64,000 bases of DNA from Ornithinibacillus caprae (GTDB lineage: Bacteria > Bacillota > Bacilli > Bacillales > Amphibacillaceae): assembly GCF_009728145.1 (NCBI RefSeq), contig NZ_WOCA01000002.1, positions 310,001 to 374,000 on the forward strand. Reading direction: 5' to 3'. The position numbers and the translations under genes were made by a program. Below the pieces are notes generated by a model. The model worked only from the letters and a program-made list of their open reading frames with translations, had not been told where the DNA came from and did no database searches. Numbering within the stretch: position 1 is the stretch's first letter; every line of letters starts with the position of its first letter. Positions 1 through 64,000 of the stretch are shown here, one piece after another.

Positions 1-31
1 GAGAAATGTAGATTGTTAACTTGTATCGTAT

Positions 32-874
32 TCATAATTTATCACCAATTTCCCGAGATATTGCTTTAATTGTGACAGGGAAAAGATCAGTCTTTGAGTC
101 TTTAATCCCTAATGCTTTGCCAATTCGTGTTGCTGTAGGTGCGGTTATACCGTAATCGGGCAGGTCGTCACGAGAAAATACCTTTGCCGGGGTATCAAAA
201 TCGATGAGCTTGCCATGATCTATTAATGCTACCTTATCCGCATATTCCGCCAGCTTGTCTATTTTATGCTCAGCCATGATAATGGTAATGCCTTCTTTTG
301 TAAGATTTTCGACTACTTTAAATACCTCTTCTGAACCTTGTGGATCAAGTTGGGAGGTAGGTTCATCTAATATTAGTATTTTGGGCTTCATGGCAATAAC
401 ACTAGCAATTGCAACTCGTTGCATTTGTCCGCCTGAGAGATCAAACGGATGTTTATCCTTGATTGAAGTAATATCTAGTAAGTCTAGGCTTTCATCCATT
501 CTTGTTATCATTTCATTTCTTTCGACACCCATGTTTTCTAAACCAAAGGCAATCTCTTCAAATACGGTATATTTGGAGGCAGTCATTTGGGAAAATGGAT
601 TTTCAAAAACTAATCCCACATGTGCAGCAATGTCACCGACTTCATGTTGCCTAACCTCTAATCCATTAACAAAAACCTTCCCACCGTAGCCACCATTAAA
701 AAAGTGAGGGACTAAACCAGAAAGAGCAAAACAAAGAGTGGATTTTCCAGCAGTATTTCTGCCAATTAATCCAATAAACTCTCCTTGCTTTACCTCAAAT
801 GATATATCGTCTAAAGCGAGCTGATCCGTGTCTGGATACTTATACTTTAATCCTTCAACTTGTATGATGCTCAT
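32..874 (-). CDS. ECF-type transporter ATPase (EcfA/CbiO-like)
   Basis: ATP-binding subunit that powers an energy-coupling-factor importer at the inner face of the membrane. The 280-residue product has Walker A (GRNTAGKST, residues 38-46), the ABC signature LSGGQ (146-150), Walker B ILILDE (about 166-171) and a following switch region. The start is ATG at 874, preceded by GGAGG; a longer in-frame reading begins upstream but has no ribosome site. It overlaps the EcfT stop codon by four bases (ATGA), so the two are translationally coupled. ECF modules usually carry two ATPases; the second probably lies just left of the window. Family assignment is firm, substrate unknown. Confidence 0.9.
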   Translation of the reverse strand: MSIIQVEGLKYKYPDTDQLALDDISFEVKQGEFIGLIGRNTAGKSTLCFALSGLVPHFFNGGYGGKVFVNGLEVRQHEVGDIAAHVGLVFENPFSQMTASKYTVFEEIAFGLENMGVERNEMITRMDESLDLLDITSIKDKHPFDLSGGQMQRVAIASVIAMKPKILILDEPTSQLDPQGSEEVFKVVENLTKEGITIIMAEHKIDKLAEYADKVALIDHGKLIDFDTPAKVFSRDDLPDYGITAPTATRIGKALGIKDSKTDLFPVTIKAISREIGDKL

Positions 875-1638
875 GATAGAATCCTCCAAGCAATAGTGAC
901 AATTAAGATTGCCCATAAAATACTCTGAATAGTTTTGGTATATTGATATTCTTTGGAGAGGTTTAAAAATGTCTTTTTCATCTTGGTATTAAAACCTCTT
1001 ACCTCTAATGCGATAGCACGTTCACGTGTATTGTGTAGGGAGTTCAATACAACTGGTACGATTAATGGGAAAAACGCTTTCACTCTAACAAGAAGGTTCC
1101 CCTCGGTTTCCATTCCTCTAGAACGCTGTGCATCGGTTATTTTCCCCATCGTTGCTCGCATTTGTGGAATGAGCTGTAGTACGGATAGTAATACATATCC
1201 AATCTTTGGCGACATCCCTTTTTTAATCAAATCCTCAACTAATTCATCATGTTTTGTTGTGAGAATTAATATCCCAAAGGACATAATCATGTTCAGCACA
1301 CGTAAGGTAAGTAATGCAGCAAAGGTTAACCCTTCTTTATAGAACGTTATAAAGCCTATGGAGTAAAGGACTGTTTGATTTTCTGGGTGAAAAAATCCTT
1401 GGACAATGATGATTGAAATGATTAATAGAATACTAAGTGCTAGGATTGGTAATATTTTTCGAAAAACCTTTCCAATAGCAAGAATCAATAAGCTTGTTAA
1501 TGTAACGAAAAGGACAAACTCTAACTTAGGAATAATGTATGTGATGGCGATACTCACCATCACATACAAAAGCTTTGTTAGTGGAGCAACATGGTGTATG
1601 AAGGATTTTTTGTCAACGTAAAGTGTCATTGTGCTCAT
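871..1638 (-). CDS. ecfT: ECF transporter transmembrane subunit EcfT
   Basis: Transmembrane coupling subunit (EcfT/CbiQ family) that links the ATPases to the substrate-binding S component. The 255-residue protein has about five hydrophobic segments, and in its C-terminal half the charged, alanine/arginine-containing coupling-helix stretches typical of the family (for example QRSRGMETEG near residues 169-178 and ALEVRGFN near 210-217). The ATG at 1638 has an AGAGGATG ribosome site. It is the middle gene of a minus-strand operon: S component, EcfT, ATPase. An EcfT next to its own S component suggests a dedicated (group I) ECF transporter rather than the shared housekeeping module. Confidence 0.88.
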   Translation of the reverse strand: MSTMTLYVDKKSFIHHVAPLTKLLYVMVSIAITYIIPKLEFVLFVTLTSLLILAIGKVFRKILPILALSILLIISIIIVQGFFHPENQTVLYSIGFITFYKEGLTFAALLTLRVLNMIMSFGILILTTKHDELVEDLIKKGMSPKIGYVLLSVLQLIPQMRATMGKITDAQRSRGMETEGNLLVRVKAFFPLIVPVVLNSLHNTRERAIALEVRGFNTKMKKTFLNLSKEYQYTKTIQSILWAILIVTIAWRILS

Positions 1639-1649
1639 GGAATCATCCT

Positions 1650-2252
1650 CTATAGTTCTTCGATTTTGTCGCTACCACGGAAAATAGAAATGAAATTCTT
1701 TGGTAATCCTCTAAATATCAAATAACTTACAATCACAGTTGCGACTTTATCTGGAACATCTACTACGATACTATCACCAAATGAAGCTAACCATACTGGG
1801 AAGTTGTTGGAAACTAAGAAAGCATAAAATGCATCGCCCCATACATTTCCTGTTTGTCCTCCCCAGAAAATGATATTTAGTGGTGTAGATACCACTGCTG
1901 CAACAAGACCAACGACTAAACCGATTACAATTGCGGTCTTTATACTTTTCAGCCACCCTTTGTAAGCCATAACCCCAACAACTAAACCAATTGCACCACT
2001 TGTTATGGCATATACAGTTGAAATAGGGTCTACCGTAAGGCCAAAAATAACGTTATTAATAATTCCGGATAAAGCACCAATAATAGGTCCTGCTAGCATA
2101 CTTGCTAAGACAGTACCAATAGAGTCCAACCATAATGGAAGCTTTAGTAGTCCAGCAAATAGTTTTCCTAAGTAGTTAATTCCGATTGCAGCTGGTATCA
2201 ATGCAATAGCAGCTGTGGAAAGCTTGAGTGTCCACATACTTTTTTTACTCAT
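1650..2252 (-). CDS. ECF transporter S component (substrate-binding membrane protein)
   Basis: Probable substrate-specificity component of the ECF importer encoded downstream. The roughly 200-residue product is almost entirely hydrophobic, with about six predicted membrane segments, and contains the small-residue pattern common in S components (PLWLDSIGTVLASMLAGP near residues 36-54 and VVSTPLNIIFWGG near 120-132). Two adjacent ATG codons (2255 and 2252) follow an AGGGGG ribosome site; the second has better spacing. Gene order with EcfT and an ATPase supports the call. The ligand cannot be read from sequence; the divergent neighbour is an isoaspartyl dipeptidase, which is suggestive at most. 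Confidence 0.75.
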   Translation of the reverse strand: MSKKSMWTLKLSTAAIALIPAAIGINYLGKLFAGLLKLPLWLDSIGTVLASMLAGPIIGALSGIINNVIFGLTVDPISTVYAITSGAIGLVVGVMAYKGWLKSIKTAIVIGLVVGLVAAVVSTPLNIIFWGGQTGNVWGDAFYAFLVSNNFPVWLASFGDSIVVDVPDKVATVIVSYLIFRGLPKNFISIFRGSDKIEEL

Positions 2253-2375
2253 CATGTTTCCCCCTAAAATATTTTTTTATTATCAATGGAAGATCTATTG
2301 CTCCCCCCTCATATATTCTAACGAAAGTAAAGACTGAAGTACAGTATAATTTGAATAAATGTCTTTACACTATGT

Positions 2376-2406
2376 CGGTGCCTGTCACTCCTCGAAATTT
2401 GTCGAA
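2376..2406 (+). repeat. Interspersed repeat, half-element variant B
   Basis: A 31-base copy of the window-wide repeat: CGGTGCCTGTCACTCCTCG followed by AAATTTGTCGAA. It differs from the fully palindromic copies by carrying CTCC in place of CTTG and ending in the TTTGTCGAA module. The same variant occurs in inverted orientation at 27430-27460. It lies between the divergent ECF operon and the downstream plus-strand genes. Confidence 0.8.
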
Positions 2407-2490
2407 ACAAGAATCATTATTTACAAATTATTTATCTAGTCTTAATAGACTATTAATAATTATAGATTACAATGAAGATAGAAATTAAAA

Positions 2491-2634
2491 ATGTTGAAGG
2501 TAGGGATTAAGTTGATCAACCTTAAGCATGTAGCTAAGCTAGGAAAAGGACTCATGTATTTTCTAATTTTTCCGTTCTTGATCTTCGTCATAGTTAAAAG
2601 GATGCGAGCGAAGGAACAGTATGTAAGAATTTAA
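2491..2634 (+). CDS. Putative small single-span membrane protein (47 aa)
   Basis: Short open frame of 47 residues with a basic N-terminus, one hydrophobic stretch (LMYFLIFPFLIFVIV, about residues 21-35) and a basic tail ending KRMRAKEQYVRI, as expected for a single-span membrane peptide with the positive end inside. A strong hairpin follows at 2690-2724, as expected at the end of a transcript. Against it, the ATG has no good ribosome site; a TTG at 2512 preceded by AAGGTAGGG is an alternative start. No function can be assigned. Confidence 0.4.
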   Translation: MLKVGIKLINLKHVAKLGKGLMYFLIFPFLIFVIVKRMRAKEQYVRI

Positions 2635-2689
2635 CTCACAAGATATACTTATAAAACAGTTACCCCCTTTTTTTTGATAACATAAATGG

Positions 2690-2724
2690 ACACCAATTGT
2701 TACCTTATAGGTGATAGTTGGTGT
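2690..2724 (+). terminator. Probable terminator hairpin
   Basis: ACACCAATTGTTACC (2690-2704) pairs over 15 positions, counting three G-U pairs, with GGTGATAGTTGGTGT (2710-2724) around a five-base loop, followed by a T-rich stretch. The G-U pairs favour an RNA hairpin read on the plus strand, so it would end the transcript of the small frame at 2491-2634. The rest of 2256-2967 shows only the repeat at 2376 and the iadA leader. Confidence 0.55.
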
Positions 2725-2967
2725 TCTTAGTTTATTTCACGAAACGAATCTAGAGGTGTGAATCTCTCACTTCAACCTTTTTAGGTAAAGTCAGAGTGAT
2801 TAGTGGGGTGTCTATAAATTTCCAATTTGTTCAGGTAACTTATTGATAGTTCATTTTATGTTGCAAAATAGCATATGATTCGTACCATTCAAAGTCTTGT
2901 TTATATATTTCCCTAGACATGATACAATTTTCACAATTAATTATTAGCTAGGGGAGAGGTAGATTTC

Positions 2968-4116
2968 ATGATTACACTTATAAAAAAAGCAGACATATAC
3001 ACCCCGGAATATATAGGTAGCAATGACTTGTTGCTCATAGAGGGGAAGATCGTCAAGATTGGGGAAATTACCGATGATAGCTTGCTATCGCTTGGTTTAG
3101 ATGTAGAAATAGTTGAAGCGAGTGGAAAGATCGTTACCCCAGGATTTATCGATCCACACGTCCATTTAATTGGAGGTGGAGGCGAAGGTGGTTTTGCTAC
3201 GAGAACCCCAGAATTACAATTAAGTGATATCGTAGCAGCGGGAATCACTACGGTAGTTGGGTTGCTTGGTACGGATGGAACAACTCGACATATGACATCG
3301 TTATTAGCTAAAGCGAGGGGACTTGAAGAAGAAGGAGTAACTACATATATCTATACTGGAAATTATCATGTGCCGACACCGACGATTACTGGTAGCGTGA
3401 AGGATGACGTGATTTTGATCGATAAAGTAATTGGTGCAGCGGAGATTGCTATTTCTGATTCGAGGTCAGGGCAGCCCACCGTTGAAGAAATTGCTAAACT
3501 CGCTGCTGAAGCACGAATTGGTGGATTGTTAAGTGGGAAGGCTGGTATAACACACTTTCATGTTGGACCGGGAAAAGATCTATTAGGACCACTGCATCGA
3601 GTTTTGGAAGATTATGAAATTCCACCTTCCAAAATCTATGCCACGCATATTAATAGAAGCAAAGAATTAGTAGATGATGCGATTGCTTTAGCGCAAAAAG
3701 GTGCATTTGTAGATATAACTGCTGGTGATGATACATGCGAATGGATAACTTATTATAAAGAAAATGGTGGAGATATGAAGCAATTAACTATTTCTTCTGA
3801 TGGAAATGGTAGCTTACCGAAGTTTGATGCTGCCGGAAACTTCATCGGATTGGGTGTTGCTAGCCAGAAGACATTATTTGAACAAGTTGTTTCTTCGGTT
3901 AAAGAACATGATTTATCGTTGGAGGAAGTTTTACCATTCGTAACAAGCAATACTGCTACGGCATTACATATTGGATCCAAAGGGATCATCAAAGAAGGCG
4001 CAGATGCAGATGTAATAGTTTTAAATAAGGAAACGCTTGAGCTTACACATGTCTTTGCCAAAGGCCAGCAAATGGTAAAGGATGGGGAAGTGATCGTGAA
4101 GGGAACGTTTGAATAA
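2968..4116 (+). CDS. iadA: Isoaspartyl dipeptidase (beta-aspartyl peptidase)
   Basis: Binuclear-zinc amidohydrolase that cleaves isoaspartyl dipeptides arising from degradation of damaged proteins, releasing aspartate and a second amino acid in the cytoplasm. The 382-residue length matches the family. Visible metal and catalytic residues are H64 and H66 (DPHVHL), E73, K153 as the likely carboxylated lysine, H196/H198 (THFHVG), H227 (ATHINR) and D278 (SSDGNGS). The ATG at 2968 follows GGGGAGAGGT. It is monocistronic, ends at a palindromic repeat, and is divergent from an ECF importer whose substrate is unknown. Confidence 0.93.
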   Translation: MITLIKKADIYTPEYIGSNDLLLIEGKIVKIGEITDDSLLSLGLDVEIVEASGKIVTPGFIDPHVHLIGGGGEGGFATRTPELQLSDIVAAGITTVVGLLGTDGTTRHMTSLLAKARGLEEEGVTTYIYTGNYHVPTPTITGSVKDDVILIDKVIGAAEIAISDSRSGQPTVEEIAKLAAEARIGGLLSGKAGITHFHVGPGKDLLGPLHRVLEDYEIPPSKIYATHINRSKELVDDAIALAQKGAFVDITAGDDTCEWITYYKENGGDMKQLTISSDGNGSLPKFDAAGNFIGLGVASQKTLFEQVVSSVKEHDLSLEEVLPFVTSNTATALHIGSKGIIKEGADADVIVLNKETLELTHVFAKGQQMVKDGEVIVKGTFE

Positions 4117-4132
4117 TGTTAGCTTAGCTTTG

Positions 4133-4177
4133 TCGGTGCCTGTCACTTGTCGAATTTCGACAAGTGACAGGCACCGA
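4133..4177. repeat. Interspersed palindromic repeat, long perfect copy
   Basis: A 45-base perfect palindrome with two 22-base arms (TCGGTGCCTGTCACTTGTCG plus AA) around a single T. It sits in the short space between the convergent iadA and amidase genes, where such a hairpin could block read-through in both directions. It is the longest core match in the window. Confidence 0.92.
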
Positions 4178-4180
4178 TAT

Positions 4181-5020
4181 TTAATCTTCCATTAAGGTGC
4201 TTTCTACTAATACGGTTGATTGTTGTTCGCTAATGATATAGGCATCTTCAATACCTGCGTTTTTCACCTCGTTTAGTCGGACTTCAGCATTTTGTCTAGT
4301 AGAAAATGCTCCAGCCTGTGCACGATACCATACCTCTCCTGAAATGGTAACCGTAGCAACAAACGAGTCGATTCCTCTGCTATTAAGAAATGCCACGCGT
4401 TCTTCGGCATTCTCTCGTGATTTGAAGGAACCTGCAATAACCTTGTAAAAGACATCTGAATCATCTGGTTTACGCTGAAGGTTGAAGGCAATAGCTAGTC
4501 CATTTACATGCCCTTGGGCAACAGTTTGTAACCAGGATGATTGCTTCATTAAATTAGAATCATGTGTATGATCGATAAATCCATTCTCCGTTAACATTGC
4601 TGGCATATTGGATTCACGTAATACATGGAAGTTATCTTTTTTCTTTCCTCGGTTATACAGTTGATTCACACGTGTAACTTCCGTATGAATAGAATCACGG
4701 TATCTAGCGGTAGGGGAAGAGTCAGATAATCCACTATAAATAAAATCCTCATAACCATATGCAGTGCCATTGAAAGCATTACAATGGATGGATAGAAAAT
4801 AATCCGCTCCCCAAGTATTTGCATCATTCGTACGTTGTTGAAGGCTCACAGTCGTATCTCCGGTTCTACTCATTCGAATATTAACATTCTCATAGTTATT
4901 TAGTAAGATGGTACCTATTCGAAGTGCAATATCTAAGTTAATGTTTTTTTCTAGTAGTCCATTTCCTGTGGCACCGCTGTCTGTACCACCATGACCTGGG
5001 TCTAGGTAAAGCCTCATCAT
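4181..5020 (-). CDS. N-acetylmuramoyl-L-alanine amidase with SPOR repeats
   Basis: Zinc amidase (Amidase_3/CwlC-CwlV type) that cuts the bond between N-acetylmuramic acid and L-alanine in peptidoglycan. Zinc ligands H10 (DPGHGG), E24 and H79 (SIHCNAF) and catalytic E145 (TENGFIDH) are visible. The C-terminal third, about residues 190-270, carries two SPOR-like repeats (YKVIAGSFKSRENAEER; YRAQAGAFSTRQNAE) that bind denuded glycan. There is no signal peptide, as in the mother-cell lytic amidases of sporulating bacilli, so a role in mother-cell lysis is plausible. ATG at 5020 follows AAGGAGG with a six-base spacer; the TTG at 5023 lies too close. Confidence 0.88.
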   Translation of the reverse strand: MMRLYLDPGHGGTDSGATGNGLLEKNINLDIALRIGTILLNNYENVNIRMSRTGDTTVSLQQRTNDANTWGADYFLSIHCNAFNGTAYGYEDFIYSGLSDSSPTARYRDSIHTEVTRVNQLYNRGKKKDNFHVLRESNMPAMLTENGFIDHTHDSNLMKQSSWLQTVAQGHVNGLAIAFNLQRKPDDSDVFYKVIAGSFKSRENAEERVAFLNSRGIDSFVATVTISGEVWYRAQAGAFSTRQNAEVRLNEVKNAGIEDAYIISEQQSTVLVESTLMED

Positions 5021-5466
5021 CAATCTCCTCCTTAAATTTCACGAAATTATAATGGCTTATGAAATTTCTTGGATGGGACATGGATAGCATTGTATTCCCC
5101 TGATGATGTTTACTTTTCACTTAACTTTATTGCTGCTTCTATGTTGATCCGTAAGGGTGTTTATCTATGATGAATTACATGTGAGTAAAATAAAAATTTG
5201 CTTTTTCATATTCATCAATATCTCCCTTCTCTTAAAATTTGGATCATAGATAGTATTCGACGAGAAGAAAAGAAAAACCTTTAATATTCTGAAAAATGAA
5301 TCAATATACTTATCCGAATTCAACATTGAGGTACAAAGTCATGAAAGGTCTAAGGATTTTTATCTATTTGGTATTTTATAAAGCAGAGGATAGTAGTTGA
5401 ATGTTTATACCAATGTAGATGAAAGTAAAATGATAAACTTACTGCTACAAAGTTTCCTTCGAGTGT
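5021..5466. other. Intergenic stretch without recognised genes
   Basis: About 450 AT-rich bases upstream of the minus-strand amidase. I see no convincing open frame, repeat copy or RNA structure here; it presumably holds the amidase promoter, possibly a sporulation type, but no confident sigma-A boxes were found. Confidence 0.5.
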
Positions 5467-5493
5467 AAAAGGGCTCCCTTTTTATAGGAACCC
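5467..5493 (-). terminator. Intrinsic terminator of the RNase H-like gene
   Basis: Read on the minus strand, GGGTTCC and GGGAGCCC form a stem (one G-U pair) around a short A/T loop, followed by TTTT. It lies 10 bases past the stop of the gene at 5503-5892. Confidence 0.65.
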
Positions 5494-5502
5494 CCACACT
5501 GA

Positions 5503-5892
5503 TTACTGCATATGAATAGCCTTTCTAGCCAACTGATCTGCATGGCCATTACTCTTTTCCGGTATCCATTTTATAAAAAAATACGGTAAGGAACTGGATT
5601 TCTCTCTTATTTTCTCAAGCAATGGTAGAAAGGTTGGATTTTTGGTATAATCTTTTTCTATCGTGTCTACAACGAGTCGAGAATCTGACCGAAAGGATAA
5701 AATTTCATTGGAAAATTGCTCCCGACAAATTTCTAATGCTTTGATTACTGCATGAAATTCTGCTTCATGATTAGAAAGTACTCCCAATGGGAATGAATAC
5801 GTATATTTTTCTCCACCTGCTTTTATATAAATGCCAGCACCACTAGGACCAGGGTTACCACTGGAAGAGCCATCTGTATATACTTCAATCAA
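5503..5892 (-). CDS. RNase HI family protein (YpdQ-like)
   Basis: Small RNase H-fold protein of 129 residues. The acidic active-site set is present: D7 (YTDGSSSGNPG), E43 (NHEAEF), D70 (FRSDSR) and D119 (GHADQLA). This matches the RNase HI-like proteins of Bacillus (YpdQ/YpeP type), some of which are weak or inactive on RNA-DNA hybrids although they retain the fold; activity here cannot be judged by sequence. The start ATG at 5892 is preceded by AAGGAGT. It is monocistronic with its own terminator, and a structured repeat element lies just upstream. Confidence 0.85.
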   Translation of the reverse strand: MIEVYTDGSSSGNPGPSGAGIYIKAGGEKYTYSFPLGVLSNHEAEFHAVIKALEICREQFSNEILSFRSDSRLVVDTIEKDYTKNPTFLPLLEKIREKSSSLPYFFIKWIPEKSNGHADQLARKAIHMQ

Positions 5893-5920
5893 GTTTTATT
5901 ACTCCTTTTTATACTTTATC

Positions 5921-6060
5921 CCGCATGTAACGGGCAGTAAGACCCCCACTTCAAGACTTTGAAGTGAAGAAGGATAAGTGGGGGATCAACTGCCCGTAAA
6001 TGTCCGATTGGTTCAACTAACATTCAGTGGGGGATGAAGAAAACCCCCACTGAATGAAGT
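5921..6060. mobile_element. Structured non-coding element, IS200/IS605-end-like
   Basis: About 140 bases with no open frame but nested, near-perfect inverted repeats. ACGGGCAGT (5930-5938) pairs with ACTGCCCGT (5989-5997); inside it CCCCCACTT (5943-5951) pairs with AAGTGGGGG (5976-5984), enclosing a further CACTTCAA/TTGAAGTG hairpin. A separate stem follows, CATTCAGTGGGGG (6021-6033) with CCCCCACTGAATG (6044-6056), 13 perfect pairs. Such nested imperfect palindromes resemble the subterminal hairpins of IS200/IS605 elements or their non-autonomous derivatives, or TnpB guide-RNA ends. No transposase is nearby, so this is a remnant, a non-autonomous element or a free-standing RNA. Confidence 0.5.
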
Positions 6061-6140
6061 TTCACTTTATCTAGTATTAGATTATAGCAGTTTTTTTACA
6101 ATAGATACATTAGGCAGGCTTCAAGGTATAGGTTTAAAGC

Positions 6141-6171
6141 AAAAAAACAAGGATAGCCTCGCTACCCTTGT
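6141..6171 (-). terminator. Intrinsic terminator of the tct operon
   Basis: On the minus strand ACAAGGGTAGC pairs with GCTATCCTTGT around a GAG loop, followed by a run of T residues. It lies 10 bases beyond the tctA stop and ends the tctC-tctB-tctA transcript. Confidence 0.85.
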
Positions 6172-6181
6172 AGATTTCTTC

Positions 6182-7687
6182 CTATTTTACTTTTGCTTTC
6201 TGTGTTTGCCAAATGGTGAAACCAACCGATAAAAAGGCTAGTATCAAGAAAGTTAAAGAGATAGGTCGGGTTAGGAAAAGTGTCCAATCGGGATTAGACA
6301 TAAACGCCCTTCTCAAATTTACTTCAGCAATCGGTCCAAGAATTACCCCAATAATAATAGGAGCTAAAGCAAACTTGTATTTCGTGAAAAAATACCCAAT
6401 AATCCCAATTATAAATAATAAATACAGGTCAGTTATACGGTTGTTTAGTACAAATGTACCAATAACACATAGCATTAAAATTACTGGTACTAAAATGCGG
6501 GTAGGTACCTCTGTAACTCGGACGAAAAGGCGAATTCCAAGAAACTGTGTAATTAGCATGAAAAATGAGGCTACCAAAAATGCTAGAAAGATTCCGCCAA
6601 CAATATTAGGTTCGTTGGTAATTAATAATGGACCTGGATTTATACCGTGAACCATTAAAGCCGATAATAACACAGCTGTTACCGCTGATCCTGGGATACC
6701 CAAGGCAATCGTTGGAATTAGGTCACCACCCACAGTAGAGTTGTTTCCAGCTTCGGAAGCAACGACACCTTCCTCATGACCTTTACCAAATTTATTTGAT
6801 TCCTTAGACCATTTTTTTGCTTGGTCATAAGCAATGATATTAGCAATACTTCCTCCTGCTCCAGGGATTGCTCCAATAATTGCACCAATCGCAGAAGAAC
6901 GAATGAGATTTACAGGTTTTCGAATTACAGTCATAAATGTTTGTTTTGGTTTCAATACAAACGTAATTCCTTTGATTTTTTCTTCCTGCTTTTGTTTAAG
7001 ATCTTTCTCTAGCTCCGAGCGTTCGACGGAGTTAAGTAGTCTAGAAATCGCGAACATTCCAATTAGTACAACAAGAAAAGGAATACCTGCTCGAAGTGTT
7101 TTAATGTCAAAGGAGAAACGGGAAATTCCTGCAATTGGATCTGCCCCAACTGTAGCTATCAATAACCCAAACAGTCCTGCAATTAAGCCTTTCAGTATGG
7201 ATTCACCAGTCACACTGGCGATAATCGTTAAAGCTGCTACTATTAAAGAAAACATTTCCCAAGGGCCGAATTTGAGAGCAAGATTAGCGATTTGTGGTGC
7301 TATCGAAACGAGCAGAAAAAAGCTGATGATTGAGCTTAGAAACGAAGCCCAAATTCCAATCGATAATGCCTTTCCAGGTTGTCCTTTTCGTGCCATCGGA
7401 TAGGCATCGAAAGTGGTTGCAACAGCAGATGGGGTGCCTGGAATTCCAAGTAGTGCAGCTGTTATAAGTCCACCAGACATACCTCCTACGAGAACTCCAA
7501 TCATGGCAGCTACACCAGTAACTGGCTCCATTCCAAACGTTAACGGTAATGTTAAGACAATGGCCATAGTGACAGTGAAACCAGGAATTAATCCAGCTAG
7601 GATTCCTGCTATTACTCCTAAAAATATGACTATCAGTATATGTACTTGGAAAATTTCACTTATCCCAAGCCAAAATAAATCTAACAT
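6182..7687 (-). CDS. tctA: Tripartite tricarboxylate transporter, large permease TctA
   Basis: Large membrane subunit (501 residues, about 11-12 predicted spans) of a tripartite tricarboxylate transporter, which takes up carboxylates with a cation gradient and an extracellular binding protein. Family hallmarks are visible near the N-terminus (GLIPGFTVTMAIVLTLPLTF, about 33-52) and a second glycine/proline-rich loop, AIPGAGGSIANIIAYDQAKK, at mid-protein. The ATG at 7687 follows AGGAGGT. It is the last gene of the operon after tctC and tctB. Substrate may be citrate or another carboxylate and cannot be deduced. Confidence 0.93.
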   Translation of the reverse strand: MLDLFWLGISEIFQVHILIVIFLGVIAGILAGLIPGFTVTMAIVLTLPLTFGMEPVTGVAAMIGVLVGGMSGGLITAALLGIPGTPSAVATTFDAYPMARKGQPGKALSIGIWASFLSSIISFFLLVSIAPQIANLALKFGPWEMFSLIVAALTIIASVTGESILKGLIAGLFGLLIATVGADPIAGISRFSFDIKTLRAGIPFLVVLIGMFAISRLLNSVERSELEKDLKQKQEEKIKGITFVLKPKQTFMTVIRKPVNLIRSSAIGAIIGAIPGAGGSIANIIAYDQAKKWSKESNKFGKGHEEGVVASEAGNNSTVGGDLIPTIALGIPGSAVTAVLLSALMVHGINPGPLLITNEPNIVGGIFLAFLVASFFMLITQFLGIRLFVRVTEVPTRILVPVILMLCVIGTFVLNNRITDLYLLFIIGIIGYFFTKYKFALAPIIIGVILGPIAEVNLRRAFMSNPDWTLFLTRPISLTFLILAFLSVGFTIWQTQKAKVK

Positions 7688-7701
7688 TCTAACACCTCCT
7701 G

Positions 7702-8184
7702 TTAAAAGAGTATTCCATCTGGAAATCTGACGTATAGTACGTTTTCAAAAAAATAATACATTCCTAACGTGACTATTAATGAAATTAAACTAATTAACAT
7801 GATATTTTTTTTCTTTCTTGGTCCAATGATTAGTCCAGTTATTATAATAAAAGCTATACTAGAAACCATGAATCCTATCACATTCATTAGAAGGATATAA
7901 AGACCAAGGGTTAGCAAGATCAAGACAACAAATTTGTATTCGTTCCATTGTGTTAGTAAATACTTTTTCATTCCGCCTTCAAAGCCTAATGATTTTTCCC
8001 TTACTAGTTCAATAGTTTTTTTAATTAACAAAATCGTTGCAAATAAAGCTAGTAAAGAGGCAATCAATTTTGGATAGGAGCCAGGATCTAAATGGGTTTC
8101 ATTAAGCTGTTGAAAATTTCCCGAATTAAAATATATAATGGCACTTAAAAGAATTAATAGAATTCCAATTACAATTTCACCCAT
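7702..8184 (-). CDS. tctB: Tripartite tricarboxylate transporter, small subunit TctB
   Basis: Small membrane subunit of the TctABC uptake system, 160 residues with four predicted spans and the usual start GEIVIGILLILLSAIIY. The ATG at 8184 has a GGGAGAG ribosome site. Sequence similarity within this family is low, but length, topology and position between the binding protein and the large permease make the call secure. Confidence 0.87.
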   Translation of the reverse strand: MGEIVIGILLILLSAIIYFNSGNFQQLNETHLDPGSYPKLIASLLALFATILLIKKTIELVREKSLGFEGGMKKYLLTQWNEYKFVVLILLTLGLYILLMNVIGFMVSSIAFIIITGLIIGPRKKKNIMLISLISLIVTLGMYYFFENVLYVRFPDGILF

Positions 8185-8247
8185 AATATCTCTCCCGCAA
8201 TATCAGTTATAATGAAGTAGAGGGACGATTTCTCGCCCCTTTTGTTT

Positions 8248-9213
8248 TTATTCTATATCAGCAGTGATTTCTTCAATCACTTTGTTTTGGTTCTCTAAGT
8301 AATCAGCATAGTCCTCATGGTTCATGAAGTTTACACTTGCACCAAGATTCTCAACATCTTCAATAAAGTCGTCACTACTAGCAACTTCTTCAAACTTTTC
8401 ACTTAAAATTTGGATGATTTCAGGGTCAGTACCGCCTGGAGCTACATATCCACGGTTTATTCCCATTAAAATGTCATAACCTGATTCTTTAAATGTAGGT
8501 ACATCAGATAACTTGTCTTCTCTTTCCTCTGTACCGATAGCAATAAATTTCATATGTCCTGCTTCAACAAATTCGATTGCAGATGGATAATCAACAATAA
8601 CAGCATCCACATGTGCTCCAGCAAGTGCTTGAATTGCTTCTCCAAGTCCTTCATAACCAACTAAGTTATACTTGATGCCCAATTCCGTACCAATTTGTTC
8701 AACCCAGACGCGTGGGATACCACTTACAGTTCCGCCAAAATTTATTTGGTTATCCTTTCCATATTCCACAAATTCTTCTAACGAATCGACATTCATTTCA
8801 CTTGAAACAGCAAGGATCTGGTTGGAAGCCGTCATAGAAGCAATCGGTTCGAAGTCATCATAATTTACTTCGGTAACTCCAGTGTGATGTGCTACGAGAT
8901 GGCCATCATGAATTTGTCCAATATGATAGCCGTTTGGATCTTTTTCTAGTAATTCTTCTGCTCCAATTGTTCCCCCCACACCAGGAATGTTAACGACAAC
9001 CATTGATTGATTCAAGGCTTCTTCCACATGTTCAACAACCACACGACCTTCGATATCACTGCCACCACCTGGATCCCAGGGTATTACCATTTCAATTTCA
9101 CGGTTTGGATAATTTTCTGTTGAATTCGCTTCATTTCCACAAGATGCTAGAATCATTGAGCCAGAAATGAGGATAAGAAATACAACAAGAGTGTGTACCT
9201 TTCCTTTAGCCAT
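8248..9213 (-). CDS. tctC: Tripartite tricarboxylate transporter, substrate-binding lipoprotein TctC
   Basis: Extracytoplasmic binding protein of the TTT family. Residues 1-24 form a lipoprotein signal ending at the lipobox LASC (C25), followed by a Bug/TctC domain with the typical N-terminal strand and loop YPNREIEMVIPWDPGGGSD and the GVGGTIGAEE loop. The chosen start, ATG at 9213, is nine bases behind GGAG; the upstream ATG at 9222 abuts the ribosome site and is unlikely. First gene of the minus-strand tctC-tctB-tctA operon. Ligand probably a carboxylate. Confidence 0.92.
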   Translation of the reverse strand: MAKGKVHTLVVFLILISGSMILASCGNEANSTENYPNREIEMVIPWDPGGGSDIEGRVVVEHVEEALNQSMVVVNIPGVGGTIGAEELLEKDPNGYHIGQIHDGHLVAHHTGVTEVNYDDFEPIASMTASNQILAVSSEMNVDSLEEFVEYGKDNQINFGGTVSGIPRVWVEQIGTELGIKYNLVGYEGLGEAIQALAGAHVDAVIVDYPSAIEFVEAGHMKFIAIGTEEREDKLSDVPTFKESGYDILMGINRGYVAPGGTDPEIIQILSEKFEEVASSDDFIEDVENLGASVNFMNHEDYADYLENQNKVIEEITADIE

Positions 9214-9569
9214 ACGATTCATCTCCTTTTTTATGGATTGTTTCCTATCCTAATGACCTGCTTTGAAATTCAAAATGTAAGTAATTACAAATCATCTGAA
9301 TATTTTATGTTATTATAATTTATTCAATACTTACAGTCAATATGTAATTTTGAGAAAATTGGTTTCTTTTTGAATGTATTTCTGTGTAGTTGTTGAATAA
9401 GGGGAACAACTTTTATCGTTTCCATAACAATTATGGGGATGTTTAATGTGGGGATGGTAACATACATTAGATGTCCTTGTCTTAAAATGATATATCGTAT
9501 GTAATAATAATTTCAATTTACTAATATAGTACAAGTATACTTCGAGTGAACTAGGGAGGAATTGTCTTT
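9214..9569. other. Divergent intergenic region tctC/sulP
   Basis: About 356 AT-rich bases between two divergent genes. It must hold both promoters, but I see no clear operator palindrome. A 65-codon reverse frame inside it has no ribosome site and unlikely composition, and is rejected as a gene. Confidence 0.5.
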
Positions 9570-10829
9570 ATGATAGATAAACTGTTCCCAGGGCTAAGAC
9601 ATTTAACATCTTATAACTCATCAAAACTATCCAGTGATATTACAGCTGGGGTAATTGTTACATTTTTGTTGATACCACAAAGTATGGCGTATGCAATAAT
9701 TGCTGGTGTTCCACTGACGATGGGAATACTTGCTGGCACATTCCCTTTGATCATCTATACGTTATTTGGTAGCTCTAGATATTTATCTATAGGACCAGTT
9801 TCTATTGTATCCTTACTAGCTTTTACAGGAATATCAAGTATCACGGATCCCGGATCTAATAGATTTCTAGAATTAATTATTTTACTTTCCTTGTTAGTTG
9901 GAATGGTACAACTACTTTTGGGGCTATTAAAATTTGGCTCTTTTTTAAACTATATATCACCAGCTGTCATTGGTGGATTTACCTCCGCTTTAGCAATCAT
10001 CATCATACTGAACCAAATGAGTTCAATCATAGGTGTGGCGTTGCCGAAATATAATAATTTCATAACATATTTTTGGGGGATTTTTGAACGGATATCAAAT
10101 GTAAATATAGTAACGATCACAATTGGACTAGCCAGCTTACTTTTTTTAGTAGTGCTAAAAAATATACTACATATGTTGTCGGGACCATTTTTACTAATCT
10201 TTATATCGATTATAGTGGTAGATTATTTTGACCTGAATAACAAGGGAGTAGAGGTTGTAGGGGGAATACCTAGAAAGCTTCCTGATGTTTCTCTTACTAT
10301 TCCAACATTAGATATATTATTATCTTTAATACCAATAGCGTTAGTCATTGGATTTATATCATTTTTTGAATCTTTTTCAGTGGCAAAAACGTTGGCAGAT
10401 AAAGAAGGTGAAAAAGTAAACCCTAATCAGGAGTTAATTGGGTTAAGCTTTGCCAATATTACTAGCTCATTTGTAGGTTCCATTCCAGTTGCCGGGGCCA
10501 TTTCACGTACAGCTGTAAATTATGAATCAGGTGCTAAAACCAACGTGTCCATGCTTGTAACAGCACTATTAATGTTGCTAGCTGTTTTATTTATGACACC
10601 ATTGTTTTATTACCTACCTAAAGCGACTCTTTCAGCAATTATTATTTTTGCTGTGATGAAGTTAATTAATGCAAAGCAACTTGTGTATTATCTAAAGCGC
10701 AAACCAATCGAGGCTTTCATCTTTTTAGTGACTTTTATTTCTACATTAATATTGGATGTTTTTATAGGGCTAGTTATTGGAGTTGTGGCTTCATTAGGTA
10801 TCTGTCGCTTGACGAAAGTAGATAAGTAA
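9570..10829 (+). CDS. SulP family inorganic anion transporter lacking the STAS domain
   Basis: Membrane protein of 419 residues with about 11-12 predicted spans. The SulP signature region is near the N-terminus (VIVTFLLIPQSMAYAIIAGV, about 28-47), and the loop FVGSIPVAGAISRTAVNYES around residues 302-321 is also typical. Family members usually end in a cytoplasmic STAS domain of 100 or more residues; here the chain stops at GICRLTKVDK just after the last span. It probably carries sulfate, bicarbonate or another anion. ATG at 9570 follows AGGGAGGA. Downstream is 520 bases without an intact gene, so a truncated ancestral STAS region cannot be excluded. Confidence 0.88.
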   Translation: MIDKLFPGLRHLTSYNSSKLSSDITAGVIVTFLLIPQSMAYAIIAGVPLTMGILAGTFPLIIYTLFGSSRYLSIGPVSIVSLLAFTGISSITDPGSNRFLELIILLSLLVGMVQLLLGLLKFGSFLNYISPAVIGGFTSALAIIIILNQMSSIIGVALPKYNNFITYFWGIFERISNVNIVTITIGLASLLFLVVLKNILHMLSGPFLLIFISIIVVDYFDLNNKGVEVVGGIPRKLPDVSLTIPTLDILLSLIPIALVIGFISFFESFSVAKTLADKEGEKVNPNQELIGLSFANITSSFVGSIPVAGAISRTAVNYESGAKTNVSMLVTALLMLLAVLFMTPLFYYLPKATLSAIIIFAVMKLINAKQLVYYLKRKPIEAFIFLVTFISTLILDVFIGLVIGVVASLGICRLTKVDK

Positions 10830-11353
10830 CAGGTAACTGACTACCTAAAAAGAAATCTCTGAATAAGAGTGATCCAGCTACGACAAATACGGTTGGATCG
10901 TTCAAAAAGTAGATAGCTAATACCGGCAATTGCTAAGATTGGTAGTAATCGAATTCCTAGAGCGGATTAATTTGAAGAAGTTCTATCTAGTAGGATCGCG
11001 ATTACGGAATGAACGGATAGCTTAGAATACATATTACCTGGTTCTATTGCTTTAAACAAAAATTATATAGCATTTTCTAAGCTTCCAATGCAACTATACC
11101 CTGAATTTATAAAACATTCGCCATCTATTTTTGAATTAATGTTATACTATGAGAACATATCATGTTTAAAAAATATTTACATGCAAAAAAAACGTTGTAT
11201 AGTTTTTGATTTCTTTTTGAAACTAATATAGCGTATAATCTTACATAATGTTAGCGCGTTATTTTTCGCAAAACTTACATAATTTGTTTAAATCCCTAAA
11301 TCTATAATATATAATAAATAATAGAGGTTAATTCAATTAGAGGAGTTTTATAA
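10830..11353. other. Gene-poor stretch after sulP
   Basis: A 524-base interval with no frame of convincing length or ribosome site. Short open segments separated by in-frame stops can be read on the plus strand between about 10930 and 11220, but none resembles a STAS domain. The last 130 bases are very AT-rich and contain TATAAT near 11233 with a poor -35, perhaps the promoter of the Lrp-type gene. Confidence 0.45.
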
Positions 11354-11803
11354 GTGAGACTAGATGATATTGATAAAAAGCTTATTGAGATTCTTGCAGA
11401 TGATGGAAGAATTTCCTATGTAAATTTAGCAGAGCAGGTAGGGCTTTCAAGGGTAGCTGTAAAAGATAGAATCCATAACTTGATGGAGAAGGGGATTATC
11501 GAAAAATTTACCGTTGTTGTTAACTCCGAAAAAGCCGGAAAGCAAATTTCTGCTTTTTTTGAGGTTGAGGTAGAGCCAATGCAATTACAGAAAGTTGCAC
11601 AAAATCTAGCAGATAACCCGAATGTTGCTAGTATTTATCAAATGACAGGGCCGAGTACGCTTCACATGCATGTTCTTGTAGAAGATATGAAGATGCTAGA
11701 AACGTTCATAAATGATGAACTTTATTCGGTAGAAGGCATCAATCGAATTGAAAGTTCCGTTATTTTGAAACGATTTAAAAGTCGGAACGGGTACAAATTA
11801 TAA
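11354..11803 (+). CDS. Lrp/AsnC family transcriptional regulator
   Basis: DNA-binding regulator of 149 residues: an N-terminal helix-turn-helix (about residues 4-50, with ISYVNLAEQVGLSRVAVKDR) and a C-terminal RAM ligand-binding domain (about 65-140). Members sense amino acids or related metabolites as octamers. GTG start at 11354 is eight bases after AGAGGAG. It is monocistronic with a strong terminator. The next unit downstream is a peptide ABC operon, so control of that operon by this regulator is a reasonable but untested guess. Confidence 0.9.
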   Translation: MRLDDIDKKLIEILADDGRISYVNLAEQVGLSRVAVKDRIHNLMEKGIIEKFTVVVNSEKAGKQISAFFEVEVEPMQLQKVAQNLADNPNVASIYQMTGPSTLHMHVLVEDMKMLETFINDELYSVEGINRIESSVILKRFKSRNGYKL

Positions 11804-11822
11804 TTTGTATGTTAAAAATATA

Positions 11823-11859
11823 AAAGATCCAGACACAGATACGTGTTTGGATCTTTTTT
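11823..11859 (+). terminator. Intrinsic terminator of the Lrp-type gene
   Basis: AGATCCAGACAC pairs with GTGTTTGGATCT around a six-base loop and is followed by six T residues; a textbook rho-independent terminator shortly after the stop codon. Confidence 0.92.
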
Positions 11860-12065
11860 AGTATAAACTTTTCTATCCTACACAAGTGCAACAAAAATAT
11901 TTTAAAAAAGCTAAATTTTCTAATACCTAGGTATAAATAAATATGAGTAAAGTCCTATATTCATGCGTGTTTTCGTAAATTACAAAATGGTGTCCGTAAT
12001 AGGTTTTTATCGGAATAAATGAAAGTGTTTCCGATATTTTAATTAATTTTTGTTGCATAATTATA

Positions 12066-12095
12066 TTGACAAGTGCATATTATTTGGAGTATAGT
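12066..12095 (+). promoter_or_regulatory. Sigma-A promoter of the peptide ABC operon
   Basis: Perfect -35 TTGACA (12066-12071), 18-base spacer and -10 TATAGT (12090-12095), about 50 bases before the first permease gene. The remainder of 11860-12148 is AT-rich and without a frame. Confidence 0.75.
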
Positions 12096-12148
12096 CAATT
12101 TTAAATAAAAAGAAAATTGTATAAAATACTGAATAAAGGAGGGGTGAC

Positions 12149-13090
12149 ATGATTAGTTTTATCATAAGAAGAATGGGCCAGTTAGTACTACTGTTGCTAG
12201 GTATTTCGTTTATTGTGTTTATGAGTATGCACATTGCTCCAGGTGACCCAGCAACGATTATTGGTGGACCTACCGCAAAGGAATCTGATCTAGAAGCAAT
12301 TAGGGAGGATTTGGGTCTAAATAAACCTGTCTTCGTTCAGTATGTTGATTATCTCAAGGGGATATTACAAGGAGACTTTGGCTACTCCTATCAAAATAGT
12401 CAACCGGTCGGAGAAGCTATTGCCACCCGCTTACCAAATACCATTAAATTAGCTGTTTCAAGCATGATTGTAGCCATCATAATTGGATTAATAGCAGGCA
12501 TGATTTCAGCGATGAAACAGAATTCCTGGTTAGACGTAACCAGTACAACCTTCGCATTAGTAGGGGTATCGATTCCGAATTTTTGGTTAGGTGCAATGTT
12601 GATTTTAGTGTTTGCGGTGAATTTACAATGGCTCCCGGTGAGTGGATTAAGTGAACCGTTCTATACGATGGATGGAATGAAGCAATTAGTCCTACCATCT
12701 ATTACATTAGGGACTGCTTCAGCAGCTATCATTGCAAGAATGTCCCGTTCATCCATGCTGGAGGTCGTTAAGTCAGACTACATACGAACTGCAAAAGCTA
12801 AAGGTGTTAAGCATAAAACAGTTATTTGGGTACACGCTTTACGAAATGCCTTGATTCCAGTAATTACAGTTGTAGGGATTAATTTTGGTGCCTTGCTTGG
12901 TGGAACCATTATTACGGAGCAGGTGTTTGCTATCAATGGAATTGGTAGATTAATGATTGATGCTATTGCAGCTAGAGATTTTCCAATGGTACAAGCAACG
13001 GTTTTATTAGTTGCAAGTATTTTTGTCATTATAAATCTAATTGTCGATATCATTTATGTGAAAGTCGACCCAAGAATTAGTTATGAATAA
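12149..13090 (+). CDS. Peptide ABC transporter permease (DppB/OppB type)
   Basis: Inner-membrane permease of 313 residues with six spans, starting with the standard MISFIIRRMGQLVLLLLGIS segment. The EAA-type cytoplasmic loop that docks the ATPases is visible near residues 210-230 (DYIRTAKAKGVKHKTVIWVH). ATG at 12149 follows GGAGGGGTG. First gene of a five-gene operon in the order B-C-A-D-F. It belongs to the dipeptide/oligopeptide/nickel family; the peptide class transported is not readable. Confidence 0.93.
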   Translation: MISFIIRRMGQLVLLLLGISFIVFMSMHIAPGDPATIIGGPTAKESDLEAIREDLGLNKPVFVQYVDYLKGILQGDFGYSYQNSQPVGEAIATRLPNTIKLAVSSMIVAIIIGLIAGMISAMKQNSWLDVTSTTFALVGVSIPNFWLGAMLILVFAVNLQWLPVSGLSEPFYTMDGMKQLVLPSITLGTASAAIIARMSRSSMLEVVKSDYIRTAKAKGVKHKTVIWVHALRNALIPVITVVGINFGALLGGTIITEQVFAINGIGRLMIDAIAARDFPMVQATVLLVASIFVIINLIVDIIYVKVDPRISYE

Positions 13091-13114
13091 TCATGGGGAG
13101 GAGGGAATCGTACG

Positions 13115-14008
13115 ATGTCGACAGATTTAGCGATAGAAACTAATTCATCGAATAGCGAGAAGAAAAAAGATGGGTTTATTGTTGAAACAGTAAAAAAGCT
13201 TGTACAGAATAAATTAGCCGTAATTGGATTAGTAATTATTTTTATCCAAGTTGTTCTTGCTATATCTGCTCCTTTTATCGTTAGCTATGGTCCATATGAG
13301 CAGGATCCAACTGCAACGTATTTAGGAGTTGGATCAGAAGGTCATTTTCTAGGAACAGATAACTATGGGAGAGATATGTGGTCTCGCATTGTATATGGTT
13401 CAAGGATTTCCCTTATTGTTGGGGTATCAACCGTTGCAATTGGTTTACTTGGAGGTATAACTTTAGGGTTGTTAGCCGGTTACTTTAAAAAATTAGATGC
13501 AATTATTATGAGAATAGTAGATTTGTTATTTGCGTTCCCTGGAATTTTGCTAGCAATGCTTATTATTGCAATGCTTGGGACAAGCCTAGTAAACGTGGTT
13601 ATTGCTATTAGTATTTGGTCTATTCCAGGATGTGCTCGTATTGTACGTGGTAGTGTTTTATCTGTTAAAAAGCAGGAATATGTGATGGCATTGCGATCGG
13701 TAGGTGCAGGCAATACCCGTATACTGTTAAAGCATATTTTGCCAAATTGTACGGCACCTATCATTGTGTTTGCTACTACTCGTATGGCAACAGCAATTTT
13801 ATCAACAGCTTCGTTAAGCTATTTAGGGTTAGGCGCACAGCCACCAACACCTGAGTGGGGAGCTATGATTGCAGCAGGTCAAAATTTCATGTGGGATGCA
13901 CCTCATATGGCGGTTATTCCTGGAGTCGCAATTATGCTTACTGTATTTGCGTTTAACGTTGTGGGGGACGGATTGCGTGATGCGCTTGATCCAAATATGA
14001 ATGTGTAA
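13115..14008 (+). CDS. Peptide ABC transporter permease (DppC/OppC type)
   Basis: Second permease of the importer, 297 residues. It has the long N-terminal cytoplasmic tail and first span typical of DppC, the HFLGTDNYGRDMWSRIVYGSR-like motif after span 1 (residues about 79-98), and the EAA loop near EYVMALRSVGAGNTRILLKH. ATG at 13115 is preceded by GGGGAGGAGGG. It pairs with the upstream DppB-type protein. Confidence 0.93.
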   Translation: MSTDLAIETNSSNSEKKKDGFIVETVKKLVQNKLAVIGLVIIFIQVVLAISAPFIVSYGPYEQDPTATYLGVGSEGHFLGTDNYGRDMWSRIVYGSRISLIVGVSTVAIGLLGGITLGLLAGYFKKLDAIIMRIVDLLFAFPGILLAMLIIAMLGTSLVNVVIAISIWSIPGCARIVRGSVLSVKKQEYVMALRSVGAGNTRILLKHILPNCTAPIIVFATTRMATAILSTASLSYLGLGAQPPTPEWGAMIAAGQNFMWDAPHMAVIPGVAIMLTVFAFNVVGDGLRDALDPNMNV

Positions 14009-14034
14009 TGCTTAATTAAAGAGGAGGAATTAAA

Positions 14035-15567
14035 TTGAAAAAATTATGGATGACAACAGCTGTTTTACTATTAATCTCTCTATTAGTAGCTTGTGGGGAT
14101 AGTGAAAGCTCAAGTGGAACGGAAGGTGAGGATGTACCCAAGGAACTAACCTATGCTTCCACTTCAGATGCCAAAGGTTTATCACCAATTGATACAAATG
14201 ATTCCGTTTCAAGCAATGTAATCGTACAAGTCTATGAAACTTTATTTTCACTAAATCCAGAAACGATGGAACCTGAACCATTACTAGCAGAATCCTATGA
14301 AACTCCTGATGAAAATACATGGGTAATTACATTGAAAGAAGGAATTTCTTTTCATGATGGTACACCATTTAATGCAGAGGCAGTGAAATATACCTTTGAA
14401 CAGATGAAGGATCCTGATCGTGCAGCACCTCGTGCATCACTATTAGAACCAATTGATACGATTGAAGTGGAGGATGAATATACGGTTGTTTTAACTACGA
14501 AAGAACCATATGGACCGATGTTGGCAGCATTAAGTCACTCCAATGCATCCATTGTAAGTCCAACTGCAGACCAAGAAGGTGATATTAATAGAGAACCAGT
14601 AGGAACTGGCCCATTCGTTTTTGAAAATTGGGAAGAAGGAGACCAAGTAGTTTTAACTAAAAACGAAGACTACTGGAGAGATCCAGCCCAATTAGATAAA
14701 GTAACATTCAAAGTTGTGCCAGAATATTCTACGGCAATTTCTATGTTAGAAACGGGAGATGTTCAATTCTTAGATGCAATTCCATCTGATCATATTTCAC
14801 GTGTAGAATCACTAAGTAATGTAGAAGTAGATAAACAAGAAGGTACACGTGTATCTTATTTAACATTTAATGTAGAAAAAGAGCCTTTTAATGAACTAGA
14901 ATTCAGACAAGCTGTTGCATATGCGGTTGATCAAGAGTCGTATGTGAACCAATTAAATGGATTAGGTTCTTATAATGAAAGCATCATTGGTCCAAAAGTA
15001 TTTGGTTATGAGGAAGAGGCTACTGAATATGGTTATGACTATGATCCAGACAAAGCTACGGAAATCATTGAAGCAAATGGATATAGTGATGAAAGTATTA
15101 CGATGCTAGTAGCAAATCGCGATAATTATATGAAAATGGCAGAGATTGTACAGTCTCAGCTGTCCAATGTAGGATTGGACGTTGAAATTGAAACAATGGA
15201 ATGGGGTGCATTCCTAGATACGGCAAGAGCTGGTGACTATGAAATGACATTCTTAGGATGGGCAAATAGTACAGCTGATGGTAGTGAGTTATTATATCCA
15301 AATCTACATTCCGATAATATTGGTGGATCCAACTACACTCGTTATAATAATGACGAATTTAATCAACTTGTAGAAGAATCACGGATTACAGTAGATCAAA
15401 ACGTACGTAAAGAAAAACTTCAAGAAGCTAATATTTTAGCAATCCAGGATGTTCCGTGGGTCGTAATGGAGCATGGTGTAGTAACGGCAGCGTATGATGA
15501 GTCCGTATCTGGTCTGTCTGTTGATCCAACAGGTCAATGGTCATTATATCCTGTAACAAGAGAGTAG
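14035..15567 (+). CDS. Peptide ABC transporter substrate-binding lipoprotein
   Basis: Extracellular solute-binding protein of the SBP_bac_5 (DppA/OppA) family, 510 residues. Lipoprotein signal with lipobox LVAC and lipidated C20, then the family domain with SPIDTNDSVSSNVIVQVYET near residue 45 and GTGPFVFENWEEGD near 190. It uses a TTG start at 14035 behind GAGGAGGAA, well spaced. Central gene of the operon between permeases and ATPases. Ligand is likely a peptide. Confidence 0.93.
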   Translation: MKKLWMTTAVLLLISLLVACGDSESSSGTEGEDVPKELTYASTSDAKGLSPIDTNDSVSSNVIVQVYETLFSLNPETMEPEPLLAESYETPDENTWVITLKEGISFHDGTPFNAEAVKYTFEQMKDPDRAAPRASLLEPIDTIEVEDEYTVVLTTKEPYGPMLAALSHSNASIVSPTADQEGDINREPVGTGPFVFENWEEGDQVVLTKNEDYWRDPAQLDKVTFKVVPEYSTAISMLETGDVQFLDAIPSDHISRVESLSNVEVDKQEGTRVSYLTFNVEKEPFNELEFRQAVAYAVDQESYVNQLNGLGSYNESIIGPKVFGYEEEATEYGYDYDPDKATEIIEANGYSDESITMLVANRDNYMKMAEIVQSQLSNVGLDVEIETMEWGAFLDTARAGDYEMTFLGWANSTADGSELLYPNLHSDNIGGSNYTRYNNDEFNQLVEESRITVDQNVRKEKLQEANILAIQDVPWVVMEHGVVTAAYDESVSGLSVDPTGQWSLYPVTRE

Positions 15568-15574
15568 GGGGAAT

Positions 15575-16603
15575 ATGGGGAATTTACTTGAAGTTAACGA
15601 TTTAACAATTAAATTTCGAACAGCTAAAGCAACATCTACAGCTGTTCGGAACGTTTCTTTTTCGCTTGAAGCTGGTGAAACCCTATGTATTGTTGGAGAG
15701 TCTGGTTCAGGAAAAAGTATTACTTCATTATCCTTAATGGGCCTTCTTCCCGAAAACGGGGAAGTGTCAAATGGATCCATCCGTTTGAACGGGGAGGAGC
15801 TAGTTGGGAAAACGGAAGAGGAATTACGAAAAATCAGAGGAAATGAGATCTCGATGATTTTCCAGGAACCAATGACTGCACTTAATCCGGTATTTACAGT
15901 TGGCTATCAAATTCAAGAACCATTGCGAATTCATAAAAGGATGTCCAAGCAAGAGGCGACCGTCAAAAGTGTTGAGTTACTTAAGCAGGTTGGGATACCA
16001 AATCCTAAAGAAAAAATACATCAATATCCACATGAGTTAAGTGGAGGAATGCGCCAACGGGTTATGATTGCGATGGCATTAGCGTGTGAACCTTCTCTAT
16101 TGATTGCCGATGAACCAACAACAGCATTGGATGTAACGATTCAAGCGCAAATATTGGATATCATGGATGATTTAAAAGAAGAATTTGGCATGGGCGTTGT
16201 GTTTGTAACCCATGATATGGGAGTCGTTGCTGAAATTGCTGACCGTGTAATGGTTATGTATGCTGGTGACGTAATAGAAGTAAATGATGTACAAACGTTA
16301 TTTGAAGACCCAAAGCACCCTTATACGAAAGGATTATTGGGGGCAGTGCCAAATGTAGATGATGAAACACAGGAAATGAAAGTTATTCCTGGCTCTATGC
16401 CGAGTATGGAAGATGATATTCCTGGATGTCGTTTTCATCCCCGGTGTCCAATGGCAATGGATATTTGTAAAGAGAAAAAACCAGCGTTAATTGACGTTGG
16501 TAAAGAAAATGCTGCTGTAAGATGCTGGCTTCAGGAGGTGGACACCAATGCCGACACAACCATTGCTGCAAGTGGAGGATTTGAAAACGTACTATCCGAT
16601 TAA
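15575..16603 (+). CDS. Peptide ABC transporter ATPase (DppD/OppD type)
   Basis: ATPase of 342 residues: Walker A GESGSGKS near residues 39-46, signature LSGGM(R)QR near 155, Walker [13 protein letters not shown] near 175, and the C-terminal oligopeptide-transporter domain with the cysteine pattern [14 protein letters not shown] that binds an iron-sulfur cluster in some relatives. The final 56 bases overlap the next gene in another frame, giving an unusually long tail beyond the typical end. Confidence 0.93.
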
Positions 16604-17516
16604 GGGTGGCGTATTAAAGCGAACAAAGTCACATGTTAAAGCAGTTAATGAGGTTAGCCTAGAGATTTATGAAGGCGAAACACTTGGAGTTGTAGGAGAA
16701 TCCGGCTGTGGAAAATCAACGTTAGGGCGAACAATCCTAGGGCTGGAATCCAAATCGGGTGGCTCGATTCAGTTTAAAGGAAATGATATTGGCTCATTAA
16801 CAGAGAGACAATTGAAGAAATACAAAAAGGATATGCAAATGATTTTTCAAGATCCATTTGCTTCACTTAACCCAAGGCAAAAAATTGGAAAAGCATTGGA
16901 AGAGGTATTTGTAATCCATACAACGATGTCTAAGAAGGAACGGAAACAACGTGTACTAGAACTGTTATCTGAGGTTGGATTAAATAAAGAGCATTATGAT
17001 CGTTATCCACATGAATTTAGTGGGGGACAACGGCAGCGGATTGGTATTGCACGAGCGATGGCGCTGAACCCTTCATTAGTGGTGTGTGATGAGGCGGTTT
17101 CTGCTTTAGATGTCTCGGTACAAGCGCAGATTATTAAACTATTAAAAGAGCTCCAAGCGAAGCACCAGTTAACCTACGTTTTTATCTCGCATGATTTAGG
17201 GGTTGTACGTCATATTAGTGATCGTGTTTTAGTGATGTATCTTGGAACTACAGTAGAGTTAGGTACGACAGAGCAGATTTTTAAAAATCCGCAACATCCA
17301 TACACAAAGGCATTACTATCATCGATCCCGCGTCCAATTCCAGGAAGAAAAAGAGAGAGAATCAAACTAGAAGGAGACTTGCCAAGTGCATCCAATTATC
17401 CTACTGGATGTCCTTTTCATACAAGATGTCCAGTAGCAACAGAAGCATGTAGGGAAGCAAAACCAGAGTGGCGAGAAGTAGAAGAAGGCCATTATGTAGC
17501 CTGTCATTTGGTTTAA
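16548..17516 (+). CDS. Peptide ABC transporter ATPase (DppF/OppF type)
   Basis: Second ATPase, 322 residues: Walker A GESGCGKST near residues 53-61, signature FSGGQRQRIGIARA, Walker B LVVCDEAVSALD, and a C-terminal CPFHTRCPVATEAC motif. ATG at 16548 sits eight bases behind AGGAGGT inside the 3' end of the preceding ATPase gene, so the two overlap by 56 bases. Last gene of the operon; a palindromic repeat directly after it appears to end transcription. Confidence 0.93.
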   Translation: MPTQPLLQVEDLKTYYPIKGGVLKRTKSHVKAVNEVSLEIYEGETLGVVGESGCGKSTLGRTILGLESKSGGSIQFKGNDIGSLTERQLKKYKKDMQMIFQDPFASLNPRQKIGKALEEVFVIHTTMSKKERKQRVLELLSEVGLNKEHYDRYPHEFSGGQRQRIGIARAMALNPSLVVCDEAVSALDVSVQAQIIKLLKELQAKHQLTYVFISHDLGVVRHISDRVLVMYLGTTVELGTTEQIFKNPQHPYTKALLSSIPRPIPGRKRERIKLEGDLPSASNYPTGCPFHTRCPVATEACREAKPEWREVEEGHYVACHLV

Positions 17517-17522
17517 TAGAGT

Positions 17523-17565
17523 AGGTGCCTGTCACTTGTCGAATTTCGACAAGTGACAGGCACCT
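17523..17565 (+). repeat. Interspersed palindromic repeat acting as a terminator
   Basis: A 43-base perfect palindrome (AGGTGCCTGTCACTTGTCGA arms) seven bases after the DppF-type stop. It is immediately followed by TCC and seven T residues, so this copy has the stem plus U-tract of an intrinsic terminator. Confidence 0.9.
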
Positions 17566-17596
17566 TCCTTTTTTTAGTAAAATTACATAGAAATCC

Positions 17597-17646
17597 TTTA
17601 CAATTAAAAAAAAATGTTTTACAATTTAATCAACTGGTTATAACCA
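17597..17646 (+). promoter_or_regulatory. Promoter and operator of the GntR regulator gene
   Basis: TTTACA (17597-17602), a 17-base spacer and TACAAT (17620-17625) form a sigma-A promoter. Ten bases downstream the palindrome TGGTTATAACCA (17635-17646) lies at about the transcription start, the expected place for autorepression. A related palindrome is found upstream of agaS. Confidence 0.65.
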
Positions 17647-17681
17647 ATGTGATATTAACCTAGGAGGTGAATTTTTGGACT

Positions 17682-18398
17682 TTGGATAAGACTAATAAAG
17701 TACCACTATATTTACAATTAATGGAAGAAATAATTAATAAAATTGATGGTCAAGTCTACCATGAACATGAAAAGTTACCTTCTGAACGAGAGCTTTGTGA
17801 GATATATGACTTAAGTCGAATTACTGTTAGACAAGCATTACAAGAACTAGAGCGTGAAGGCTATATTTATAAGCTTCACGGTAAAGGTACGTTTGTTGCT
17901 TCGAAATCTATTACACAAAATTTAGTGAAATTATATAGTTTCACTGAAGAGATGAAAAAAATGGGAAAGACACCAACTACCAAAGTATTATCATTTAGTG
18001 AAATTGCTCTTGATAATCATCTGGCAAAACAAATGAATTTAGAACCACTAGAAGAAGTATATCAAGTTGTTCGTCTACGTCTGGCAGATGGATCACCACT
18101 GATATATGAAACATCCTATTTGCCAAAAAAGTTGTTTCCTAATTTAACAGCAACTGACTTAGTAGAAAAACCTATGTATGATGTTTTTAAAGAGGATTAC
18201 CAAATCGTTGTTACTAAAGCAATTGAAAGATTTACTGCTTCTTTGATTAGAGAGAATGAAGCACCTCACCTTGGTGTGGAAGTAAGGCAACCCGCTATGA
18301 TATTAAAACGATTTGCCTATTATCATGATGAATTGATTGAATATACCATCAGTGTCGCACGAGGCGATAAATTTGCTTATACGGTTGAGTTACAATAA
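17682..18398 (+). CDS. GntR/HutC family regulator of the GalNAc operon
   Basis: Repressor-type regulator with an N-terminal winged helix (about residues 1-70, LPSERELCEIYDLSRITVRQ) and a C-terminal UTRA effector domain (about 90-235), resembling NagR/GamR-type amino-sugar repressors. The frame can be opened from GTG at 17667, but that codon lies inside the AGGAGG ribosome site, so the in-frame TTG at 17682 is preferred, although its spacing is long. It stands at the head of an amino-sugar operon, with palindromes of the CTGGTTAT type before itself and before agaS. The effector is probably an amino-sugar phosphate. Confidence 0.87.
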   Translation: MDKTNKVPLYLQLMEEIINKIDGQVYHEHEKLPSERELCEIYDLSRITVRQALQELEREGYIYKLHGKGTFVASKSITQNLVKLYSFTEEMKKMGKTPTTKVLSFSEIALDNHLAKQMNLEPLEEVYQVVRLRLADGSPLIYETSYLPKKLFPNLTATDLVEKPMYDVFKEDYQIVVTKAIERFTASLIRENEAPHLGVEVRQPAMILKRFAYYHDELIEYTISVARGDKFAYTVELQ

Positions 18399-18399
18399 T

Positions 18400-18432
18400 A
18401 AAGCTCTATTTAAATTATTTTAATAGAGCTTT
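18400..18432 (+). terminator. Terminator between gntR and agaS
   Basis: AAAGCTCTATT pairs perfectly with AATAGAGCTTT around an 11-base AT loop, directly after the regulator's stop codon. The T-tract is short, so some read-through into agaS is possible. Confidence 0.7.
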
Positions 18433-18445
18433 ACTTAAAAACTTA

Positions 18446-18467
18446 CTGGTTATGACATCATTACCAG
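18446..18467 (+). promoter_or_regulatory. Operator palindrome upstream of agaS
   Basis: CTGGTTATGACATCATTACCAG is a near-perfect 22-base inverted repeat (one mismatched pair per arm) 29 bases before the agaS start. It shares CTGGTTAT with the palindrome at the regulator's own promoter, so both are likely sites for the GntR protein encoded at 17682. Confidence 0.65.
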
Positions 18468-18496
18468 ATAATATTAATAACTTATGGAGGGGCACC

Positions 18497-19651
18497 ATGT
18501 TTAATTTGACATCTAAACAATTAGAAGAAATGAAAGCGATTTATACATCGAAAGAAATACTACAGCAACCAAAAGTATGGCGAGAATTAACTCAAAATCT
18601 TTCTGATCAGATAGAAACTTTAAGAAATTTTATTGAAACAATCTATTTTAAGCATAGTAATGTACGCATAATATTCACAGGTGCAGGAACTTCAGCTTTT
18701 ATCGGAGATATACTGGTACCTGAATTAAGAAAGCAAAATCAAGAAAAAGTCCAAATTGAGGCAATACCTACTACAGATATTGTTTCTAATCCTAGTGAGT
18801 ACTTAATTAAAAATGCTCCAACCATTATGGTTTCGTTTGCGAGGTCTGGAAATAGTCCAGAAAGTGTTGCAGCTGTGAAGCTCGGAAAAGACATTATAGA
18901 TGAATTTTATCAAGTTGTTATAACCTGTAACAAGAATGGTCAATTGGCTCAGAATACTAAGGATGATATAAAAAGTATTACTGTTTTGACACCTGAAGCT
19001 GCACATGATCAAGGGTTTGCAATGACTAGTAGTTTCACAAGTATGGTACTTGCAGCATATCTAATATTCTCTACTAACGTATTCAATGTAAATGAATTAG
19101 AACAATCATTTTCAAATGCTGAACAACTATTTGAATCTATTAATGAAACCATTGAAGATATTGTTAATTTTGATTTTGAGCGCATTGTATATCTAGGTTC
19201 TGGATTATTAGGGCAATTATCGCACGAAGCAGCATTAAAAATGCTTGAGCTATCTGCAGGTCAAGTAGTTGCTATACATGAATCTTCCCTTGGCTTTAGA
19301 CATGGTCCTAAATCAATATTAAATGAAAAATCAGTAGTTGTATTGTTTATGTCTCAGAATCCTTATACACGAAAGTATGATTTAGATATTCTACGTGAGT
19401 TGTCAGAAGATGATTTATCCAAAATTGTCGTTCTTACAGATAAAAAAGAAGATGAAATAGAACAGCTAGCTGACTGGACAATACCTGTGGGTGATTTAGC
19501 AAATGATCTATACCTTGCATTGTTATATGTAACCTTTGCACAAGGGTTAGCATTAAAGAAATCAATTCAATTAGGAATTACACCAGATAATCCAAGTCCG
19601 GATGGACGTGTGAATCGCGTTGTGCAAGGTGTAACTATTTATGAAAGATAA
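18497..19651 (+). CDS. agaS: AgaS-type SIS-domain galactosamine-6-phosphate deaminase/isomerase
   Basis: Cytoplasmic aldose/ketose isomerase with two SIS domains. The AgaS family converts galactosamine 6-phosphate to tagatose 6-phosphate with release of ammonia. The 384-residue protein has the sugar-phosphate loops FTGAGTSAFIGD near residue 60 and SFARSGNSPESVAAV near 112, and the second-domain motif YLGSGLLGQLSHEAALKMLE. ATG at 18497 follows GGAGG with ideal spacing; a longer reading starts inside the operator and is rejected. First structural gene of the operon, right before the PTS genes. Confidence 0.9.
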   Translation: MFNLTSKQLEEMKAIYTSKEILQQPKVWRELTQNLSDQIETLRNFIETIYFKHSNVRIIFTGAGTSAFIGDILVPELRKQNQEKVQIEAIPTTDIVSNPSEYLIKNAPTIMVSFARSGNSPESVAAVKLGKDIIDEFYQVVITCNKNGQLAQNTKDDIKSITVLTPEAAHDQGFAMTSSFTSMVLAAYLIFSTNVFNVNELEQSFSNAEQLFESINETIEDIVNFDFERIVYLGSGLLGQLSHEAALKMLELSAGQVVAIHESSLGFRHGPKSILNEKSVVVLFMSQNPYTRKYDLDILRELSEDDLSKIVVLTDKKEDEIEQLADWTIPVGDLANDLYLALLYVTFAQGLALKKSIQLGITPDNPSPDGRVNRVVQGVTIYER

Positions 19652-19700
19652 AAATAACAGTTTACTAGATTTATATAAACTATAAAAAAGGAGAATGTAT

Positions 19701-20180
19701 ATGTCAGGACCTAACATTTTATTAACTAGAATTGATAATCGTTTAATTCATGGACAAGTGGGAGTAACTTGGACAAATCACCTTGGAGCTAATTTAGTCG
19801 TTGTTGCAAATAACAAGGTTGCTGAAGATGAAGTCCAACAAAATTTAATGGATATGGTGTTACCCGATACAGTGCAATCACGCTATTTTACATTGCAAAA
19901 AACCATTGATGTGATTCATAAAGCATCACCACGTCAAAAGATATTTTTAGTAGTAAAAGATGTACAAGATGCATTAGCCCTAAGAGAAGGAGGGGTTCCT
20001 ATAGATAATTTAAATATTGGAAATATGCATTATGAAGAAGGGAAAAAACAAATTTCATCAACTGTATCTGTTGATGAAAAGGATATTGCAGCTTTTAAAC
20101 GACTAGATGAATTAGATGTAAAACTCGACTTACGTGGTGTGCCAAGTGAGAGAGGTCAAAACATTTTAGATTTACTTTAG
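19701..20180 (+). CDS. PTS mannose/GalNAc-family EIIB (AgaV-like)
   Basis: Cytoplasmic phosphocarrier of a mannose-family PTS, about 159 residues. The phosphorylated histidine is H17 in RLIHGQV, followed by the typical VTWTNHLGANLVVVANN strand. The ATG at 19701 is seven bases behind AGGAG; an ATG at 19695 is too close. With the IIC, IID and IIA genes that follow, it makes a complete EII, which given AgaS and the deacetylase most likely takes N-acetylgalactosamine or galactosamine. Confidence 0.92.
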   Translation: MSGPNILLTRIDNRLIHGQVGVTWTNHLGANLVVVANNKVAEDEVQQNLMDMVLPDTVQSRYFTLQKTIDVIHKASPRQKIFLVVKDVQDALALREGGVPIDNLNIGNMHYEEGKKQISSTVSVDEKDIAAFKRLDELDVKLDLRGVPSERGQNILDLL

Positions 20181-20219
20181 GTATTGCTATATAGAAAAAA
20201 TAATAAGGGAGGCAAACAT

Positions 20220-20990
20220 ATGTTATTAGAAGCATTATTAATTGCTCTGTGGGCTGGAATTGTGGGGATTGATCTTTTTAATGGTCTTACACACATTCAC
20301 CGTCCAGTAGTTACAGGGCTAGTCGTCGGGATTATTTTAGGAGATGTTACTACCGGTTTAATTGTAGGTGGTACATTAGAGTTGATTTGGATGGGAATGG
20401 TACCACTGGCTGGTGCACAACCACCAAATGTAGTTATTGGTGGGGTAATAGGTACAGCATTCGGTATTATTATTGGTCAAGATCCGAATGTCGCCGTTGG
20501 AATTGCTATTCCATTTGCAGTTGCAGTACAAGGATTAATTACATTGTTTTTCACTATTTTTTCACCAGTTATGCATAAAGCAGACCAATTCGCTCTGGAG
20601 GGTAATTATAAGGGGATAGAGAGAATAAATTATCTTGGATTAGCAATATTGTTCGTATTTTATGCAGTAATTGCATTCTTGCCAATATTCTTTGGAGCAG
20701 AACAAGCATCTGCATATGTTGAAACAGTTCCACAATGGATACTTGATGGACTATCTATTGCAGGTGGAATAATGCCAGCAATTGGTTTTGCCATGTTATT
20801 AAAAATTATGATGAAAGTCGAATATATTATGTTCTTTATTGTGGGGTTTGTTTTAGCTGCTTACTTGAACTTACCAATTTTATCAATTGCATTAATTGGT
20901 CTAGCTATCGCACTTTATGATTTCTATCAAAACAAAAAAGGAAATAACAATAGCGGACCTCGAGAGGAGGAAATAACAGATGGAATCTAA
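20220..20990 (+). CDS. PTS mannose/GalNAc-family EIIC (AgaW-like)
   Basis: Membrane subunit of the PTS, 256 residues, hydrophobic with about seven spans. It has the family start LLEALLIALWAGIVGIDLFN and the conserved LTHIHRPVVTGLVVGIILGD segment. ATG at 20220 follows GGGAGG; the longer frame from 20184 lacks a ribosome site. Its last 11 bases overlap the IID gene, pointing to coupled translation of the two membrane subunits. Confidence 0.92.
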   Translation: MLLEALLIALWAGIVGIDLFNGLTHIHRPVVTGLVVGIILGDVTTGLIVGGTLELIWMGMVPLAGAQPPNVVIGGVIGTAFGIIIGQDPNVAVGIAIPFAVAVQGLITLFFTIFSPVMHKADQFALEGNYKGIERINYLGLAILFVFYAVIAFLPIFFGAEQASAYVETVPQWILDGLSIAGGIMPAIGFAMLLKIMMKVEYIMFFIVGFVLAAYLNLPILSIALIGLAIALYDFYQNKKGNNNSGPREEEITDGI

Positions 20991-21795
20991 CATATATGAA
21001 GATAATACATCAGCTCAAGAATTATCAGCAAGACAGTTAAGACATTTAGCCTGGAGATCATTATTATTACAAGCATCATTTAACTATGAACGTATGCAAG
21101 CTGCAGGGTGGTTATACTCTCTATTACCTGGATTGCGTTATATTCATAAAAATAAAAAAGATTTAAGCAAATCCATGAAAGATCATATGGAATTCTTTAA
21201 TACGCACCCGTTCTTAGTAACATTTATTATGGGTGTGATACTCGCTATGGAGCAAAAGAAGGAAGATAGAGAAGCTATTCGAGGAATTAAAATCGCAATG
21301 ATGGGTCCACTAGGTGGAATTGGGGATGCAATGTTCTACCTAACTTTATTACCTATTACCGCGGGTATAGGTGCTTCGTTAGCCATTGAAGGTAATGTAT
21401 TTGGACCTATAGTATTTTTGCTTCTATTTAACTTAGTTCATTTTGGAGTACGCTTTGGATTAATGAACTATGGTTACAAAATGGGTGTAAAGGCAATTTC
21501 GAAACTTAAAGAGGGAACTCAATTTGTTTCTCGTGCTGCATCTATTGTTGGTTTAACAGTTGTTGGTGGTTTAATAGCAACATACGTAGCATTTAATGTA
21601 AGTTATGTTTGGAAGTCAGGAGAAGCTGAACTAGCAATTCAAGCTGATGTTTTAGACCAAATTATGCCAGCTATGCTTCCTTTAGGGTATACGTTATTAA
21701 TGTATTGGTTGTTAAAGAAAGGTCGCTCTCCTATTACTCTAATTGGAATTACAGTGATTGTAGGGCTGCTTGGGGCATATTTTAACATTTTATAA
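20980..21795 (+). CDS. PTS mannose/GalNAc-family EIID (AgaE-like)
   Basis: Second membrane subunit unique to mannose-family PTS, 271 residues. The LRHLAWRSLLLQASFNYERM segment (residues 20-39) and the conserved glycine loop MMGPLGGIGDAMFYLTLLPI (107-126) identify EIID. ATG at 20980 lies within the IIC 3' end, preceded by GAGGAGG. Complex partner of the IIC protein. Confidence 0.93.
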   Translation: MESNIYEDNTSAQELSARQLRHLAWRSLLLQASFNYERMQAAGWLYSLLPGLRYIHKNKKDLSKSMKDHMEFFNTHPFLVTFIMGVILAMEQKKEDREAIRGIKIAMMGPLGGIGDAMFYLTLLPITAGIGASLAIEGNVFGPIVFLLLFNLVHFGVRFGLMNYGYKMGVKAISKLKEGTQFVSRAASIVGLTVVGGLIATYVAFNVSYVWKSGEAELAIQADVLDQIMPAMLPLGYTLLMYWLLKKGRSPITLIGITVIVGLLGAYFNIL

Positions 21796-21902
21796 TTAAT
21801 TATAGATGGTTCACAATTAGAATTTCATTATAAAGAATTTGAAAGAAAGTACTAAGGTAATCTTCAGTTTCATAATTAGACATCATTGAAAGGGATGAAA
21901 GT

Positions 21903-22319
21903 ATGATCGGTATTGTTCTAACTGGACACGGAGCATTTCCAAACGGAATGCTTGAATCTGTACAGCTCATTGCTGGTGAAGTAAAACAGGTACGCATCGT
22001 ACCGTTTAAAGAAGATCAGGATAAACTAAAGGATGAATTGGAACAAGCAATAAAAGAGGTTGATACAGGGTCTGGCGTTGTTTGTTTTGCGGACTTAGCT
22101 GGTGGAACACCTTTTAATGTAAGTAGTCGTGTAGCAGCTACAAAATCTAATGTAAAGGTTATTGGTGGTGTCAATTCACCTATGCTATTAAGTGGCTTAT
22201 TTCAACGTGAGCTTCATTTAGATGATTTTATTAATAGGGTATTACACGATGGCAAAGAAAATATAAAGGAATTCGCAGTGAATAAGAAGGAAATAGAAGA
22301 AAGCGAAGAAGGAATCTAG
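21903..22319 (+). CDS. PTS mannose-family EIIA (AgaF-like)
   Basis: Cytoplasmic EIIA of 138 residues that receives phosphate from HPr on H9 (TGHGAFP) and passes it to EIIB. The conserved core VVCFADLAGGTPFNVSSR is present near residues 59-76. It follows IID after a 107-base gap and precedes the deacetylase gene. Completes the IIB-IIC-IID-IIA set. Confidence 0.92.
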   Translation: MIGIVLTGHGAFPNGMLESVQLIAGEVKQVRIVPFKEDQDKLKDELEQAIKEVDTGSGVVCFADLAGGTPFNVSSRVAATKSNVKVIGGVNSPMLLSGLFQRELHLDDFINRVLHDGKENIKEFAVNKKEIEESEEGI

Positions 22320-22346
22320 TAAAAGTATAAAAAGGAAGTTTACTAT

Positions 22347-23492
22347 ATGACCTATTATATAAAAGCTGATCGATTCTTACTTGAACATGAAGAGAAGCTT
22401 GGAGGGTATTTACAAATAGAGGAAGGAAGATTTGGTGAATTTGTAGAGGCCACTCCTAAAAATGCAAAGATTATAGATTGGACTGGGCATACCATTGCCC
22501 CTGGCTTATTTGATACACATATCCATGGAATAAATGGATATGACATTATGGATGGCACTTCTGAAGCGGTTCATGAAATCTCAAAAGCTATTTTACCATT
22601 AGGAGTTACTCGTTTCTTGCCAACTACGTTGACGTCATCAAAGGAAGATTTGAAACAATCAATAATTAGTGTTACTGAAGCTGTTCAAGAAGAATTAACT
22701 GGAGCTAAGTCAGAAGGAATATTTTTAGAAGGTCCTTACTTTACTGATAAACATAAAGGAGCTCAAAATCCTAATTATTTTCGTGATCCAAACATTAATG
22801 AATTTCAAGAATGGCAAGACCTATCTGGTGGAACTATTGTAAAAATCGCGTTAGCACCAGAACGGAACAAAGCTGTAGAATTCACGAAAAAAGTAACTGA
22901 AAGCGGAGTATTAGTTAGTATTGCTCATACAGAAGGGTCATATGAATGCTGTCATGAATTGATAGATTCTGGGGCTCGAAACTATGTTCATTTATTTAAC
23001 GGGATGACTGGTTTACATCATCGTGAACCAGGGGTTGTAGGTGCAGCACTTACTGATTCACGTGCATTTACAGAGTTAATATGTGATGGGTTTCATGTAC
23101 ATCCAAAAGTAGCTGTATTAGCTAGTCAAGTGAAAGGTGATAAATTAACATTAGTTACCGATTGCATGCGTGCAGGGTTAATGCCTGATGGACAATATGA
23201 TTTGGGTGAGTTTTCAGTTGTAGTGAAGGATGGTATGGCGAAGACGGAGAGTAATTCATTGGCCGGTAGTACATTACAGCTAATTGAAGGTGTAAAGAAC
23301 TTACAGCAATGGAGCGAAATTCCATTGTATAAAGTCTGGCATAAAGGATCGTTATCTCCAGCAAAAAGCCTTGGACGTGAACATGAGATTGGTAGTATCA
23401 CTACTGGAAAAATAGCTGATTATGTAGTCCTTGATTCTAACATTAACGTTCAAGCTGTAGCAATTGCAGGTGAAATAAAGTTTGAAAGATAA
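22347..23492 (+). CDS. nagA: N-acetylgalactosamine/glucosamine-6-phosphate deacetylase
   Basis: Amidohydrolase of 381 residues that removes acetate from the PTS product. Metal and catalytic residues are H58 and H60 (FDTHIHG), E128 (LEGPYF), H194 (AHTEG), H215 (VHLFNGM) and catalytic D272 (TDCMRAG). The family covers both NagA (GlcNAc6P) and AgaA (GalNAc6P); context with AgaS, a tagatose-bisphosphate aldolase and a tagatose-6-phosphate kinase favours GalNAc6P as substrate here. ATG at 22347 follows AAGGAAG. Confidence 0.93.
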   Translation: MTYYIKADRFLLEHEEKLGGYLQIEEGRFGEFVEATPKNAKIIDWTGHTIAPGLFDTHIHGINGYDIMDGTSEAVHEISKAILPLGVTRFLPTTLTSSKEDLKQSIISVTEAVQEELTGAKSEGIFLEGPYFTDKHKGAQNPNYFRDPNINEFQEWQDLSGGTIVKIALAPERNKAVEFTKKVTESGVLVSIAHTEGSYECCHELIDSGARNYVHLFNGMTGLHHREPGVVGAALTDSRAFTELICDGFHVHPKVAVLASQVKGDKLTLVTDCMRAGLMPDGQYDLGEFSVVVKDGMAKTESNSLAGSTLQLIEGVKNLQQWSEIPLYKVWHKGSLSPAKSLGREHEIGSITTGKIADYVVLDSNINVQAVAIAGEIKFER

Positions 23493-23559
23493 ATAGTTAT
23501 CCATATTATATAAATTGTTTTCATCAGCGATTAGACACATTTCTAGGAGGAAATTTATC

Positions 23560-24417
23560 ATGGGATTTGTTCAAAATACAAAAGAAATGCTATTAAAAGC
23601 AAGAAGAGAAGGTTATGCTGTTCCAGCATTTAATATTCATAACTTAGAAACCGTACAGACTGTAGTGGAAGCAGCAGTAGAAATGAAGTCCCCAGTGATA
23701 TTAGCAGCAACCCCTGGGACAATGAAATATGCTGGTCGGGCATACATCCAAGGAATCGTAGAAGTCGCAGCAAAAGAAAATGATATTCCAATTGCATTAC
23801 ATTTAGATCACCATGAAACATTAGAATCTATTAAGGAATCACTAAAATTAGGTACAAAATCAGTAATGATTGACGGTTCACATCATTCCTTTGAGGAGAA
23901 CATTGAGCTTTCTAGAAAGGTTGCAGAGACAGCACATAACTATGATGCTACTGTGGAGGCAGAACTTGGAAAGTTAGTTGGTCAAGAGGATGACCTAGTA
24001 ATTGAAGCAAAAGATGCTGCTTACACTGATCCGGATACAGTAGTTGAATTTGTTAGGCGAACTGGTGTTGATTCACTTGCTGTTGCAATAGGAACAGGTC
24101 ATGGTTTATATGAAACTGAACCTAACTTAGACTTTGATCGTCTTGAAAAAATTAGGAAATTAGTAGACGTACCTATAGTATTACATGGTGCCTCAGGTAT
24201 ATCAAAAGAGGATGTTCGTAAATGTATTGAGCTAGGGTGCGCTAAGGTAAATATTTCAACTGAATTAAAAATACCATTCTCTACTGGGTTACGTAATCAC
24301 TTAATTAATAACCCAAACGAAACTGATCCAAGAAAATATTTCGGACCAGCTAAACAAAAAATGAAAGAAGCGGTTATCGAAAAAATATTAATATGTAAGA
24401 GTGATGGCAAAGCATAA
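23560..24417 (+). CDS. Class II tagatose/fructose-bisphosphate aldolase (GatY/KbaY-like)
   Basis: Zinc-dependent aldolase of 285 residues splitting tagatose 1,6-bisphosphate to dihydroxyacetone phosphate and glyceraldehyde 3-phosphate. Visible residues are the catalytic aspartate and zinc histidines (LHLDHHET near residue 81), VEAELGKLVG (E near 133), GTGHGLYE and VLHGASGISKED; the KVNISTELK loop is also conserved. The length matches GatY/KbaY. ATG at 23560 follows AGGAGGAAA; the longer frame upstream is rejected. Context favours tagatose over fructose bisphosphate. Confidence 0.9.
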   Translation: MGFVQNTKEMLLKARREGYAVPAFNIHNLETVQTVVEAAVEMKSPVILAATPGTMKYAGRAYIQGIVEVAAKENDIPIALHLDHHETLESIKESLKLGTKSVMIDGSHHSFEENIELSRKVAETAHNYDATVEAELGKLVGQEDDLVIEAKDAAYTDPDTVVEFVRRTGVDSLAVAIGTGHGLYETEPNLDFDRLEKIRKLVDVPIVLHGASGISKEDVRKCIELGCAKVNISTELKIPFSTGLRNHLINNPNETDPRKYFGPAKQKMKEAVIEKILICKSDGKA

Positions 24418-24429
24418 TAAATTAGTAGA

Positions 24430-24457
24430 ATGGAGTGGGATGGTGTTCCCACTCCAT
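24430..24457 (+). terminator. Intra-operon hairpin between aldolase and kinase genes
   Basis: ATGGAGTGGG pairs perfectly with CCCACTCCAT around an eight-base loop, 12 bases after the aldolase stop. The following tract is only TTATTATAAGG, so it is a weak terminator or an mRNA-stabilising/processing hairpin lowering kinase expression relative to the upstream genes. Confidence 0.6.
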
Positions 24458-24480
24458 TTATTATAAGGAGTGAGCATGAT

Positions 24481-25413
24481 ATGATCTTAACCGTAACGTT
24501 AAATCCGTCAGTTGATATTAGCTATAAACTAAAGGAATTTAACATAGACACAGTAAATAGAGTGTCAGATATTTCGAAAACAGTAGGTGGTAAAGGGTTA
24601 AATGTAACTAGAGTTCTTAATCAATTACATGAGGATGTAGCAGCAACTGGTTTTATAGGAGGAAGTTTAGGAGCATTCATCCGTAATGAGATTACAAAAA
24701 AAAATATTCAAGATAAATTTATAAAAATAGATGGTGAAACACGTAATTGTATAGCTATTATACACGAAGGTAAACAAACAGAAATATTAGAGAGTGGACC
24801 AACAATTAGTTCTGAGGATTCAGATGCACTTTTATATAATTTTAATACTTTCATTAAAAAAGCGGAGATTGTTACAATTTCTGGTAGTTTACCTGTTGGA
24901 TTGCCAGAAGAGTATTATGAAAAATTACTAGGGATAGCAATGAATAATAATACCCCTGTTCTTCTTGATACGAAAGGGGAATTACTTTCCAAAACGTTGC
25001 AAGGAAAGAGTATGCCTTTTTTAATTAAACCAAATAGTGATGAATTAGGAGAACTGCTTGGTAAAAATATAAGTACTCTATACGAAGTAGTGGAGGCTAT
25101 AGATAATCCGTTATTTAACAAGGTACCATGGGTTGTTGTAACATTGGGTTCTAAAGGTGCGATCGTAAAACACCAAGACAATATATATAGAGTAAGAATA
25201 CCGAAAGTTGATATTTTGAATCCAGTTGGATCAGGAGATTCAGTTATTGCTGGATTTGCTGCAGGTCTACATCGAAATCTAAAAGAAGTAGAATTAATAA
25301 AGTTTGGAATAACGATGGGTGTATTAAATGCAATGGAGGAAGAAACGGGGTGTATTAATTCAGATAATATTGAGTGGTGTAGAAAAGAAATTATGGTAGA
25401 AAAAGTACTATAA
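24481..25413 (+). CDS. lacC: Tagatose-6-phosphate kinase (LacC/1-phosphofructokinase family)
   Basis: PfkB-family sugar kinase of 310 residues, probably phosphorylating tagatose 6-phosphate to the 1,6-bisphosphate used by the adjacent aldolase. It starts with the hexose-phosphate-kinase pattern MILTVTLNPSVDISYKL, has the GGKGLNVTRVL loop near residue 37 and the ATP/anion-hole motif NPVGSGDSVIAGFAAGL near 245. ATG at 24481 is behind AAGGAG. 1-phosphofructokinase activity is the main alternative for the family. Last gene of the operon, before a bidirectional terminator. Confidence 0.88.
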   Translation: MILTVTLNPSVDISYKLKEFNIDTVNRVSDISKTVGGKGLNVTRVLNQLHEDVAATGFIGGSLGAFIRNEITKKNIQDKFIKIDGETRNCIAIIHEGKQTEILESGPTISSEDSDALLYNFNTFIKKAEIVTISGSLPVGLPEEYYEKLLGIAMNNNTPVLLDTKGELLSKTLQGKSMPFLIKPNSDELGELLGKNISTLYEVVEAIDNPLFNKVPWVVVTLGSKGAIVKHQDNIYRVRIPKVDILNPVGSGDSVIAGFAAGLHRNLKEVELIKFGITMGVLNAMEEETGCINSDNIEWCRKEIMVEKVL

Positions 25414-25476
25414 AGTGAAATAGTTAGTACAGGTGACGAAACATATCTAGGATAAACCTAGATATTGTGATGTAAC

Positions 25477-25512
25477 ACAAAATCCAATGGTATATATACC
25501 ATTGGATTTTGT
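25477..25512. terminator. Bidirectional terminator
   Basis: A perfect palindrome in two 18-base halves, ACAAAATCCAATGGTATA and its complement, between convergent lacC and the metalloprotease gene, with T-rich ends in both directions. A second small hairpin (ATATCTAGG/CCTAGATAT, 25443-25465) precedes it. Confidence 0.88.
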
Positions 25513-25518
25513 AATAAC

Positions 25519-27174
25519 TTAGTAAATTCCCACCTGATCAAATCCACTCTCTACAGCTGCAACTTCATCGCTACCTTCGCCATAAATATCAGCCGCGGAC
25601 TGTACAATAGCATTTCTAGCATCACTAAAGTCTGATGTTGGAGTTAGATATACAGTTAATGCACGGTAGTAGATTTGTCCAAGTTTTTGTTTCCCAATTT
25701 CCTCACCAATTAAGTATGCAGCATGGTTGGTAATAGAAGAGTTAACGTGTACACCACCATTATCGACATAAATTGGCATATCGTAGTACTCATCCATATG
25801 CTCAGGATACATTCCGTTACCATATGGAGCTCTTTGTTCAGATACTGGGAATTTGCTTGGGTTACTTAGACTACGTAAAGCAGTTCGTCCTTCTTCAATA
25901 GAAGGTGGAGCCATAATATCTTCACCCATTTCCCAATCATCTTCATCGATTAACGCACCGAACACATCAGCGAATGATTCGTTAAGTGCTCCTGACTGGA
26001 AGCGGTACTGTAGGTTAGCAGTATGAGTGATTACACCATGTGTCATCTCATGTGCAGCAACGTCTAGACCTGCAGATAGAGGTACCATAAATTCTCCATC
26101 CCCATCTCCGTATGTCATATGACGACCATTCCAGAAAGCATTGTTATAATCTGTTCCATAATGTACGTACGAAATAATCGCCATTCCGTTATCATCTAAC
26201 GAGTTACGGTCGTGCTCATCCAGATAATATTCATAGACAGTTTCGGAATTAAAGTGTGCGTCTACAGCTGGGCTTTGGTATTCATCCATCCAGGATGAAT
26301 TATCGTTTTCAAAAATTTCTCCCGTGTTGTGATCAAATGTGTAAATTCCTTCTAGGTTTTCATGAGACTCATCATATAATTTAAATGTTGTAGCACCACC
26401 TGATGTTACTTCTTGTGTTGTGTGTATATGGCGAAGATCTCCATGAACCCCTTCACCTACACCTTTATGATGTTTCTTTTTGATATCTTCTGTATGCAAT
26501 AATGCATTGTACTTATCGACTACCTCACCAGTATTGGCATCAACGAATACAAACCAGTTACCGGGTTCATCTCCCAAGAAGGTTAGATTTACCTTGTAAA
26601 CTAGATTGTTCTGTTCTTCAAATGGATATACAACAAGTTCTGATGAAGGTTCATAGCTTAATTCAACTGGAGCTTGTACCGCTGATTTAGCTACTTTTAA
26701 TGCATCTTCAGCTTGTACAGATGCATTGGTGCTTAAGGATTCAATTTCTGCATTTTTGTTATAATGTCCATTTACACCAACTACTTCATGATCTTTGTTG
26801 AAGTGAACGATGATTTCCGCTCCATCTACTGGAACATTATTTTTCATTTGTTGGAAGCGGATATGTGTCATTCCTAATTCATCTTCTTGGATTGTTTTAA
26901 CGTTGAGGTTAGCTTGTGGATTTTTAATTCCTAGTTTCGTTTCATGTTTACTCAAGTAATCTACTGCATTAGTAGTATTACTAGATGCATATTTTTCTGC
27001 GTGTTTCTCCTTGACGAAGATCGGAACGTTAGACTTCTCATTCCATTCCTTTTGAACTTGTTCACTAAGAGGTGTAAAAGATTCATGTGGCTTGGCCAAT
27101 ACCTCACTGACTGAGAATGAGCCTGCTACAATTGCTGAGGATAAAATGACCGGAATAATTTTTTTCTTATTCAT
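25519..27174 (-). CDS. Secreted M4 neutral metalloprotease (bacillolysin/thermolysin-like)
   Basis: Secreted zinc endopeptidase precursor of 551 residues. A basic signal peptide (cleavage probably near VLA-KP, residue 28) is followed by the FTP and PepSY propeptide regions (about 60-220) and the catalytic domain (about 245-551). Zinc ligands H375 and H379 (HEMTH), catalytic E376, third ligand E399 (NESFADVFG) and transition-state histidine H476 (GGVHVNSSI) are all present. ATG at 27174 follows AGGAGGG. The mature enzyme would release peptides for importers such as the one at 12149-17516. It is monocistronic. Confidence 0.96.
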   Translation of the reverse strand: MNKKKIIPVILSSAIVAGSFSVSEVLAKPHESFTPLSEQVQKEWNEKSNVPIFVKEKHAEKYASSNTTNAVDYLSKHETKLGIKNPQANLNVKTIQEDELGMTHIRFQQMKNNVPVDGAEIIVHFNKDHEVVGVNGHYNKNAEIESLSTNASVQAEDALKVAKSAVQAPVELSYEPSSELVVYPFEEQNNLVYKVNLTFLGDEPGNWFVFVDANTGEVVDKYNALLHTEDIKKKHHKGVGEGVHGDLRHIHTTQEVTSGGATTFKLYDESHENLEGIYTFDHNTGEIFENDNSSWMDEYQSPAVDAHFNSETVYEYYLDEHDRNSLDDNGMAIISYVHYGTDYNNAFWNGRHMTYGDGDGEFMVPLSAGLDVAAHEMTHGVITHTANLQYRFQSGALNESFADVFGALIDEDDWEMGEDIMAPPSIEEGRTALRSLSNPSKFPVSEQRAPYGNGMYPEHMDEYYDMPIYVDNGGVHVNSSITNHAAYLIGEEIGKQKLGQIYYRALTVYLTPTSDFSDARNAIVQSAADIYGEGSDEVAAVESGFDQVGIY

Positions 27175-27429
27175 CTATTTCCCTCCTAAAATTTGAATTG
27201 AATTCATTATAGAATAAAATAGTTTGTATTACATGATTATTTAGAACTGATTTAATATTATGTAAATTACTATATTTTACTCATAAAAAAATAGATTCAT
27301 GGTGCTTTTTACCTCATGAATTAGGTAGTTAATTCTAGTAAAAATCCTAGTATTTTAAAGGAATCTACTAGATAAGTGTCGAAATAATAGGATTAATAGT
27401 TTGAATATTACGTATTAAGAACTAAGGTA

Positions 27430-27460
27430 TTCGACAAAATTCGAGGAGTGACAGGCACCG
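27430..27460 (-). repeat. Interspersed repeat, half-element variant B
   Basis: Reverse-complement copy of the variant at 2376: on the minus strand it reads CGGTGCCTGTCACTCCTCG then AATTTTGTCGAA. It lies only nine bases upstream of the -35 box of the SorC-type gene. The rest of 27175-27429 is AT-rich without a frame. Confidence 0.8.
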
Positions 27461-27469
27461 GGAATTTTC

Positions 27470-27498
27470 TTGACAGTACTATGGAATCGTTTTATTCT
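27470..27498 (+). promoter_or_regulatory. Sigma-A promoter of the first SorC-type regulator
   Basis: TTGACA (27470-27475), 17-base spacer and TATTCT (27493-27498), about 20 bases before the coding start; the repeat copy ends just upstream of it. Confidence 0.65.
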
Positions 27499-27518
27499 TG
27501 GGGTAGATATTAGTTTAA

Positions 27519-28490
27519 ATGGAAATGAGCGATTATATGTTAAGTTGGGAAGATCGACGACTAATGGTTAAAGTCGCTATGTTGTATTATTTTGAAGGTT
27601 GGACACAAGCAGAGATTGCCGCAAGAAATAATGTCTCACGTCCGGTGATTTCTAAGCTACTGAATACAGCTAAAAAAGAAGGCATAGTCGAGATATACAT
27701 TAAAGATGAAACATTCCATACGGTGGAATTAGAACAGAAAATAATTAAGAAATTTGGATTAAAGGAAGTAATTGTTGTATCAACTGCCGGTTTTGCACCG
27801 GAAATGGCTAAGCGTCAGCTTGGTAAAACAGGTGCTTCGTATATAGCTAATCATACTAAGGAAGTAAAAAGCTTAGGAATATCATGGGGAACAACACTTC
27901 TATCTTTAGTGGCAGAGTACCCATATGAACACAAAGAAGATGTCCATATTGTTCCGATAGTAGGTGGAATGGGGAGTGAATATGTTCATCTTCATTCCAA
28001 TCAACTTGCTTTTAACTTAGCACAGAAGATGAATACTACTTGTTCTTACCTCTACGCTCCAGCGATGGTAGAGTCAAATGATTTAAAAGAACGGCTCGTT
28101 AGTTCCAAAGATATTGCCCATGTTTTGGAAGAAGGTAAGAATGTCGATATGGCAGTAGTTAGTATTGGAAATCCATTTAAAGGGGCAACGATGGAGAAGA
28201 TCGGTTATCTTGGTCCAGATGACCTTGCGTCATTACGTAAGGCTGGTGCAGTAGGAGATATAAGCTCTCGTTTCTATGATGCAGTTGGAAAGGAATTAGA
28301 CCATCCTTTAAATCAGCGAGTTATTGGATTAAACTTAGATGATATAAAAAAGATCCCTGAAGTTGTTGGAATTGTAGAAGGCTCTTACAAGCTAGAAAGT
28401 ATTGAAGCCGCACTTCAAGGTGGTTATCTTGATGTATTAATTACTGATGATCGTACAGCTCAAGAATTAGCAGATAGTCATAACTTATAA
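27519..28490 (+). CDS. SorC/DeoR-type sugar-binding transcriptional regulator (first paralog)
   Basis: Regulator of 323 residues: N-terminal helix-turn-helix (WTQAEIAARNNVSRPVISKL, about residues 28-47) and a long sugar-phosphate-binding domain (about 60-320) with VPIVGGMGSEYVHLHSN and VSIGNPF motifs. It is closely related to the protein at 31666-32613. The start is uncertain: ATG 27519, 27525 or 27537 are all in frame and none has a strong ribosome site; alignment with the paralog favours 27537. It is convergent to the dehydrogenase-glpD operon and probably responds to the same phosphorylated polyol as the paralog, or to a related one. Confidence 0.88.
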   Translation: MEMSDYMLSWEDRRLMVKVAMLYYFEGWTQAEIAARNNVSRPVISKLLNTAKKEGIVEIYIKDETFHTVELEQKIIKKFGLKEVIVVSTAGFAPEMAKRQLGKTGASYIANHTKEVKSLGISWGTTLLSLVAEYPYEHKEDVHIVPIVGGMGSEYVHLHSNQLAFNLAQKMNTTCSYLYAPAMVESNDLKERLVSSKDIAHVLEEGKNVDMAVVSIGNPFKGATMEKIGYLGPDDLASLRKAGAVGDISSRFYDAVGKELDHPLNQRVIGLNLDDIKKIPEVVGIVEGSYKLESIEAALQGGYLDVLITDDRTAQELADSHNL

Positions 28491-28664
28491 ATAATATTTA
28501 CATTCATAGTAGACCATCATAACGAGATCATAAATAAAAGGTACTGTGACAGTCAAGTAACGATGAATGATCGTAATTATTTTGTGCTTAAGAAGATTCC
28601 CAGATAGGGATCAGTAACACTTATTTTTGATGTGATACATTTATAAAGTTGACAAGAAACATAG

Positions 28665-28705
28665 GGGAATACAATAGTAAAAAACTAGAATGTATTCCCT
28701 TTATT
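28665..28705 (+). terminator. Possible terminator of the first SorC-type gene
   Basis: GGGAATACA (28665-28673) pairs with TGTATTCCC (28691-28699) around a 17-base loop, followed by TTTATTCTT. It lies between convergent genes and may serve the plus-strand transcript; the large loop makes it moderate. Confidence 0.5.
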
Positions 28706-28706
28706 C

Positions 28707-29747
28707 TTATTCACAAGGTTTAACCACACACTTCAACCCTTCTTTACGGAGTGCAGTTTGAAATGCTTTTTCTGTATCCTTCAAAGGGAAGGTATGGGTA
28801 ACAAAAAATGAAAAATCAATTAGTCCTTCATCAATCCATTTCACGGATTCTACATGTAAATCCCTCGGTGCCCCATGTGTTCCAACTACCTTCAAATGTT
28901 TATAAATAAAGTGATTCGTATTAATAGGTATCTCGTCTAGATGTTTAATCCCAGCAAAATAAAGGACACGGCCACCAGTTCTTGCAAGTTCCAGTGCTTC
29001 CTTTTGAACCTCTGCAGAAGGAGCAGTGACAATAACCACATCTGCTCCCAAGCCATTCGTTTCAGCCTTAACCTTTGTAAATGTATCTGAATTACTTGGA
29101 TCAATCACTATATCAGCACCAATATCTAATGCCAATTGTTGTCTGGGCTTAGAGCGTTGAATGGCGATTACTTTTGCTGCTCCCATTCGCTTTGCTGCTG
29201 CCATGTACATGCAACCTATCGCACCTGCACCATAAACTACGACTGTATCACCTGCATTGATCTCAACTTCACGTAACCCATTTAACACACACGCAAAAGG
29301 TTCGGATAAACTTGCTAGTTCGTATGAGGTATTGTCAGAAATTTTAAGAATGGAACCATACTCTACAAACTCTCTAGGAAGGACCACAAATTCTGCAAAA
29401 CCACCATCCACCTGGTATCCAATGGACTCTCCTTTGACACACAAATGTCCCTCGTTTTTTTGACAATATAAGCAAACTCCACAAGGGATGTGAGCCCAAA
29501 GCGTTACCCGGTCCCCTTTGTTAAATCGTTTCACGTGAGATCCCGTTTCAACAATCTCACCAGCGATTTCGTGTCCAGTTACTCTTGGATAATCGATTCG
29601 TTTATCGCTATTTTGATAGATACGTAGATCGGAGCCACAAACCCCTGTAGCATATATCTTCAACAGCACTTCATGCTCAGAAATAGTGGGATATTTTCGT
29701 TCTTGGTATTCCAAAGTTTCCTTACCTGTTAGTGCAACAACATGCAT
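28707..29747 (-). CDS. Zinc-dependent medium-chain alcohol/polyol dehydrogenase
   Basis: NAD(P)-dependent dehydrogenase of the MDR superfamily, 346 residues, resembling sorbitol/threonine-type enzymes. Catalytic-zinc residues are C37 (GVCGSD), H59-E60 (TGHEIAGE) and the downstream SEPFAC glutamate; the structural-zinc cysteines are in PCGVCLYCQKNEGHLC; the Rossmann motif is VYGAGAIGCMY near 170-180. ATG at 29747 follows AGGAGGAG, 11 bases after the GlpD-like stop, so the two form one operon. Likely substrate is a polyol or its phosphate linked to the PTS cluster next door, but this cannot be fixed from sequence. Confidence 0.88.
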   Translation of the reverse strand: MHVVALTGKETLEYQERKYPTISEHEVLLKIYATGVCGSDLRIYQNSDKRIDYPRVTGHEIAGEIVETGSHVKRFNKGDRVTLWAHIPCGVCLYCQKNEGHLCVKGESIGYQVDGGFAEFVVLPREFVEYGSILKISDNTSYELASLSEPFACVLNGLREVEINAGDTVVVYGAGAIGCMYMAAAKRMGAAKVIAIQRSKPRQQLALDIGADIVIDPSNSDTFTKVKAETNGLGADVVIVTAPSAEVQKEALELARTGGRVLYFAGIKHLDEIPINTNHFIYKHLKVVGTHGAPRDLHVESVKWIDEGLIDFSFFVTHTFPLKDTEKAFQTALRKEGLKCVVKPCE

Positions 29748-29758
29748 ACCTTCTCCTC

Positions 29759-31411
29759 CTATTCTGATTTAAAATTCAACGCTTTTTTAATTAGATAATG
29801 CATTTTTCGTTTCTCTTCTTCTTTTTGCACGTTATTCCAATTCAATAAAGAGGATGCCTCACTTGACACAATATCTAATGTACGTTTCACTTTTTCCAAA
29901 TCAAATAATAGATAGCTAGTTCTACGATCATAAAAGTCAGATAGAGTTGAAACCATTTCGTGTTCTACCGTGTATTTTAATTCACCTAAGATGTTTCGTT
30001 GCTTTTTTTCCATATCTGGGCGATAAGAAGCTATGGTTTGCAGGACTTTACCTGTATTTGATCCGTAACGCATTACATAATTATTTACTTCTTCTTCTGT
30101 TAAATCGAGTTCCTGATAGTAACCGTGAATACGATTTGCATAGGAATTCATCTCGCCTGCATGGTTAAATTGAGAGCCAGATAATTTTATTTTATCGGTT
30201 TTCGTAGGTTGGATTAACCTGCTTTCTTTTTTCTCAATGTATTGTAGAACGCGCTCAGCCATTTTACGATATCCTGTCAGTTTTCCACCAGCTATCGTTA
30301 CTAACCCACTATCAGATTCGAAAATCTCATCATGACGTGATAACTCTGATGGATTATTTCCATCCTCACCAATTAAAGGACGAATGCCAGCCCAACTAGA
30401 AACAACATCATCAACACTAAGGTCTAGGGATGGGAACATATCTTTTAAACAACCAAGTAAATAATGTACTTCAGATAGTTTCACATGAATATCATCCATA
30501 TCTCCGTAATAACGTGATTCCGTAGATCCAACATATGTGCGATTTCCAACTGGAATGACAGCTATCATTCTGCCTTTATGTTGAAAGTAGATAGAAGATT
30601 TGACTGGTAGTGAGTTATGGTCAAACACAATGTGGATTCCCTTGGCAAGGATCATGTATTTCCCTGAAACGGGACGATCTTTCCTCCGAACAACATCTAC
30701 CCATGGACCTGCAGCATTAATAATATGTTTAGCATAAGCTGTAAAGATATTTCCTTTAACATGGTCTTTCACTACGATCCCTTTTACCTTATTGTTTTCG
30801 TCTTTTAAAAACTCAGTCATTTCTGCATAGTTAAGGACAACAGCACCTTTTTCTGCAGCAGTTTTGGCAACCTCCATGGTTAATCGACTATCATCCGTTC
30901 GGTATTCCACATATTCACCACTACCTTTGACTGTTTTTTCATTGAATAATGGTTCATTTTGCAATGTTCTCTTCTTATTATAAATTGTATGACGTTCTTC
31001 CTTTTTAACACCTGCTAGTCGATCATAGAGCGTGAGCCCAGCTTTTAGTGTTACTAGATTATAAGATTCCTTTTTAATTAAAGGAAAATTCATTTTGATT
31101 GGATAGACTAAATGTAGGGCATTATTATAAACAATTTCACGCTCTGAACCAGTTTCTTTTACTACTGGAAAGTCAAAGTTTTGTAAGTATTTAAGTCCAC
31201 CATGAATTAACTTACCTGATCGGCTACTTGTACCAGAAGCAAAGTCATGTCGTTCAACTAAAGCGACCTTTAATCCTCTTGTTATTGCATCTAATGCAAT
31301 TCCACTACCAGTAATTCCGCCACCAATTACGATGAGATCAAAATTTTCTTGTTCCATTTGTTTGATGGTTTGCTGACGATTTAACGTTGAAAAAGAAGTA
31401 TTACTAGTCAT
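29759..31411 (-). CDS. GlpD-family FAD-dependent glycerol-3-phosphate (polyol-phosphate) dehydrogenase
   Basis: Flavoprotein of 550 residues. The FAD dinucleotide motif VIGGGITGSGIALDA begins near residue 29, the second conserved motif TSSRSGKLIHGG spans 61-72, and the GlpD C-terminal domain follows. GlpD feeds electrons from glycerol 3-phosphate into the quinone pool; relatives such as EryB oxidise erythritol 4-phosphate. Position 66 is Gly where GlpD normally has Thr (SSRSTKL). It is not in the glpF-glpK operon at 61842 but is divergent from a glucitol-type PTS cluster, so it may act on another polyol phosphate. Standard GlpD function remains possible. Confidence 0.85.
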   Translation of the reverse strand: MTSNTSFSTLNRQQTIKQMEQENFDLIVIGGGITGSGIALDAITRGLKVALVERHDFASGTSSRSGKLIHGGLKYLQNFDFPVVKETGSEREIVYNNALHLVYPIKMNFPLIKKESYNLVTLKAGLTLYDRLAGVKKEERHTIYNKKRTLQNEPLFNEKTVKGSGEYVEYRTDDSRLTMEVAKTAAEKGAVVLNYAEMTEFLKDENNKVKGIVVKDHVKGNIFTAYAKHIINAAGPWVDVVRRKDRPVSGKYMILAKGIHIVFDHNSLPVKSSIYFQHKGRMIAVIPVGNRTYVGSTESRYYGDMDDIHVKLSEVHYLLGCLKDMFPSLDLSVDDVVSSWAGIRPLIGEDGNNPSELSRHDEIFESDSGLVTIAGGKLTGYRKMAERVLQYIEKKESRLIQPTKTDKIKLSGSQFNHAGEMNSYANRIHGYYQELDLTEEEVNNYVMRYGSNTGKVLQTIASYRPDMEKKQRNILGELKYTVEHEMVSTLSDFYDRRTSYLLFDLEKVKRTLDIVSSEASSLLNWNNVQKEEEKRKMHYLIKKALNFKSE

Positions 31412-31480
31412 CCTGATATCCTCCTTTACGAGATTTTATACAAACGTTCAACATAAGATCAAATGTAATATATCATTTAA

Positions 31481-31509
31481 AGTATATCTTTTGTAATTTT
31501 TTTCGTCAA
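31481..31509 (-). promoter_or_regulatory. Promoter of the glpD-like/dehydrogenase operon
   Basis: On the minus strand TTGACG (31509-31504), a 17-base spacer and TATACT (31486-31481). Just downstream at 31460-31469 lies CAAATGTAAT, the half-site that is repeated as palindromes in front of the PTS genes, so the operon may share their regulator. Confidence 0.7.
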
Positions 31510-31591
31510 TAAAGGGTTTTCATTATAAGCATTATAATTATTAGTTGAGTAAGAAAACAAAATTATAATGAAATTTTTTACAAAAATAATT

Positions 31592-31605
31592 TGTAAACGA
31601 TTTCA
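31592..31605 (+). promoter_or_regulatory. CcpA cre-like site
   Basis: TGTAAACGATTTCA matches the Bacillus cre consensus TGWAARCGYTWNCW at 13 of 14 positions. It lies upstream of the second SorC-type gene, just before a possible -35 TTGAAG at 31608, suggesting catabolite control of the regulator. Confidence 0.55.
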
Positions 31606-31640
31606 ATTTGAAGAATTTATGTTAATATGTTATCTATCTG

Positions 31641-31652
31641 TTACATATGTAA
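31641..31652 (+). promoter_or_regulatory. Short operator-like palindrome before the second SorC-type gene
   Basis: TTACATATGTAA is a perfect 12-base palindrome ending just before the GGGGGAG ribosome site. It resembles the compact form of the ACAAATGTAA sites near the PTS genes and may mediate autoregulation. Confidence 0.45.
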
Positions 31653-31665
31653 AGGGGGAGAAAGA

Positions 31666-32613
31666 ATGGATTTAGATGAACGTCGTTTACTCCTAAAGGT
31701 TGCAAAACTATATTATTTCGAGGGATGGACACAGACAGAAATTGCGAAAAAAGTGAATAAATCTAGGCCGATCATTTCCAAATTACTAAAGCAGGCAAAG
31801 GAAAAGAAGATAGTAGAGATTTATATAAAAGATGGTTCCGTTCATACCGTTCAATTAGAAAGAATGATAGAAAAAGAGTATGGATTAAAAGAAGCAATTG
31901 TAGTATCTACTTCAAATAGTGGTCCAGAAATGGTTATTCGTAAACTAGGAAAAGCGGCTGCTGATTATATCACTAAAAAGCTTGACCAGATTGAATCTGT
32001 TGGAATTTCATGGGGGAAATCCGTTCATGCTGTTGTGGAGGCAATTAAATTTCAAGAAAAGAAGCATATACATTTAACACCATTAATTGGCGGGATGGGC
32101 CAAGAATACGTTCATTATCATTCCAATCATCTTACCTTCCAAATGGCGCAAAAACTAAACACGACTTCTGCTTATCTATATGCACCAGCAATGGTAGAAA
32201 ATGAAGATCTCAGAAATCATATCATCCATTCTAAGGATGTGTGTGACGTATTAACGAAAGGAAAACAGGTAGATTTAGCTATTGTTGGTGTAGGGAATCC
32301 TAACGTTGGTTCTACACTTACAGAAATGGGGTATTTAAGTGAAAGTGATCAGCAAAGTTTACTAGAGTCAGGGGCAATAGGCGATATAAACTCTAACTTT
32401 TATGATCAAAATGGAGAGGCAGTAATACATTCGTTAAACGAGAGAACAATTGGTATCAATTTACAAGATATGAAGGATATCCCAGAGGTAATAGCGATTG
32501 TAAGTGGAGCGCATAAAGTGCAAGCATTACATGTAGCCTTAAAGCGAGAGTACGTAACTACAGTGGTGTTAGACGATAGTACAGCTATAGCACTTACAAA
32601 TTTAAATAATTAA
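31666..32613 (+). CDS. SorC/DeoR-type sugar-binding transcriptional regulator (second paralog)
   Basis: Regulator of 315 residues with the same architecture as the protein at 27519: helix-turn-helix WTQTEIAKKVNKSRPIISKL near residues 24-43 and a sugar-binding domain with TPLIGGMGQEYVHYHSNH and VGVGNPN. The start ATG at 31666 is behind GGGGGAG; a longer reading to 31627 covers the promoter region and is rejected. It immediately precedes the gutM-PTS operon and is divergent from the glpD-like operon, the usual position of a pathway-specific regulator. Its effector is probably the phosphorylated PTS product. Confidence 0.9.
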   Translation: MDLDERRLLLKVAKLYYFEGWTQTEIAKKVNKSRPIISKLLKQAKEKKIVEIYIKDGSVHTVQLERMIEKEYGLKEAIVVSTSNSGPEMVIRKLGKAAADYITKKLDQIESVGISWGKSVHAVVEAIKFQEKKHIHLTPLIGGMGQEYVHYHSNHLTFQMAQKLNTTSAYLYAPAMVENEDLRNHIIHSKDVCDVLTKGKQVDLAIVGVGNPNVGSTLTEMGYLSESDQQSLLESGAIGDINSNFYDQNGEAVIHSLNERTIGINLQDMKDIPEVIAIVSGAHKVQALHVALKREYVTTVVLDDSTAIALTNLNN

Positions 32614-32627
32614 ATATATAAAAAACA

Positions 32628-32656
32628 TTGACAATAACTTGAAAGCGCTTTATCAT
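32628..32656 (+). promoter_or_regulatory. Promoter with embedded cre site for the gutM-PTS operon
   Basis: Perfect -35 TTGACA (32628-32633), 17-base spacer, -10 TATCAT (32651-32656). The spacer contains TGAAAGCGCTTTAT (32640-32653), a 13/14 match to the CcpA cre consensus, placed so that bound CcpA would block RNA polymerase. Confidence 0.82.
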
Positions 32657-32659
32657 ATT

Positions 32660-32692
32660 TTTACAAAGGTAATAAATAATTACTATTGTAAA
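32660..32692 (+). promoter_or_regulatory. SorC-type operator palindrome before gutM
   Basis: TTTACAAAGGTAAT and ATTACTATTGTAAA form an imperfect inverted repeat around a five-base centre, directly downstream of the -10 box. Spacing and sequence parallel the perfect palindrome at 35064-35096. Confidence 0.65.
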
Positions 32693-32709
32693 AAAAGGGG
32701 GGTAAAACA

Positions 32710-33102
32710 GTGTGGGGGAATTTTATATTAATTTTTGCTTTAATCTGGGGATTACAGTTTCTAATGACTCAATTACAGGTGAAACACTATCGTTCACATA
32801 TTAGAGAGTTTACTAAAAGGGAGTCTGGATATTTAGGGACTGGATATTATAAAAAAACCTTAGGTACTGGAGCGCTTGTTTTACTAGTATGTGATGAACA
32901 GTTGCAAATAGTTGAAGCAAAAGTTATGAAAGGTATTACGGTTTTTGCTAGATTTAAAGATCGCAGAGAGTTAATAGGGAAAAACTTATTGGAAAGTAAA
33001 AATTCTGAATTTTTAAGTAATAAAGAAAAGAACGCTTTATATGGTGCAATTCAAATGATTGAAAAAGAACTTAACAAAGAAAAAGCTCAAGTGTCAGTTT
33101 AG
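32710..33102 (+). CDS. Glucitol operon activator GutM/SrlM family protein
   Basis: Protein of 130 residues with an N-terminal hydrophobic segment (about 3-20) and a GutM domain containing GYLGTGYYKKTLGTGALVLL. GutM proteins accompany glucitol-family PTS genes and modulate their expression. GTG start at 32710 is preceded by GGGGGG. First gene of the PTS operon. Presence of the N-terminal span suggests membrane association. Confidence 0.88.
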   Translation: MWGNFILIFALIWGLQFLMTQLQVKHYRSHIREFTKRESGYLGTGYYKKTLGTGALVLLVCDEQLQIVEAKVMKGITVFARFKDRRELIGKNLLESKNSEFLSNKEKNALYGAIQMIEKELNKEKAQVSV

Positions 33103-33183
33103 AAAGGTACGGTGAAGAGGGAAGACTTGATATTTTATGGACACTAGAACTAGATATTGTAAAAAAAGAAAGGGGAATGAAGA

Positions 33184-33714
33184 ATGGATTTCTTAATTTC
33201 AGTAGCTGAAGGCTTTATCGGTATGTTCCAAGAAGGCGGAGACACATTTATGGGATTAGTAACTGGTATCATTCCGATGCTTGTTGTCTTAATCACTGCA
33301 GTAAATGCACTAATTAAATTTATTGGAGAAGAACGAGTTAATCGTTTTGCACAAAAATGTACAAAGTATTTCATTTTGCGTTATACAGTGTTCCCGTTTT
33401 TAGCAGTATTTTTCTTAACAAACCCAATGTGTTATACATTTGGTCGTTTCTTACCAGAAAAACAAAAACCTGCATTCTATGATTCTGCTGTATCATTTGT
33501 ACATCCAATTACAGGATTATTTCCACATGCGAACCCTGCAGAGTTATTCGTTTATATGGGGGTTGCTGCAGGTATTACAGAACTAGGGTTATCACTTGGA
33601 CCATTGGCACTTCGATTTCTACTAGTTGGTATCGTAGTAATGTTAATAAGAGGATTAGTAACTGAAATCATCACTGATCGCATGCTAAAAGCAAGAGCAA
33701 AAAATGTAGCATAA
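33184..33714 (+). CDS. srlA: PTS glucitol/sorbitol-family EIIC (IIC2, SrlA-like)
   Basis: Membrane protein of 176 residues with three or four spans, matching the separate IIC subunit of glucitol PTS. Typical stretches are IPMLVVLITAVNALIKFIGE near residues 30-49, FFLTNPMCYTFGRFLPEKQK near 78-97 and the FVHPITGLFPHANPAELFVY loop. ATG at 33184 follows AAAGGGG. It pairs with the IIBC protein downstream. Family members carry glucitol or other polyols; the real substrate here is open. Confidence 0.92.
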   Translation: MDFLISVAEGFIGMFQEGGDTFMGLVTGIIPMLVVLITAVNALIKFIGEERVNRFAQKCTKYFILRYTVFPFLAVFFLTNPMCYTFGRFLPEKQKPAFYDSAVSFVHPITGLFPHANPAELFVYMGVAAGITELGLSLGPLALRFLLVGIVVMLIRGLVTEIITDRMLKARAKNVA

Positions 33715-33743
33715 TCGTTTAGAAATTAAAGGGAGGCGTACAC

Positions 33744-34799
33744 ATGAGCGAATATAAAGCTGTCAGAGTAAATAAAGGTCCTTCTGGTTGGGGTGGACCG
33801 TTAGTTATAAAACCTACTGATGAACAAAAATATATTATTTCAGTAACTGGTGGAGGAATTCACAGGGTAGCACAGGAACTAGCAGACCGTACTGGTGGAA
33901 TTGCTATTGACGGTTTTGAAAAATCTGTTCCCAAAGAACAAATTGCTGCTGCAGTTATTAATTGTGGTGGTACTGCACGTAGTGGTGTTTATCCAAGAAT
34001 GGGTGTTAAAACTATAAACACGTTTAGTAACTCACCATCTGGACCATTACTGAAATTTATTAATGAAGGAAACTTTGTATCAGGTGTTGAAAGTGCAAGT
34101 CAATTTGAAGAACTTGATGCAGAAGAAGCAAGTGCAGCAGCAGTTGAAGAATCGCTTGAAGAACATGACCGTTTAGATAAAAATGTTGCAAAGCAATTAA
34201 AAGAAGAAGCGAAAGCAAAAGTTACTGAGCAAAAGTCTGCAAATGAAAATGGAAAAAAGAAAAATCCAATCATGCGTTTCATAGAAGTACTAGGAAATAA
34301 GGTCGGTAACGTGGTAAGTATCTTCTTCCAATCTGGACGAGATACCATTGAAACAGTTATCAAGAATATTTTACCATTCATGGCATTTGTAAGTGCGTTA
34401 ATGGGTATCATTACATTTACTGGTATTGGTGACTTTATAGCTGAACTAGTTGCACCAATGGCAACTAGTTTAATAGGTATGTTGATTCTATCCCTAGTTG
34501 CAGCAATTCCAGTTATTTCACCATTGCTTGCTCCTGGTGCAGTTATTGCGCAGGTAGTTGGTGTGTTAATTGGGGTAGAAATTGCAAACGGTAATATCCC
34601 GCCACAAATGGCATTACCGGCATTATTCGCAATCAACCCACAAGTAGGTACTGACTTCGTACCAGTTGGTTTAACACTTGGAGAAGCAGAACCTGAAACA
34701 GTTGAAGTTGGTGTACCAGCCGTATTATTCTCTAGGCTAATCACTGGTCCAATAGCAGTGGTAATCGCATACTTTGCAAGCTTCGGATTATATAGCTAG
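33744..34799 (+). CDS. srlE: PTS glucitol/sorbitol-family EIIBC (SrlE-like)
   Basis: Fusion of the IIB domain (about residues 1-115; phosphocysteine C74 in [12 protein letters not shown]) and the N-terminal IIC domain (about 175-351, several spans), joined by a charged, low-complexity linker rich in Glu, Lys and Ala (about 117-170). ATG at 33744 follows GGGAGGC. It passes phosphate from the IIA protein to the incoming polyol. The IIA gene is separated by a 387-base interval with its own promoter. Confidence 0.93.
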
Positions 34800-34880
34800 T
34801 AGGTTAATAGATTGTTATTCAACGACATACTGTGACGTTAGGAAAGGTATTCAAATGTTTACAAACATAGAAAGATCTTG

Positions 34881-35001
34881 ATGCACGAGGCGGAGGAGCA
34901 TAGTAAAAATGTATCCACATTTTCTGTGACTGATGTATGAATGAGGAATATTTCTTGTCCCCGAGCGAAGTTTAAAATGTATTGAACTGCGCCTCGAGCA
35001 T
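34881..35001. other. Structured non-coding interval between srlE and srlB
   Basis: ATGCACGAGGCG (34881-34892) pairs with CGCCTCGAGCAT (34990-35001) apart from one A-A mismatch, closing a 120-base domain. Inside are smaller hairpins such as AAAATGT/ACATTTT near 34907-34924. The inside has higher GC patches (CGGAGGAGC, TCCCCGAGCG) than the surroundings and no frame. It could be a small non-autonomous element, an RNA or an mRNA stabiliser; I do not recognise it. Confidence 0.4.
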
Positions 35002-35036
35002 AATGTACGTATTCTAAAAAATAAAATTCTTTTTCA

Positions 35037-35065
35037 TTGACTATTCAGTGAAATCGTTTTACAAT
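35037..35065 (+). promoter_or_regulatory. Promoter of the srlB-oxidoreductase unit
   Basis: TTGACT (35037-35042), 17-base spacer and TACAAT (35060-35065). The operator palindrome starts at its last base. Confidence 0.75.
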
Positions 35066-35096
35066 TACAAATGTAACTAGTCGTTACATTTGTAAT
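35064..35096 (+). promoter_or_regulatory. SorC-type operator, perfect palindrome
   Basis: ATTACAAATGTAAC and GTTACATTTGTAAT are perfect 14-base inverted arms around TAGTC, overlapping the -10 region and start site of the promoter at 35037. It is the clearest copy of the ACAAATGTAA motif found across this cluster and fits a repressor site for one of the two SorC-type proteins. Confidence 0.75.
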
Positions 35097-35186
35097 TTTT
35101 TTATTTAAAAATTAATATACTACTTAAATATAAAGGAGAAAATTAGGCTTTACAAAGCCAGGATTAATTACGAGGGAGCGATATAT

Positions 35187-35555
35187 ATGAGTAATATATT
35201 TATAGAATTAAATGTAGTTGAAGTAGGGGAAGAAGCATCACTAATGTTAGACGAAGGTATGATGATTTTATTTAACGATACAGTTCCTGCAGATCTTAAA
35301 GGGATTGCAGTAGTACACGATGCTAGTAACATCACTGATGAAATCAAAGTTGGCGACAAATTAGAAATTGATGGTCATTCATTTGAAATATTGTTTGTCG
35401 GTGAAAAAGCAAATGAAACGCTAGGTGAACTTGGGCATGCAACATTCAATTTTGATGGGGAAAAGCATTCTGAATTACCAGGTACTATTTGCTTAGAAAA
35501 GAAAGCGATACCAGAAATTAAAACAAATTCAGTTATTACCTTTCACAGAGGATAA
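35187..35555 (+). CDS. srlB: PTS glucitol/sorbitol-family EIIA (SrlB-like)
   Basis: Cytoplasmic EIIA of 122 residues; the phosphorylated histidine is H43 in AVVHDAS, and the GTICLEKKAIPEIKTNSVI stretch near the C-terminus is typical. ATG at 35187 follows GAGGGAG. It is transcribed from its own promoter together with the oxidoreductase gene 30 bases downstream, physically linking the PTS with that enzyme. Confidence 0.92.
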   Translation: MSNIFIELNVVEVGEEASLMLDEGMMILFNDTVPADLKGIAVVHDASNITDEIKVGDKLEIDGHSFEILFVGEKANETLGELGHATFNFDGEKHSELPGTICLEKKAIPEIKTNSVITFHRG

Positions 35556-35585
35556 TTTATATAAAACAACTAGGGAGTGGAGAAA

Positions 35586-36875
35586 ATGCTAAATATCAAT
35601 AGAAAACTAGCTAGATTAGAAAAAGAAGGTTCGTACATTAAAGTTGGTTTAGTTGGTGCTGGACAAATGGGAAGAGGGATGATCTCCCAAATTGAAAGCA
35701 TGAAAGGAATGCGTGTTGTCATTACTGCTGATTTAGTCGTTGACAATATTACTAATGCTTATAAACATGCTGCAATAAATCCATCTGATATCGTGGAGAC
35801 AAATGATAGAGAGGCAGCTTCTAGAGCAGTTCGAAATAACAATGTAGTTGCTACTACAGACTCTAAATTAGTTACATCATTACCTGAGGTTGATGTAGTT
35901 GTAGATGCAACAGGTGTACCAAATATAGGTGCTGAAATTGCCTGGGATTCGATCCTAAACAATAAACATATTGTTATGTTAAACGTTGAAGCAGACGTAA
36001 CAGTTGGTCCATTACTTTACAAAATGGCAAATGCAAGTGGTGTTGTTTATACTGGTTCTGCTGGTGATGAGCCTGGAGCAATTATGGAATTATATGACTT
36101 TGCAGATGCAATGGGATTCGAAGTAGTTGCATTAGGTAAAGGGAAAAATAACCCACTTAATCTAGAAGCTAATCCAGATTCAGCTGCAGAGGAAGCAAAA
36201 AGAAAAGGTTCAGCGCCAAAAATGCTAGCTTCTTTCCAAGATGGTACGAAAACAATGGTGGAGATGAACGCTGTAGCTAATGCTACTGGATTTTTACCAG
36301 ATCAACCAGGAATGCACGGTTTTGAAGGTACAGTAAAAGAACTACCTGGAATCTTCATTGAAAAAGAAAAAGGTGGACAGTTGAACGGTAGAAAAATTGT
36401 GGATTTCGTTAATGGAGTTGCACCTGGTGTATTCGCAATAATTGCTTCTGATAAAGAAGAGGTAAATGCGGAAATGAAATACTTAAGTATGGGAAATGGC
36501 CCAAACTATGTGTTATATCGTCCATATCACTTAACTAGCTTGGAAACTCCACTATCTATTGCGAAAGCATATCTAGATAACGAAGCAACAATCGCGCCAT
36601 ACTGTGGCTTACAAGGAGAAACTGTTGCAGTTGCTAAGAGAGACCTGGAAGTTGGTGAGAATCTAGATAGTATTGGTGGATTTACAGTATATGGTAAGCT
36701 TCTAAAAGCAACTGTAGCAAGAGAACAAAACGCATTACCTCTAGGTTTAGTTGACCATAATGTTGTAATGAAAAAGTCAATTAAAAAAGGTGAAGTGATC
36801 TCTTACGCTGATGTAGAACAAACAAAAGAATCTACTATTTGGAAATTACGAGCAATGCAAGATAGAGAATTTTAA
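35586..36875 (+). CDS. SAF-domain NAD(P)-dependent oxidoreductase, DXR-like (DRL) family candidate
   Basis: Protein of 429 residues, usually labelled homoserine-dehydrogenase-like. The Rossmann motif VGLVGAGQMGRGM (about 20-32) starts an NAD-binding domain, GEP motif TGSAGDEPGAIMELY lies near 160, and a SAF domain occupies about residues 330-410 (AVAKRDLEVGENL; VMKKSIKKGEVIS). This architecture is that of the DRL proteins, one of which (Brucella) interconverts 1-deoxyxylulose 5-phosphate and methylerythritol 4-phosphate; many homologs are uncharacterised. ATG at 35586 is eight bases behind AGGGAG; GTG 35577 is less likely. Co-transcribed with PTS EIIA, it probably acts on the imported polyol phosphate in place of the absent SrlD-type sorbitol-6-phosphate dehydrogenase. 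Confidence 0.78.
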   Translation: MLNINRKLARLEKEGSYIKVGLVGAGQMGRGMISQIESMKGMRVVITADLVVDNITNAYKHAAINPSDIVETNDREAASRAVRNNNVVATTDSKLVTSLPEVDVVVDATGVPNIGAEIAWDSILNNKHIVMLNVEADVTVGPLLYKMANASGVVYTGSAGDEPGAIMELYDFADAMGFEVVALGKGKNNPLNLEANPDSAAEEAKRKGSAPKMLASFQDGTKTMVEMNAVANATGFLPDQPGMHGFEGTVKELPGIFIEKEKGGQLNGRKIVDFVNGVAPGVFAIIASDKEEVNAEMKYLSMGNGPNYVLYRPYHLTSLETPLSIAKAYLDNEATIAPYCGLQGETVAVAKRDLEVGENLDSIGGFTVYGKLLKATVAREQNALPLGLVDHNVVMKKSIKKGEVISYADVEQTKESTIWKLRAMQDREF

Positions 36876-36887
36876 GGAATAAAGATC

Positions 36888-36929
36888 GCCTCCACACTTC
36901 CAAATAAATCAGTGTTGGGGGCTTTGTTT
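36888..36929 (+). terminator. Terminator after the SAF-domain oxidoreductase gene
   Basis: GCCTCCACACT pairs with AGTGTTGGGGGC (one G-U and one bulge) around a 12-base loop, followed by TTTGTTT. It separates the srlB-oxidoreductase unit from the dehydrogenase-complex genes, at least partly. Confidence 0.75.
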
Positions 36930-36960
36930 ACGCAAAACATACTTCTACGTTAGATTATTG

Positions 36961-36970
36961 CAAATGTAAT
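36961..36970 (+). promoter_or_regulatory. Single SorC-type half-site before the E1 alpha gene
   Basis: CAAATGTAAT repeats the operator half-site of 35064-35096 in the short leader of the dehydrogenase-complex operon. No clear second arm is present, so binding would be weaker or cooperative with another site. Confidence 0.4.
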
Positions 36971-37004
36971 CATATAGAACGAATTTAAAGGGAGATGTAA
37001 AAAA

Positions 37005-37985
37005 ATGAAAAAAATGAATGTCCCAATTAAAATAACGGATGATAAATTAGTAGATTTATACAAAGAAATGTGGCTAATTAGATATTTTGATGAAAAGGTT
37101 GATGAATTTTTCGCAAAAGGTATGATTCATGGTACAACTCATTTAGCAGTAGGTCAAGAAGCAAGTGCATCTGGTGTATGTGCGTTACTAGATGTTGAGG
37201 ATAAAATTACAAGTACACACCGTGGACACGGACATTGTATTGCAAAAGGTGCAACTGCTGACAAGATGATGGCAGAACTTTTCGGTCGTACAACTGGTTA
37301 TTGTAAGGGGAAAGGCGGATCTATGCATATCGCGGATGTTGACATGGGGAACCTTGGAGCAAACGGAATTGTAGCAGGTGGAATTCCTTTAGCAGTAGGT
37401 TCAGCTTTAACTGCACAAATGAAAAAACAAAAATACGTAACGGTTTGTTTCTTTGGTGATGGTGCAACAAACGAAGGAAGCTTCCATGAAGCAGTAAACC
37501 TAGCATCTATTTGGGATTTACCAGTGGTCTTCGTTTGTGAAAATAATCAATACGGAATGTCCGGTCCGGTAAAGGATATGGTGAATGTAGAAGATATCGC
37601 AACTCGCGCACAAGCTTATGGAATACCTGGAGTGGTGGCTGATGGTAACGATATCGTAGAAATGATGAATGTGACAGATGAGGCGGTTGAGCGTGCTCGT
37701 AAAGGTGAAGGTCCAACATTAATCGAAGCTAAAACCTATCGTTGGAAAGGACATTCAAAGAGTGATGCGAAGAAATATCGAACTCGTGAAGAAGAAAAAG
37801 AGTGGCGTGCAAAAGACCCAATCAAACGTTTCAAATCGCAATTAGTAGAATCAGGGCTTTTAACAGAAGAAAAAGCAGAAGAAATTCGTTTAGCAGCAAA
37901 GAAAGAAATCGAAGACGCAGTTAAATTTGCAGAAGAAAGTCCAATGCCAACATTAGATGACTTACTAACTGACGTTTATGCATAG
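37005..37985 (+). CDS. Thiamine-dependent dehydrogenase E1 alpha (acetoin dehydrogenase-like)
   Basis: E1 alpha subunit of a 2-oxoacid/acetoin dehydrogenase complex, 326 residues. The thiamine-diphosphate motif begins at GDG (151-153) and ends at ENNQYGMS (about 179-186); the HRGHGHCIAKGA segment near 72-83 is typical of acetoin-type E1. Such enzymes cleave acyloins or decarboxylate 2-oxoacids and hand the acyl group to E2 lipoyl arms. First gene of an E1a-E1b-E2-E3 operon next to a polyol PTS. No acetoin regulator AcoR or sigma-54 promoter is seen. Start ATG 37005, with GGGAG ten bases upstream; ATG 37014 is possible. Confidence 0.9.
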   Translation: MKKMNVPIKITDDKLVDLYKEMWLIRYFDEKVDEFFAKGMIHGTTHLAVGQEASASGVCALLDVEDKITSTHRGHGHCIAKGATADKMMAELFGRTTGYCKGKGGSMHIADVDMGNLGANGIVAGGIPLAVGSALTAQMKKQKYVTVCFFGDGATNEGSFHEAVNLASIWDLPVVFVCENNQYGMSGPVKDMVNVEDIATRAQAYGIPGVVADGNDIVEMMNVTDEAVERARKGEGPTLIEAKTYRWKGHSKSDAKKYRTREEEKEWRAKDPIKRFKSQLVESGLLTEEKAEEIRLAAKKEIEDAVKFAEESPMPTLDDLLTDVYA

Positions 37986-37994
37986 GAGGGGTTC

Positions 37995-38981
37995 ATGATG
38001 AGAGAGATTACTTATTTAGAAGCAGTACGTGAAGCAATGAGTCAAGAAATGCGTAAAAATGATGACGTATTTATTTTAGGAGAAGATATTGGTGTTTATG
38101 GTGGAGCGTTTGGTGTGACTCGTGGGATGATTGAGGAATTTGGTCCGGAGCGTGTTCGTAATACACCAATTAGTGAAGCTGGTATTGCTGGTGCAGCAGT
38201 TGGTTCTGCTCTAACTGGTATGCGGCCTATCCTGGAATTACAGTTCTCTGATTTCATTACTATCGCCTTAGATCAGATCGTAAATCAAGCAGCTAAGATC
38301 CGTTATATGTATGGGGGGAAAGGGAAAGTTCCAATGGTTGTTCGTACTCCAAGTGGATCAGGTACTGGTGCTGCTGCACAGCACTCCCAAAGTTTAGAAG
38401 CCTGGGTAACTCATATTCCTGGACTTAAAGTGATTCAGCCTTCTACTGCGTACGACGCAAAAGGTTTGCTTAAAGCTGCAATGGATGATGATAACCCAGT
38501 AATTTTCTATGAGCATAAGTTATTATACAAAACTTCTTCAGATGTGCCAGAAGAGCAGTATAGTATTCCATTAGGTCAAGCAGATGTGAAGCGTAAAGGT
38601 ACAGATGTAACAGTAGTTGCAACTGCAATTATGGTACACCGTGCACTAGAAGCAGCTGCTGAGCTTGAAAAGGAAGGAATCAGTATAGAGGTTATTGACC
38701 CTCGTACACTTGTACCTTTAGATGAAGAAACTATTGTAAAGTCTGTATCTAAAACCGGACGTGTTGTTGTTGTTCATGAAGCGGTTAAACGTGGTGGATA
38801 TGGCGGAGAAATCGCGAGCATGATTGCAGAAAGTGAAGCATTTGATTATTTAGATGCACCTATTAAACGTCTAGGTGGTGCACCATCTCCAGTACCTTAC
38901 CATCCAGAACTTGAAAAAGCACATGCTCCACAAGTACCAGATATTATCAAGGCTATTAAAGAAACATTAAATAAGGCATAA
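37995..38981 (+). CDS. Thiamine-dependent dehydrogenase E1 beta (acetoin dehydrogenase-like)
   Basis: E1 beta subunit, 328 residues, with the family start [19 protein letters not shown], the [15 protein letters not shown] loop near 28-42 (its glutamate helps activate the cofactor), [17 protein letters not shown] near 59-75 and the C-terminal transketolase domain ([12 protein letters not shown]). It forms a heterotetramer with the upstream alpha subunit. The gene starts 10 bases after the alpha stop; two adjacent ATG codons follow AGGAGG. Confidence 0.92.
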
Positions 38982-38993
38982 GGGGGGATCATC

Positions 38994-40352
38994 ATGGCAA
39001 AAGAAGTTTTTATGCCGAAACTAAGTAGTACGATGCAGGTTGGTACCGTGCTTCAATGGTTCAAAGAAGAAGGTGATTCCGTTGAAGTTGGTGAACCACT
39101 TTTCGAAATTATGACTGACAAAATAAATATCGAAGTGGAATCCTATGAAGAAGGGATTTTACTTAAACGATACTATGATGTAGATGACGAGGCACCTGTA
39201 AATGCAGTTGTCGGATATATTGGTGAGGTTGGTGAAGAAGTACCAAATACACCGCCTGAAGTTGCTGGGGAGAAAGCAGAGGAAGATGAAAGTGCTGAGC
39301 CTTCTGTTAATGTTATTACGGATTCATCGAATGATACTTCCTTAGTTGAAGAAGTAGCTGATGAAAATGGCGGAAAAGTTCGTGCAACTCCTGCTGCTAG
39401 ACGTGTAGCTCGAGAAAACGATGTATCTTTAAGTCTAGTGTCTGGCTCTGGTCCAAGAGGTAGAGTGCACGAGCAGGATGTTGTTATGTACATTGATAGA
39501 AATAAAGTTATAGTGACACCACTTGCTGAGAAAATAGCGAAGGAATATGATGTTGATTTAAGTCAGGTTACTGGAAGCGGATCACGAGGTAAGATCGAAA
39601 AAGCGGATGTCCTAGCATTTATAGAGTCTCAGAAGGCAGCATCAAGTTCGGTTGCTCCAGCTACCGGTGAACGAGTGAAACTAAAAGGTTTACGAAAAGC
39701 AGTTGCGGATAAGATGGTGGAAAGTGTTCGTACCATACCACATGTTACGCTTACAAGTGACGTTGATATGACGAAAGTTATTGAAGTACGTAAAGCATTG
39801 TTACCTGTTATTGAAGGTCAAACTGGATACCGTTTGTCTTACACAGAAATCATAATGAAGACTGTTGCTCATGTACTTGGTAACCATCCGAAAGTAAATG
39901 CTTCGTTAGTTGAAGACGAAATCGTATACAACAATGATGTTAACATTGGTTTAGCGGTTGCAGTTGAGAATGGATTGATCGTTCCTTCTGTAGAAAAGGC
40001 AAACCAAAAAGGATTAGCTGAGCTTACAGAAGTAAGTAAAACATTAGGAGCAAAAGCTAGAGATAACAAGTTAACTCCTAATGAAATGAAAGGTAGCACC
40101 TTTACAATTAGTAACTTAGGAATGTATGCAATTGATGGTTTTACGCCAATTATCAATCCACCTGAAACAGCTATTTTGGGTGTTGGTAGAATCGTAGAAA
40201 AGCCAGTAGTGGTCGATGGTTCAGTAGAAGTTCGTCCAATGATGGTTCTAAGCCTATCTTTTGACCACCGTGCAATCGATGGGGCACCAGCTGCAGCATT
40301 CTTAACAGAAGTAAAGGAATCCTTAGAAGACCCATATAGTCTGTTGGTTTAG
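38994..40352 (+). CDS. Dihydrolipoamide acyltransferase E2 with two subunit-binding domains
   Basis: E2 core protein of 452 residues. Domain order: lipoyl domain (about 1-78, lipoylated K43 in MTDKINIEVES), acidic linker, two peripheral-subunit-binding domains in tandem (about 129-168, RATPAARRVARENDVSLSLV; and 173-212, VTPLAEKIAKEYDVDLSQVT), then the catalytic acyltransferase domain with SFDHRAIDGAP (H425, D429). Most Bacillus E2 proteins have one binding domain, so the duplication is unusual. It transfers the acyl group, probably acetyl, to CoA. Confidence 0.92.
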   Translation: MAKEVFMPKLSSTMQVGTVLQWFKEEGDSVEVGEPLFEIMTDKINIEVESYEEGILLKRYYDVDDEAPVNAVVGYIGEVGEEVPNTPPEVAGEKAEEDESAEPSVNVITDSSNDTSLVEEVADENGGKVRATPAARRVARENDVSLSLVSGSGPRGRVHEQDVVMYIDRNKVIVTPLAEKIAKEYDVDLSQVTGSGSRGKIEKADVLAFIESQKAASSSVAPATGERVKLKGLRKAVADKMVESVRTIPHVTLTSDVDMTKVIEVRKALLPVIEGQTGYRLSYTEIIMKTVAHVLGNHPKVNASLVEDEIVYNNDVNIGLAVAVENGLIVPSVEKANQKGLAELTEVSKTLGAKARDNKLTPNEMKGSTFTISNLGMYAIDGFTPIINPPETAILGVGRIVEKPVVVDGSVEVRPMMVLSLSFDHRAIDGAPAAAFLTEVKESLEDPYSLLV

Positions 40353-40367
40353 GGGGGGGGGAACGAC

Positions 40368-41744
40368 ATGAAGAACTTTGACTTAGCTATTGTTGGTGGT
40401 GGTCCTGGCGGTTATGTAGCTGCTATTCGTGCTGCAAAATTAGGTCTTTCTGTTGCACTTGTCGAGGGGGGAGACCTAGGTGGTACGTGCTTAAATCGTG
40501 GATGTATCCCATCGAAAACATTATTAAAACATGCAGAAGTTTTAAATCAAATTAAAGAAGCTGGAAGCTATGGTATAACGGTTAATGATTTTTCTTTCTC
40601 TATTAAGGAGATGATTAACCGTAAGAATAAGGTTGTTAAACAATTGAGAAGTGGAATTCAAGGACTGTTAAGACAAAATAAAATCACCCTTTATCAAGGG
40701 TATGGTACGGTTAAGGATGATAAAACAATTTCAGTCGCTACAGACAAAGGGGAAAAGAATCTTCAGGCGAAGAACGTTATTTTAGCTACCGGTTCTAAGC
40801 CTTTTGTTCCTAGTATTCCAGGGTTAGATAAGGTCACCTATCATACAAGCGATACTATTTTTGACATTGAGGAAGTACCAAATCATCTAGTAATTGTTGG
40901 TGGAGGAGTAATCGGCTTAGAAATAGCTTGTGTATTTAATAGTTTAGGTACAGAAGTTGAGGTCGTCGAAATGTCTGAACGGGTTATTCCAGCTGAAGAC
41001 CCAGATGCATCTCAGTTTTTGGCAAAACATTTGATGGCAAAAGGGATTAAAATTTATACGGATACTAAAATTACTGGTTTTAACAATGCTGGTCATACTG
41101 TTGTAAAAATGGAGAAAGAAGGTAAGAAATTAGAGCTTGTGACAGACAGTGTACTAGTTTCTGTTGGTCGTGAACCGAATGTAATTGGTTTAGACGAACT
41201 GTCAGTAGAATGGAATGGTCGATTTGTAAAAGTCGATCATAACATGAGAACTTCTGTAAATGGAATTTATGCGATCGGTGACTTAATTGGTGGATATCAA
41301 TTAGCTCATGCTGCTAGTGAAGAGGGCATTCTTGCGGTCAATCATATTCTTGGAAACATAAATAAGAAAGATATAGCTATGCCACGATGTGTATATACGT
41401 TTCCTGAGATTGCGAGTGTCGGGATGACAGAAGCCGAAGCAAAGGAAGCTGGATACAAAGTGAAGAGCCACAAAGTTGAATTAGCTGGAAATGGTAAAGC
41501 AATTGCATCAGGTGAAACTAATGGATTCATGAAGATTATTGCAGAAGAAAAATATGGTGAAATTCTTGGTGTCGTCATGGTTGGTGCGCATGTTACTGAA
41601 ATGATCAGCCAAGCAACTTCCTTTGTACATTTAGAGGGTACCGTAGAAGAAATGGAATCTATGACTTTCCCACACCCAACTGTATCAGAAGCATTATTCG
41701 AAAGTGCAGCAGCATGGTTAGAAAAAGGAATTCATTATAATTAG
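40368..41744 (+). CDS. Dihydrolipoamide dehydrogenase E3
   Basis: FAD/NAD-dependent disulfide oxidoreductase of 458 residues that re-oxidises the lipoyl arm. FAD motif GGGPGGYVAAIRAA (9-22), redox cysteines in GGTCLNRGCIPSK (about 38-50), NAD motif VGGGVIGLEIACVF near 178-191 and the C-terminal HPTVSEALFE histidine-glutamate pair. The ribosome site is part of a run of ten G residues (40352-40361) that also contains the last base of the E2 stop codon. Last gene of the complex operon. Confidence 0.94.
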   Translation: MKNFDLAIVGGGPGGYVAAIRAAKLGLSVALVEGGDLGGTCLNRGCIPSKTLLKHAEVLNQIKEAGSYGITVNDFSFSIKEMINRKNKVVKQLRSGIQGLLRQNKITLYQGYGTVKDDKTISVATDKGEKNLQAKNVILATGSKPFVPSIPGLDKVTYHTSDTIFDIEEVPNHLVIVGGGVIGLEIACVFNSLGTEVEVVEMSERVIPAEDPDASQFLAKHLMAKGIKIYTDTKITGFNNAGHTVVKMEKEGKKLELVTDSVLVSVGREPNVIGLDELSVEWNGRFVKVDHNMRTSVNGIYAIGDLIGGYQLAHAASEEGILAVNHILGNINKKDIAMPRCVYTFPEIASVGMTEAEAKEAGYKVKSHKVELAGNGKAIASGETNGFMKIIAEEKYGEILGVVMVGAHVTEMISQATSFVHLEGTVEEMESMTFPHPTVSEALFESAAAWLEKGIHYN

Positions 41745-41754
41745 AATAAAAAGA

Positions 41755-41793
41755 AGCCGAGTAGATCCGTCACGTCTCCTCGGTTATTTTTTT
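41755..41793 (+). terminator. Terminator of the dehydrogenase-complex operon
   Basis: CCGAG and AGA pair with TCT and CTCGG around a GC-containing loop, followed by TTA and seven T residues. A repeat copy starts within the T-tract. Confidence 0.85.
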
Positions 41794-41820
41794 CGACAAA
41801 ACACGACAAGTGACAGGCAC
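41792..41820 (-). repeat. Interspersed repeat, half-element variant C
   Basis: On the minus strand it reads GTGCCTGTCACTTGTCGTG followed by TTTTGTCGAA: the same two-module design as the copies at 2376 and 27430 but with the CTTG form of the core. It sits between the convergent E3 and ypbF-like genes. Confidence 0.8.
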
Positions 41821-41826
41821 TTCATA

Positions 41827-42267
41827 TCAATCCGTCTTCAATCGCAAATCAATATCATATTTCTCTTCCATTTCAGTTGTAATCTCATCCCTGATGGAGG
41901 AATGGTCACTGATATAATAATCCTTTTCAAAGTGTTTGATTATTTCACCACGCATTTCTTTGTACTTATCTTTTTCTTTCTTTACTTTATTTTTAGCTTC
42001 TAAGTAAAAATAGTAGAGCATAGAAATAATAGAAATAATGACAATGTATACTAGATTGGTGATTATCTCAACAATAGCATAGAAAATATTAAGCTGAGTT
42101 ATATCAGTCATGTAAAGGATATAACAAATAAATAATACAAGTGTAACCCCAAATAGTAATAGAAAATTTCTTTCCCTACGCTTCCAGCTATCTAGGTATT
42201 CCTTTTTCTTCTTTACAGCTTCAATTCTCATCTTTGTATCATTTGTTACCTGATCTTGCCAGGACAT
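41827..42267 (-). CDS. DUF2663 (YpbF-like) membrane protein
   Basis: Protein of 146 residues with a basic N-terminal region (about 1-30), two membrane spans (about 35-53 and 65-88) and a long charged, probably coiled-coil C-terminal tail (NKVKKEKDKYKEMRGEIIKH). Size and layout fit the uncharacterised Bacillus YpbF family. The start ATG at 42267 is six bases behind AGAGGTG; longer readings to 42318 overlap the ribosome site. Function unknown. It is monocistronic, between two catabolic clusters. Confidence 0.65.
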   Translation of the reverse strand: MSWQDQVTNDTKMRIEAVKKKKEYLDSWKRRERNFLLLFGVTLVLFICYILYMTDITQLNIFYAIVEIITNLVYIVIISIISMLYYFYLEAKNKVKKEKDKYKEMRGEIIKHFEKDYYISDHSSIRDEITTEMEEKYDIDLRLKTD

Positions 42268-42385
42268 GTCCATCACCTCTTGAACAAATATATGATGGAA
42301 GGGATTAAAATATCCCATAAAATGATGATTGTATTTATAACCTGGTGTTAATTAATAGTTAATTTTATCTTTTCTAAAAATTACA

Positions 42386-42414
42386 TTTACTATTCATTTT
42401 ATATGTGGTATAGT
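42386..42414 (+). promoter_or_regulatory. Promoter of the GntR-TRAP operon
   Basis: TTTACT (42386-42391), 17-base spacer and TATAGT (42409-42414), upstream of the operator palindrome at 42431. Confidence 0.65.
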
Positions 42415-42430
42415 TTTTTATAAATTAATA

Positions 42431-42454
42431 TTGTCGGCTGTCGACAACCGACAA
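42431..42454 (+). promoter_or_regulatory. Operator palindrome of the FCD-type GntR regulator
   Basis: TTGTCGGCTGTCGACAACCGACAA is a 24-base inverted repeat with central TGTCGACA, between the promoter and the regulator gene, in the position of a repressor site. A related sequence occurs after the last gene of the operon (48186-48203). Confidence 0.72.
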
Positions 42455-42480
42455 TAAACATTTTTTGGAGGACATCTAGC

Positions 42481-43155
42481 ATGAAAATTGAGAAGAAAGA
42501 TCCGTTATACCTTCAAGTTTATGAGCAACTAAAACAATATATTTTAGAAGGAGGATGGAGTCCTGGTGAAAGGTTAGTAGAGAGTCAAATTGCTTCAGAG
42601 TTACATTTAAGTAGATCCCCAGTTCGAGAAGCTTTGCGAATTCTTGAACATGAGGGGTTAATTGTGAAAAAAGATCAGAATCTATATATTCATAATCCCT
42701 CAGTTGAAGATATTATAGAGCTTTATCAGATTCGCTTTGGGTTGGAAGCGGTTTCATGTTATTTAGCAGCGGATGTGGTTACGGAAGAAGAACTAATGGA
42801 GATGAAAGAAATTTTGGAAATGACGGAACAAAGCTTGAGAAACGGAGATTCTCAAGAAATTTATGAATGGAATACGAGGTTCCATGAGTCTATTATTTAT
42901 GCATCAAAGAATAAGCATTTAATACAAATTATGGATAGCTTAAGGTCTAAGGTTCTTTACTGTAGGAATGTGTTGATTCGTTTTGATTATGTTCGTATGG
43001 ATAATTTTTTCCAGGAACATATGAATATTTACCTTGCAATAAAAGAAGGAAGGAGGGAGCAGGCGAAAGCTCTAATGGAGGATCATATCAGTGTTGATTT
43101 AGATCGTATTTTAGGATTATTTCCTGATGGAAAATTTGAAGGGGGACTAAAATAA
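42481..43155 (+). CDS. GntR family regulator, FCD/FadR type
   Basis: Regulator of 224 residues: winged-helix domain (about 8-75, ESQIASELHLSRSPVREALR) and an FCD effector domain (about 80-215) of the type that binds metals and organic acids. ATG at 42481 follows GGAGGAC. Its stop codon overlaps the start of the TRAP binding-protein gene by one base, so it leads the operon and most likely senses the carboxylate imported by it. Confidence 0.92.
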   Translation: MKIEKKDPLYLQVYEQLKQYILEGGWSPGERLVESQIASELHLSRSPVREALRILEHEGLIVKKDQNLYIHNPSVEDIIELYQIRFGLEAVSCYLAADVVTEEELMEMKEILEMTEQSLRNGDSQEIYEWNTRFHESIIYASKNKHLIQIMDSLRSKVLYCRNVLIRFDYVRMDNFFQEHMNIYLAIKEGRREQAKALMEDHISVDLDRILGLFPDGKFEGGLK

Positions 43156-44150
43156 TGAAAATGAAGCTAGGTATTGTATTTGTTGTATTTACAATTATCC
43201 TTGTTGGATGCGGAAGTCAAACTTCATCGGATGAGACTGTGGAACTAACCTTTGCTACTACGATGGATGATTCTGGGATTGATAAAGATCTACGGGAATT
43301 TTTTGAAGAAAAACTGACAGAACTTAGTGATGGCACAATGACAGTAGAATTTTTTATGGGTGGTCAACTAGGTGGAGAGCGTGAGGCACTAGAACAGATG
43401 AAATTAGGAGAGTTAGATATGGGATATAACGTATTACAGGCTGAGTTATATTATCCTGAATACAATGCAATTACAATTCCATTCTTATTTCCAGATTTAG
43501 ACTCCATGAGAAGATTTATGGATGACCCTGAAATAAAAGATGAAGTAGAAAAGATTGCTAGAGAAGAGGGTGGAATTATTCCAATGGGAATGCATGGGTA
43601 TGGTGCTCGTTGGACTACTTCTAATGAACCTTTTTCTAATTCAAATGAATTACAAGGATTAAAAATTAGAATGCCTGAAATCGAATGGTGGGTTGACGTT
43701 TGGGAAGAAATGGGAGCGCTTCCAACTCCGATTGCTGCTACTGAAATTGTAACTGCCTTACAAACAGGTACAGTTGATGCACAGGAGAATTTCCTTACAA
43801 ATATTGCTGGTCGTCAAATGTGGGATTATCAAGATTACTTAATAAAAACAGAGCATATTCAATTTTACCAAACATGGGTAGTTAGTGAAAATACATGGGA
43901 AGAAAAATTGAATGCGGATCAACAAGAAATGTTAAAACAAGCAATTGATGAAACGATTGCGTATGTAGATGAGATAGTTGCTGAAAGTAATGAGGGGTTC
44001 ATTCAAGAAGCAGAAGATAATGGAATGGAAATTATTGAACCAGATCAAGAGGAGTTGAGACAGAAGGCACAGCCAGCTATTGAGAAAATTATTGAGGAGG
44101 ATTTAGCTCCTGGTGTGTATGAAAAGGTTCAAGCAGCTATTGGAGAATAA
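43155..44150 (+). CDS. dctP: TRAP transporter substrate-binding lipoprotein DctP
   Basis: Extracellular binding protein of 331 residues with a lipoprotein signal (lipobox LVGC, C19). The DctP-domain motifs FFMGGQLGGEREALEQMKLG, the substrate arginine region LQGLKIRMPE near 165-175 and the TGTVDAQENFL loop near 205 point to a carboxylate ligand. ATG at 43155 follows GGGGGA. A stable hairpin after the gene probably keeps its level above that of the membrane subunits. Confidence 0.93.
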   Translation: MKMKLGIVFVVFTIILVGCGSQTSSDETVELTFATTMDDSGIDKDLREFFEEKLTELSDGTMTVEFFMGGQLGGEREALEQMKLGELDMGYNVLQAELYYPEYNAITIPFLFPDLDSMRRFMDDPEIKDEVEKIAREEGGIIPMGMHGYGARWTTSNEPFSNSNELQGLKIRMPEIEWWVDVWEEMGALPTPIAATEIVTALQTGTVDAQENFLTNIAGRQMWDYQDYLIKTEHIQFYQTWVVSENTWEEKLNADQQEMLKQAIDETIAYVDEIVAESNEGFIQEAEDNGMEIIEPDQEELRQKAQPAIEKIIEEDLAPGVYEKVQAAIGE

Positions 44151-44157
44151 AATTCTA

Positions 44158-44190
44158 GGATACGAGATTACTACTACTAATCTCGTATCC
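44158..44190 (+). terminator. Hairpin between dctP and dctQ
   Basis: GGATACGAGATTA pairs perfectly with TAATCTCGTATCC around CTACTAC. It lacks a T-tract, so it is more likely a partial attenuator or a 3' stabiliser for the binding-protein message than a full terminator. Confidence 0.7.
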
Positions 44191-44215
44191 CATTACAAAA
44201 CGTAGGAGGGACCAA

Positions 44216-44731
44216 ATGCTATCGAAAATCTATAAAAAAATGTTGGCGATTGTTGAATTTATCATTGAACATTTGGCAACTTTTTTATTTATTTTGTTTT
44301 TTATCGCAGCAATTTTACAGGTGTTTTTCCGATTTGTATTGAACGCTCCTTTGACTTGGAGTGAAGAGGCGGCAAGATATTTGAACTTATGGTCCGTGTT
44401 ATTAGGTGCAGCACTAGCTGTAAAACATAGAGATCATCTACGTGTAGATTTAGTGGATAACTTAGTTAAAAAATGGCCATATAGGGCACAAATTGGTTTT
44501 TACTTTTTTACTACTATCATTTCGGGGTTATTGGTATTGAGTTTTTTATCTGGAAGCATTCAAATGACCATTGATCGCTGGAATGTACCGTTAACAATGC
44601 TCCCGTTATCTCAAGGAGTTATTTATCTAGCTTTACTAGTGAGCTCGATATTAATGTTATGGTTTTTCACGCATCAATTGATTCATTACATTATTGACTT
44701 TATTAAGAACAAAGGTGGTGAGGTTGAATGA
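44216..44731 (+). CDS. dctQ: TRAP transporter small permease DctQ
   Basis: Small membrane subunit, 171 residues with four spans and the conserved NAPLTWSEEAARYLNLWSVL segment after the second span. ATG at 44216 follows AGGAGGG. Its 3' end overlaps dctM by four bases (ATGA). It forms the sodium-coupled translocator together with DctM. Confidence 0.93.
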   Translation: MLSKIYKKMLAIVEFIIEHLATFLFILFFIAAILQVFFRFVLNAPLTWSEEAARYLNLWSVLLGAALAVKHRDHLRVDLVDNLVKKWPYRAQIGFYFFTTIISGLLVLSFLSGSIQMTIDRWNVPLTMLPLSQGVIYLALLVSSILMLWFFTHQLIHYIIDFIKNKGGEVE

Positions 44732-46014
44732 CTATGTTAATCATGTTACTTGTATTAATTGTTGCTCTAATTATTGGTATTCCTGCTGTTTTTTCGATGG
44801 GAATAGCAACATTAATTTATTTCCTTTTAGAACGTGGTTTATTTGATATTCCTCATTACATGGTTGTTCAACGTACCGTATTTGGTTTAGACAGCTTTAC
44901 ACTATTAGCTATTCCTTTGTTTCTTTTAGTAGGTAAAGTCATGAATGAATCAAATGTTACGACAAGATTATTTGATTTTGCTAAAGCATTGGTAGGACAT
45001 TTTCGTGGGGGGTTAGGGCAGGTAAACATTGCTGCAAGTGTAATTTTTGCCGGAATGAGTGGGTCTGCAACCGCTGATGCAGCTGGATTAGGTTCAGTAG
45101 AGATAAAAGCAATGAAGGATGCTAAATATCCTGGAAAGTTCGCTGCGAGTATAACAGCTGCGTCCTCTTTAATTGGACCAATTATTCCACCTAGTATTCC
45201 AGTTGTACTTTATGCAATTGTTTCCGGGGTGTCTGTAAATAAACTGTTAGTTGCTGGTATTATTCCTGGATTATTGATGGCAATTTCGTTAAGTGTTTTC
45301 GTAGCTTTTCAAGCGATGAAAAATAATTATCCTACAGAAGCAAAAGCATCGATGAGTAAATTATGGTATACGGCCAAACGGGCATTCTTACCTGGTTTAA
45401 CTCCAGTAATTCTAATTGGTGGTATTCTATCTGGCGTATTTACTGCAACGGAAGCGGCGGCGGTGGGTTCGTTGTATGCGATTATTTTATCTACGGTTGT
45501 TTATCGGACCATCTCTTTACGTCATATGTATGATATTTTCAAAAGAACAATGAGAGATAGTGCGGTAATCATGATCATATTAGCAGTTGCAAATGTATTT
45601 GCCTGGATATTAACTAGAGAGCGAGTTCCTATTTTATTTGTAGATTTAATTACATCGTTTACTGAAAATTATTATGTTGTCATGGGACTATGTTTAATTT
45701 TCTTACTTATCCTTGGAATGTTCTTATCTTCAATCGTGTCCATCACAATTGCTACACCAGTATTGGTTCCGCTTGTATTAGAAGTGGGTGGAGATCCATT
45801 GCATTTTGGAATCATTATGATTGTTGCGTTAATGATAGGTGAGATTACACCACCATTTGGTATGGTATTATTTGCTATTACTAGAGTAGGAGATATTCCA
45901 TTTATTGATTTAGTCCGAGGGGTTGTACCCTATATCATACCAGTATTTATTTTATTAATAATTTTAATTATATTCCCGGCACTCGTTACGGTGTTACCTA
46001 CTTTATTTCTATAG
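44728..46014 (+). CDS. dctM: TRAP transporter large permease DctM
   Basis: Large permease of 428 residues with about 12 spans. Typical motifs are MSGSATADAAGLGSVEIKAM near 105-124, IIPPSIPVVLYAIVSGVSVN near 150 and GEITPPFGMVLFAI near 370. Transports the substrate caught by DctP with sodium ions. The downstream lyase-like and CoA-transferase genes are probably co-transcribed. Confidence 0.94.
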   Translation: MTMLIMLLVLIVALIIGIPAVFSMGIATLIYFLLERGLFDIPHYMVVQRTVFGLDSFTLLAIPLFLLVGKVMNESNVTTRLFDFAKALVGHFRGGLGQVNIAASVIFAGMSGSATADAAGLGSVEIKAMKDAKYPGKFAASITAASSLIGPIIPPSIPVVLYAIVSGVSVNKLLVAGIIPGLLMAISLSVFVAFQAMKNNYPTEAKASMSKLWYTAKRAFLPGLTPVILIGGILSGVFTATEAAAVGSLYAIILSTVVYRTISLRHMYDIFKRTMRDSAVIMIILAVANVFAWILTRERVPILFVDLITSFTENYYVVMGLCLIFLLILGMFLSSIVSITIATPVLVPLVLEVGGDPLHFGIIMIVALMIGEITPPFGMVLFAITRVGDIPFIDLVRGVVPYIIPVFILLIILIIFPALVTVLPTLFL

Positions 46015-46032
46015 CCAAGGGAGAGGGTTGTT

Positions 46033-46941
46033 ATGAAGAATGAAAAAGTAATTATTACTGATGTCACAGGTAGAGATGGATTTCAAATGGAAGATGAGTG
46101 GATAGAGACAGAAGATAAGGTAGCGATATTAAATAAAATCATTGATGCGGGTATAAAGCGTATTGAAGCAACATCATTTGTTTCCCCAAAAGCAGTACCT
46201 CAATTAAAGGATGCAAGAGAAGTAATCAAACATATTAATCGTGAACAGGTTGATTTAGTGGTACTTATTCCGAATATAAAAGGAGCCGAGTTTGCTTTAG
46301 AAGCAGGAGTCGATGAGGTAAATGTCGTTGTTTCAGTTAGTGAAACCCATAATCAAAAAAATGTAAGGAAATCGGTGAATGAATCAATTGATGGCATTGG
46401 AGAAATATATCGATTACTAGATAAATTAAATATTAAGGTTAATGTAGGATTAGCAACTACCTTTGGATGTCCTTTTGAGGGGATCTATGATGTTAGTCGT
46501 GTATCTGTAGTGATTGATAAGTTGAAGGAACAAGGACTGAACAGATTTATGTTATCTGATACCACAGGTGTCGCAAACCCAACACAAATTACTAGTTTTA
46601 TAAATGACTTAACAGGTAAGTTTTCTGATAGTCATTTTAGTTTACATCTTCATAATACTAGGGGGATGGGGTTGGCCAATCTATTAGCTGGATATCAAGC
46701 AGGAATCTGTAATTTTGATGCTGCTCTTGGAGGGATTGGTGGATGTCCGTTTGCACCAGGTGCTACAGGAAATGTATGTCTAGAAGATGTCGTTCACATG
46801 TTTTACCAAATGGGTGTAGATATCGACCCAAATGTTAGTAAGTTAATTGATGCATCTAAACATTTAGAAAAAGTACTTGGATATAAATTGCCAGGGCAAG
46901 TAATGAATGCCGGTCTTTCTACAGATACAGTTTCAGCATAA
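46033..46941 (+). CDS. HMG-CoA lyase-like enzyme (HMGL/DRE-TIM family)
   Basis: Metal-dependent lyase of 302 residues. Family features: DVTGRDGFQME at the start (catalytic Arg and Asp near residues 14-15), FVSPKAVPQLKDA near 48-60, SDTTGVANPTQI, the metal-binding histidines in SLHLHNTRGMGLAN and the cysteine loop GGIGGCPFAPGATGNVCLED. HMG-CoA lyase makes acetyl-CoA and acetoacetate; relatives act on other 3-hydroxyacyl-CoA esters. Its operon with a TRAP importer and a CoA-transferase suggests that an imported hydroxy-dicarboxylate is activated and then cleaved. ATG at 46033 is behind GGGAGAGG. Confidence 0.87.
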   Translation: MKNEKVIITDVTGRDGFQMEDEWIETEDKVAILNKIIDAGIKRIEATSFVSPKAVPQLKDAREVIKHINREQVDLVVLIPNIKGAEFALEAGVDEVNVVVSVSETHNQKNVRKSVNESIDGIGEIYRLLDKLNIKVNVGLATTFGCPFEGIYDVSRVSVVIDKLKEQGLNRFMLSDTTGVANPTQITSFINDLTGKFSDSHFSLHLHNTRGMGLANLLAGYQAGICNFDAALGGIGGCPFAPGATGNVCLEDVVHMFYQMGVDIDPNVSKLIDASKHLEKVLGYKLPGQVMNAGLSTDTVSA

Positions 46942-46958
46942 AGAAAGGAGTTTTTTAT

Positions 46959-48179
46959 ATGGGAATGGAATCAATGAAAGCAAAGAAACCGTTAGAGGGA
47001 ATTAGAGTGCTAGAATTTGGCTCATTTATTGCTGGACCATTTTGCTCCCGATTAATGGCAGACTTTGGTGCAGAAGTAATAAAGGTAGAGTCACCTAATA
47101 GTGGGGACCCTTTACGAAATTGGGGGCTAGCTAAATATAAAGGTGAATCACTTTGGTGGCCGATACAGGCAAGAAATAAAAAGTGTATTACCTTAAATTT
47201 AAAAGAAGAAGAAGGTCAAGAGATTGTTAAGAAATTGGTGAAAGAAGTAGATATTATTGTTGAGAATTTTCGCCCAGGTACCATGGAAAAATGGGGGTTG
47301 GGTTATGAAGATTTAAAGGAAGTTAATCCTTCTATTATTATGGTTCGAATTTCGGGATTTGGCCAAACAGGTCCGTATAAAGAAAAGGCCGGGTTTGGTA
47401 GTGTAGGGGAAGCAATTGGTGGAATTCGACATATAACTGGTTATCCTGATCGTCCACCTACCCGTGTTGGTGTTGCAATTGGTGATTCACTAACCGCAAT
47501 GTTTGGAGTTATAGGTGCATTAATGGCTCTACATCATCGAGATAACTCGCCGAATAGAGAAGGACAATTTATAGATGCTGCATTATATGAATCTGTATTT
47601 GCAATCATGGAAAGTAGTTTAACTGAATACATGAAGGTAGGGGCTATACGGGAACGAACAGGCACTTTCCTGCCAAAGGTTGCTCCGTCGAATAACTATC
47701 CAACTAAAGAAGGGAAATGGATTGTTATTGGAGCAAATGCAGATAATATCTTTAAACGCTTAACTAAGGTGATGAATATGGAAGAGTTGGCAGAGGATGA
47801 ACGTTTTGCTACTCATAATGCTAGAGGAGAAAATCAAGAAGAATTAGATGAAATTATATCTGATTGGACAAAAAATTATGGTTTAGAAGAGTTAACAAAA
47901 ATGTTGGATGAAGCAGGAGTTCCAGCTGGTGGAATTTATACAGCAGAAGATATTGCAAATGACATACATTACCAGGCTCGCGACATGATCTTAAAAGTTA
48001 TGGATAAAAAACTTGGTGAATTATACATTCCTGGAGTTGTACCTAAGTTAAGTGAAACACCAGGTGAGGTAGAATGGACTGGGCCAGAAATCGGTGAGCA
48101 CAATGAAGAAGTATACAAAGAGATTCTACAGTTTAATGATGAAGAGTTTGCGGATTTAAAGGAAAAGGGAATTATTTAG
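46959..48179 (+). CDS. CaiB/BaiF family (class III) CoA-transferase
   Basis: CoA-transferase of 406 residues. Motifs: VLEFGSFIAGPFCSRLMADF GAEVIKVE near the N-terminus, VENFRPGTMEKWGLGYEDL near 100 and the catalytic aspartate in QFIDAALYESVF (about residue 206). It would move CoA onto the carboxylate imported by the TRAP system, supplying the substrate of the lyase encoded immediately upstream. ATG at 46959 is behind AAAGGAG. Last gene of the operon. Confidence 0.92.
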   Translation: MGMESMKAKKPLEGIRVLEFGSFIAGPFCSRLMADFGAEVIKVESPNSGDPLRNWGLAKYKGESLWWPIQARNKKCITLNLKEEEGQEIVKKLVKEVDIIVENFRPGTMEKWGLGYEDLKEVNPSIIMVRISGFGQTGPYKEKAGFGSVGEAIGGIRHITGYPDRPPTRVGVAIGDSLTAMFGVIGALMALHHRDNSPNREGQFIDAALYESVFAIMESSLTEYMKVGAIRERTGTFLPKVAPSNNYPTKEGKWIVIGANADNIFKRLTKVMNMEELAEDERFATHNARGENQEELDEIISDWTKNYGLEELTKMLDEAGVPAGGIYTAEDIANDIHYQARDMILKVMDKKLGELYIPGVVPKLSETPGEVEWTGPEIGEHNEEVYKEILQFNDEEFADLKEKGII

Positions 48180-48185
48180 TTGTTA

Positions 48186-48203
48186 GTTGTCGACAGTCGA
48201 CTG
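48186..48203. promoter_or_regulatory. Second FCD-GntR-like site after the operon
   Basis: GTTGTCGACAGTCGACTG carries the same TGTCGACA centre and, on the reverse strand, matches the operator at 42431 over most of TCGACTGTCGACAAC. It lies seven bases after the CoA-transferase stop codon. Confidence 0.5.
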
Positions 48204-48275
48204 AATAACCCAAGAGCATGGAGATATTATTGAAGCGAAGGAATTTACTAGCACTGGGACATAAAGACCCATGTC

Positions 48276-48316
48276 GGTGCCTGTCACTTGTCGAATTTCG
48301 ACAAGTGACAGGCACC
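48276..48316. repeat. Interspersed palindromic repeat
   Basis: A 41-base perfect palindrome with GGTGCCTGTCACTTGTCGAA arms, between the CoA-transferase operon and the lichenan/cellobiose PTS operon. Confidence 0.92.
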
Positions 48317-48365
48317 TGTCGTTTCTAATAGAATGATTTCCTCTTTATGGGGGAAATTGTGTGTG

Positions 48366-48394
48366 TTTAGATGAAAGCGCTTATATTCTATTAT
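48366..48394 (+). promoter_or_regulatory. Promoter with embedded cre site for the lic-like PTS operon
   Basis: TTTAGA (48366-48371), 17-base spacer and TATTAT (48389-48394). The spacer holds TGAAAGCGCTTATA (48372-48385), 13 of 14 matches to the CcpA cre consensus, so the operon should be catabolite repressed. The poor -35 fits dependence on the LicR-type activator. Confidence 0.75.
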
Positions 48395-48443
48395 GGTTAT
48401 AGATAAACAAATAATACTTTAAACAACCAAGGAGGAAATAGAT

Positions 48444-48752
48444 ATGAAACGTATTTTATTAGCTTGTTCAGCAGGGATGTCAACTAGTTTATTAGTATCA
48501 AAAATGAAGGAGTCTGCGGAAGCTAAGGGATATGAAGTTGAAATTTGGGCTGTTGCTCAAGATAAGGCTCCATCAGAAATGGAAAAAGCGGATGTTCTGT
48601 TGATTGGACCGCAAATGAGATTTATGAAGAAGAAGTTTGCAAAGGTTGCTGATGAAGTTGGTATTCCTTTAGATGTCATCGATCCAGTAGCATATGGACG
48701 AGTAGACGGAGAAGCAGTATTAAACAAAGCTTTTGAATTAATGGGTGAGTAA
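48444..48752 (+). CDS. licB: PTS lactose/cellobiose-family EIIB (LicB-like)
   Basis: Cytoplasmic EIIB of 102 residues. The phosphocysteine is C8 in LLACSAGMSTS, and VLLIGPQMRFMKKKF near 53-67 is typical. ATG at 48444 follows AAGGAGG. First gene of the operon IIB, IIC, IIA, phospho-beta-glucosidase, matching licBCA in Bacillus. Confidence 0.93.
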   Translation: MKRILLACSAGMSTSLLVSKMKESAEAKGYEVEIWAVAQDKAPSEMEKADVLLIGPQMRFMKKKFAKVADEVGIPLDVIDPVAYGRVDGEAVLNKAFELMGE

Positions 48753-48788
48753 TTAGAAAAAGAAAAATACCGAAGAGGGGGAAGAAAC

Positions 48789-50075
48789 ATGAATAAATTC
48801 ATGGAGTTCTTAGAAAATATTTTGTTACCAATAGCAGATAAATTGAATAACAACCGTTACTTATCCGCTTTAAGAGATGGTTTTATGGTTGCATTACCAT
48901 TAATCATTTTTGGTTCCATTTTTGTTGTAATCGCTAATTTCCCATTTCTTGATCGATTAATTGGCGAAGAAGCATTTGCAACATATCAGGATGCGTTGGG
49001 ACCAGCCTCAGCGGCAACCTTAAGTATTATGGGGATGTTCGTCATTGTAGGAATTGGATATAGCTTAACTAAGCATTACGAATTAGAAGCGATATATGGT
49101 GGTGTCGTAGCATTAGCTGCCTTCTTAATTTTAACACCACAGGTACTTGAAGGAGTGTCTGGTGTCATTCCTACTGCCAGCTTAGGTGCTCAAGGAATGT
49201 TCTTAGGAATATTTACTGCATTTATTTCAGCAGAGCTATACCGATTCTTTGTACAAAAAAATTGGACCATTAAAATGCCTGCTGGTGTTCCAGACGCAGT
49301 TGCTAAATCATTTAGCGCATTAATTCCAATCACATTAACATTAACTGCCTTTTTGCTTGTTCGAATTATCTTCAGCTACACGCCATTTGATACGGTTCAA
49401 AACTTTATCTACACCGTAATTCAGCAACCGTTAACAGCGTTAGGTAGTGGGTTGCCAGCAACTATTATTGCAGTGTTGTTAATTCAAGTTTTCTGGTTCT
49501 TTGGTTTACACGGTCAGATTATTATTAATTCCGTATTTGATCCGATTTGGTATACATTAAATGATGAAAACTTACAAGCGTTCCAAGCAGGATTAGAGTT
49601 ACCAAACGTTGTAACGAAACAGTTCATCGATACATTCTTAGTTGGTATGGGTGGATCTGGTATGACGTTAGCAGTTATTATTCTAATTTTCATGATCGGT
49701 CGAAGCAGACAGCTTAAGGAATTAGGTAAGTTGGGTGCTCCAGCAGGGGTATTTAATGTAAACGAACCAATTATTTTTGGGTTACCAATAATTATGAACC
49801 CATTAGTAATTATCCCTTGGTTATTAGCACCAGTAGTGATAACAATTATTACGTATGTAGCCATGTCAACTGGACTGGTCCCTAAACCAGCGGGGATAAT
49901 CGTACCTTGGACAACACCACCACTACTAAGTGGATTTTTAGCAACAGGTAATGCGTGGCAAGGTGCTGTATTACAGGCGTTTAACTTATTAGTTGTTACG
50001 TTGATTTGGTGGCCATTCTTGAAAATACTAGATAAAAACTATTACGAAAATGAAAAAAAAGGTGAAGGTAACTAA
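48789..50075 (+). CDS. licC: PTS lactose/cellobiose-family EIIC (LicC-like)
   Basis: Membrane permease of 428 residues with about ten spans. Conserved segments: LSALRDGFMVALPLIIFGSI near 23-42, FFGLHGQIIINSVFDPIW near 236-253 and FNVNEPIIFGLPIIMNP near 322-338, the sugar-binding loop. ATG at 48789 follows GAGGGGG. Transports beta-glucosides such as cellobiose or lichenan oligosaccharides. Confidence 0.94.
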   Translation: MNKFMEFLENILLPIADKLNNNRYLSALRDGFMVALPLIIFGSIFVVIANFPFLDRLIGEEAFATYQDALGPASAATLSIMGMFVIVGIGYSLTKHYELEAIYGGVVALAAFLILTPQVLEGVSGVIPTASLGAQGMFLGIFTAFISAELYRFFVQKNWTIKMPAGVPDAVAKSFSALIPITLTLTAFLLVRIIFSYTPFDTVQNFIYTVIQQPLTALGSGLPATIIAVLLIQVFWFFGLHGQIIINSVFDPIWYTLNDENLQAFQAGLELPNVVTKQFIDTFLVGMGGSGMTLAVIILIFMIGRSRQLKELGKLGAPAGVFNVNEPIIFGLPIIMNPLVIIPWLLAPVVITIITYVAMSTGLVPKPAGIIVPWTTPPLLSGFLATGNAWQGAVLQAFNLLVVTLIWWPFLKILDKNYYENEKKGEGN

Positions 50076-50083
50076 TCATATAG

Positions 50084-50116
50084 TGGCCCTGGGTTCATAC
50101 GCGGGGCCATATTCTT
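50084..50116 (+). terminator. Hairpin between licC-like and licA-like genes
   Basis: TGGCCC and GGGCCA form a GC-rich stem, followed by TATTCTTTT. Probably a partial attenuator or processing site within the operon. Confidence 0.55.
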
Positions 50117-50150
50117 TTAAACAATAGATGCAACTAGAGAGGTGAATAAA

Positions 50151-50456
50151 ATGGATAAGATGACAGAAATCGCATTTCAAATAATTTTATATGCCGGAAA
50201 TGGTAGATCAAGCGCAATGGAAGCTATTCAAGAGGCAAAAGAAGGGAACTTCAAAGAGGCTGATCGCTTAATAGAAGAAGCGGGTGAAGAACTTAGTAAA
50301 GCACATGGCTATCAAACAAACTTACTTCAAGAAGAGGCTAATGGTGAAGGTGCCTCAGTAAACGTCATTTTAGTTCATTCACAGGATCACTTAATGACAG
50401 CAATGACAGTAAGAGACTTAGCAATTGAGATTATTGAAATACACAGAAACAAATAA
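50151..50456 (+). CDS. licA: PTS lactose/cellobiose-family EIIA (LicA-like)
   Basis: Helical EIIA of about 101 residues; phosphorylated H76 in LVHSQDHLMTA with the nearby aspartate D79 used for trimer packing, and IILYAGNGRSSAMEAI near residues 11-26. ATG at 50151 is the better start behind GAGGTG; GTG at 50142 lies within the ribosome site. Confidence 0.93.
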   Translation: MDKMTEIAFQIILYAGNGRSSAMEAIQEAKEGNFKEADRLIEEAGEELSKAHGYQTNLLQEEANGEGASVNVILVHSQDHLMTAMTVRDLAIEIIEIHRNK

Positions 50457-50471
50457 TGGGAGGTACATCTT

Positions 50472-51860
50472 ATGACTATTAACTATAAATTTCCAGAAGG
50501 TTTTTGGTGGGGAAGTGCAACATCTGCAACCCAGATTGAAGGTGCTGCAAATGAAGGTGGAAAAGGAAAAAATATTTGGGACCATTGGTATGAAACGGAA
50601 CCAAATCGTTTCTTTGAAAATGTAGGTCCTGAAACAACTTCGGATTTTTATCATCGCTATAAAGAAGATGTGCAATTAATGAAGGAAATTGGTCACAATA
50701 CATTCCGTTTGTCTATTTCTTGGGCAAGGTTGATTCCTGGTGGACGTGGAGAAGTAAATCAAGAAGCAGTTGATTTTTACAATAAAGTAATTGATGAATT
50801 AATTGCTCATGATATTGAGCCTTTCGTTAATTTATTCCATTTTGATATGCCCCTAGAGCTACAAAATGAAGGTGGATGGGAAAGTAGAGAGGTAGTAGAC
50901 GCGTATGTAGAATATGCCAAAACAGCTTTTGATCTATTTGGTGATCGTGTATCGAAATGGTTTACGTTTAATGAACCAATTGTGCCTGTCGAAGGTGGTT
51001 ACTTATACGATTTTCATTATCCAAATGTTGTGGATGGAAGACGAGCTGTACAGGTTGCCTATCATACCATGATTGCTCATGCGAAGGCAGTAGAGGCGTT
51101 CCGTACATTTGATGTGAAGGATGGGAAAATCGGAATTATATTAAATCTAACTCCATCTTATCCAAGAAGTCAAAATCCTGCAGATTTAAAAGCGTCACGT
51201 ATTGCTGATTTATTTTTCAATCGTAGCTTTTTAGATCCTGCTGTCTTAGGTGAGTATCCTCAAGAGTTGATCGAAATTTTACGTGAGCATGGTCAACTTC
51301 CGACGACACAAAAAGGAGATCGTGAGTTAATAAAAGCAAATACAGCAGATATTTTAGGTGTGAACTATTATCAACCACGTAGAGTAAAAGCGAAGGATCA
51401 TTTACCAAATCCATATAGCCCATTTATGCCTGATTGGTTTTTCGATAACTATGAAATGCCTGGACGCAAGATGAATCCATATCGTGGTTGGGAAATCTAT
51501 GAAAAAGGTATCTATGATATTATGATCAATCTAAAAGAAAACTATGGTAACATTGAGTCATTTATTTCTGAAAATGGAATGGGTGTTCAGGATGAAGATC
51601 GTTTCTTAGAAAATGGGGAAATACAGGATGACTACAGGATTGATTTTATCCGTGAGCATTTGAAGTGGTTGCATAAAGCCATTGAAGAAGGTTGTAATGC
51701 AAAAGGATATCATTTGTGGACATTCATGGATAACTGGTCATGGATGAATGCATATAAAAACCGTTATGGATTCTATTCGGTAGATATTAAAACGAAAAAG
51801 CGTACGCCAAAGAAAAGTGCACATTGGATCAAAGCTGTTTCAGAAAACAATGGCTTTTAA
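50472..51860 (+). CDS. GH1 6-phospho-beta-glucosidase
   Basis: Glycoside hydrolase family 1 enzyme of 462 residues that hydrolyses the phosphorylated disaccharide delivered by the PTS. Acid/base E168 in TFNEP, nucleophile E367 in ISENG, the N-terminal FPEGFWWGSATSATQIEGA signature and LWTFMDNWSWMNAYKNRYGF near the end are present. ATG at 50472 follows GGGAGG. In B. subtilis the equivalent place is taken by the GH4 enzyme LicH; a broken GH4 remnant follows immediately here. Confidence 0.93.
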   Translation: MTINYKFPEGFWWGSATSATQIEGAANEGGKGKNIWDHWYETEPNRFFENVGPETTSDFYHRYKEDVQLMKEIGHNTFRLSISWARLIPGGRGEVNQEAVDFYNKVIDELIAHDIEPFVNLFHFDMPLELQNEGGWESREVVDAYVEYAKTAFDLFGDRVSKWFTFNEPIVPVEGGYLYDFHYPNVVDGRRAVQVAYHTMIAHAKAVEAFRTFDVKDGKIGIILNLTPSYPRSQNPADLKASRIADLFFNRSFLDPAVLGEYPQELIEILREHGQLPTTQKGDRELIKANTADILGVNYYQPRRVKAKDHLPNPYSPFMPDWFFDNYEMPGRKMNPYRGWEIYEKGIYDIMINLKENYGNIESFISENGMGVQDEDRFLENGEIQDDYRIDFIREHLKWLHKAIEEGCNAKGYHLWTFMDNWSWMNAYKNRYGFYSVDIKTKKRTPKKSAHWIKAVSENNGF

Positions 51861-51887
51861 TCTAGAATTACATTTTTACTAGATGGA

Positions 51888-52117
51888 GTGAAACGGCGGG
51901 TATTAACAGTGTTACAAAGGTCCATTGGTTTGGTTATACAATTTAATCGTTTGAGAGATGCTGCTGAGGCAGCAGTAACTGGAGATTACCATAAAGCTTT
52001 ATTAGCGGTGACGATTAATCCATTAGATCATCTGACACCATTGCTAAAGAAATCTTGGATGAAATGTTAGAGGCGCACAAAGCCTATTTGCCACAATTCA
52101 CTAGTTCTGTAGTATAA
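51888..52117 (+). pseudogene. C-terminal remnant of a GH4 6-phospho-beta-glucosidase (licH/celF-like)
   Basis: The plus strand encodes pieces of the GH4 C-terminus in two frames. The first gives RDAAEAAVTGDYHKALLAVT and INPLDH; a one-base shift at about 52033 restores DTIAKEILDEMLEAHKAYLP and QF before a stop at 52115-52117. Together these form the usual GH4 ending in which a conserved EAAVTGD segment is followed by NPL and a helix ending AYLPQF. No N-terminal three quarters, NAD motif or start region remain. It is a relic of an ancestral licH, presumably replaced by the GH1 enzyme upstream. Confidence 0.82.
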
Positions 52118-52137
52118 TGAAGCTATCTAAATGAAGA

Positions 52138-52172
52138 GGTTCTGGTTCGTATTATGGATCAGGACCCTTTTT
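52138..52172 (+). terminator. Terminator of the lic-like operon
   Basis: GGTTCTG pairs with CAGGACC (one G-T pair) around a 15-base loop and is followed by CTTTTT. It lies 20 bases after the GH4 relic and 65 bases before the activator gene. Confidence 0.72.
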
Positions 52173-52237
52173 AGATAGGATTATGCAAGGAAAAGTTGTA
52201 CACCATAAGGGATGAACGACACAAGGAGGTGTAGTAA

Positions 52238-54163
52238 ATGCTAGACTCTCGAACAAAGATAATATTACGTGAATTAATGGCTGCACGGACTCCTGTTACT
52301 GGTTCTTATTTAGCAAAAATCAATCAGGTTACAGCACGGACAACAAGGGAAGACATCAAAAACCTTTCTACAATATTGGAAGAGCATGGGGCACAAATAG
52401 AGTCTTTAATGGGAAAAGGTTATAAACTTGAGATCAAGGAAGAAAATCTTTTCCGTCATTATTTAAAGATGATTGCCAACCATGAAGAGGCAGAGGTAGG
52501 ATTTGTTCCGAGAACTCCAGAGGAACGGACAAATTATATCATTAAACGCCTTTTACTAAATGAGGACTATACGAAATTGGAAGATCTTGCTGATGAAATA
52601 TATATTAGTAAATCAACGATTCAAAATGATATAAAGCATGTGAAAGAAATATTATGTAAATATGATATAAGCTTAGAGGCTCGCCCTAACTATGGTTTAA
52701 AGGTTAAGGGAGATGAATTGAAACTGCGTTTTTGTATGTCCGAGTATGTTTTTGAGCGGAATGATGACGGTGGGGATCAATTGATTGATTTTCACCTTGC
52801 TTCTTTTGCACAAGAGGACTTGGATAGTATTTCAGAAATCATTATGGATCAAATTAACACACATCATATTACGTTGTCAGATATTGCTATCAATAATTTG
52901 CTTGTTCACATTGCAATAGCATATAAACGGATTAAAAGTGGCTATCATGTTACCTTATATCAAACAGATATACAGGATATAGTGAAACAGAAGGAATATG
53001 AAGTTGCCAAAGAGATTGTTGAAAAGGTGGAAGACAAATTTAAGGTAACTTTTCCTGAAACAGAAATAGCATATATTGCTATTCACTTGTTAGGAACAAA
53101 AATGATATCACAGGCGAATGAGTCTGTTGAACAGGTGATGGATGAAGAAATTCTGCAAATCGTAACGGTTGCTCTTGAAAAGATTGAGAAGGAATTTAAT
53201 CTTGGAATTAAGGATGACCAAGAGTTGATTCTAGGGTTAGGATTACATCTTAAGCCTGCTGTTAATCGGTATAAATTCGGGATGAATATAAGAAATCCGA
53301 TGATCGAGGATATTAAAAAGAATTATCCGTTAGCTTTTGAAGCTGCAGTAATTGCTGGAATTGCAATTGGGGAACATACCGGTACGAATATTGATGAAAA
53401 TGAAGTAGGCTATTTAGCACTCCATATTGGTGCGGCGATCGAACGCAGGAAATTAAAGTCTGGACCTAAACGGTGTTTAATTGTGTGTGCCTCTGGATTT
53501 GGTACCGCACAATTAATCTATTACAAATTGAAAACAAAGTTTGGTAAGGATTTGGATGTGTTGGGTACTACAGAATATTATAAGCTGAAAAACTATAATC
53601 TACATGAAATTGACTTTATTGTTAGCTCGATACCAATTCAAGATAAGCTGCCAGCACCTGTTATTGAAGTGAATGCAATTTTAGGGGATAATGATTTGAA
53701 AAAAATTGAGGAATTTGTATTGGAAAATAAGCAATCCGTACAAATGTACTTTGAGCAAGAACTGATGTTTTTACGGAAAAGGTTTCAATCGAGGGATGCT
53801 GTAATAGAGTTTCTGGACCATAAACTACGGCAAAAGGGATTGGTAGATGATACGTTTTTAGAATCTATTTATGAACGTGAAAAAGTTGCACCAACTTCCT
53901 TTGGTAATTTAGTAGCGGTTCCTCATCCGATTACTCCAAAAACCGAGAAAACATTTTTAACAGTATGTACGTTGGAGAAGCCGATCATGTGGCAAGACAA
54001 GCCTGTTCAATTTGTTTGTTTATTATGTGTGAAGAAAAATAGTGAAGAAGATCTCCAAGCGATGTATGATATGCTCGCTAAAGTAATCGACAATAGTACC
54101 ATTGTACAAAAGCTAATTAAAGTAAAATCATATGAAGAATTCATGAATGTATTAATTGGATAA
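52238..54163 (+). CDS. licR: PRD-containing transcriptional activator (LicR/MtlR type)
   Basis: Multidomain PTS-controlled activator of 641 residues: N-terminal helix-turn-helix domains (about 1-130), two PRD domains (about 175-395), a galactitol-type EIIB-like domain (about 405-490, CLIVCASGFGTAQLIYYKL) and a C-terminal EIIA(Fru/Mtl)-like domain (about 500-641, VAVPHPITPKT with its phosphohistidine). PRD and EII domains are phosphorylated by HPr and the cognate PTS, giving induction when beta-glucosides are taken up. ATG at 52238 follows AAGGAGGTG. Position next to lic-type genes supports LicR. Confidence 0.9.
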   Translation: MLDSRTKIILRELMAARTPVTGSYLAKINQVTARTTREDIKNLSTILEEHGAQIESLMGKGYKLEIKEENLFRHYLKMIANHEEAEVGFVPRTPEERTNYIIKRLLLNEDYTKLEDLADEIYISKSTIQNDIKHVKEILCKYDISLEARPNYGLKVKGDELKLRFCMSEYVFERNDDGGDQLIDFHLASFAQEDLDSISEIIMDQINTHHITLSDIAINNLLVHIAIAYKRIKSGYHVTLYQTDIQDIVKQKEYEVAKEIVEKVEDKFKVTFPETEIAYIAIHLLGTKMISQANESVEQVMDEEILQIVTVALEKIEKEFNLGIKDDQELILGLGLHLKPAVNRYKFGMNIRNPMIEDIKKNYPLAFEAAVIAGIAIGEHTGTNIDENEVGYLALHIGAAIERRKLKSGPKRCLIVCASGFGTAQLIYYKLKTKFGKDLDVLGTTEYYKLKNYNLHEIDFIVSSIPIQDKLPAPVIEVNAILGDNDLKKIEEFVLENKQSVQMYFEQELMFLRKRFQSRDAVIEFLDHKLRQKGLVDDTFLESIYEREKVAPTSFGNLVAVPHPITPKTEKTFLTVCTLEKPIMWQDKPVQFVCLLCVKKNSEEDLQAMYDMLAKVIDNSTIVQKLIKVKSYEEFMNVLIG

Positions 54164-54213
54164 TGGAAAACAAACTGGTGAGACAATGCTATGATCTCAG
54201 CAGTTTTTTGCGT

Positions 54214-54271
54214 ATTCGACAAAATTCGGGTAGTGCCTGTCACTTGTCGAATTTCGACAAGTGACAGGCAC
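54214..54271. repeat. Interspersed repeat: extra half-module plus palindrome
   Basis: ATTCGACAAAATTCG (54214-54228), the module found in the half-element copies, is followed by a 39-base perfect palindrome with GTGCCTGTCACTTGTCGAA arms (54233-54271). Located between convergent licR-like and orphan genes. Confidence 0.9.
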
Positions 54272-54284
54272 CGACAAGGGAGCT

Positions 54285-55142
54285 TTAATCAACAAATTGG
54301 ATGTAGTTTTGGGCTTTGTTGGGGTAGACAGCTTGCGTTGCGAGCCAGGTCCAGTAGAAGTCATAGTTGTTCATTCCAATTGTGCCTTCTAGGAGGATTC
54401 CAGTGGAAATTGTAGTTGGAAATGCAGCAATTTGCAATGCAGTGTTTGTGTCTATATCACGGACCGAAACGATACCATCCGTGATGTTAGTTACCTCAAA
54501 TATACTATTTAAAGTTGTATCACACCCCTGTAACCTTGCTTCGATTTTTGCTATGTCTTCTAGAGGATTCAAATCTTTTTGGTGTAAGTTAGGATAGGAA
54601 TGTAAAAATAACGCATTAAATATTTTTTCACATGTTTTTAATTCTTCTAATCCATCTTCTATACACTTTTCAACGGTGCTATACCAAGAGCAGCCAGAGC
54701 GTTTATCAAGCCAGTAGATAAATTTTTTTAATTGCTTTTGAAATATTTCAGATTTATTTTGTTTAAGGGAAATATCTAGATACATGGGGAAGCATGCATA
54801 AATGAATTCTTCCCACAGTTGGGGGTGAAATTCTTTCCATGATGGGGGACAATCATCTTCTAGGTGATCCGTAAGATATTTAGAGAAGATATAGAGAAAA
54901 TCGTTCACGTGCTTACTTGATAAATTTTTCCGCTTATAAGCAATTAAATCATCTCCATAATATTCAACGAGGCCTCGATATCTCATATCAAATTGGGATC
55001 CTACATGTAATCTTTCCATAAATTCTTTGTGTTCATTGGGATCGGATATTGTTTTTACCCAAGCCCTCACCTGAAGTTGATCCGATTTGGAACCTTCTCC
55101 GGCATGTCCACTTTCGTCATGGAACATCCTAGAGTTCGTCAT
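54285..55142 (-). CDS. Protein of unknown function (285 aa)
   Basis: I do not recognise this protein. It is soluble, rich in aromatic residues and Cys/His (for example KRSGCSWYSTVEKC near residue 150, CEKIFNALFLHSYPNLHQKD), helical in the middle and ends in a beta-rich region (VTNITDGIVSVRDIDTNTAL, then GTIGMNNYDFYWTWLATQAVY). No signal peptide or membrane span. ATG at 55142 is nine bases behind AAGGAG; the ATG at 55151 abuts the ribosome site. Monocistronic, flanked by a repeat copy and the PAP2 operon leader. Confidence 0.75.
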   Translation of the reverse strand: MTNSRMFHDESGHAGEGSKSDQLQVRAWVKTISDPNEHKEFMERLHVGSQFDMRYRGLVEYYGDDLIAYKRKNLSSKHVNDFLYIFSKYLTDHLEDDCPPSWKEFHPQLWEEFIYACFPMYLDISLKQNKSEIFQKQLKKFIYWLDKRSGCSWYSTVEKCIEDGLEELKTCEKIFNALFLHSYPNLHQKDLNPLEDIAKIEARLQGCDTTLNSIFEVTNITDGIVSVRDIDTNTALQIAAFPTTISTGILLEGTIGMNNYDFYWTWLATQAVYPNKAQNYIQFVD

Positions 55143-55419
55143 ATACTTCATCTCCTTAATTATTAATTTTTAAAATGGGAAACAAACCGTGCAGAGGGGA
55201 GGTGAGTCGGGCGATACTAGAAGTTATTTATGGGGCATTCCTTTACTCCTTTCGTATTATTTAGAATAGTATAACATTAATTAATAATTTTTCCAATGAT
55301 TGATGTGATAATCCTTCATCCCTACACTTTACACAAATTTCACACTCACTTATTAATGGTTTAAAAGTTATTGGTTACACTAAAAGCAAACGATGACATT
55401 CGCTAATCGGAGGTGTCGT

Positions 55420-55479
55420 ATGCGCTTTTTGATGAAGGTATGTGTTTGTCTTGTTCCAGCTGTTTTGTATTTGGTTTAG
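55420..55479 (+). CDS. Candidate 19-residue hydrophobic leader peptide
   Basis: ATG at 55420 sits four bases behind a full GGAGGTG ribosome site and opens MRFLMKVCVCLVPAVLYLV, basic then hydrophobic, ending at TAG. It lies 41 bases before the PAP2 gene, probably on the same transcript. It may be a small membrane peptide or a translated leader that couples to the next gene. The rest of 55152-55520 is AT-rich with no other frame. Confidence 0.45.
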   Translation: MRFLMKVCVCLVPAVLYLV

Positions 55480-55520
55480 AAGTTTAAAAGTATCCCTTTA
55501 AAGAAGCGAGGTGATTGTAA

Positions 55521-56048
55521 ATGAAATATCTGAATTATGTCTATGAGGTGGATTGTCGTTACTTTCGAATAGTAAATAAAAATTTTGAGAAGCGGTTCTT
55601 GCACTCATTCTTTCGTAAAATCACTCACTTAGGCAGCGCTAGTTTTACTATTTCCATTGTATTATTCTTAATATTATTTTCAACAGGATCCACTAAACTT
55701 GCTGTTATTGCTAGTGGTATTGCTCTAGCCTTAAGTCATATACCGGTCATGCTAATTAAAAAATTCATTCCTCGAAAACGACCATATTTAGTTCTTCACG
55801 ATTGCCATGTAACGGAGAATCCATTAACAGATTGTTCTTTTCCTTCTGGACATACCACAGCATTTTTTTCTATCATTATTCCATTTTGTTTCTATTATTC
55901 TGTACTTGCAATTATTCTTTTACCTTTAGGTTTTTTAGTAGGATTATCAAGAGTTTATTTGGGCTTGCACTATCCTTCTGATATTGTTTTTGGCTGTTTG
56001 TTAGGTAGTTTGGTAGGAAGCGTTTCGTTTATATTGGTATTTCAATAA
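55521..56048 (+). CDS. PAP2 family membrane phosphatase
   Basis: Membrane lipid phosphatase of 175 residues with about five spans. The three-part phosphatase signature is complete: KKFIPRKRPY (about 79-88), CSFPSGHTTAFFS (about 108-120) and SRVYLGLHYPSD (about 149-160). Substrates in the family include phosphatidylglycerol phosphate and undecaprenyl pyrophosphate. ATG at 55521 follows AAGCGAGG. It is 20 bases from a glycosyltransferase gene, suggesting a joint role in envelope lipid metabolism. Confidence 0.92.
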   Translation: MKYLNYVYEVDCRYFRIVNKNFEKRFLHSFFRKITHLGSASFTISIVLFLILFSTGSTKLAVIASGIALALSHIPVMLIKKFIPRKRPYLVLHDCHVTENPLTDCSFPSGHTTAFFSIIIPFCFYYSVLAIILLPLGFLVGLSRVYLGLHYPSDIVFGCLLGSLVGSVSFILVFQ

Positions 56049-56068
56049 AGGGGTTATGGAGGTTTGTT

Positions 56069-57211
56069 ATGAAAATAGCTATATTCACAGATACATTTTA
56101 CCCTGACGTAAATGGTGTAGCTAAAACATTAAAGCGTTTCACGGATTATTTACGTGACCAATCGATTGAATATCAAGTATTTGCACCAAAAAGTTCAAGT
56201 GGGGATATGTTAACGAGCCATGTTCACCGGTTTACTAGTTTACCGTTTTTTCTATATCCTGAGTGCAGAATTGCATTGCCGAATGTGGTTCATATAAAGG
56301 AAGAAATTCAAGCGTTTCAACCGGATATTATTCATGTCGCAACTCCATTTAATATGGGATTATTGGGAGTTCATTATGCTAAAAAATGGAATATTCCTAT
56401 CGTAGGATCCTACCATACTGATTTTGATAAATATCTAGATTACTATGATTTTCCAGGCTTGAAGACGGTACTGTGGAGATATTTAAGATGGTTTCATCGA
56501 CCACTCGAAAGAATATTTGTTCCTTCTCAAGTAACACTAGATCATTTGAAGACACAAGGATTCAGCGGTTTATCCATTTGGTCTAGAGGGGTAGACTGCT
56601 CTCAATTTCATCCGAATTTTGACCAGTCATTAATTAGAGAAAGATATGCCATTAAGGAAAAATATATTTTATTATATGTTGGACGCCTTGCACCAGAAAA
56701 AAGTGTTCAATTATTACCTAAAGTTGCAGAGCAGCTTCTAAATTCGATAAGTCATGATGTCCACTGGCTGATTGTTGGTGATGGGCCTGAAAGGATGGAA
56801 ATAGAAAAAGCTTCTCCAGATCATATGACATTTACAGGATTTTTATCAGGAGAAGAATTGGCTCGAGTGTATTCCGCAGCAGATTTATTTGTGTTTCCAT
56901 CGGCTACGGAAACATTTGGGAATGTTGTTCTCGAATCATTAGCGTCTGGTACGCCTGTAATAGCGGCAAATGCTGGTGGTGTTCGAACGATTATTAAAGA
57001 TGGGGTGACTGGGGTTTTATGTGATCCAAAAAGCGTACCGGATTTTGCGAGTCAAATTACAACATTACTATTAGACGAGCGCAAACGAAAAATAATGCAG
57101 CTAAACAGTAGAGAATATGCACGATCTCAATCCTGGGATGCCATTTTTGAACAGTTATTGTTCGAATACAAAGAAGTAATAGCAGAAAGAATTCTAGTGA
57201 GAGCAATGTAG
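56069..57211 (+). CDS. GT4 family glycosyltransferase (lipid glycosylation type)
   Basis: Retaining glycosyltransferase of 380 residues. N-terminal GT-B domain starts IAIFTDTFYPDVNGVAKTLK; VGSYHTDFDKYLDYYDFP near 111-128 is typical of diacylglycerol/mannosyl transferases; the nucleotide-sugar site includes GRLAPEKSVQLLP near 206-218 and the EX7E motif in SATETFGNVVLESLASGTPV near 275-294. ATG at 56069 follows GGAGGTTTGTT. Likely adds a sugar to a membrane lipid; donor and acceptor are not determinable. Confidence 0.9.
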   Translation: MKIAIFTDTFYPDVNGVAKTLKRFTDYLRDQSIEYQVFAPKSSSGDMLTSHVHRFTSLPFFLYPECRIALPNVVHIKEEIQAFQPDIIHVATPFNMGLLGVHYAKKWNIPIVGSYHTDFDKYLDYYDFPGLKTVLWRYLRWFHRPLERIFVPSQVTLDHLKTQGFSGLSIWSRGVDCSQFHPNFDQSLIRERYAIKEKYILLYVGRLAPEKSVQLLPKVAEQLLNSISHDVHWLIVGDGPERMEIEKASPDHMTFTGFLSGEELARVYSAADLFVFPSATETFGNVVLESLASGTPVIAANAGGVRTIIKDGVTGVLCDPKSVPDFASQITTLLLDERKRKIMQLNSREYARSQSWDAIFEQLLFEYKEVIAERILVRAM

Positions 57212-57235
57212 CAAGGCTAGATTCGACAAAAAATG

Positions 57236-57282
57236 AGAAGTGCCTGTCACTTGTCGAATTTCGACAAGTGACAGGCACTTCT
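57236..57282. repeat. Interspersed palindromic repeat with extended arms
   Basis: A 47-base palindrome: the common core plus symmetrical AGAA/TTCT extensions. It is preceded by ATTCGACAAAAAATG (57221-57235), the module of the half-element copies. Located between convergent glycosyltransferase and tldE genes. Confidence 0.9.
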
Positions 57283-57309
57283 ACTTCTGCTTCTACTGTG
57301 ATTTTTCTA

Positions 57310-58662
57310 TTAATCTACGGTTACTGCTATGCTTTTTATTTTTAGGGATGGGGAGCCGATGTAGCCATAGCCTCCCATCGGTGAAAATTCTAAGTCTGTG
57401 CCTACTTTTTCGACGTCTTGTAGAACTTCAAAGAAGTTTCCTGCAATGGTCATTAGGTTGGTAGGTCCTGCGATTTTTCCGTCCTTGACGTAATAACCAT
57501 TTGCGGCAACTGAAAAGTCACCAGAAATTTGGTTAGCACCAGAGTGAAGACCTGCTAGATTTGTAATGATCACACCTTCATCTAATGATTCGTACAGCTG
57601 TTCATAGGATTCTTCACCTGGAACAACAAAGAAATTGGATGGGCTGATGCCAACCGTTCCTTTGTAAGAAGATTTATACCCGTGTCCAGTCGAAGCTACA
57701 CCGTCTTTTTTTGCTGTTTTTAAATTGTGGAAGTAGGTTTTTAGCTTTCCGTTTTCTACTATACTGATCTTTTTAGTTGGTACCCCTTCCGAATCAAATG
57801 TCCCACTTCGGACACCATCTGTTAATAATGGGTCATCTGTAAGTGTAACTGTTTCGGAGGCTATTTGTTCGTTCAGTTTTCCTTTTAATAAGGATTGATT
57901 CTTTTGTACGGCTTCAGCTGAAAACGATGATGCAAACGTTGCTAATAGTGCTGCCGCTGCACTGTTTTTAAAGACAACAGGATAGTTTTTGTTTGGATAT
58001 GTTTTTCCGCCTAAATAACTTAAACTTTTCTCTACAGCTTGTTTAGCAATTTCATCGGCATCTAATGTTGAAAAGTCCTTTGTAATTTCGATGTGGAAGT
58101 CGGATTTAATTTCTTCATTTTCTTTTACAACGACAGAAAAGGCAACGAAAAAGAAATTATTGCGATCACTTAATGCGATTCCTTTATTATTATACAAAGC
58201 TTTTTCTACGGATTGATCTTGTAGTCCAGCATAATCGGATTGTACGACTCGTGGATCATATGCGTAGATCTTCTTTTCAACTTCTTGTAAAAAGGCAATT
58301 TTTTGCTCGGTGGTTACTTCATCTAATGAAGAGGAGTAAAAGTCTTTTTCTTCATAGGAAGCGTTCCCCTCGAACAATTCTTCTGGTTCATCTTCAATAA
58401 GTTCGGCATTTTCTTTTACACTGTCTAGTAAAAAGTGAACGGATTCTTCGTCTAGCTTTTCCGTATAAGCGTAGCCCATTTTTCCATTATAAAGGCCGCG
58501 AACAGACACCCCATTTACAGTTGAGGATTCGTATTCATCCACTTCACCTTTGAAAATTTGGCAGGCAAAGCTATCTTGCTTTTCATAATAAAGCTCTAAT
58601 TCAGTAATACCAAGTTTCTCACCTTCTGTGAAAAGCTGATCTCGAAAAGTTGATAATTCCAT
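57310..58662 (-). CDS. pmbA: TldE/PmbA family metalloprotease subunit
   Basis: Non-catalytic partner in the TldD/TldE protease, 450 residues. Conserved PmbA features: GVSVRGLYNGKMGYAYTEKL near 50-69, the TFDSEGVPTKKISIVENGKL stretch, and the C-terminal NLAGLHSGANQISGDFSVAA block that shapes the proteolytic chamber. TldD/E process peptides into modified antibiotics and degrade unfolded peptides. ATG at 58662 directly abuts the tldD stop codon, with GGGAGGC inside the tldD end as ribosome site. Zinc residues are absent, as usual for this subunit. Confidence 0.92.
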   Translation of the reverse strand: MELSTFRDQLFTEGEKLGITELELYYEKQDSFACQIFKGEVDEYESSTVNGVSVRGLYNGKMGYAYTEKLDEESVHFLLDSVKENAELIEDEPEELFEGNASYEEKDFYSSSLDEVTTEQKIAFLQEVEKKIYAYDPRVVQSDYAGLQDQSVEKALYNNKGIALSDRNNFFFVAFSVVVKENEEIKSDFHIEITKDFSTLDADEIAKQAVEKSLSYLGGKTYPNKNYPVVFKNSAAAALLATFASSFSAEAVQKNQSLLKGKLNEQIASETVTLTDDPLLTDGVRSGTFDSEGVPTKKISIVENGKLKTYFHNLKTAKKDGVASTGHGYKSSYKGTVGISPSNFFVVPGEESYEQLYESLDEGVIITNLAGLHSGANQISGDFSVAANGYYVKDGKIAGPTNLMTIAGNFFEVLQDVEKVGTDLEFSPMGGYGYIGSPSLKIKSIAVTVD

Positions 58663-60057
58663 TTAGTTTGCCTCCCTTCCGCCAACTGTAATTTCACTGA
58701 CACGAACCATTGGTTGGCCAACATTAACTGGAATACTTCCACTTGATGCACCGCACATTCCAGCGCCATGTCCTAAGTTATTTCCAACCATATCAATCTT
58801 TTGAATTGTTTTTGCTCCATTGCCAATTAAAGTTGCACCTCGTAAAGGCTTGTCGATTTTTCCGTTTTTCACTAAGTAAGCTTCATTTATGGCAAAGTTA
58901 TAATCACCAGTTGCAGGGCTAACGGAGCCACCACCCATATATTTTGCATAAATTCCATATTCGGTATTTTCTATAATTTCTTCTGGTGTTGATTCTCCAG
59001 GTGCAATGTAGGTGTTGGTCATACGTGATGTTGGTGCAAATTTATAGGATTCTCTCCGGCCAGAACCGGTTGATTCAGCTTGCATTCTACGAGCATTGAA
59101 TTTATCAATTAGATATCCTTTTAAAATACCATTCTCAATTAGCACGTTTTTGCGTGCTTTTTCTCCTTCATCATCTATGTTGATGGATCCCCACTCATTT
59201 GTGATTGTTCCATCGTCAATATATGTAACAAGGTCTGAAGCTACCTTTTCGCCTACTTTATTGGCAAATACGGAATTGTTTTTAGCGACTGAGGATGCTT
59301 CTAGACCATGACCACATGCTTCATGGAAAATTACACCACCAAATTCATTGTCAATAATAACTGGGAATTTTCCACTTGGTGCTGGATCTGCATGTAGCAT
59401 GGTAACTGCAATGCGCGCAGCTTCTTTTGCGTAATGGTTTAGATCAAGCCCTTCGATGAATTCAAATCCTTGGTGTGCACCTGGCCCGTAAAAGCCAGTT
59501 TGCATGTCTGTTCCATTTGTAGCAACAGCTTGAATGGCTAAGCGACTTCTAACACGCTTGTCTTCCGTAAAGGTTCCTTCTGAGTTGGCGATTAAAACGT
59601 TTTGTTCTTCATCCATTAGACTAATAATTGCCTGTGCGATGGATGAATCATAATTAGTTACGATTTCATTTGCGTTTCGCAGCACGTTTAGCTTTCGAGT
59701 TTTCTCCATATTGGTTGGCATGAACTGAATGGGGTGAAGTGTTTCTCGTTTTTGTGTTTCCATTGGCAACACGATGTTTCTTTCCGTTTTTGTTCCATGT
59801 ATCGCTTGAGCGGCTGTTGTTGCTGCTTTTAGCAGACCTTCTTTTGAATTTTCATTTGTATAAGCGTATACACTATGTAGTCCTTTGAAAATACGGATGC
59901 CAATACCGAAATCACGTCCGGATAAGTTTTTTTCTAAACGACCACCTTGCAATGTCATATTGTTTGTGTAGCGATCCTCCACAAATACCTCCGAGAAATC
60001 CCCACCAGTCGTTAAAGCAGCAGATAAAACATCCTCAATTATAGACTTGCTGAGCAT
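58663..60057 (-). CDS. tldD: TldD family zinc metalloprotease
   Basis: Catalytic subunit of the TldD/TldE peptidase, 464 residues. The zinc-binding HEACGH motif is at 245-250 (FHEACGHGLEAS), with the further conserved block LGHGAGMCGASSGSIPVNVG near the C-terminus. ATG at 60057 follows GGGAGGGG; the longer frame to 60111 lacks a ribosome site. Operon tldD-tldE. No modified-peptide precursor gene is visible in the neighbourhood, so a general proteolytic role is likely. Confidence 0.92.
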   Translation of the reverse strand: MLSKSIIEDVLSAALTTGGDFSEVFVEDRYTNNMTLQGGRLEKNLSGRDFGIGIRIFKGLHSVYAYTNENSKEGLLKAATTAAQAIHGTKTERNIVLPMETQKRETLHPIQFMPTNMEKTRKLNVLRNANEIVTNYDSSIAQAIISLMDEEQNVLIANSEGTFTEDKRVRSRLAIQAVATNGTDMQTGFYGPGAHQGFEFIEGLDLNHYAKEAARIAVTMLHADPAPSGKFPVIIDNEFGGVIFHEACGHGLEASSVAKNNSVFANKVGEKVASDLVTYIDDGTITNEWGSINIDDEGEKARKNVLIENGILKGYLIDKFNARRMQAESTGSGRRESYKFAPTSRMTNTYIAPGESTPEEIIENTEYGIYAKYMGGGSVSPATGDYNFAINEAYLVKNGKIDKPLRGATLIGNGAKTIQKIDMVGNNLGHGAGMCGASSGSIPVNVGQPMVRVSEITVGGREAN

Positions 60058-60119
60058 ATGACCCCTCCCATTTTCATTTAATTTTATTAATTTTCTAAAC
60101 TTATTATACAATAACGGGA

Positions 60120-60161
60120 GGTGCCTGTCACTTGTCGAAAATTCGACAAGTGACAGGCACC
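60120..60161. repeat. Interspersed palindromic repeat
   Basis: A 42-base palindrome with GGTGCCTGTCACTTGTCGAA arms around AA, between the divergent tldD and fdhA units. The centre has one base more than in the other palindromic copies. Confidence 0.92.
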
Positions 60162-60205
60162 AGTCGAAATGACATATAAATAGAAAATAAAAAATAGTAT
60201 AAGTA

Positions 60206-60257
60206 TTGAAATAATTTGGATAAGGTGTTATATTGGTAACGAGTGACAGCGCTTACA
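60206..60257 (+). promoter_or_regulatory. Promoter and downstream cre site of fdhA
   Basis: TTGAAA (60206-60211), 17-base spacer and TATATT (60229-60234) form the promoter. TGACAGCGCTTACA (60244-60257) matches the CcpA cre consensus at 13 of 14 positions and lies just past the expected start, a roadblock position. Confidence 0.72.
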
Positions 60258-60302
60258 CATTTTAACACCATTTTAAAATTCTAATTTAAGGAGTGGGTTT
60301 AT

Positions 60303-61550
60303 GTGAGTAACAAGGCGGTAGTATATGTCAAACCTGGTGAGGTAGAGGTACGGGATATTGGATATCCTGATCTTGTCTTGCGTGATGGACCTGGAGTTAA
60401 TCCACTGAACGTAGGACGAAAGTGTAACCATGGTGTTATCTTAAAGGTGATTACTACAAATATATGTGGTAGTGACCAGCATATGGTTCGTGGTCGTACA
60501 ACTGCCCCAAGCGGATTGGTTCTTGGTCATGAAATAACTGGTGAAGTGGTTGAAGTCGGAAGTGACGTAGAATTTATTGAAAAAGGTGATATTGTCTCGG
60601 TACCATTCAATATTGCGTGTGGACGATGTGTGAACTGTAGGAAGCAGGATACACATATTTGCTTAAATGTTAACCCTGATCGTCCTGGATCTGCATATGG
60701 CTATGTTGACATGGGAGGATGGGTTGGCGGACAATCCGAATATGTAATGGTTCCGTATGCGGATTTTCAGCTATTAAAATTCCCAGATCGTGAACAAGCA
60801 TTAGATAAAATTCTAGATTTAACTATGTTATCTGATATTTTCCCAACTGGGTATCATGGAGCAGTGAGTGCTGGAGTGAAAACGGGTTCCACTGTATATG
60901 TAGCAGGTGCAGGGCCGGTTGGATTAGCTGCAGCTCATTCAGCACAAATACTAGGTGCATCTGTGGTTATTGTTGGAGACCTGAATGAAGCCCGACTTGA
61001 ACAAGCTAGAAGCTTTGGTTGTGAAACAATTAACTTACGCGAGCATGATAATTTAGGTGAGCAGATTGAGGAAATACTTGGAGTACCTGAAGTAGATTGT
61101 GCAATTGATGCGGTAGGATTTGAAGCTAGTGGTCATGGAAAAGATGCTGGTGAAGCTCCTGCAACTGTATTGAACTCCATTATGGATGTCACAACAGCTG
61201 GTGGACGTCTTGGTATTCCAGGACTCTATGTAACTGGTGACCCGGGTGGAGTGGATAAGGATGCAAAGGAAGGTACGTTAAAGATTCGATTCGGATTGGG
61301 CTTTGCAAAAGCGCATATATTTGTAACGGGCCAAACGCCAGTGATGAGATATAATCGTGATCTCATGAAAGCGATTCTTAGTGGAAGAGCGCAAATTGCA
61401 AAAGCAGTAAATGCAACGTTAATTCCAATTGATGAAGCTCCAGATGGCTATAAAAAGTTTGATGGCGGGGTTTCTAGGAAATTTGTCATTGATCCGCATG
61501 GTATGGTTAAAAATAGAGTTGCTGCATCTGCTAGCGCACAAGCACGTTAA
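60303..61550 (+). CDS. fdhA: Zinc-dependent formaldehyde dehydrogenase, glutathione-independent type
   Basis: MDR-superfamily enzyme of 415 residues resembling Pseudomonas FdhA, which oxidises formaldehyde to formate with tightly bound NAD. Features: catalytic zinc C56 (NICGSDQHM) and H75-E76 (LGHEITGE), structural zinc cysteines in ACGRCVNCRKQDTHIC, Rossmann GAGPVGLAAAHSA and the FdhA-type C-terminal extension. GTG start at 60303, since the overlapping ATG at 60301 runs into TGA; AAGGAG lies nine bases upstream. Formaldehyde dismutase-type activity is an alternative. Confidence 0.88.
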   Translation: MSNKAVVYVKPGEVEVRDIGYPDLVLRDGPGVNPLNVGRKCNHGVILKVITTNICGSDQHMVRGRTTAPSGLVLGHEITGEVVEVGSDVEFIEKGDIVSVPFNIACGRCVNCRKQDTHICLNVNPDRPGSAYGYVDMGGWVGGQSEYVMVPYADFQLLKFPDREQALDKILDLTMLSDIFPTGYHGAVSAGVKTGSTVYVAGAGPVGLAAAHSAQILGASVVIVGDLNEARLEQARSFGCETINLREHDNLGEQIEEILGVPEVDCAIDAVGFEASGHGKDAGEAPATVLNSIMDVTTAGGRLGIPGLYVTGDPGGVDKDAKEGTLKIRFGLGFAKAHIFVTGQTPVMRYNRDLMKAILSGRAQIAKAVNATLIPIDEAPDGYKKFDGGVSRKFVIDPHGMVKNRVAASASAQAR

Positions 61551-61572
61551 TCTAAAATAATAATGGTTCTGG

Positions 61573-61622
61573 AAAGACCTACACTGAATGTACATACTTG
61601 TATAAAAGTGTAGGTCTTTTTT
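61573..61622 (+). terminator. Terminator of fdhA
   Basis: AAAGACCTACACT pairs perfectly with AGTGTAGGTCTTT around a 21-base loop, followed by a T-run. A strong intrinsic terminator shortly after the stop codon. Confidence 0.88.
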
Positions 61623-61756
61623 AGCAGAAAGAAAAAATAATAATTTCCTTTCCTACATAGGTGTAACGATGGATTTCATCTTAAAGGCGTAGAGACAAGT
61701 CGATTTTTCTATTAAGTTAATAGGCATGTATTTTTTTCTAGGGAATATAGTGTAAT

Positions 61757-61801
61757 AGAAAAGATGGTACGAACTATGAAGAGCTGGCGACCATATTTTC
61801 T
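61757..61801 (+). promoter_or_regulatory. Leader hairpin before glpF
   Basis: AGAAAAGATGGT pairs with ACCATATTTTCT (one mismatch) around a 21-base loop, 40 bases before glpF, followed by a moderately T-rich stretch. In Bacillus, glp transcripts are controlled by GlpP antitermination at leader terminators; this hairpin is the best candidate here. The remaining 61623-61756 shows nothing else clear. Confidence 0.4.
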
Positions 61802-61841
61802 AAAATGATTTTTCTATATTAGAAAAGGGGTGTATGGGATT

Positions 61842-62669
61842 ATGTCGGAGTTTTTAGCAGAACTTATTGGTACGATGATTTTAATTATTTTAGGTGGCGG
61901 TGTAGTTGGTGGAGTCGTTCTGAAAAATTCAAAAGCGGAAGGGGCAGGCTGGATCGTTGTAACAGTTGGATGGGGTCTGGCCGTTGCGATGGCCGTTTAT
62001 GCAGTAGGTAGTGTATCGGGTGCACATATCAATCCAGCTGTAACACTTGGCTTTGCTTCCGTTGGCGAGTTTCCATGGGATAAGGTGCCATTATATGTTA
62101 CTGCACAGATGATTGGTGCGATTATCGGTGCTGCTGTGGTTTATTTAGCTTATATAGCACATTGGCGCAAAACAGATGATCCAGCGGCAAAGCTTGCTGT
62201 ATTTTCTACAGCTCCAGCAGAACGCAGTGTATTTGCAAACTTCCTAACAGAGGCAATTGGTACCTTCGTACTTTTGTTAGGTCTAATGTTTATCGGTGCC
62301 AATCAGTTTACTGAAGGGTTAAATCCACTGATAGTTGGTTTATTAATAGTTGCAATTGGAGTCTCACTAGGTGGTCCTACGGGGTATGCCATCAACCCAG
62401 CACGTGACCTTGGACCGAGGATTGCACATGCAATTTTACCTATCCATGGAAAAGGAAGCTCTGATTGGGAATATTCTTGGATACCAGTGGTGGGTCCATT
62501 ATTTGGTGGTGTGTACGGTGCCGTGTTCTATCAAGCAGCTTTCTTAGGTGAATTTACCGTGTTATTCTGGGTGATGACTGTATTAGTATTAGCGGTTGTA
62601 GCTGCTGCAGTAAATGAGGATTTTAAAAAGAACGAAAATGTGGTTTCCGCAGATAAAGAAGCTGTATAA
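61842..62669 (+). CDS. glpF: Glycerol uptake facilitator (aquaglyceroporin) GlpF
   Basis: MIP-family channel of 275 residues with six spans. The two selectivity loops are HINPAVT (about 63-69) and AINPARD (about 184-190); the Asp after the second NPAR is the mark of glycerol-conducting members. ATG at 61842 follows AAAGGGGTG; the longer reading from GTG 61830 is less likely. Operon with glpK 35 bases downstream. Confidence 0.95.
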   Translation: MSEFLAELIGTMILIILGGGVVGGVVLKNSKAEGAGWIVVTVGWGLAVAMAVYAVGSVSGAHINPAVTLGFASVGEFPWDKVPLYVTAQMIGAIIGAAVVYLAYIAHWRKTDDPAAKLAVFSTAPAERSVFANFLTEAIGTFVLLLGLMFIGANQFTEGLNPLIVGLLIVAIGVSLGGPTGYAINPARDLGPRIAHAILPIHGKGSSDWEYSWIPVVGPLFGGVYGAVFYQAAFLGEFTVLFWVMTVLVLAVVAAAVNEDFKKNENVVSADKEAV

Positions 62670-62689
62670 TCGTAATTAATAATAAATAG

Positions 62690-64000
<1,311 letters not shown>

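Follow-up and report, generated by a model that had tools for sequence, protein, structure and literature searches.

A probable catabolic gene set for 2-C-methyl-D-erythritol in Ornithinibacillus caprae pairs a glucitol-type PTS with a DXR-II-type oxidoreductase and an E1-E3 complex

Introduction

Tetrols of the methylerythritol type are plant products and major products of isoprene oxidation. Two described systems come close to the one considered here. Acetoin dehydrogenase (AcoABCL) is encoded by E1a-E1b-E2-E3 genes and cleaves an acyloin by thiamine chemistry, and the glucitol/sorbitol PTS (SrlAEB, with GutM) reportedly also carries methylerythritol in Salmonella (Testa 2004). A third relative is the DXR-II (DRL) family, represented by the Brucella structures 3upl and 3upy, whose known role is MEP synthesis. 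The sites that set DXR-II apart include the substrate-anchoring Lys191, Lys193 and Thr229, which anchor fosmidomycin in the Brucella enzyme, and the dimer residues Glu174, Phe178, Arg320 and Tyr322 (Carretero-Paulet 2013, PMC3847144); a term search of its main text gave no hit for phosphotransferase, sorbitol, catabol- or genomic context. The DXR reaction is reversible, according to a table in PMC13001223. PMC3424233 states that purified PDH forms 1-deoxyxylulose and that E. coli aceE mutants form DXP. Among the matches listed in our literature searches (titles and starts of abstracts, partly the best 20 of 302 and the best 20 of 144, with few subscription journals), no described catabolism or uptake of methylerythritol or deoxyxylulose appeared.

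The DNA analyzed here, called the window, comprises 64,000 nt of Ornithinibacillus caprae (GCF_009728145.1, NZ_WOCA01000002.1, positions 310,001-374,000). An original prediction made from the letters read one of its gene clusters as the MEP reaction run backwards for growth; our results support this interpretation, and every genomic test named there as refuting came out in its favor. From gene content and comparison we consider that the cluster probably serves the catabolism of 2-C-methyl-D-erythritol. Its glucitol-type PTS would import this sugar and phosphorylate it to MEP, an assignment made because of the Salmonella precedent, and the DXR-II enzyme, working in the oxidative direction, would convert MEP to DXP with reduction of NAD(P)+, as its residues and context suggest. 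DXP can be regarded as a phosphorylated acyloin, which E1-E2-E3 would cleave on thiamine diphosphate, passing the acetyl group via lipoate to CoA and releasing glyceraldehyde 3-phosphate and NADH. The overall route would thus lead from methylerythritol through MEP and DXP to acetyl-CoA and glyceraldehyde 3-phosphate. DXP as the node is well supported by context; methylerythritol as the imported sugar and the individual enzyme activities are what we infer.

Gene content of the cluster

The predicted layout of a glucitol-type PTS, a SAF-domain oxidoreductase and an E1a-E1b-E2-E3 set was confirmed, both as open reading frames and as families, by Pfam and NCBIfam searches (Table 1). The PTS domain set is complete (EII-GUT, EIIBC-GUT and EIIA-GUT in Pfam), so that all three PTS families and GutM are common to the cluster and the sorbitol operon. 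Unlike in that operon, no SrlD-type sorbitol-6-phosphate dehydrogenase was recognized among the cluster ORFs, as had been claimed, and the PTS is paired with the DRL and E1-E3 genes. EIIA and DRL lie 30 bp apart, and because EIIBC is parted from EIIA by a gap of 387 bp that holds a promoter-like site and a 35-bp palindrome, EIIA-DRL is probably a transcription unit of its own. The palindrome also scored as terminator-like in a scan. The window gave no Rfam match above the gathering score.

Table 1 Features of the cluster, with positions in the window
Feature	Position	Strand	Basis
First SorC/DeoR-type sugar-binding regulator	27519..28490	+	Edge of conserved block; Pfam Sugar-bind
Zinc-dependent alcohol dehydrogenase, accessory	28707..29747	-	Pfam ADH_N/ADH_zinc_N
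GlpD-like FAD oxidoreductase, accessory	29759..31411	-	Pfam DAO + DAO_C
Second SorC/DeoR-type sugar-binding regulator	31627..32613	+	Pfam Sugar-bind
Operator-like motif before GutM-EIIC-EIIBC	32661..32673	+	One mismatch
GutM	32710..33102	+	Pfam GutM
PTS EIIC, glucitol family	33184..33714	+	Pfam EII-GUT
PTS EIIBC, glucitol family	33744..34799	+	Pfam EIIBC-GUT_N/C; NCBIfam SrlE model above cut-off
Promoter-like site before EIIA-DRL	35037..35065	+	TTGACT-17-TACAAT; consensus match only, such sites being no commoner regionally than in shuffles
35-bp palindrome, probable operator of EIIA-DRL	35063..35097	+	Two copies of TTACAAATGTAAC
PTS EIIA, glucitol family	35187..35555	+	Pfam PTSIIA_gutA
DXR-II-type oxidoreductase, DRL_cat + SAF, proposed MEP to DXP	35586..36875	+	Pfam DRL_cat 228.6 bits
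Operator-like motif before E1a	36958..36970	+	TTGCAAATGTAAT
E1 alpha, proposed DXP-cleaving	37005..37985	+	Pfam E1_dh; GHSKSD loop
E1 beta	37995..38981	+	Pfam Transket_pyr/Transketolase_C; tree
E2: lipoyl domain, two E3-binding domains, acyltransferase	38994..40352	+	Pfam
E3 dihydrolipoyl dehydrogenase	40368..41744	+	NCBIfam lipoamide_DH above cut-off

The oxidoreductase is of the DXR-II type in a host lacking the MEP pathway

The DRL protein matches 3upl/3upy with an E-value of 2.7e-104, and its NAD-binding, DRL catalytic and SAF domains were all detected by Pfam. It is 41.5% identical to Brucella DXR-II, which it thus resembles in domain architecture and in 26 of 28 diagnostic residues (the divergence sites of PMC3847144), differing at 351 and 413. 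The active-site residues whose loss the original prediction had named as refuting are kept, among them Lys191, Lys193 and Thr229. The DXR-II residues fail in two controls (L079, L080) that we call DLO-like from their 27-32% identity, and in the tree the window protein stands apart from the DLO-type paralogues, which are represented by two DLO-like sequences, the Brucella branch being long and its placement unsure. DRL proteins at E <= 1e-60 were found in 36 of 398 genomes of a phylum sample.

Whereas the described role of DXR-II is MEP synthesis, the window gene adjoins a PTS in a host in which a genome search found HMG-CoA synthase and no dxs, dxr-I or ispH; the separate canonical dxr for which the original prediction proposed to look is therefore absent. 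The same searches placed 9 (dxr), 10 (dxs) and 9 (ispH) of 14 control genomes above the cut-off. Seventeen family genomes, host included, have a DRL protein of at least 67% identity; 16 of these likewise encode HMG-CoA synthase without dxs, dxr-I and ispH, the exception being G118. Because of this gene complement the host protein cannot serve isoprenoid synthesis, and a biosynthetic role was ruled out.

Linkage of the PTS, oxidoreductase and E1-E3 genes across genomes

The whole block is kept in all 14 other family genomes searched that have a homologue of at least 79% identity, so the arrangement is not due to chance. Across families of the Bacillota the linkage of PTS, oxidoreductase and E1-E3 persists with varying gene order; in L060 and L061, for example, E1-E3 lies on the opposite side of the PTS. 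Among 43 named loci with a DRL protein of at least 60% identity, 41 have the Gut EIIC/EIIBC genes and 38 have at least one of E1a, E1b and E2. Co-occurrence of E1-E3 and PTS genes in other genomes, on which the original prediction had staked its reading, was thus found. One run (L117) holds little beyond PTS and E1-E3 genes, and therefore the PTS product itself could be the E1 substrate. ORFs of about 579 aa after DRL in anaerobes and spirochaetes, at first suspected to be DXS-like, were read by eye as PTS enzyme I.

A second DRL clade (clade B), at 45-50% identity to the window protein, has nearly the same diagnostic residues, and its loci often carry transketolase or aldolase genes; E1-E3 is present in none of 20 named loci with DRL at 45-53%. 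Since near-identical residues occur beside other neighbors, the substrate cannot be assigned from them alone. The enzyme might act on another branched polyol phosphate, for instance converting apiitol phosphate to a pentulose phosphate, with E1-E3 serving something else, and the transketolase, class II aldolase, TIM-like or fructose-6-phosphate aldolase genes at clade B and more distant loci would suit this. We regard it as quite improbable, because those loci belong to other DRL clades in the tree, the close relatives of the window protein are accompanied by E1-E3 as counted above, and the thiazole-operon evidence below favors DXP.

A shared operator-like motif and the accessory genes

A motif of the TTACAAATGTAAC type, matching at 11 or more of 13 positions, precedes EIIA in 12 of 15 genomes, as against 7 of 186 control upstreams. 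At the same threshold it occurs before GutM in 11 of the 15 and before E1a in 11; in the window, a copy of the EIIA-DRL palindrome motif lies 34 bp upstream of the E1a start. From this conserved motif, the PTS, EIIA-DRL and E1-E3 genes are probably controlled by one SorC/DeoR-type regulator via a common putative operator, the two regulators of this type being the candidates. In all 14 close family relatives, a homologue of the first one occupies the equivalent position.

Neither the GlpD-like nor the zinc dehydrogenase gene is accounted for by the methylerythritol reading. Against the 25 NCBIfam families listed, the GlpD-like protein scores below the cut-offs and the zinc alcohol dehydrogenase far below them. 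The zinc dehydrogenase gene is kept in 14 of 14 close relatives and in 6 of the 43 named loci. The alternative offered was catabolism of erythritol or threitol in which the GlpD-like enzyme would act as the first oxidase. All 14 close relatives do have the GlpD-like gene within the block, and in 10 of 15 genomes the interval between it and the regulator, for which there is no control set, holds a motif copy matching at 11/13 or better, the window reaching 10/13 there. This alternative proved the weaker one and has in our estimate a very slim chance of being right: the gene was seen in 11 of the 43 named loci and was not seen within the stretches examined of L060 and L061, no erythritol-pathway isomerases were recognized among the cluster ORFs, and a tetrulose phosphate does not qualify as a methyl-ketone acyloin.

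Identity of the E1-E3 complex

The complex resembles acetoin dehydrogenase in its gene set and in the acyloin-cleaving thiamine chemistry proposed for it. It differs in adjoining PTS and DRL genes, in the sugar phosphate proposed as substrate, and in its E2, which reaches 85.6 bits, through the lipoyl part only, against a cut-off of 307 for the acetoin-specific model NF011457. An ordinary acetoin or pyruvate dehydrogenase, nearby by chance, would agree with E1b scoring above the cut-off of an NCBIfam pyruvate dehydrogenase subfamily model, with E1a coming close to the cut-off of such a model (387.5 of 393.85 bits) and with the best PDB relatives being PDH E1. We nevertheless judge this highly improbable, given that the linkage outlasts rearrangement and spans families, that one motif is common to the PTS, EIIA-DRL and E1a upstreams, that the acetoin E2 score is so low, and that the window E1b forms a separate clade, with the other three E1 pairs of the host outside it at 43-48% identity, in a tree without a named acetoin dehydrogenase. 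Window, PTS-linked and host thiazole E1b sequences are intermixed in that tree. The clade is set apart by a Lys-rich loop, which is suggestive but no proof.

E1 and PTS genes beside thiazole genes

ThiG requires DXP. In four family genomes without DXS, an E1a-E1b paralogue without E2/E3 adjoins thiamine-thiazole genes. In the host its E1b, 90% identical to that of the window, lies upstream of tenI-thiO-thiG-thiF; a TPP riboswitch sits between E1b and tenI, and the pair is therefore beside the riboswitch and not under it (a riboswitch over host E1ab was looked for and not found). E1ab follows thiF in L119, L128 and L130. In nine other genomes galactitol-type PTS genes, a type seen elsewhere beside E1-E3, follow thiF, all nine loci having a TPP riboswitch, and GatC proteins from thiazole and E1-E3 loci fall in one clade. 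Among 82 thiG genomes, E1ab or PTS genes lie by thiG in 13 of 39 without dxs and in none of 43 with it, counts that, like those for linkage above, ignore kinship. Because ThiG needs DXP and such substitutes stand by thiG in DXS-less genomes, DXP is the likely E1 substrate, and this evidence points to DXP independently of that used in the original prediction. Against it stand the place of the host pair outside its riboswitch, the 26 of the 39 DXS-less genomes in which neither substitute is next to thiG, and the L130 E1b, on a long branch outside both the window clade and the unassigned L120/L121/L129 group. The PDH E1 of PMC3424233 offers a parallel in its chemistry on the same C2 unit and glyceraldehyde or its phosphate; in E. 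coli this is a side activity or one found in mutants, whereas here the enzyme is a paralogue beside thiazole genes.

The complex could also act on DXP while the PTS imports a straight-chain 1-deoxypentitol and DRL is a plain dehydrogenase yielding DXP. As expected for deoxypentitol phosphates, galactitol-type PTS runs (L122-L126) carry SDR genes between PTS and E1-E3, with a zinc dehydrogenase in addition in L122-L124 (Pfam of L064 homologues). We hold this to be unlikely at the window locus, as the DXR-II residues are kept, including those that anchor fosmidomycin in Brucella, and the carrier reported for methylerythritol is a PTS of the glucitol type.

Implications

Taken more widely, and with slightly less confidence than for the cluster itself, we think it likely that in Bacillota relying on mevalonate DXP serves as a hub of catabolism, reached from methylerythritol via a glucitol-type PTS and DXR-II and from deoxyxylulose (or deoxypentitols) via galactitol-type PTSs. 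A new DXP dehydrogenase complex would yield acetyl-CoA and glyceraldehyde 3-phosphate, and the same E1 without E2/E3 would have been recruited to replace DXS and supply DXP for thiamine.

If this is true, the DXP dehydrogenase would be a new enzyme activity, the route would recycle a plant and atmospheric polyol, and vitamin B1 would have a source of DXP other than DXS. The scattered DXR-II proteins of the Firmicutes would be catabolic and not redundant, which would explain why such bacteria carry an isoprenoid enzyme without apparent need; a catabolic role tied to sugar uptake is a direct, testable answer.

Substrate-site residues and gene context of the oxidoreductase

The cluster in the window consists of a regulator, GutM, a three-gene glucitol-type PTS (Gut PTS), a DXR-II-type oxidoreductase (DRL) and an E1a-E1b-E2-E3 set (E1-E3). 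The DRL gene follows EIIA after 30 bp, E2 carries two E3-binding domains, and the GlpD-like and zinc alcohol dehydrogenase genes are oriented divergently to the cluster. DRL matches Pfam DRL_cat (228.6 bits), and its sole PDB matches at E <= 0.001 are 3upl and 3upy, which are Brucella DXR-II (PMC3847144). The original prediction, that the substrate-site residues of the Brucella enzyme should be recognizable, was borne out: at 28 diagnostic positions, all named in the text of PMC3847144, 26 are identical, including Lys191, Lys193, Thr229, His250, Arg320 and Tyr322, with mismatches at 351 and 413. On the grounds of 27-32% identity we labelled two control paralogues (L079, L080) DLO-like; they show Asn191, Val229 and Gln320 in place of Lys, Thr and Arg, and in the DRL tree this pair is separate from every other row, the Brucella branch being long. 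The diagnostic residues cannot separate MEP from other branched polyol phosphates, which other DRL clades may use.

Coordinates of features in the window and in other fetched loci
Feature	Location	Coordinates (strand)	Remark
Tagatose-bisphosphate aldolase and hexose kinase	window	23515-25413	near SorC regulator; aldolase GatY-type, above cut-off; kinase of the 1-PFK/tagatose-6-phosphate kinase kind
First SorC regulator	window	27519-28490 (+)	
Whole cluster	window	31627-41744	
Second SorC regulator	window	31627-32613 (+)	
DRL	window	35586-36875 (+)	
E1-E3	window	37005-41744	
GntR regulator, TRAP transporter, HMG-CoA lyase, CoA-transferase III	window	42481-48179	lyase above NCBIfam cut-off; gene set suggests import and degradation of an acid resembling hydroxymethylglutarate
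Thiazole-side E1a-E1b pair	host, L081	6372-8348	G000:C22:226.4-228.3 kb
DRL with FGGY kinase	Priestia plasmid, L278	18308-20969	
DRL with FGGY kinase	Ectobacillus, L160	10001-13343	
Class II aldolase/AraD-type gene	L075	17051-17698	
Class II aldolase/AraD-type gene	L279	20263-20913	

Linkage of PTS, DRL and E1-E3

The expected co-occurrence of E1-E3 and PTS in other genomes was found, across gene orders and families, although related genomes inflate the co-occurrence and linkage counts. All 14 other loci of the family (Amphibacillaceae) with DRL at >=79% identity (L046-L059) retain the entire block that starts with the first SorC regulator and ends with E3. In L060 and L061 (DRL 67%), E1-E3 lie upstream of regulator-GutM-PTS-DRL, and no GlpD-like or zinc gene occurs in the fetched 20 kb; because these loci keep the genes in another order, the linkage has survived rearrangement. 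DRLs of a second clade (45-50% identity) adjoin Gut PTS genes in 17/17 loci, with E1-E3 genes within the fetched stretch in five (L064, L067, L071, L072, L075). Across 159 family genomes, DRL of either clade and E1b (>=79%) occur together in 27, DRL alone in 7, E1b alone in 6 and neither in 119 (Fisher 1.8e-18, kinship ignored).

Among the best 80 of at least 283 confirmed named loci, which include short-flank loci and 7 that appear to repeat family genomes already counted, 65 have Gut EIIC/EIIBC and 45 have one or more of E1a, E1b and E2. By DRL identity, the respective counts were 41 and 38 of 43 (>=60%), 11 and 7 of 17 (53-60%), and 13 and 0 of 20 (45-53%); the GlpD-like gene occurs in 11 and the zinc enzyme in 6 of the 43. 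Among the matches listed, the linkage extends to Planococcus, Marinococcus, Salibacterium, Salinicoccus, Brevibacillus, Paenibacillus and Shimazuella, and to MAGs of Acetobacterium and Tepidanaerobacteraceae. On a Priestia plasmid, Gut PTS and E1-E3 share 21 kb with a SAF protein that is 72% identical to that of the window; in a C. difficile plasmid stretch, E1-E3 occur with a class II aldolase and a PTS of unspecified type, and DRL is missing as far as fetched. In a sample of the phylum, DRL was detected at E <= 1e-60 in 36/398 genomes.

At two loci an FGGY kinase follows DRL, and no Gut EIIC/EIIBC was recognised in the fetched stretch of one of them (L160); here the kinase may take the place of the PTS. 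DRLs of other clades also neighbour Gut PTS genes (L077, L078, L205, L206, L208, L190), accompanied by transketolase-like, class II aldolase, TIM-like, UPF0047 or fructose-6-phosphate aldolase genes, named partly by family search and partly by likeness alone; these DRLs perhaps lead from apiitol- or hamamelitol-type branched polyols to pentulose or hexulose phosphates.

A shared operator-like motif

A motif, TTACAAATGTAAC, forms a 35-bp palindrome before EIIA-DRL and recurs in similar form before E1a, as a putative regulator-binding site. Zero-mismatch TTRCAAATGTAAY occurs at three sites in the 64-kb window, all at the EIIA-DRL palindrome and E1a, and the motif with mismatches also precedes GutM. 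Counted at >=11/13 matches and <=150 bp upstream, with the upstreams of the second SorC regulator and the GlpD-like gene omitted from targets and controls, it precedes EIIA in 12, E1a in 11 and GutM in 11 of 15 genomes, compared with 7/186 of the remaining ORFs in these stretches; since its own copies guided the motif, the window does not count as an independent case.

Isoprenoid genes of the host and its family

A separate canonical dxr, also looked for in the host, is absent: in this genome of 100% estimated completeness, the profile search gave no dxr-I match over cut-off, dxs was not found (nine cross-hits, all <=86 bits against a cut-off of 466), nor was ispH, and HMG-CoA synthase is present (563 bits). 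A biosynthetic role for DRL in the host is thereby ruled out. Over cut-off among the 159 family genomes are dxr-I in 52, ispH in 50, dxs in 53 (not counting a split gene in G022) and HMG-CoA synthase in 108. DRL at >=67% identity occurs in 17 of them, host included. In 16 of the 17, HMG-CoA synthase is present and none of dxr-I, dxs and ispH exceeds its cut-off; G118 alone has MEP genes.

Thiazole operons in genomes lacking dxs

ThiG uses DXP, and its operons offer evidence that is independent of the cluster. Among the 82 family genomes with thiG, 39 are without and 43 with dxs (the split-copy G022 counted as with); the loci of all 82 were compared, some of which end early at contig ends. Within 5 kb and on the thiG strand, E1ab occurs in 4/39 and galactitol-type PTS genes in 9/39 dxs-less genomes, compared with 0/43 for either in dxs genomes (Fisher 1.8e-5, kinship ignored; thiG was unpicked as an ORF in 5 of the 43 loci, where matches show no E1ab or PTS gene). 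Neither substitute is visible by thiG in 26/39 dxs-less genomes.

Elsewhere in the host genome lies another E1a-E1b pair, its E1b 90% identical to that of the window, with no E2 or E3 beside it and followed by tenI, thiO, thiG and thiF; because the TPP riboswitch sits between E1b and tenI, this pair is a neighbour of the riboswitch-led genes. E1a-E1b follow thiF in G084, G083 and G113 (L119, L128, L130), none with dxs over cut-off, at a gap of 15 bp in G113 and of 123 and 271 bp in the other two, and here the riboswitch lies at or before the tenI start. In these four dxs-less genomes, E1a-E1b without E2/E3 beside thiazole genes are a candidate replacement DXP synthase. Galactitol-type PTS genes directly follow thiF in L215, L216, L220, L221, L222, L223, L229, L247 and L248, with a TPP riboswitch in 9/9; these cases look like one origin (tree, 85/86) and are a candidate system for 1-deoxyxylulose uptake for thiamine.

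The EIIC tree places the thiazole-operon copies in one clade (95/96) with E1-E3-adjacent ones (L115, L116, L117, L132, L133), neighboured by a Salinicoccus PTS directly after DRL; the PTSs of other E1-E3 operons (L118, L122-L126, L064, L061) fall outside. L117 runs from a 681-aa ORF, called a regulator by eye from likeness to that of L132, through GatA, GatC and GatB into E1-E3, and L132 taken with L060 gives a single cluster of galactitol-type PTS, E1-E3, Gut PTS and DRL. Given the shared clade, this run and this cluster, both PTS branches run into E1-E3. Galactitol-PTS/E1-E3 runs also include a class II aldolase/AraD-type gene (L075, L115, L116, L132, L279), which may encode an epimerase that converts a different deoxypentulose phosphate into DXP.

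The E1b tree mixes the copy of the window with galactitol-PTS, DRL-linked and host thiazole ones, and the L119/L128 pair lies inside the same wider clade. L130 branches off beyond this clade and apart from L120, L121 and L129, on a long branch with weak support. The E1 genes of those three sit beside SDR, TRAP or other genes; the remaining E1 pairs of the host (43-48% identity) are distant. The E1a loop reads GHSKSD in 43/44 clade rows and GHSRSD in L130; at the position of the clade Lys, L120, L121 and L129 have Arg, while Ser and Thr occupy it in the two further host copies that were aligned. Judged from sequence, the Lys loop would suit phosphate binding.

An E1 and one of the PTSs both seem to stand in for DXS, and DXP fits all these places: both PTS branches, E1-E3 and the thiazole operons.

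Proposed route

Methylerythritol would be imported as MEP by the PTS; going by the title of Testa 2004, the sorbitol PTS reportedly carries methylerythritol in Salmonella. DRL would oxidise MEP to DXP, a step described as reversible in a passage of PMC13001223, and the next step would pull the reaction. Passages of PMC3424233 state that purified PDH forms deoxyxylulose from pyruvate and glyceraldehyde, and that aceE mutants produce DXP. By a chemistry related to that of PDH E1, the E1-E3 complex of the window would split DXP into acetyl-CoA and glyceraldehyde 3-phosphate.
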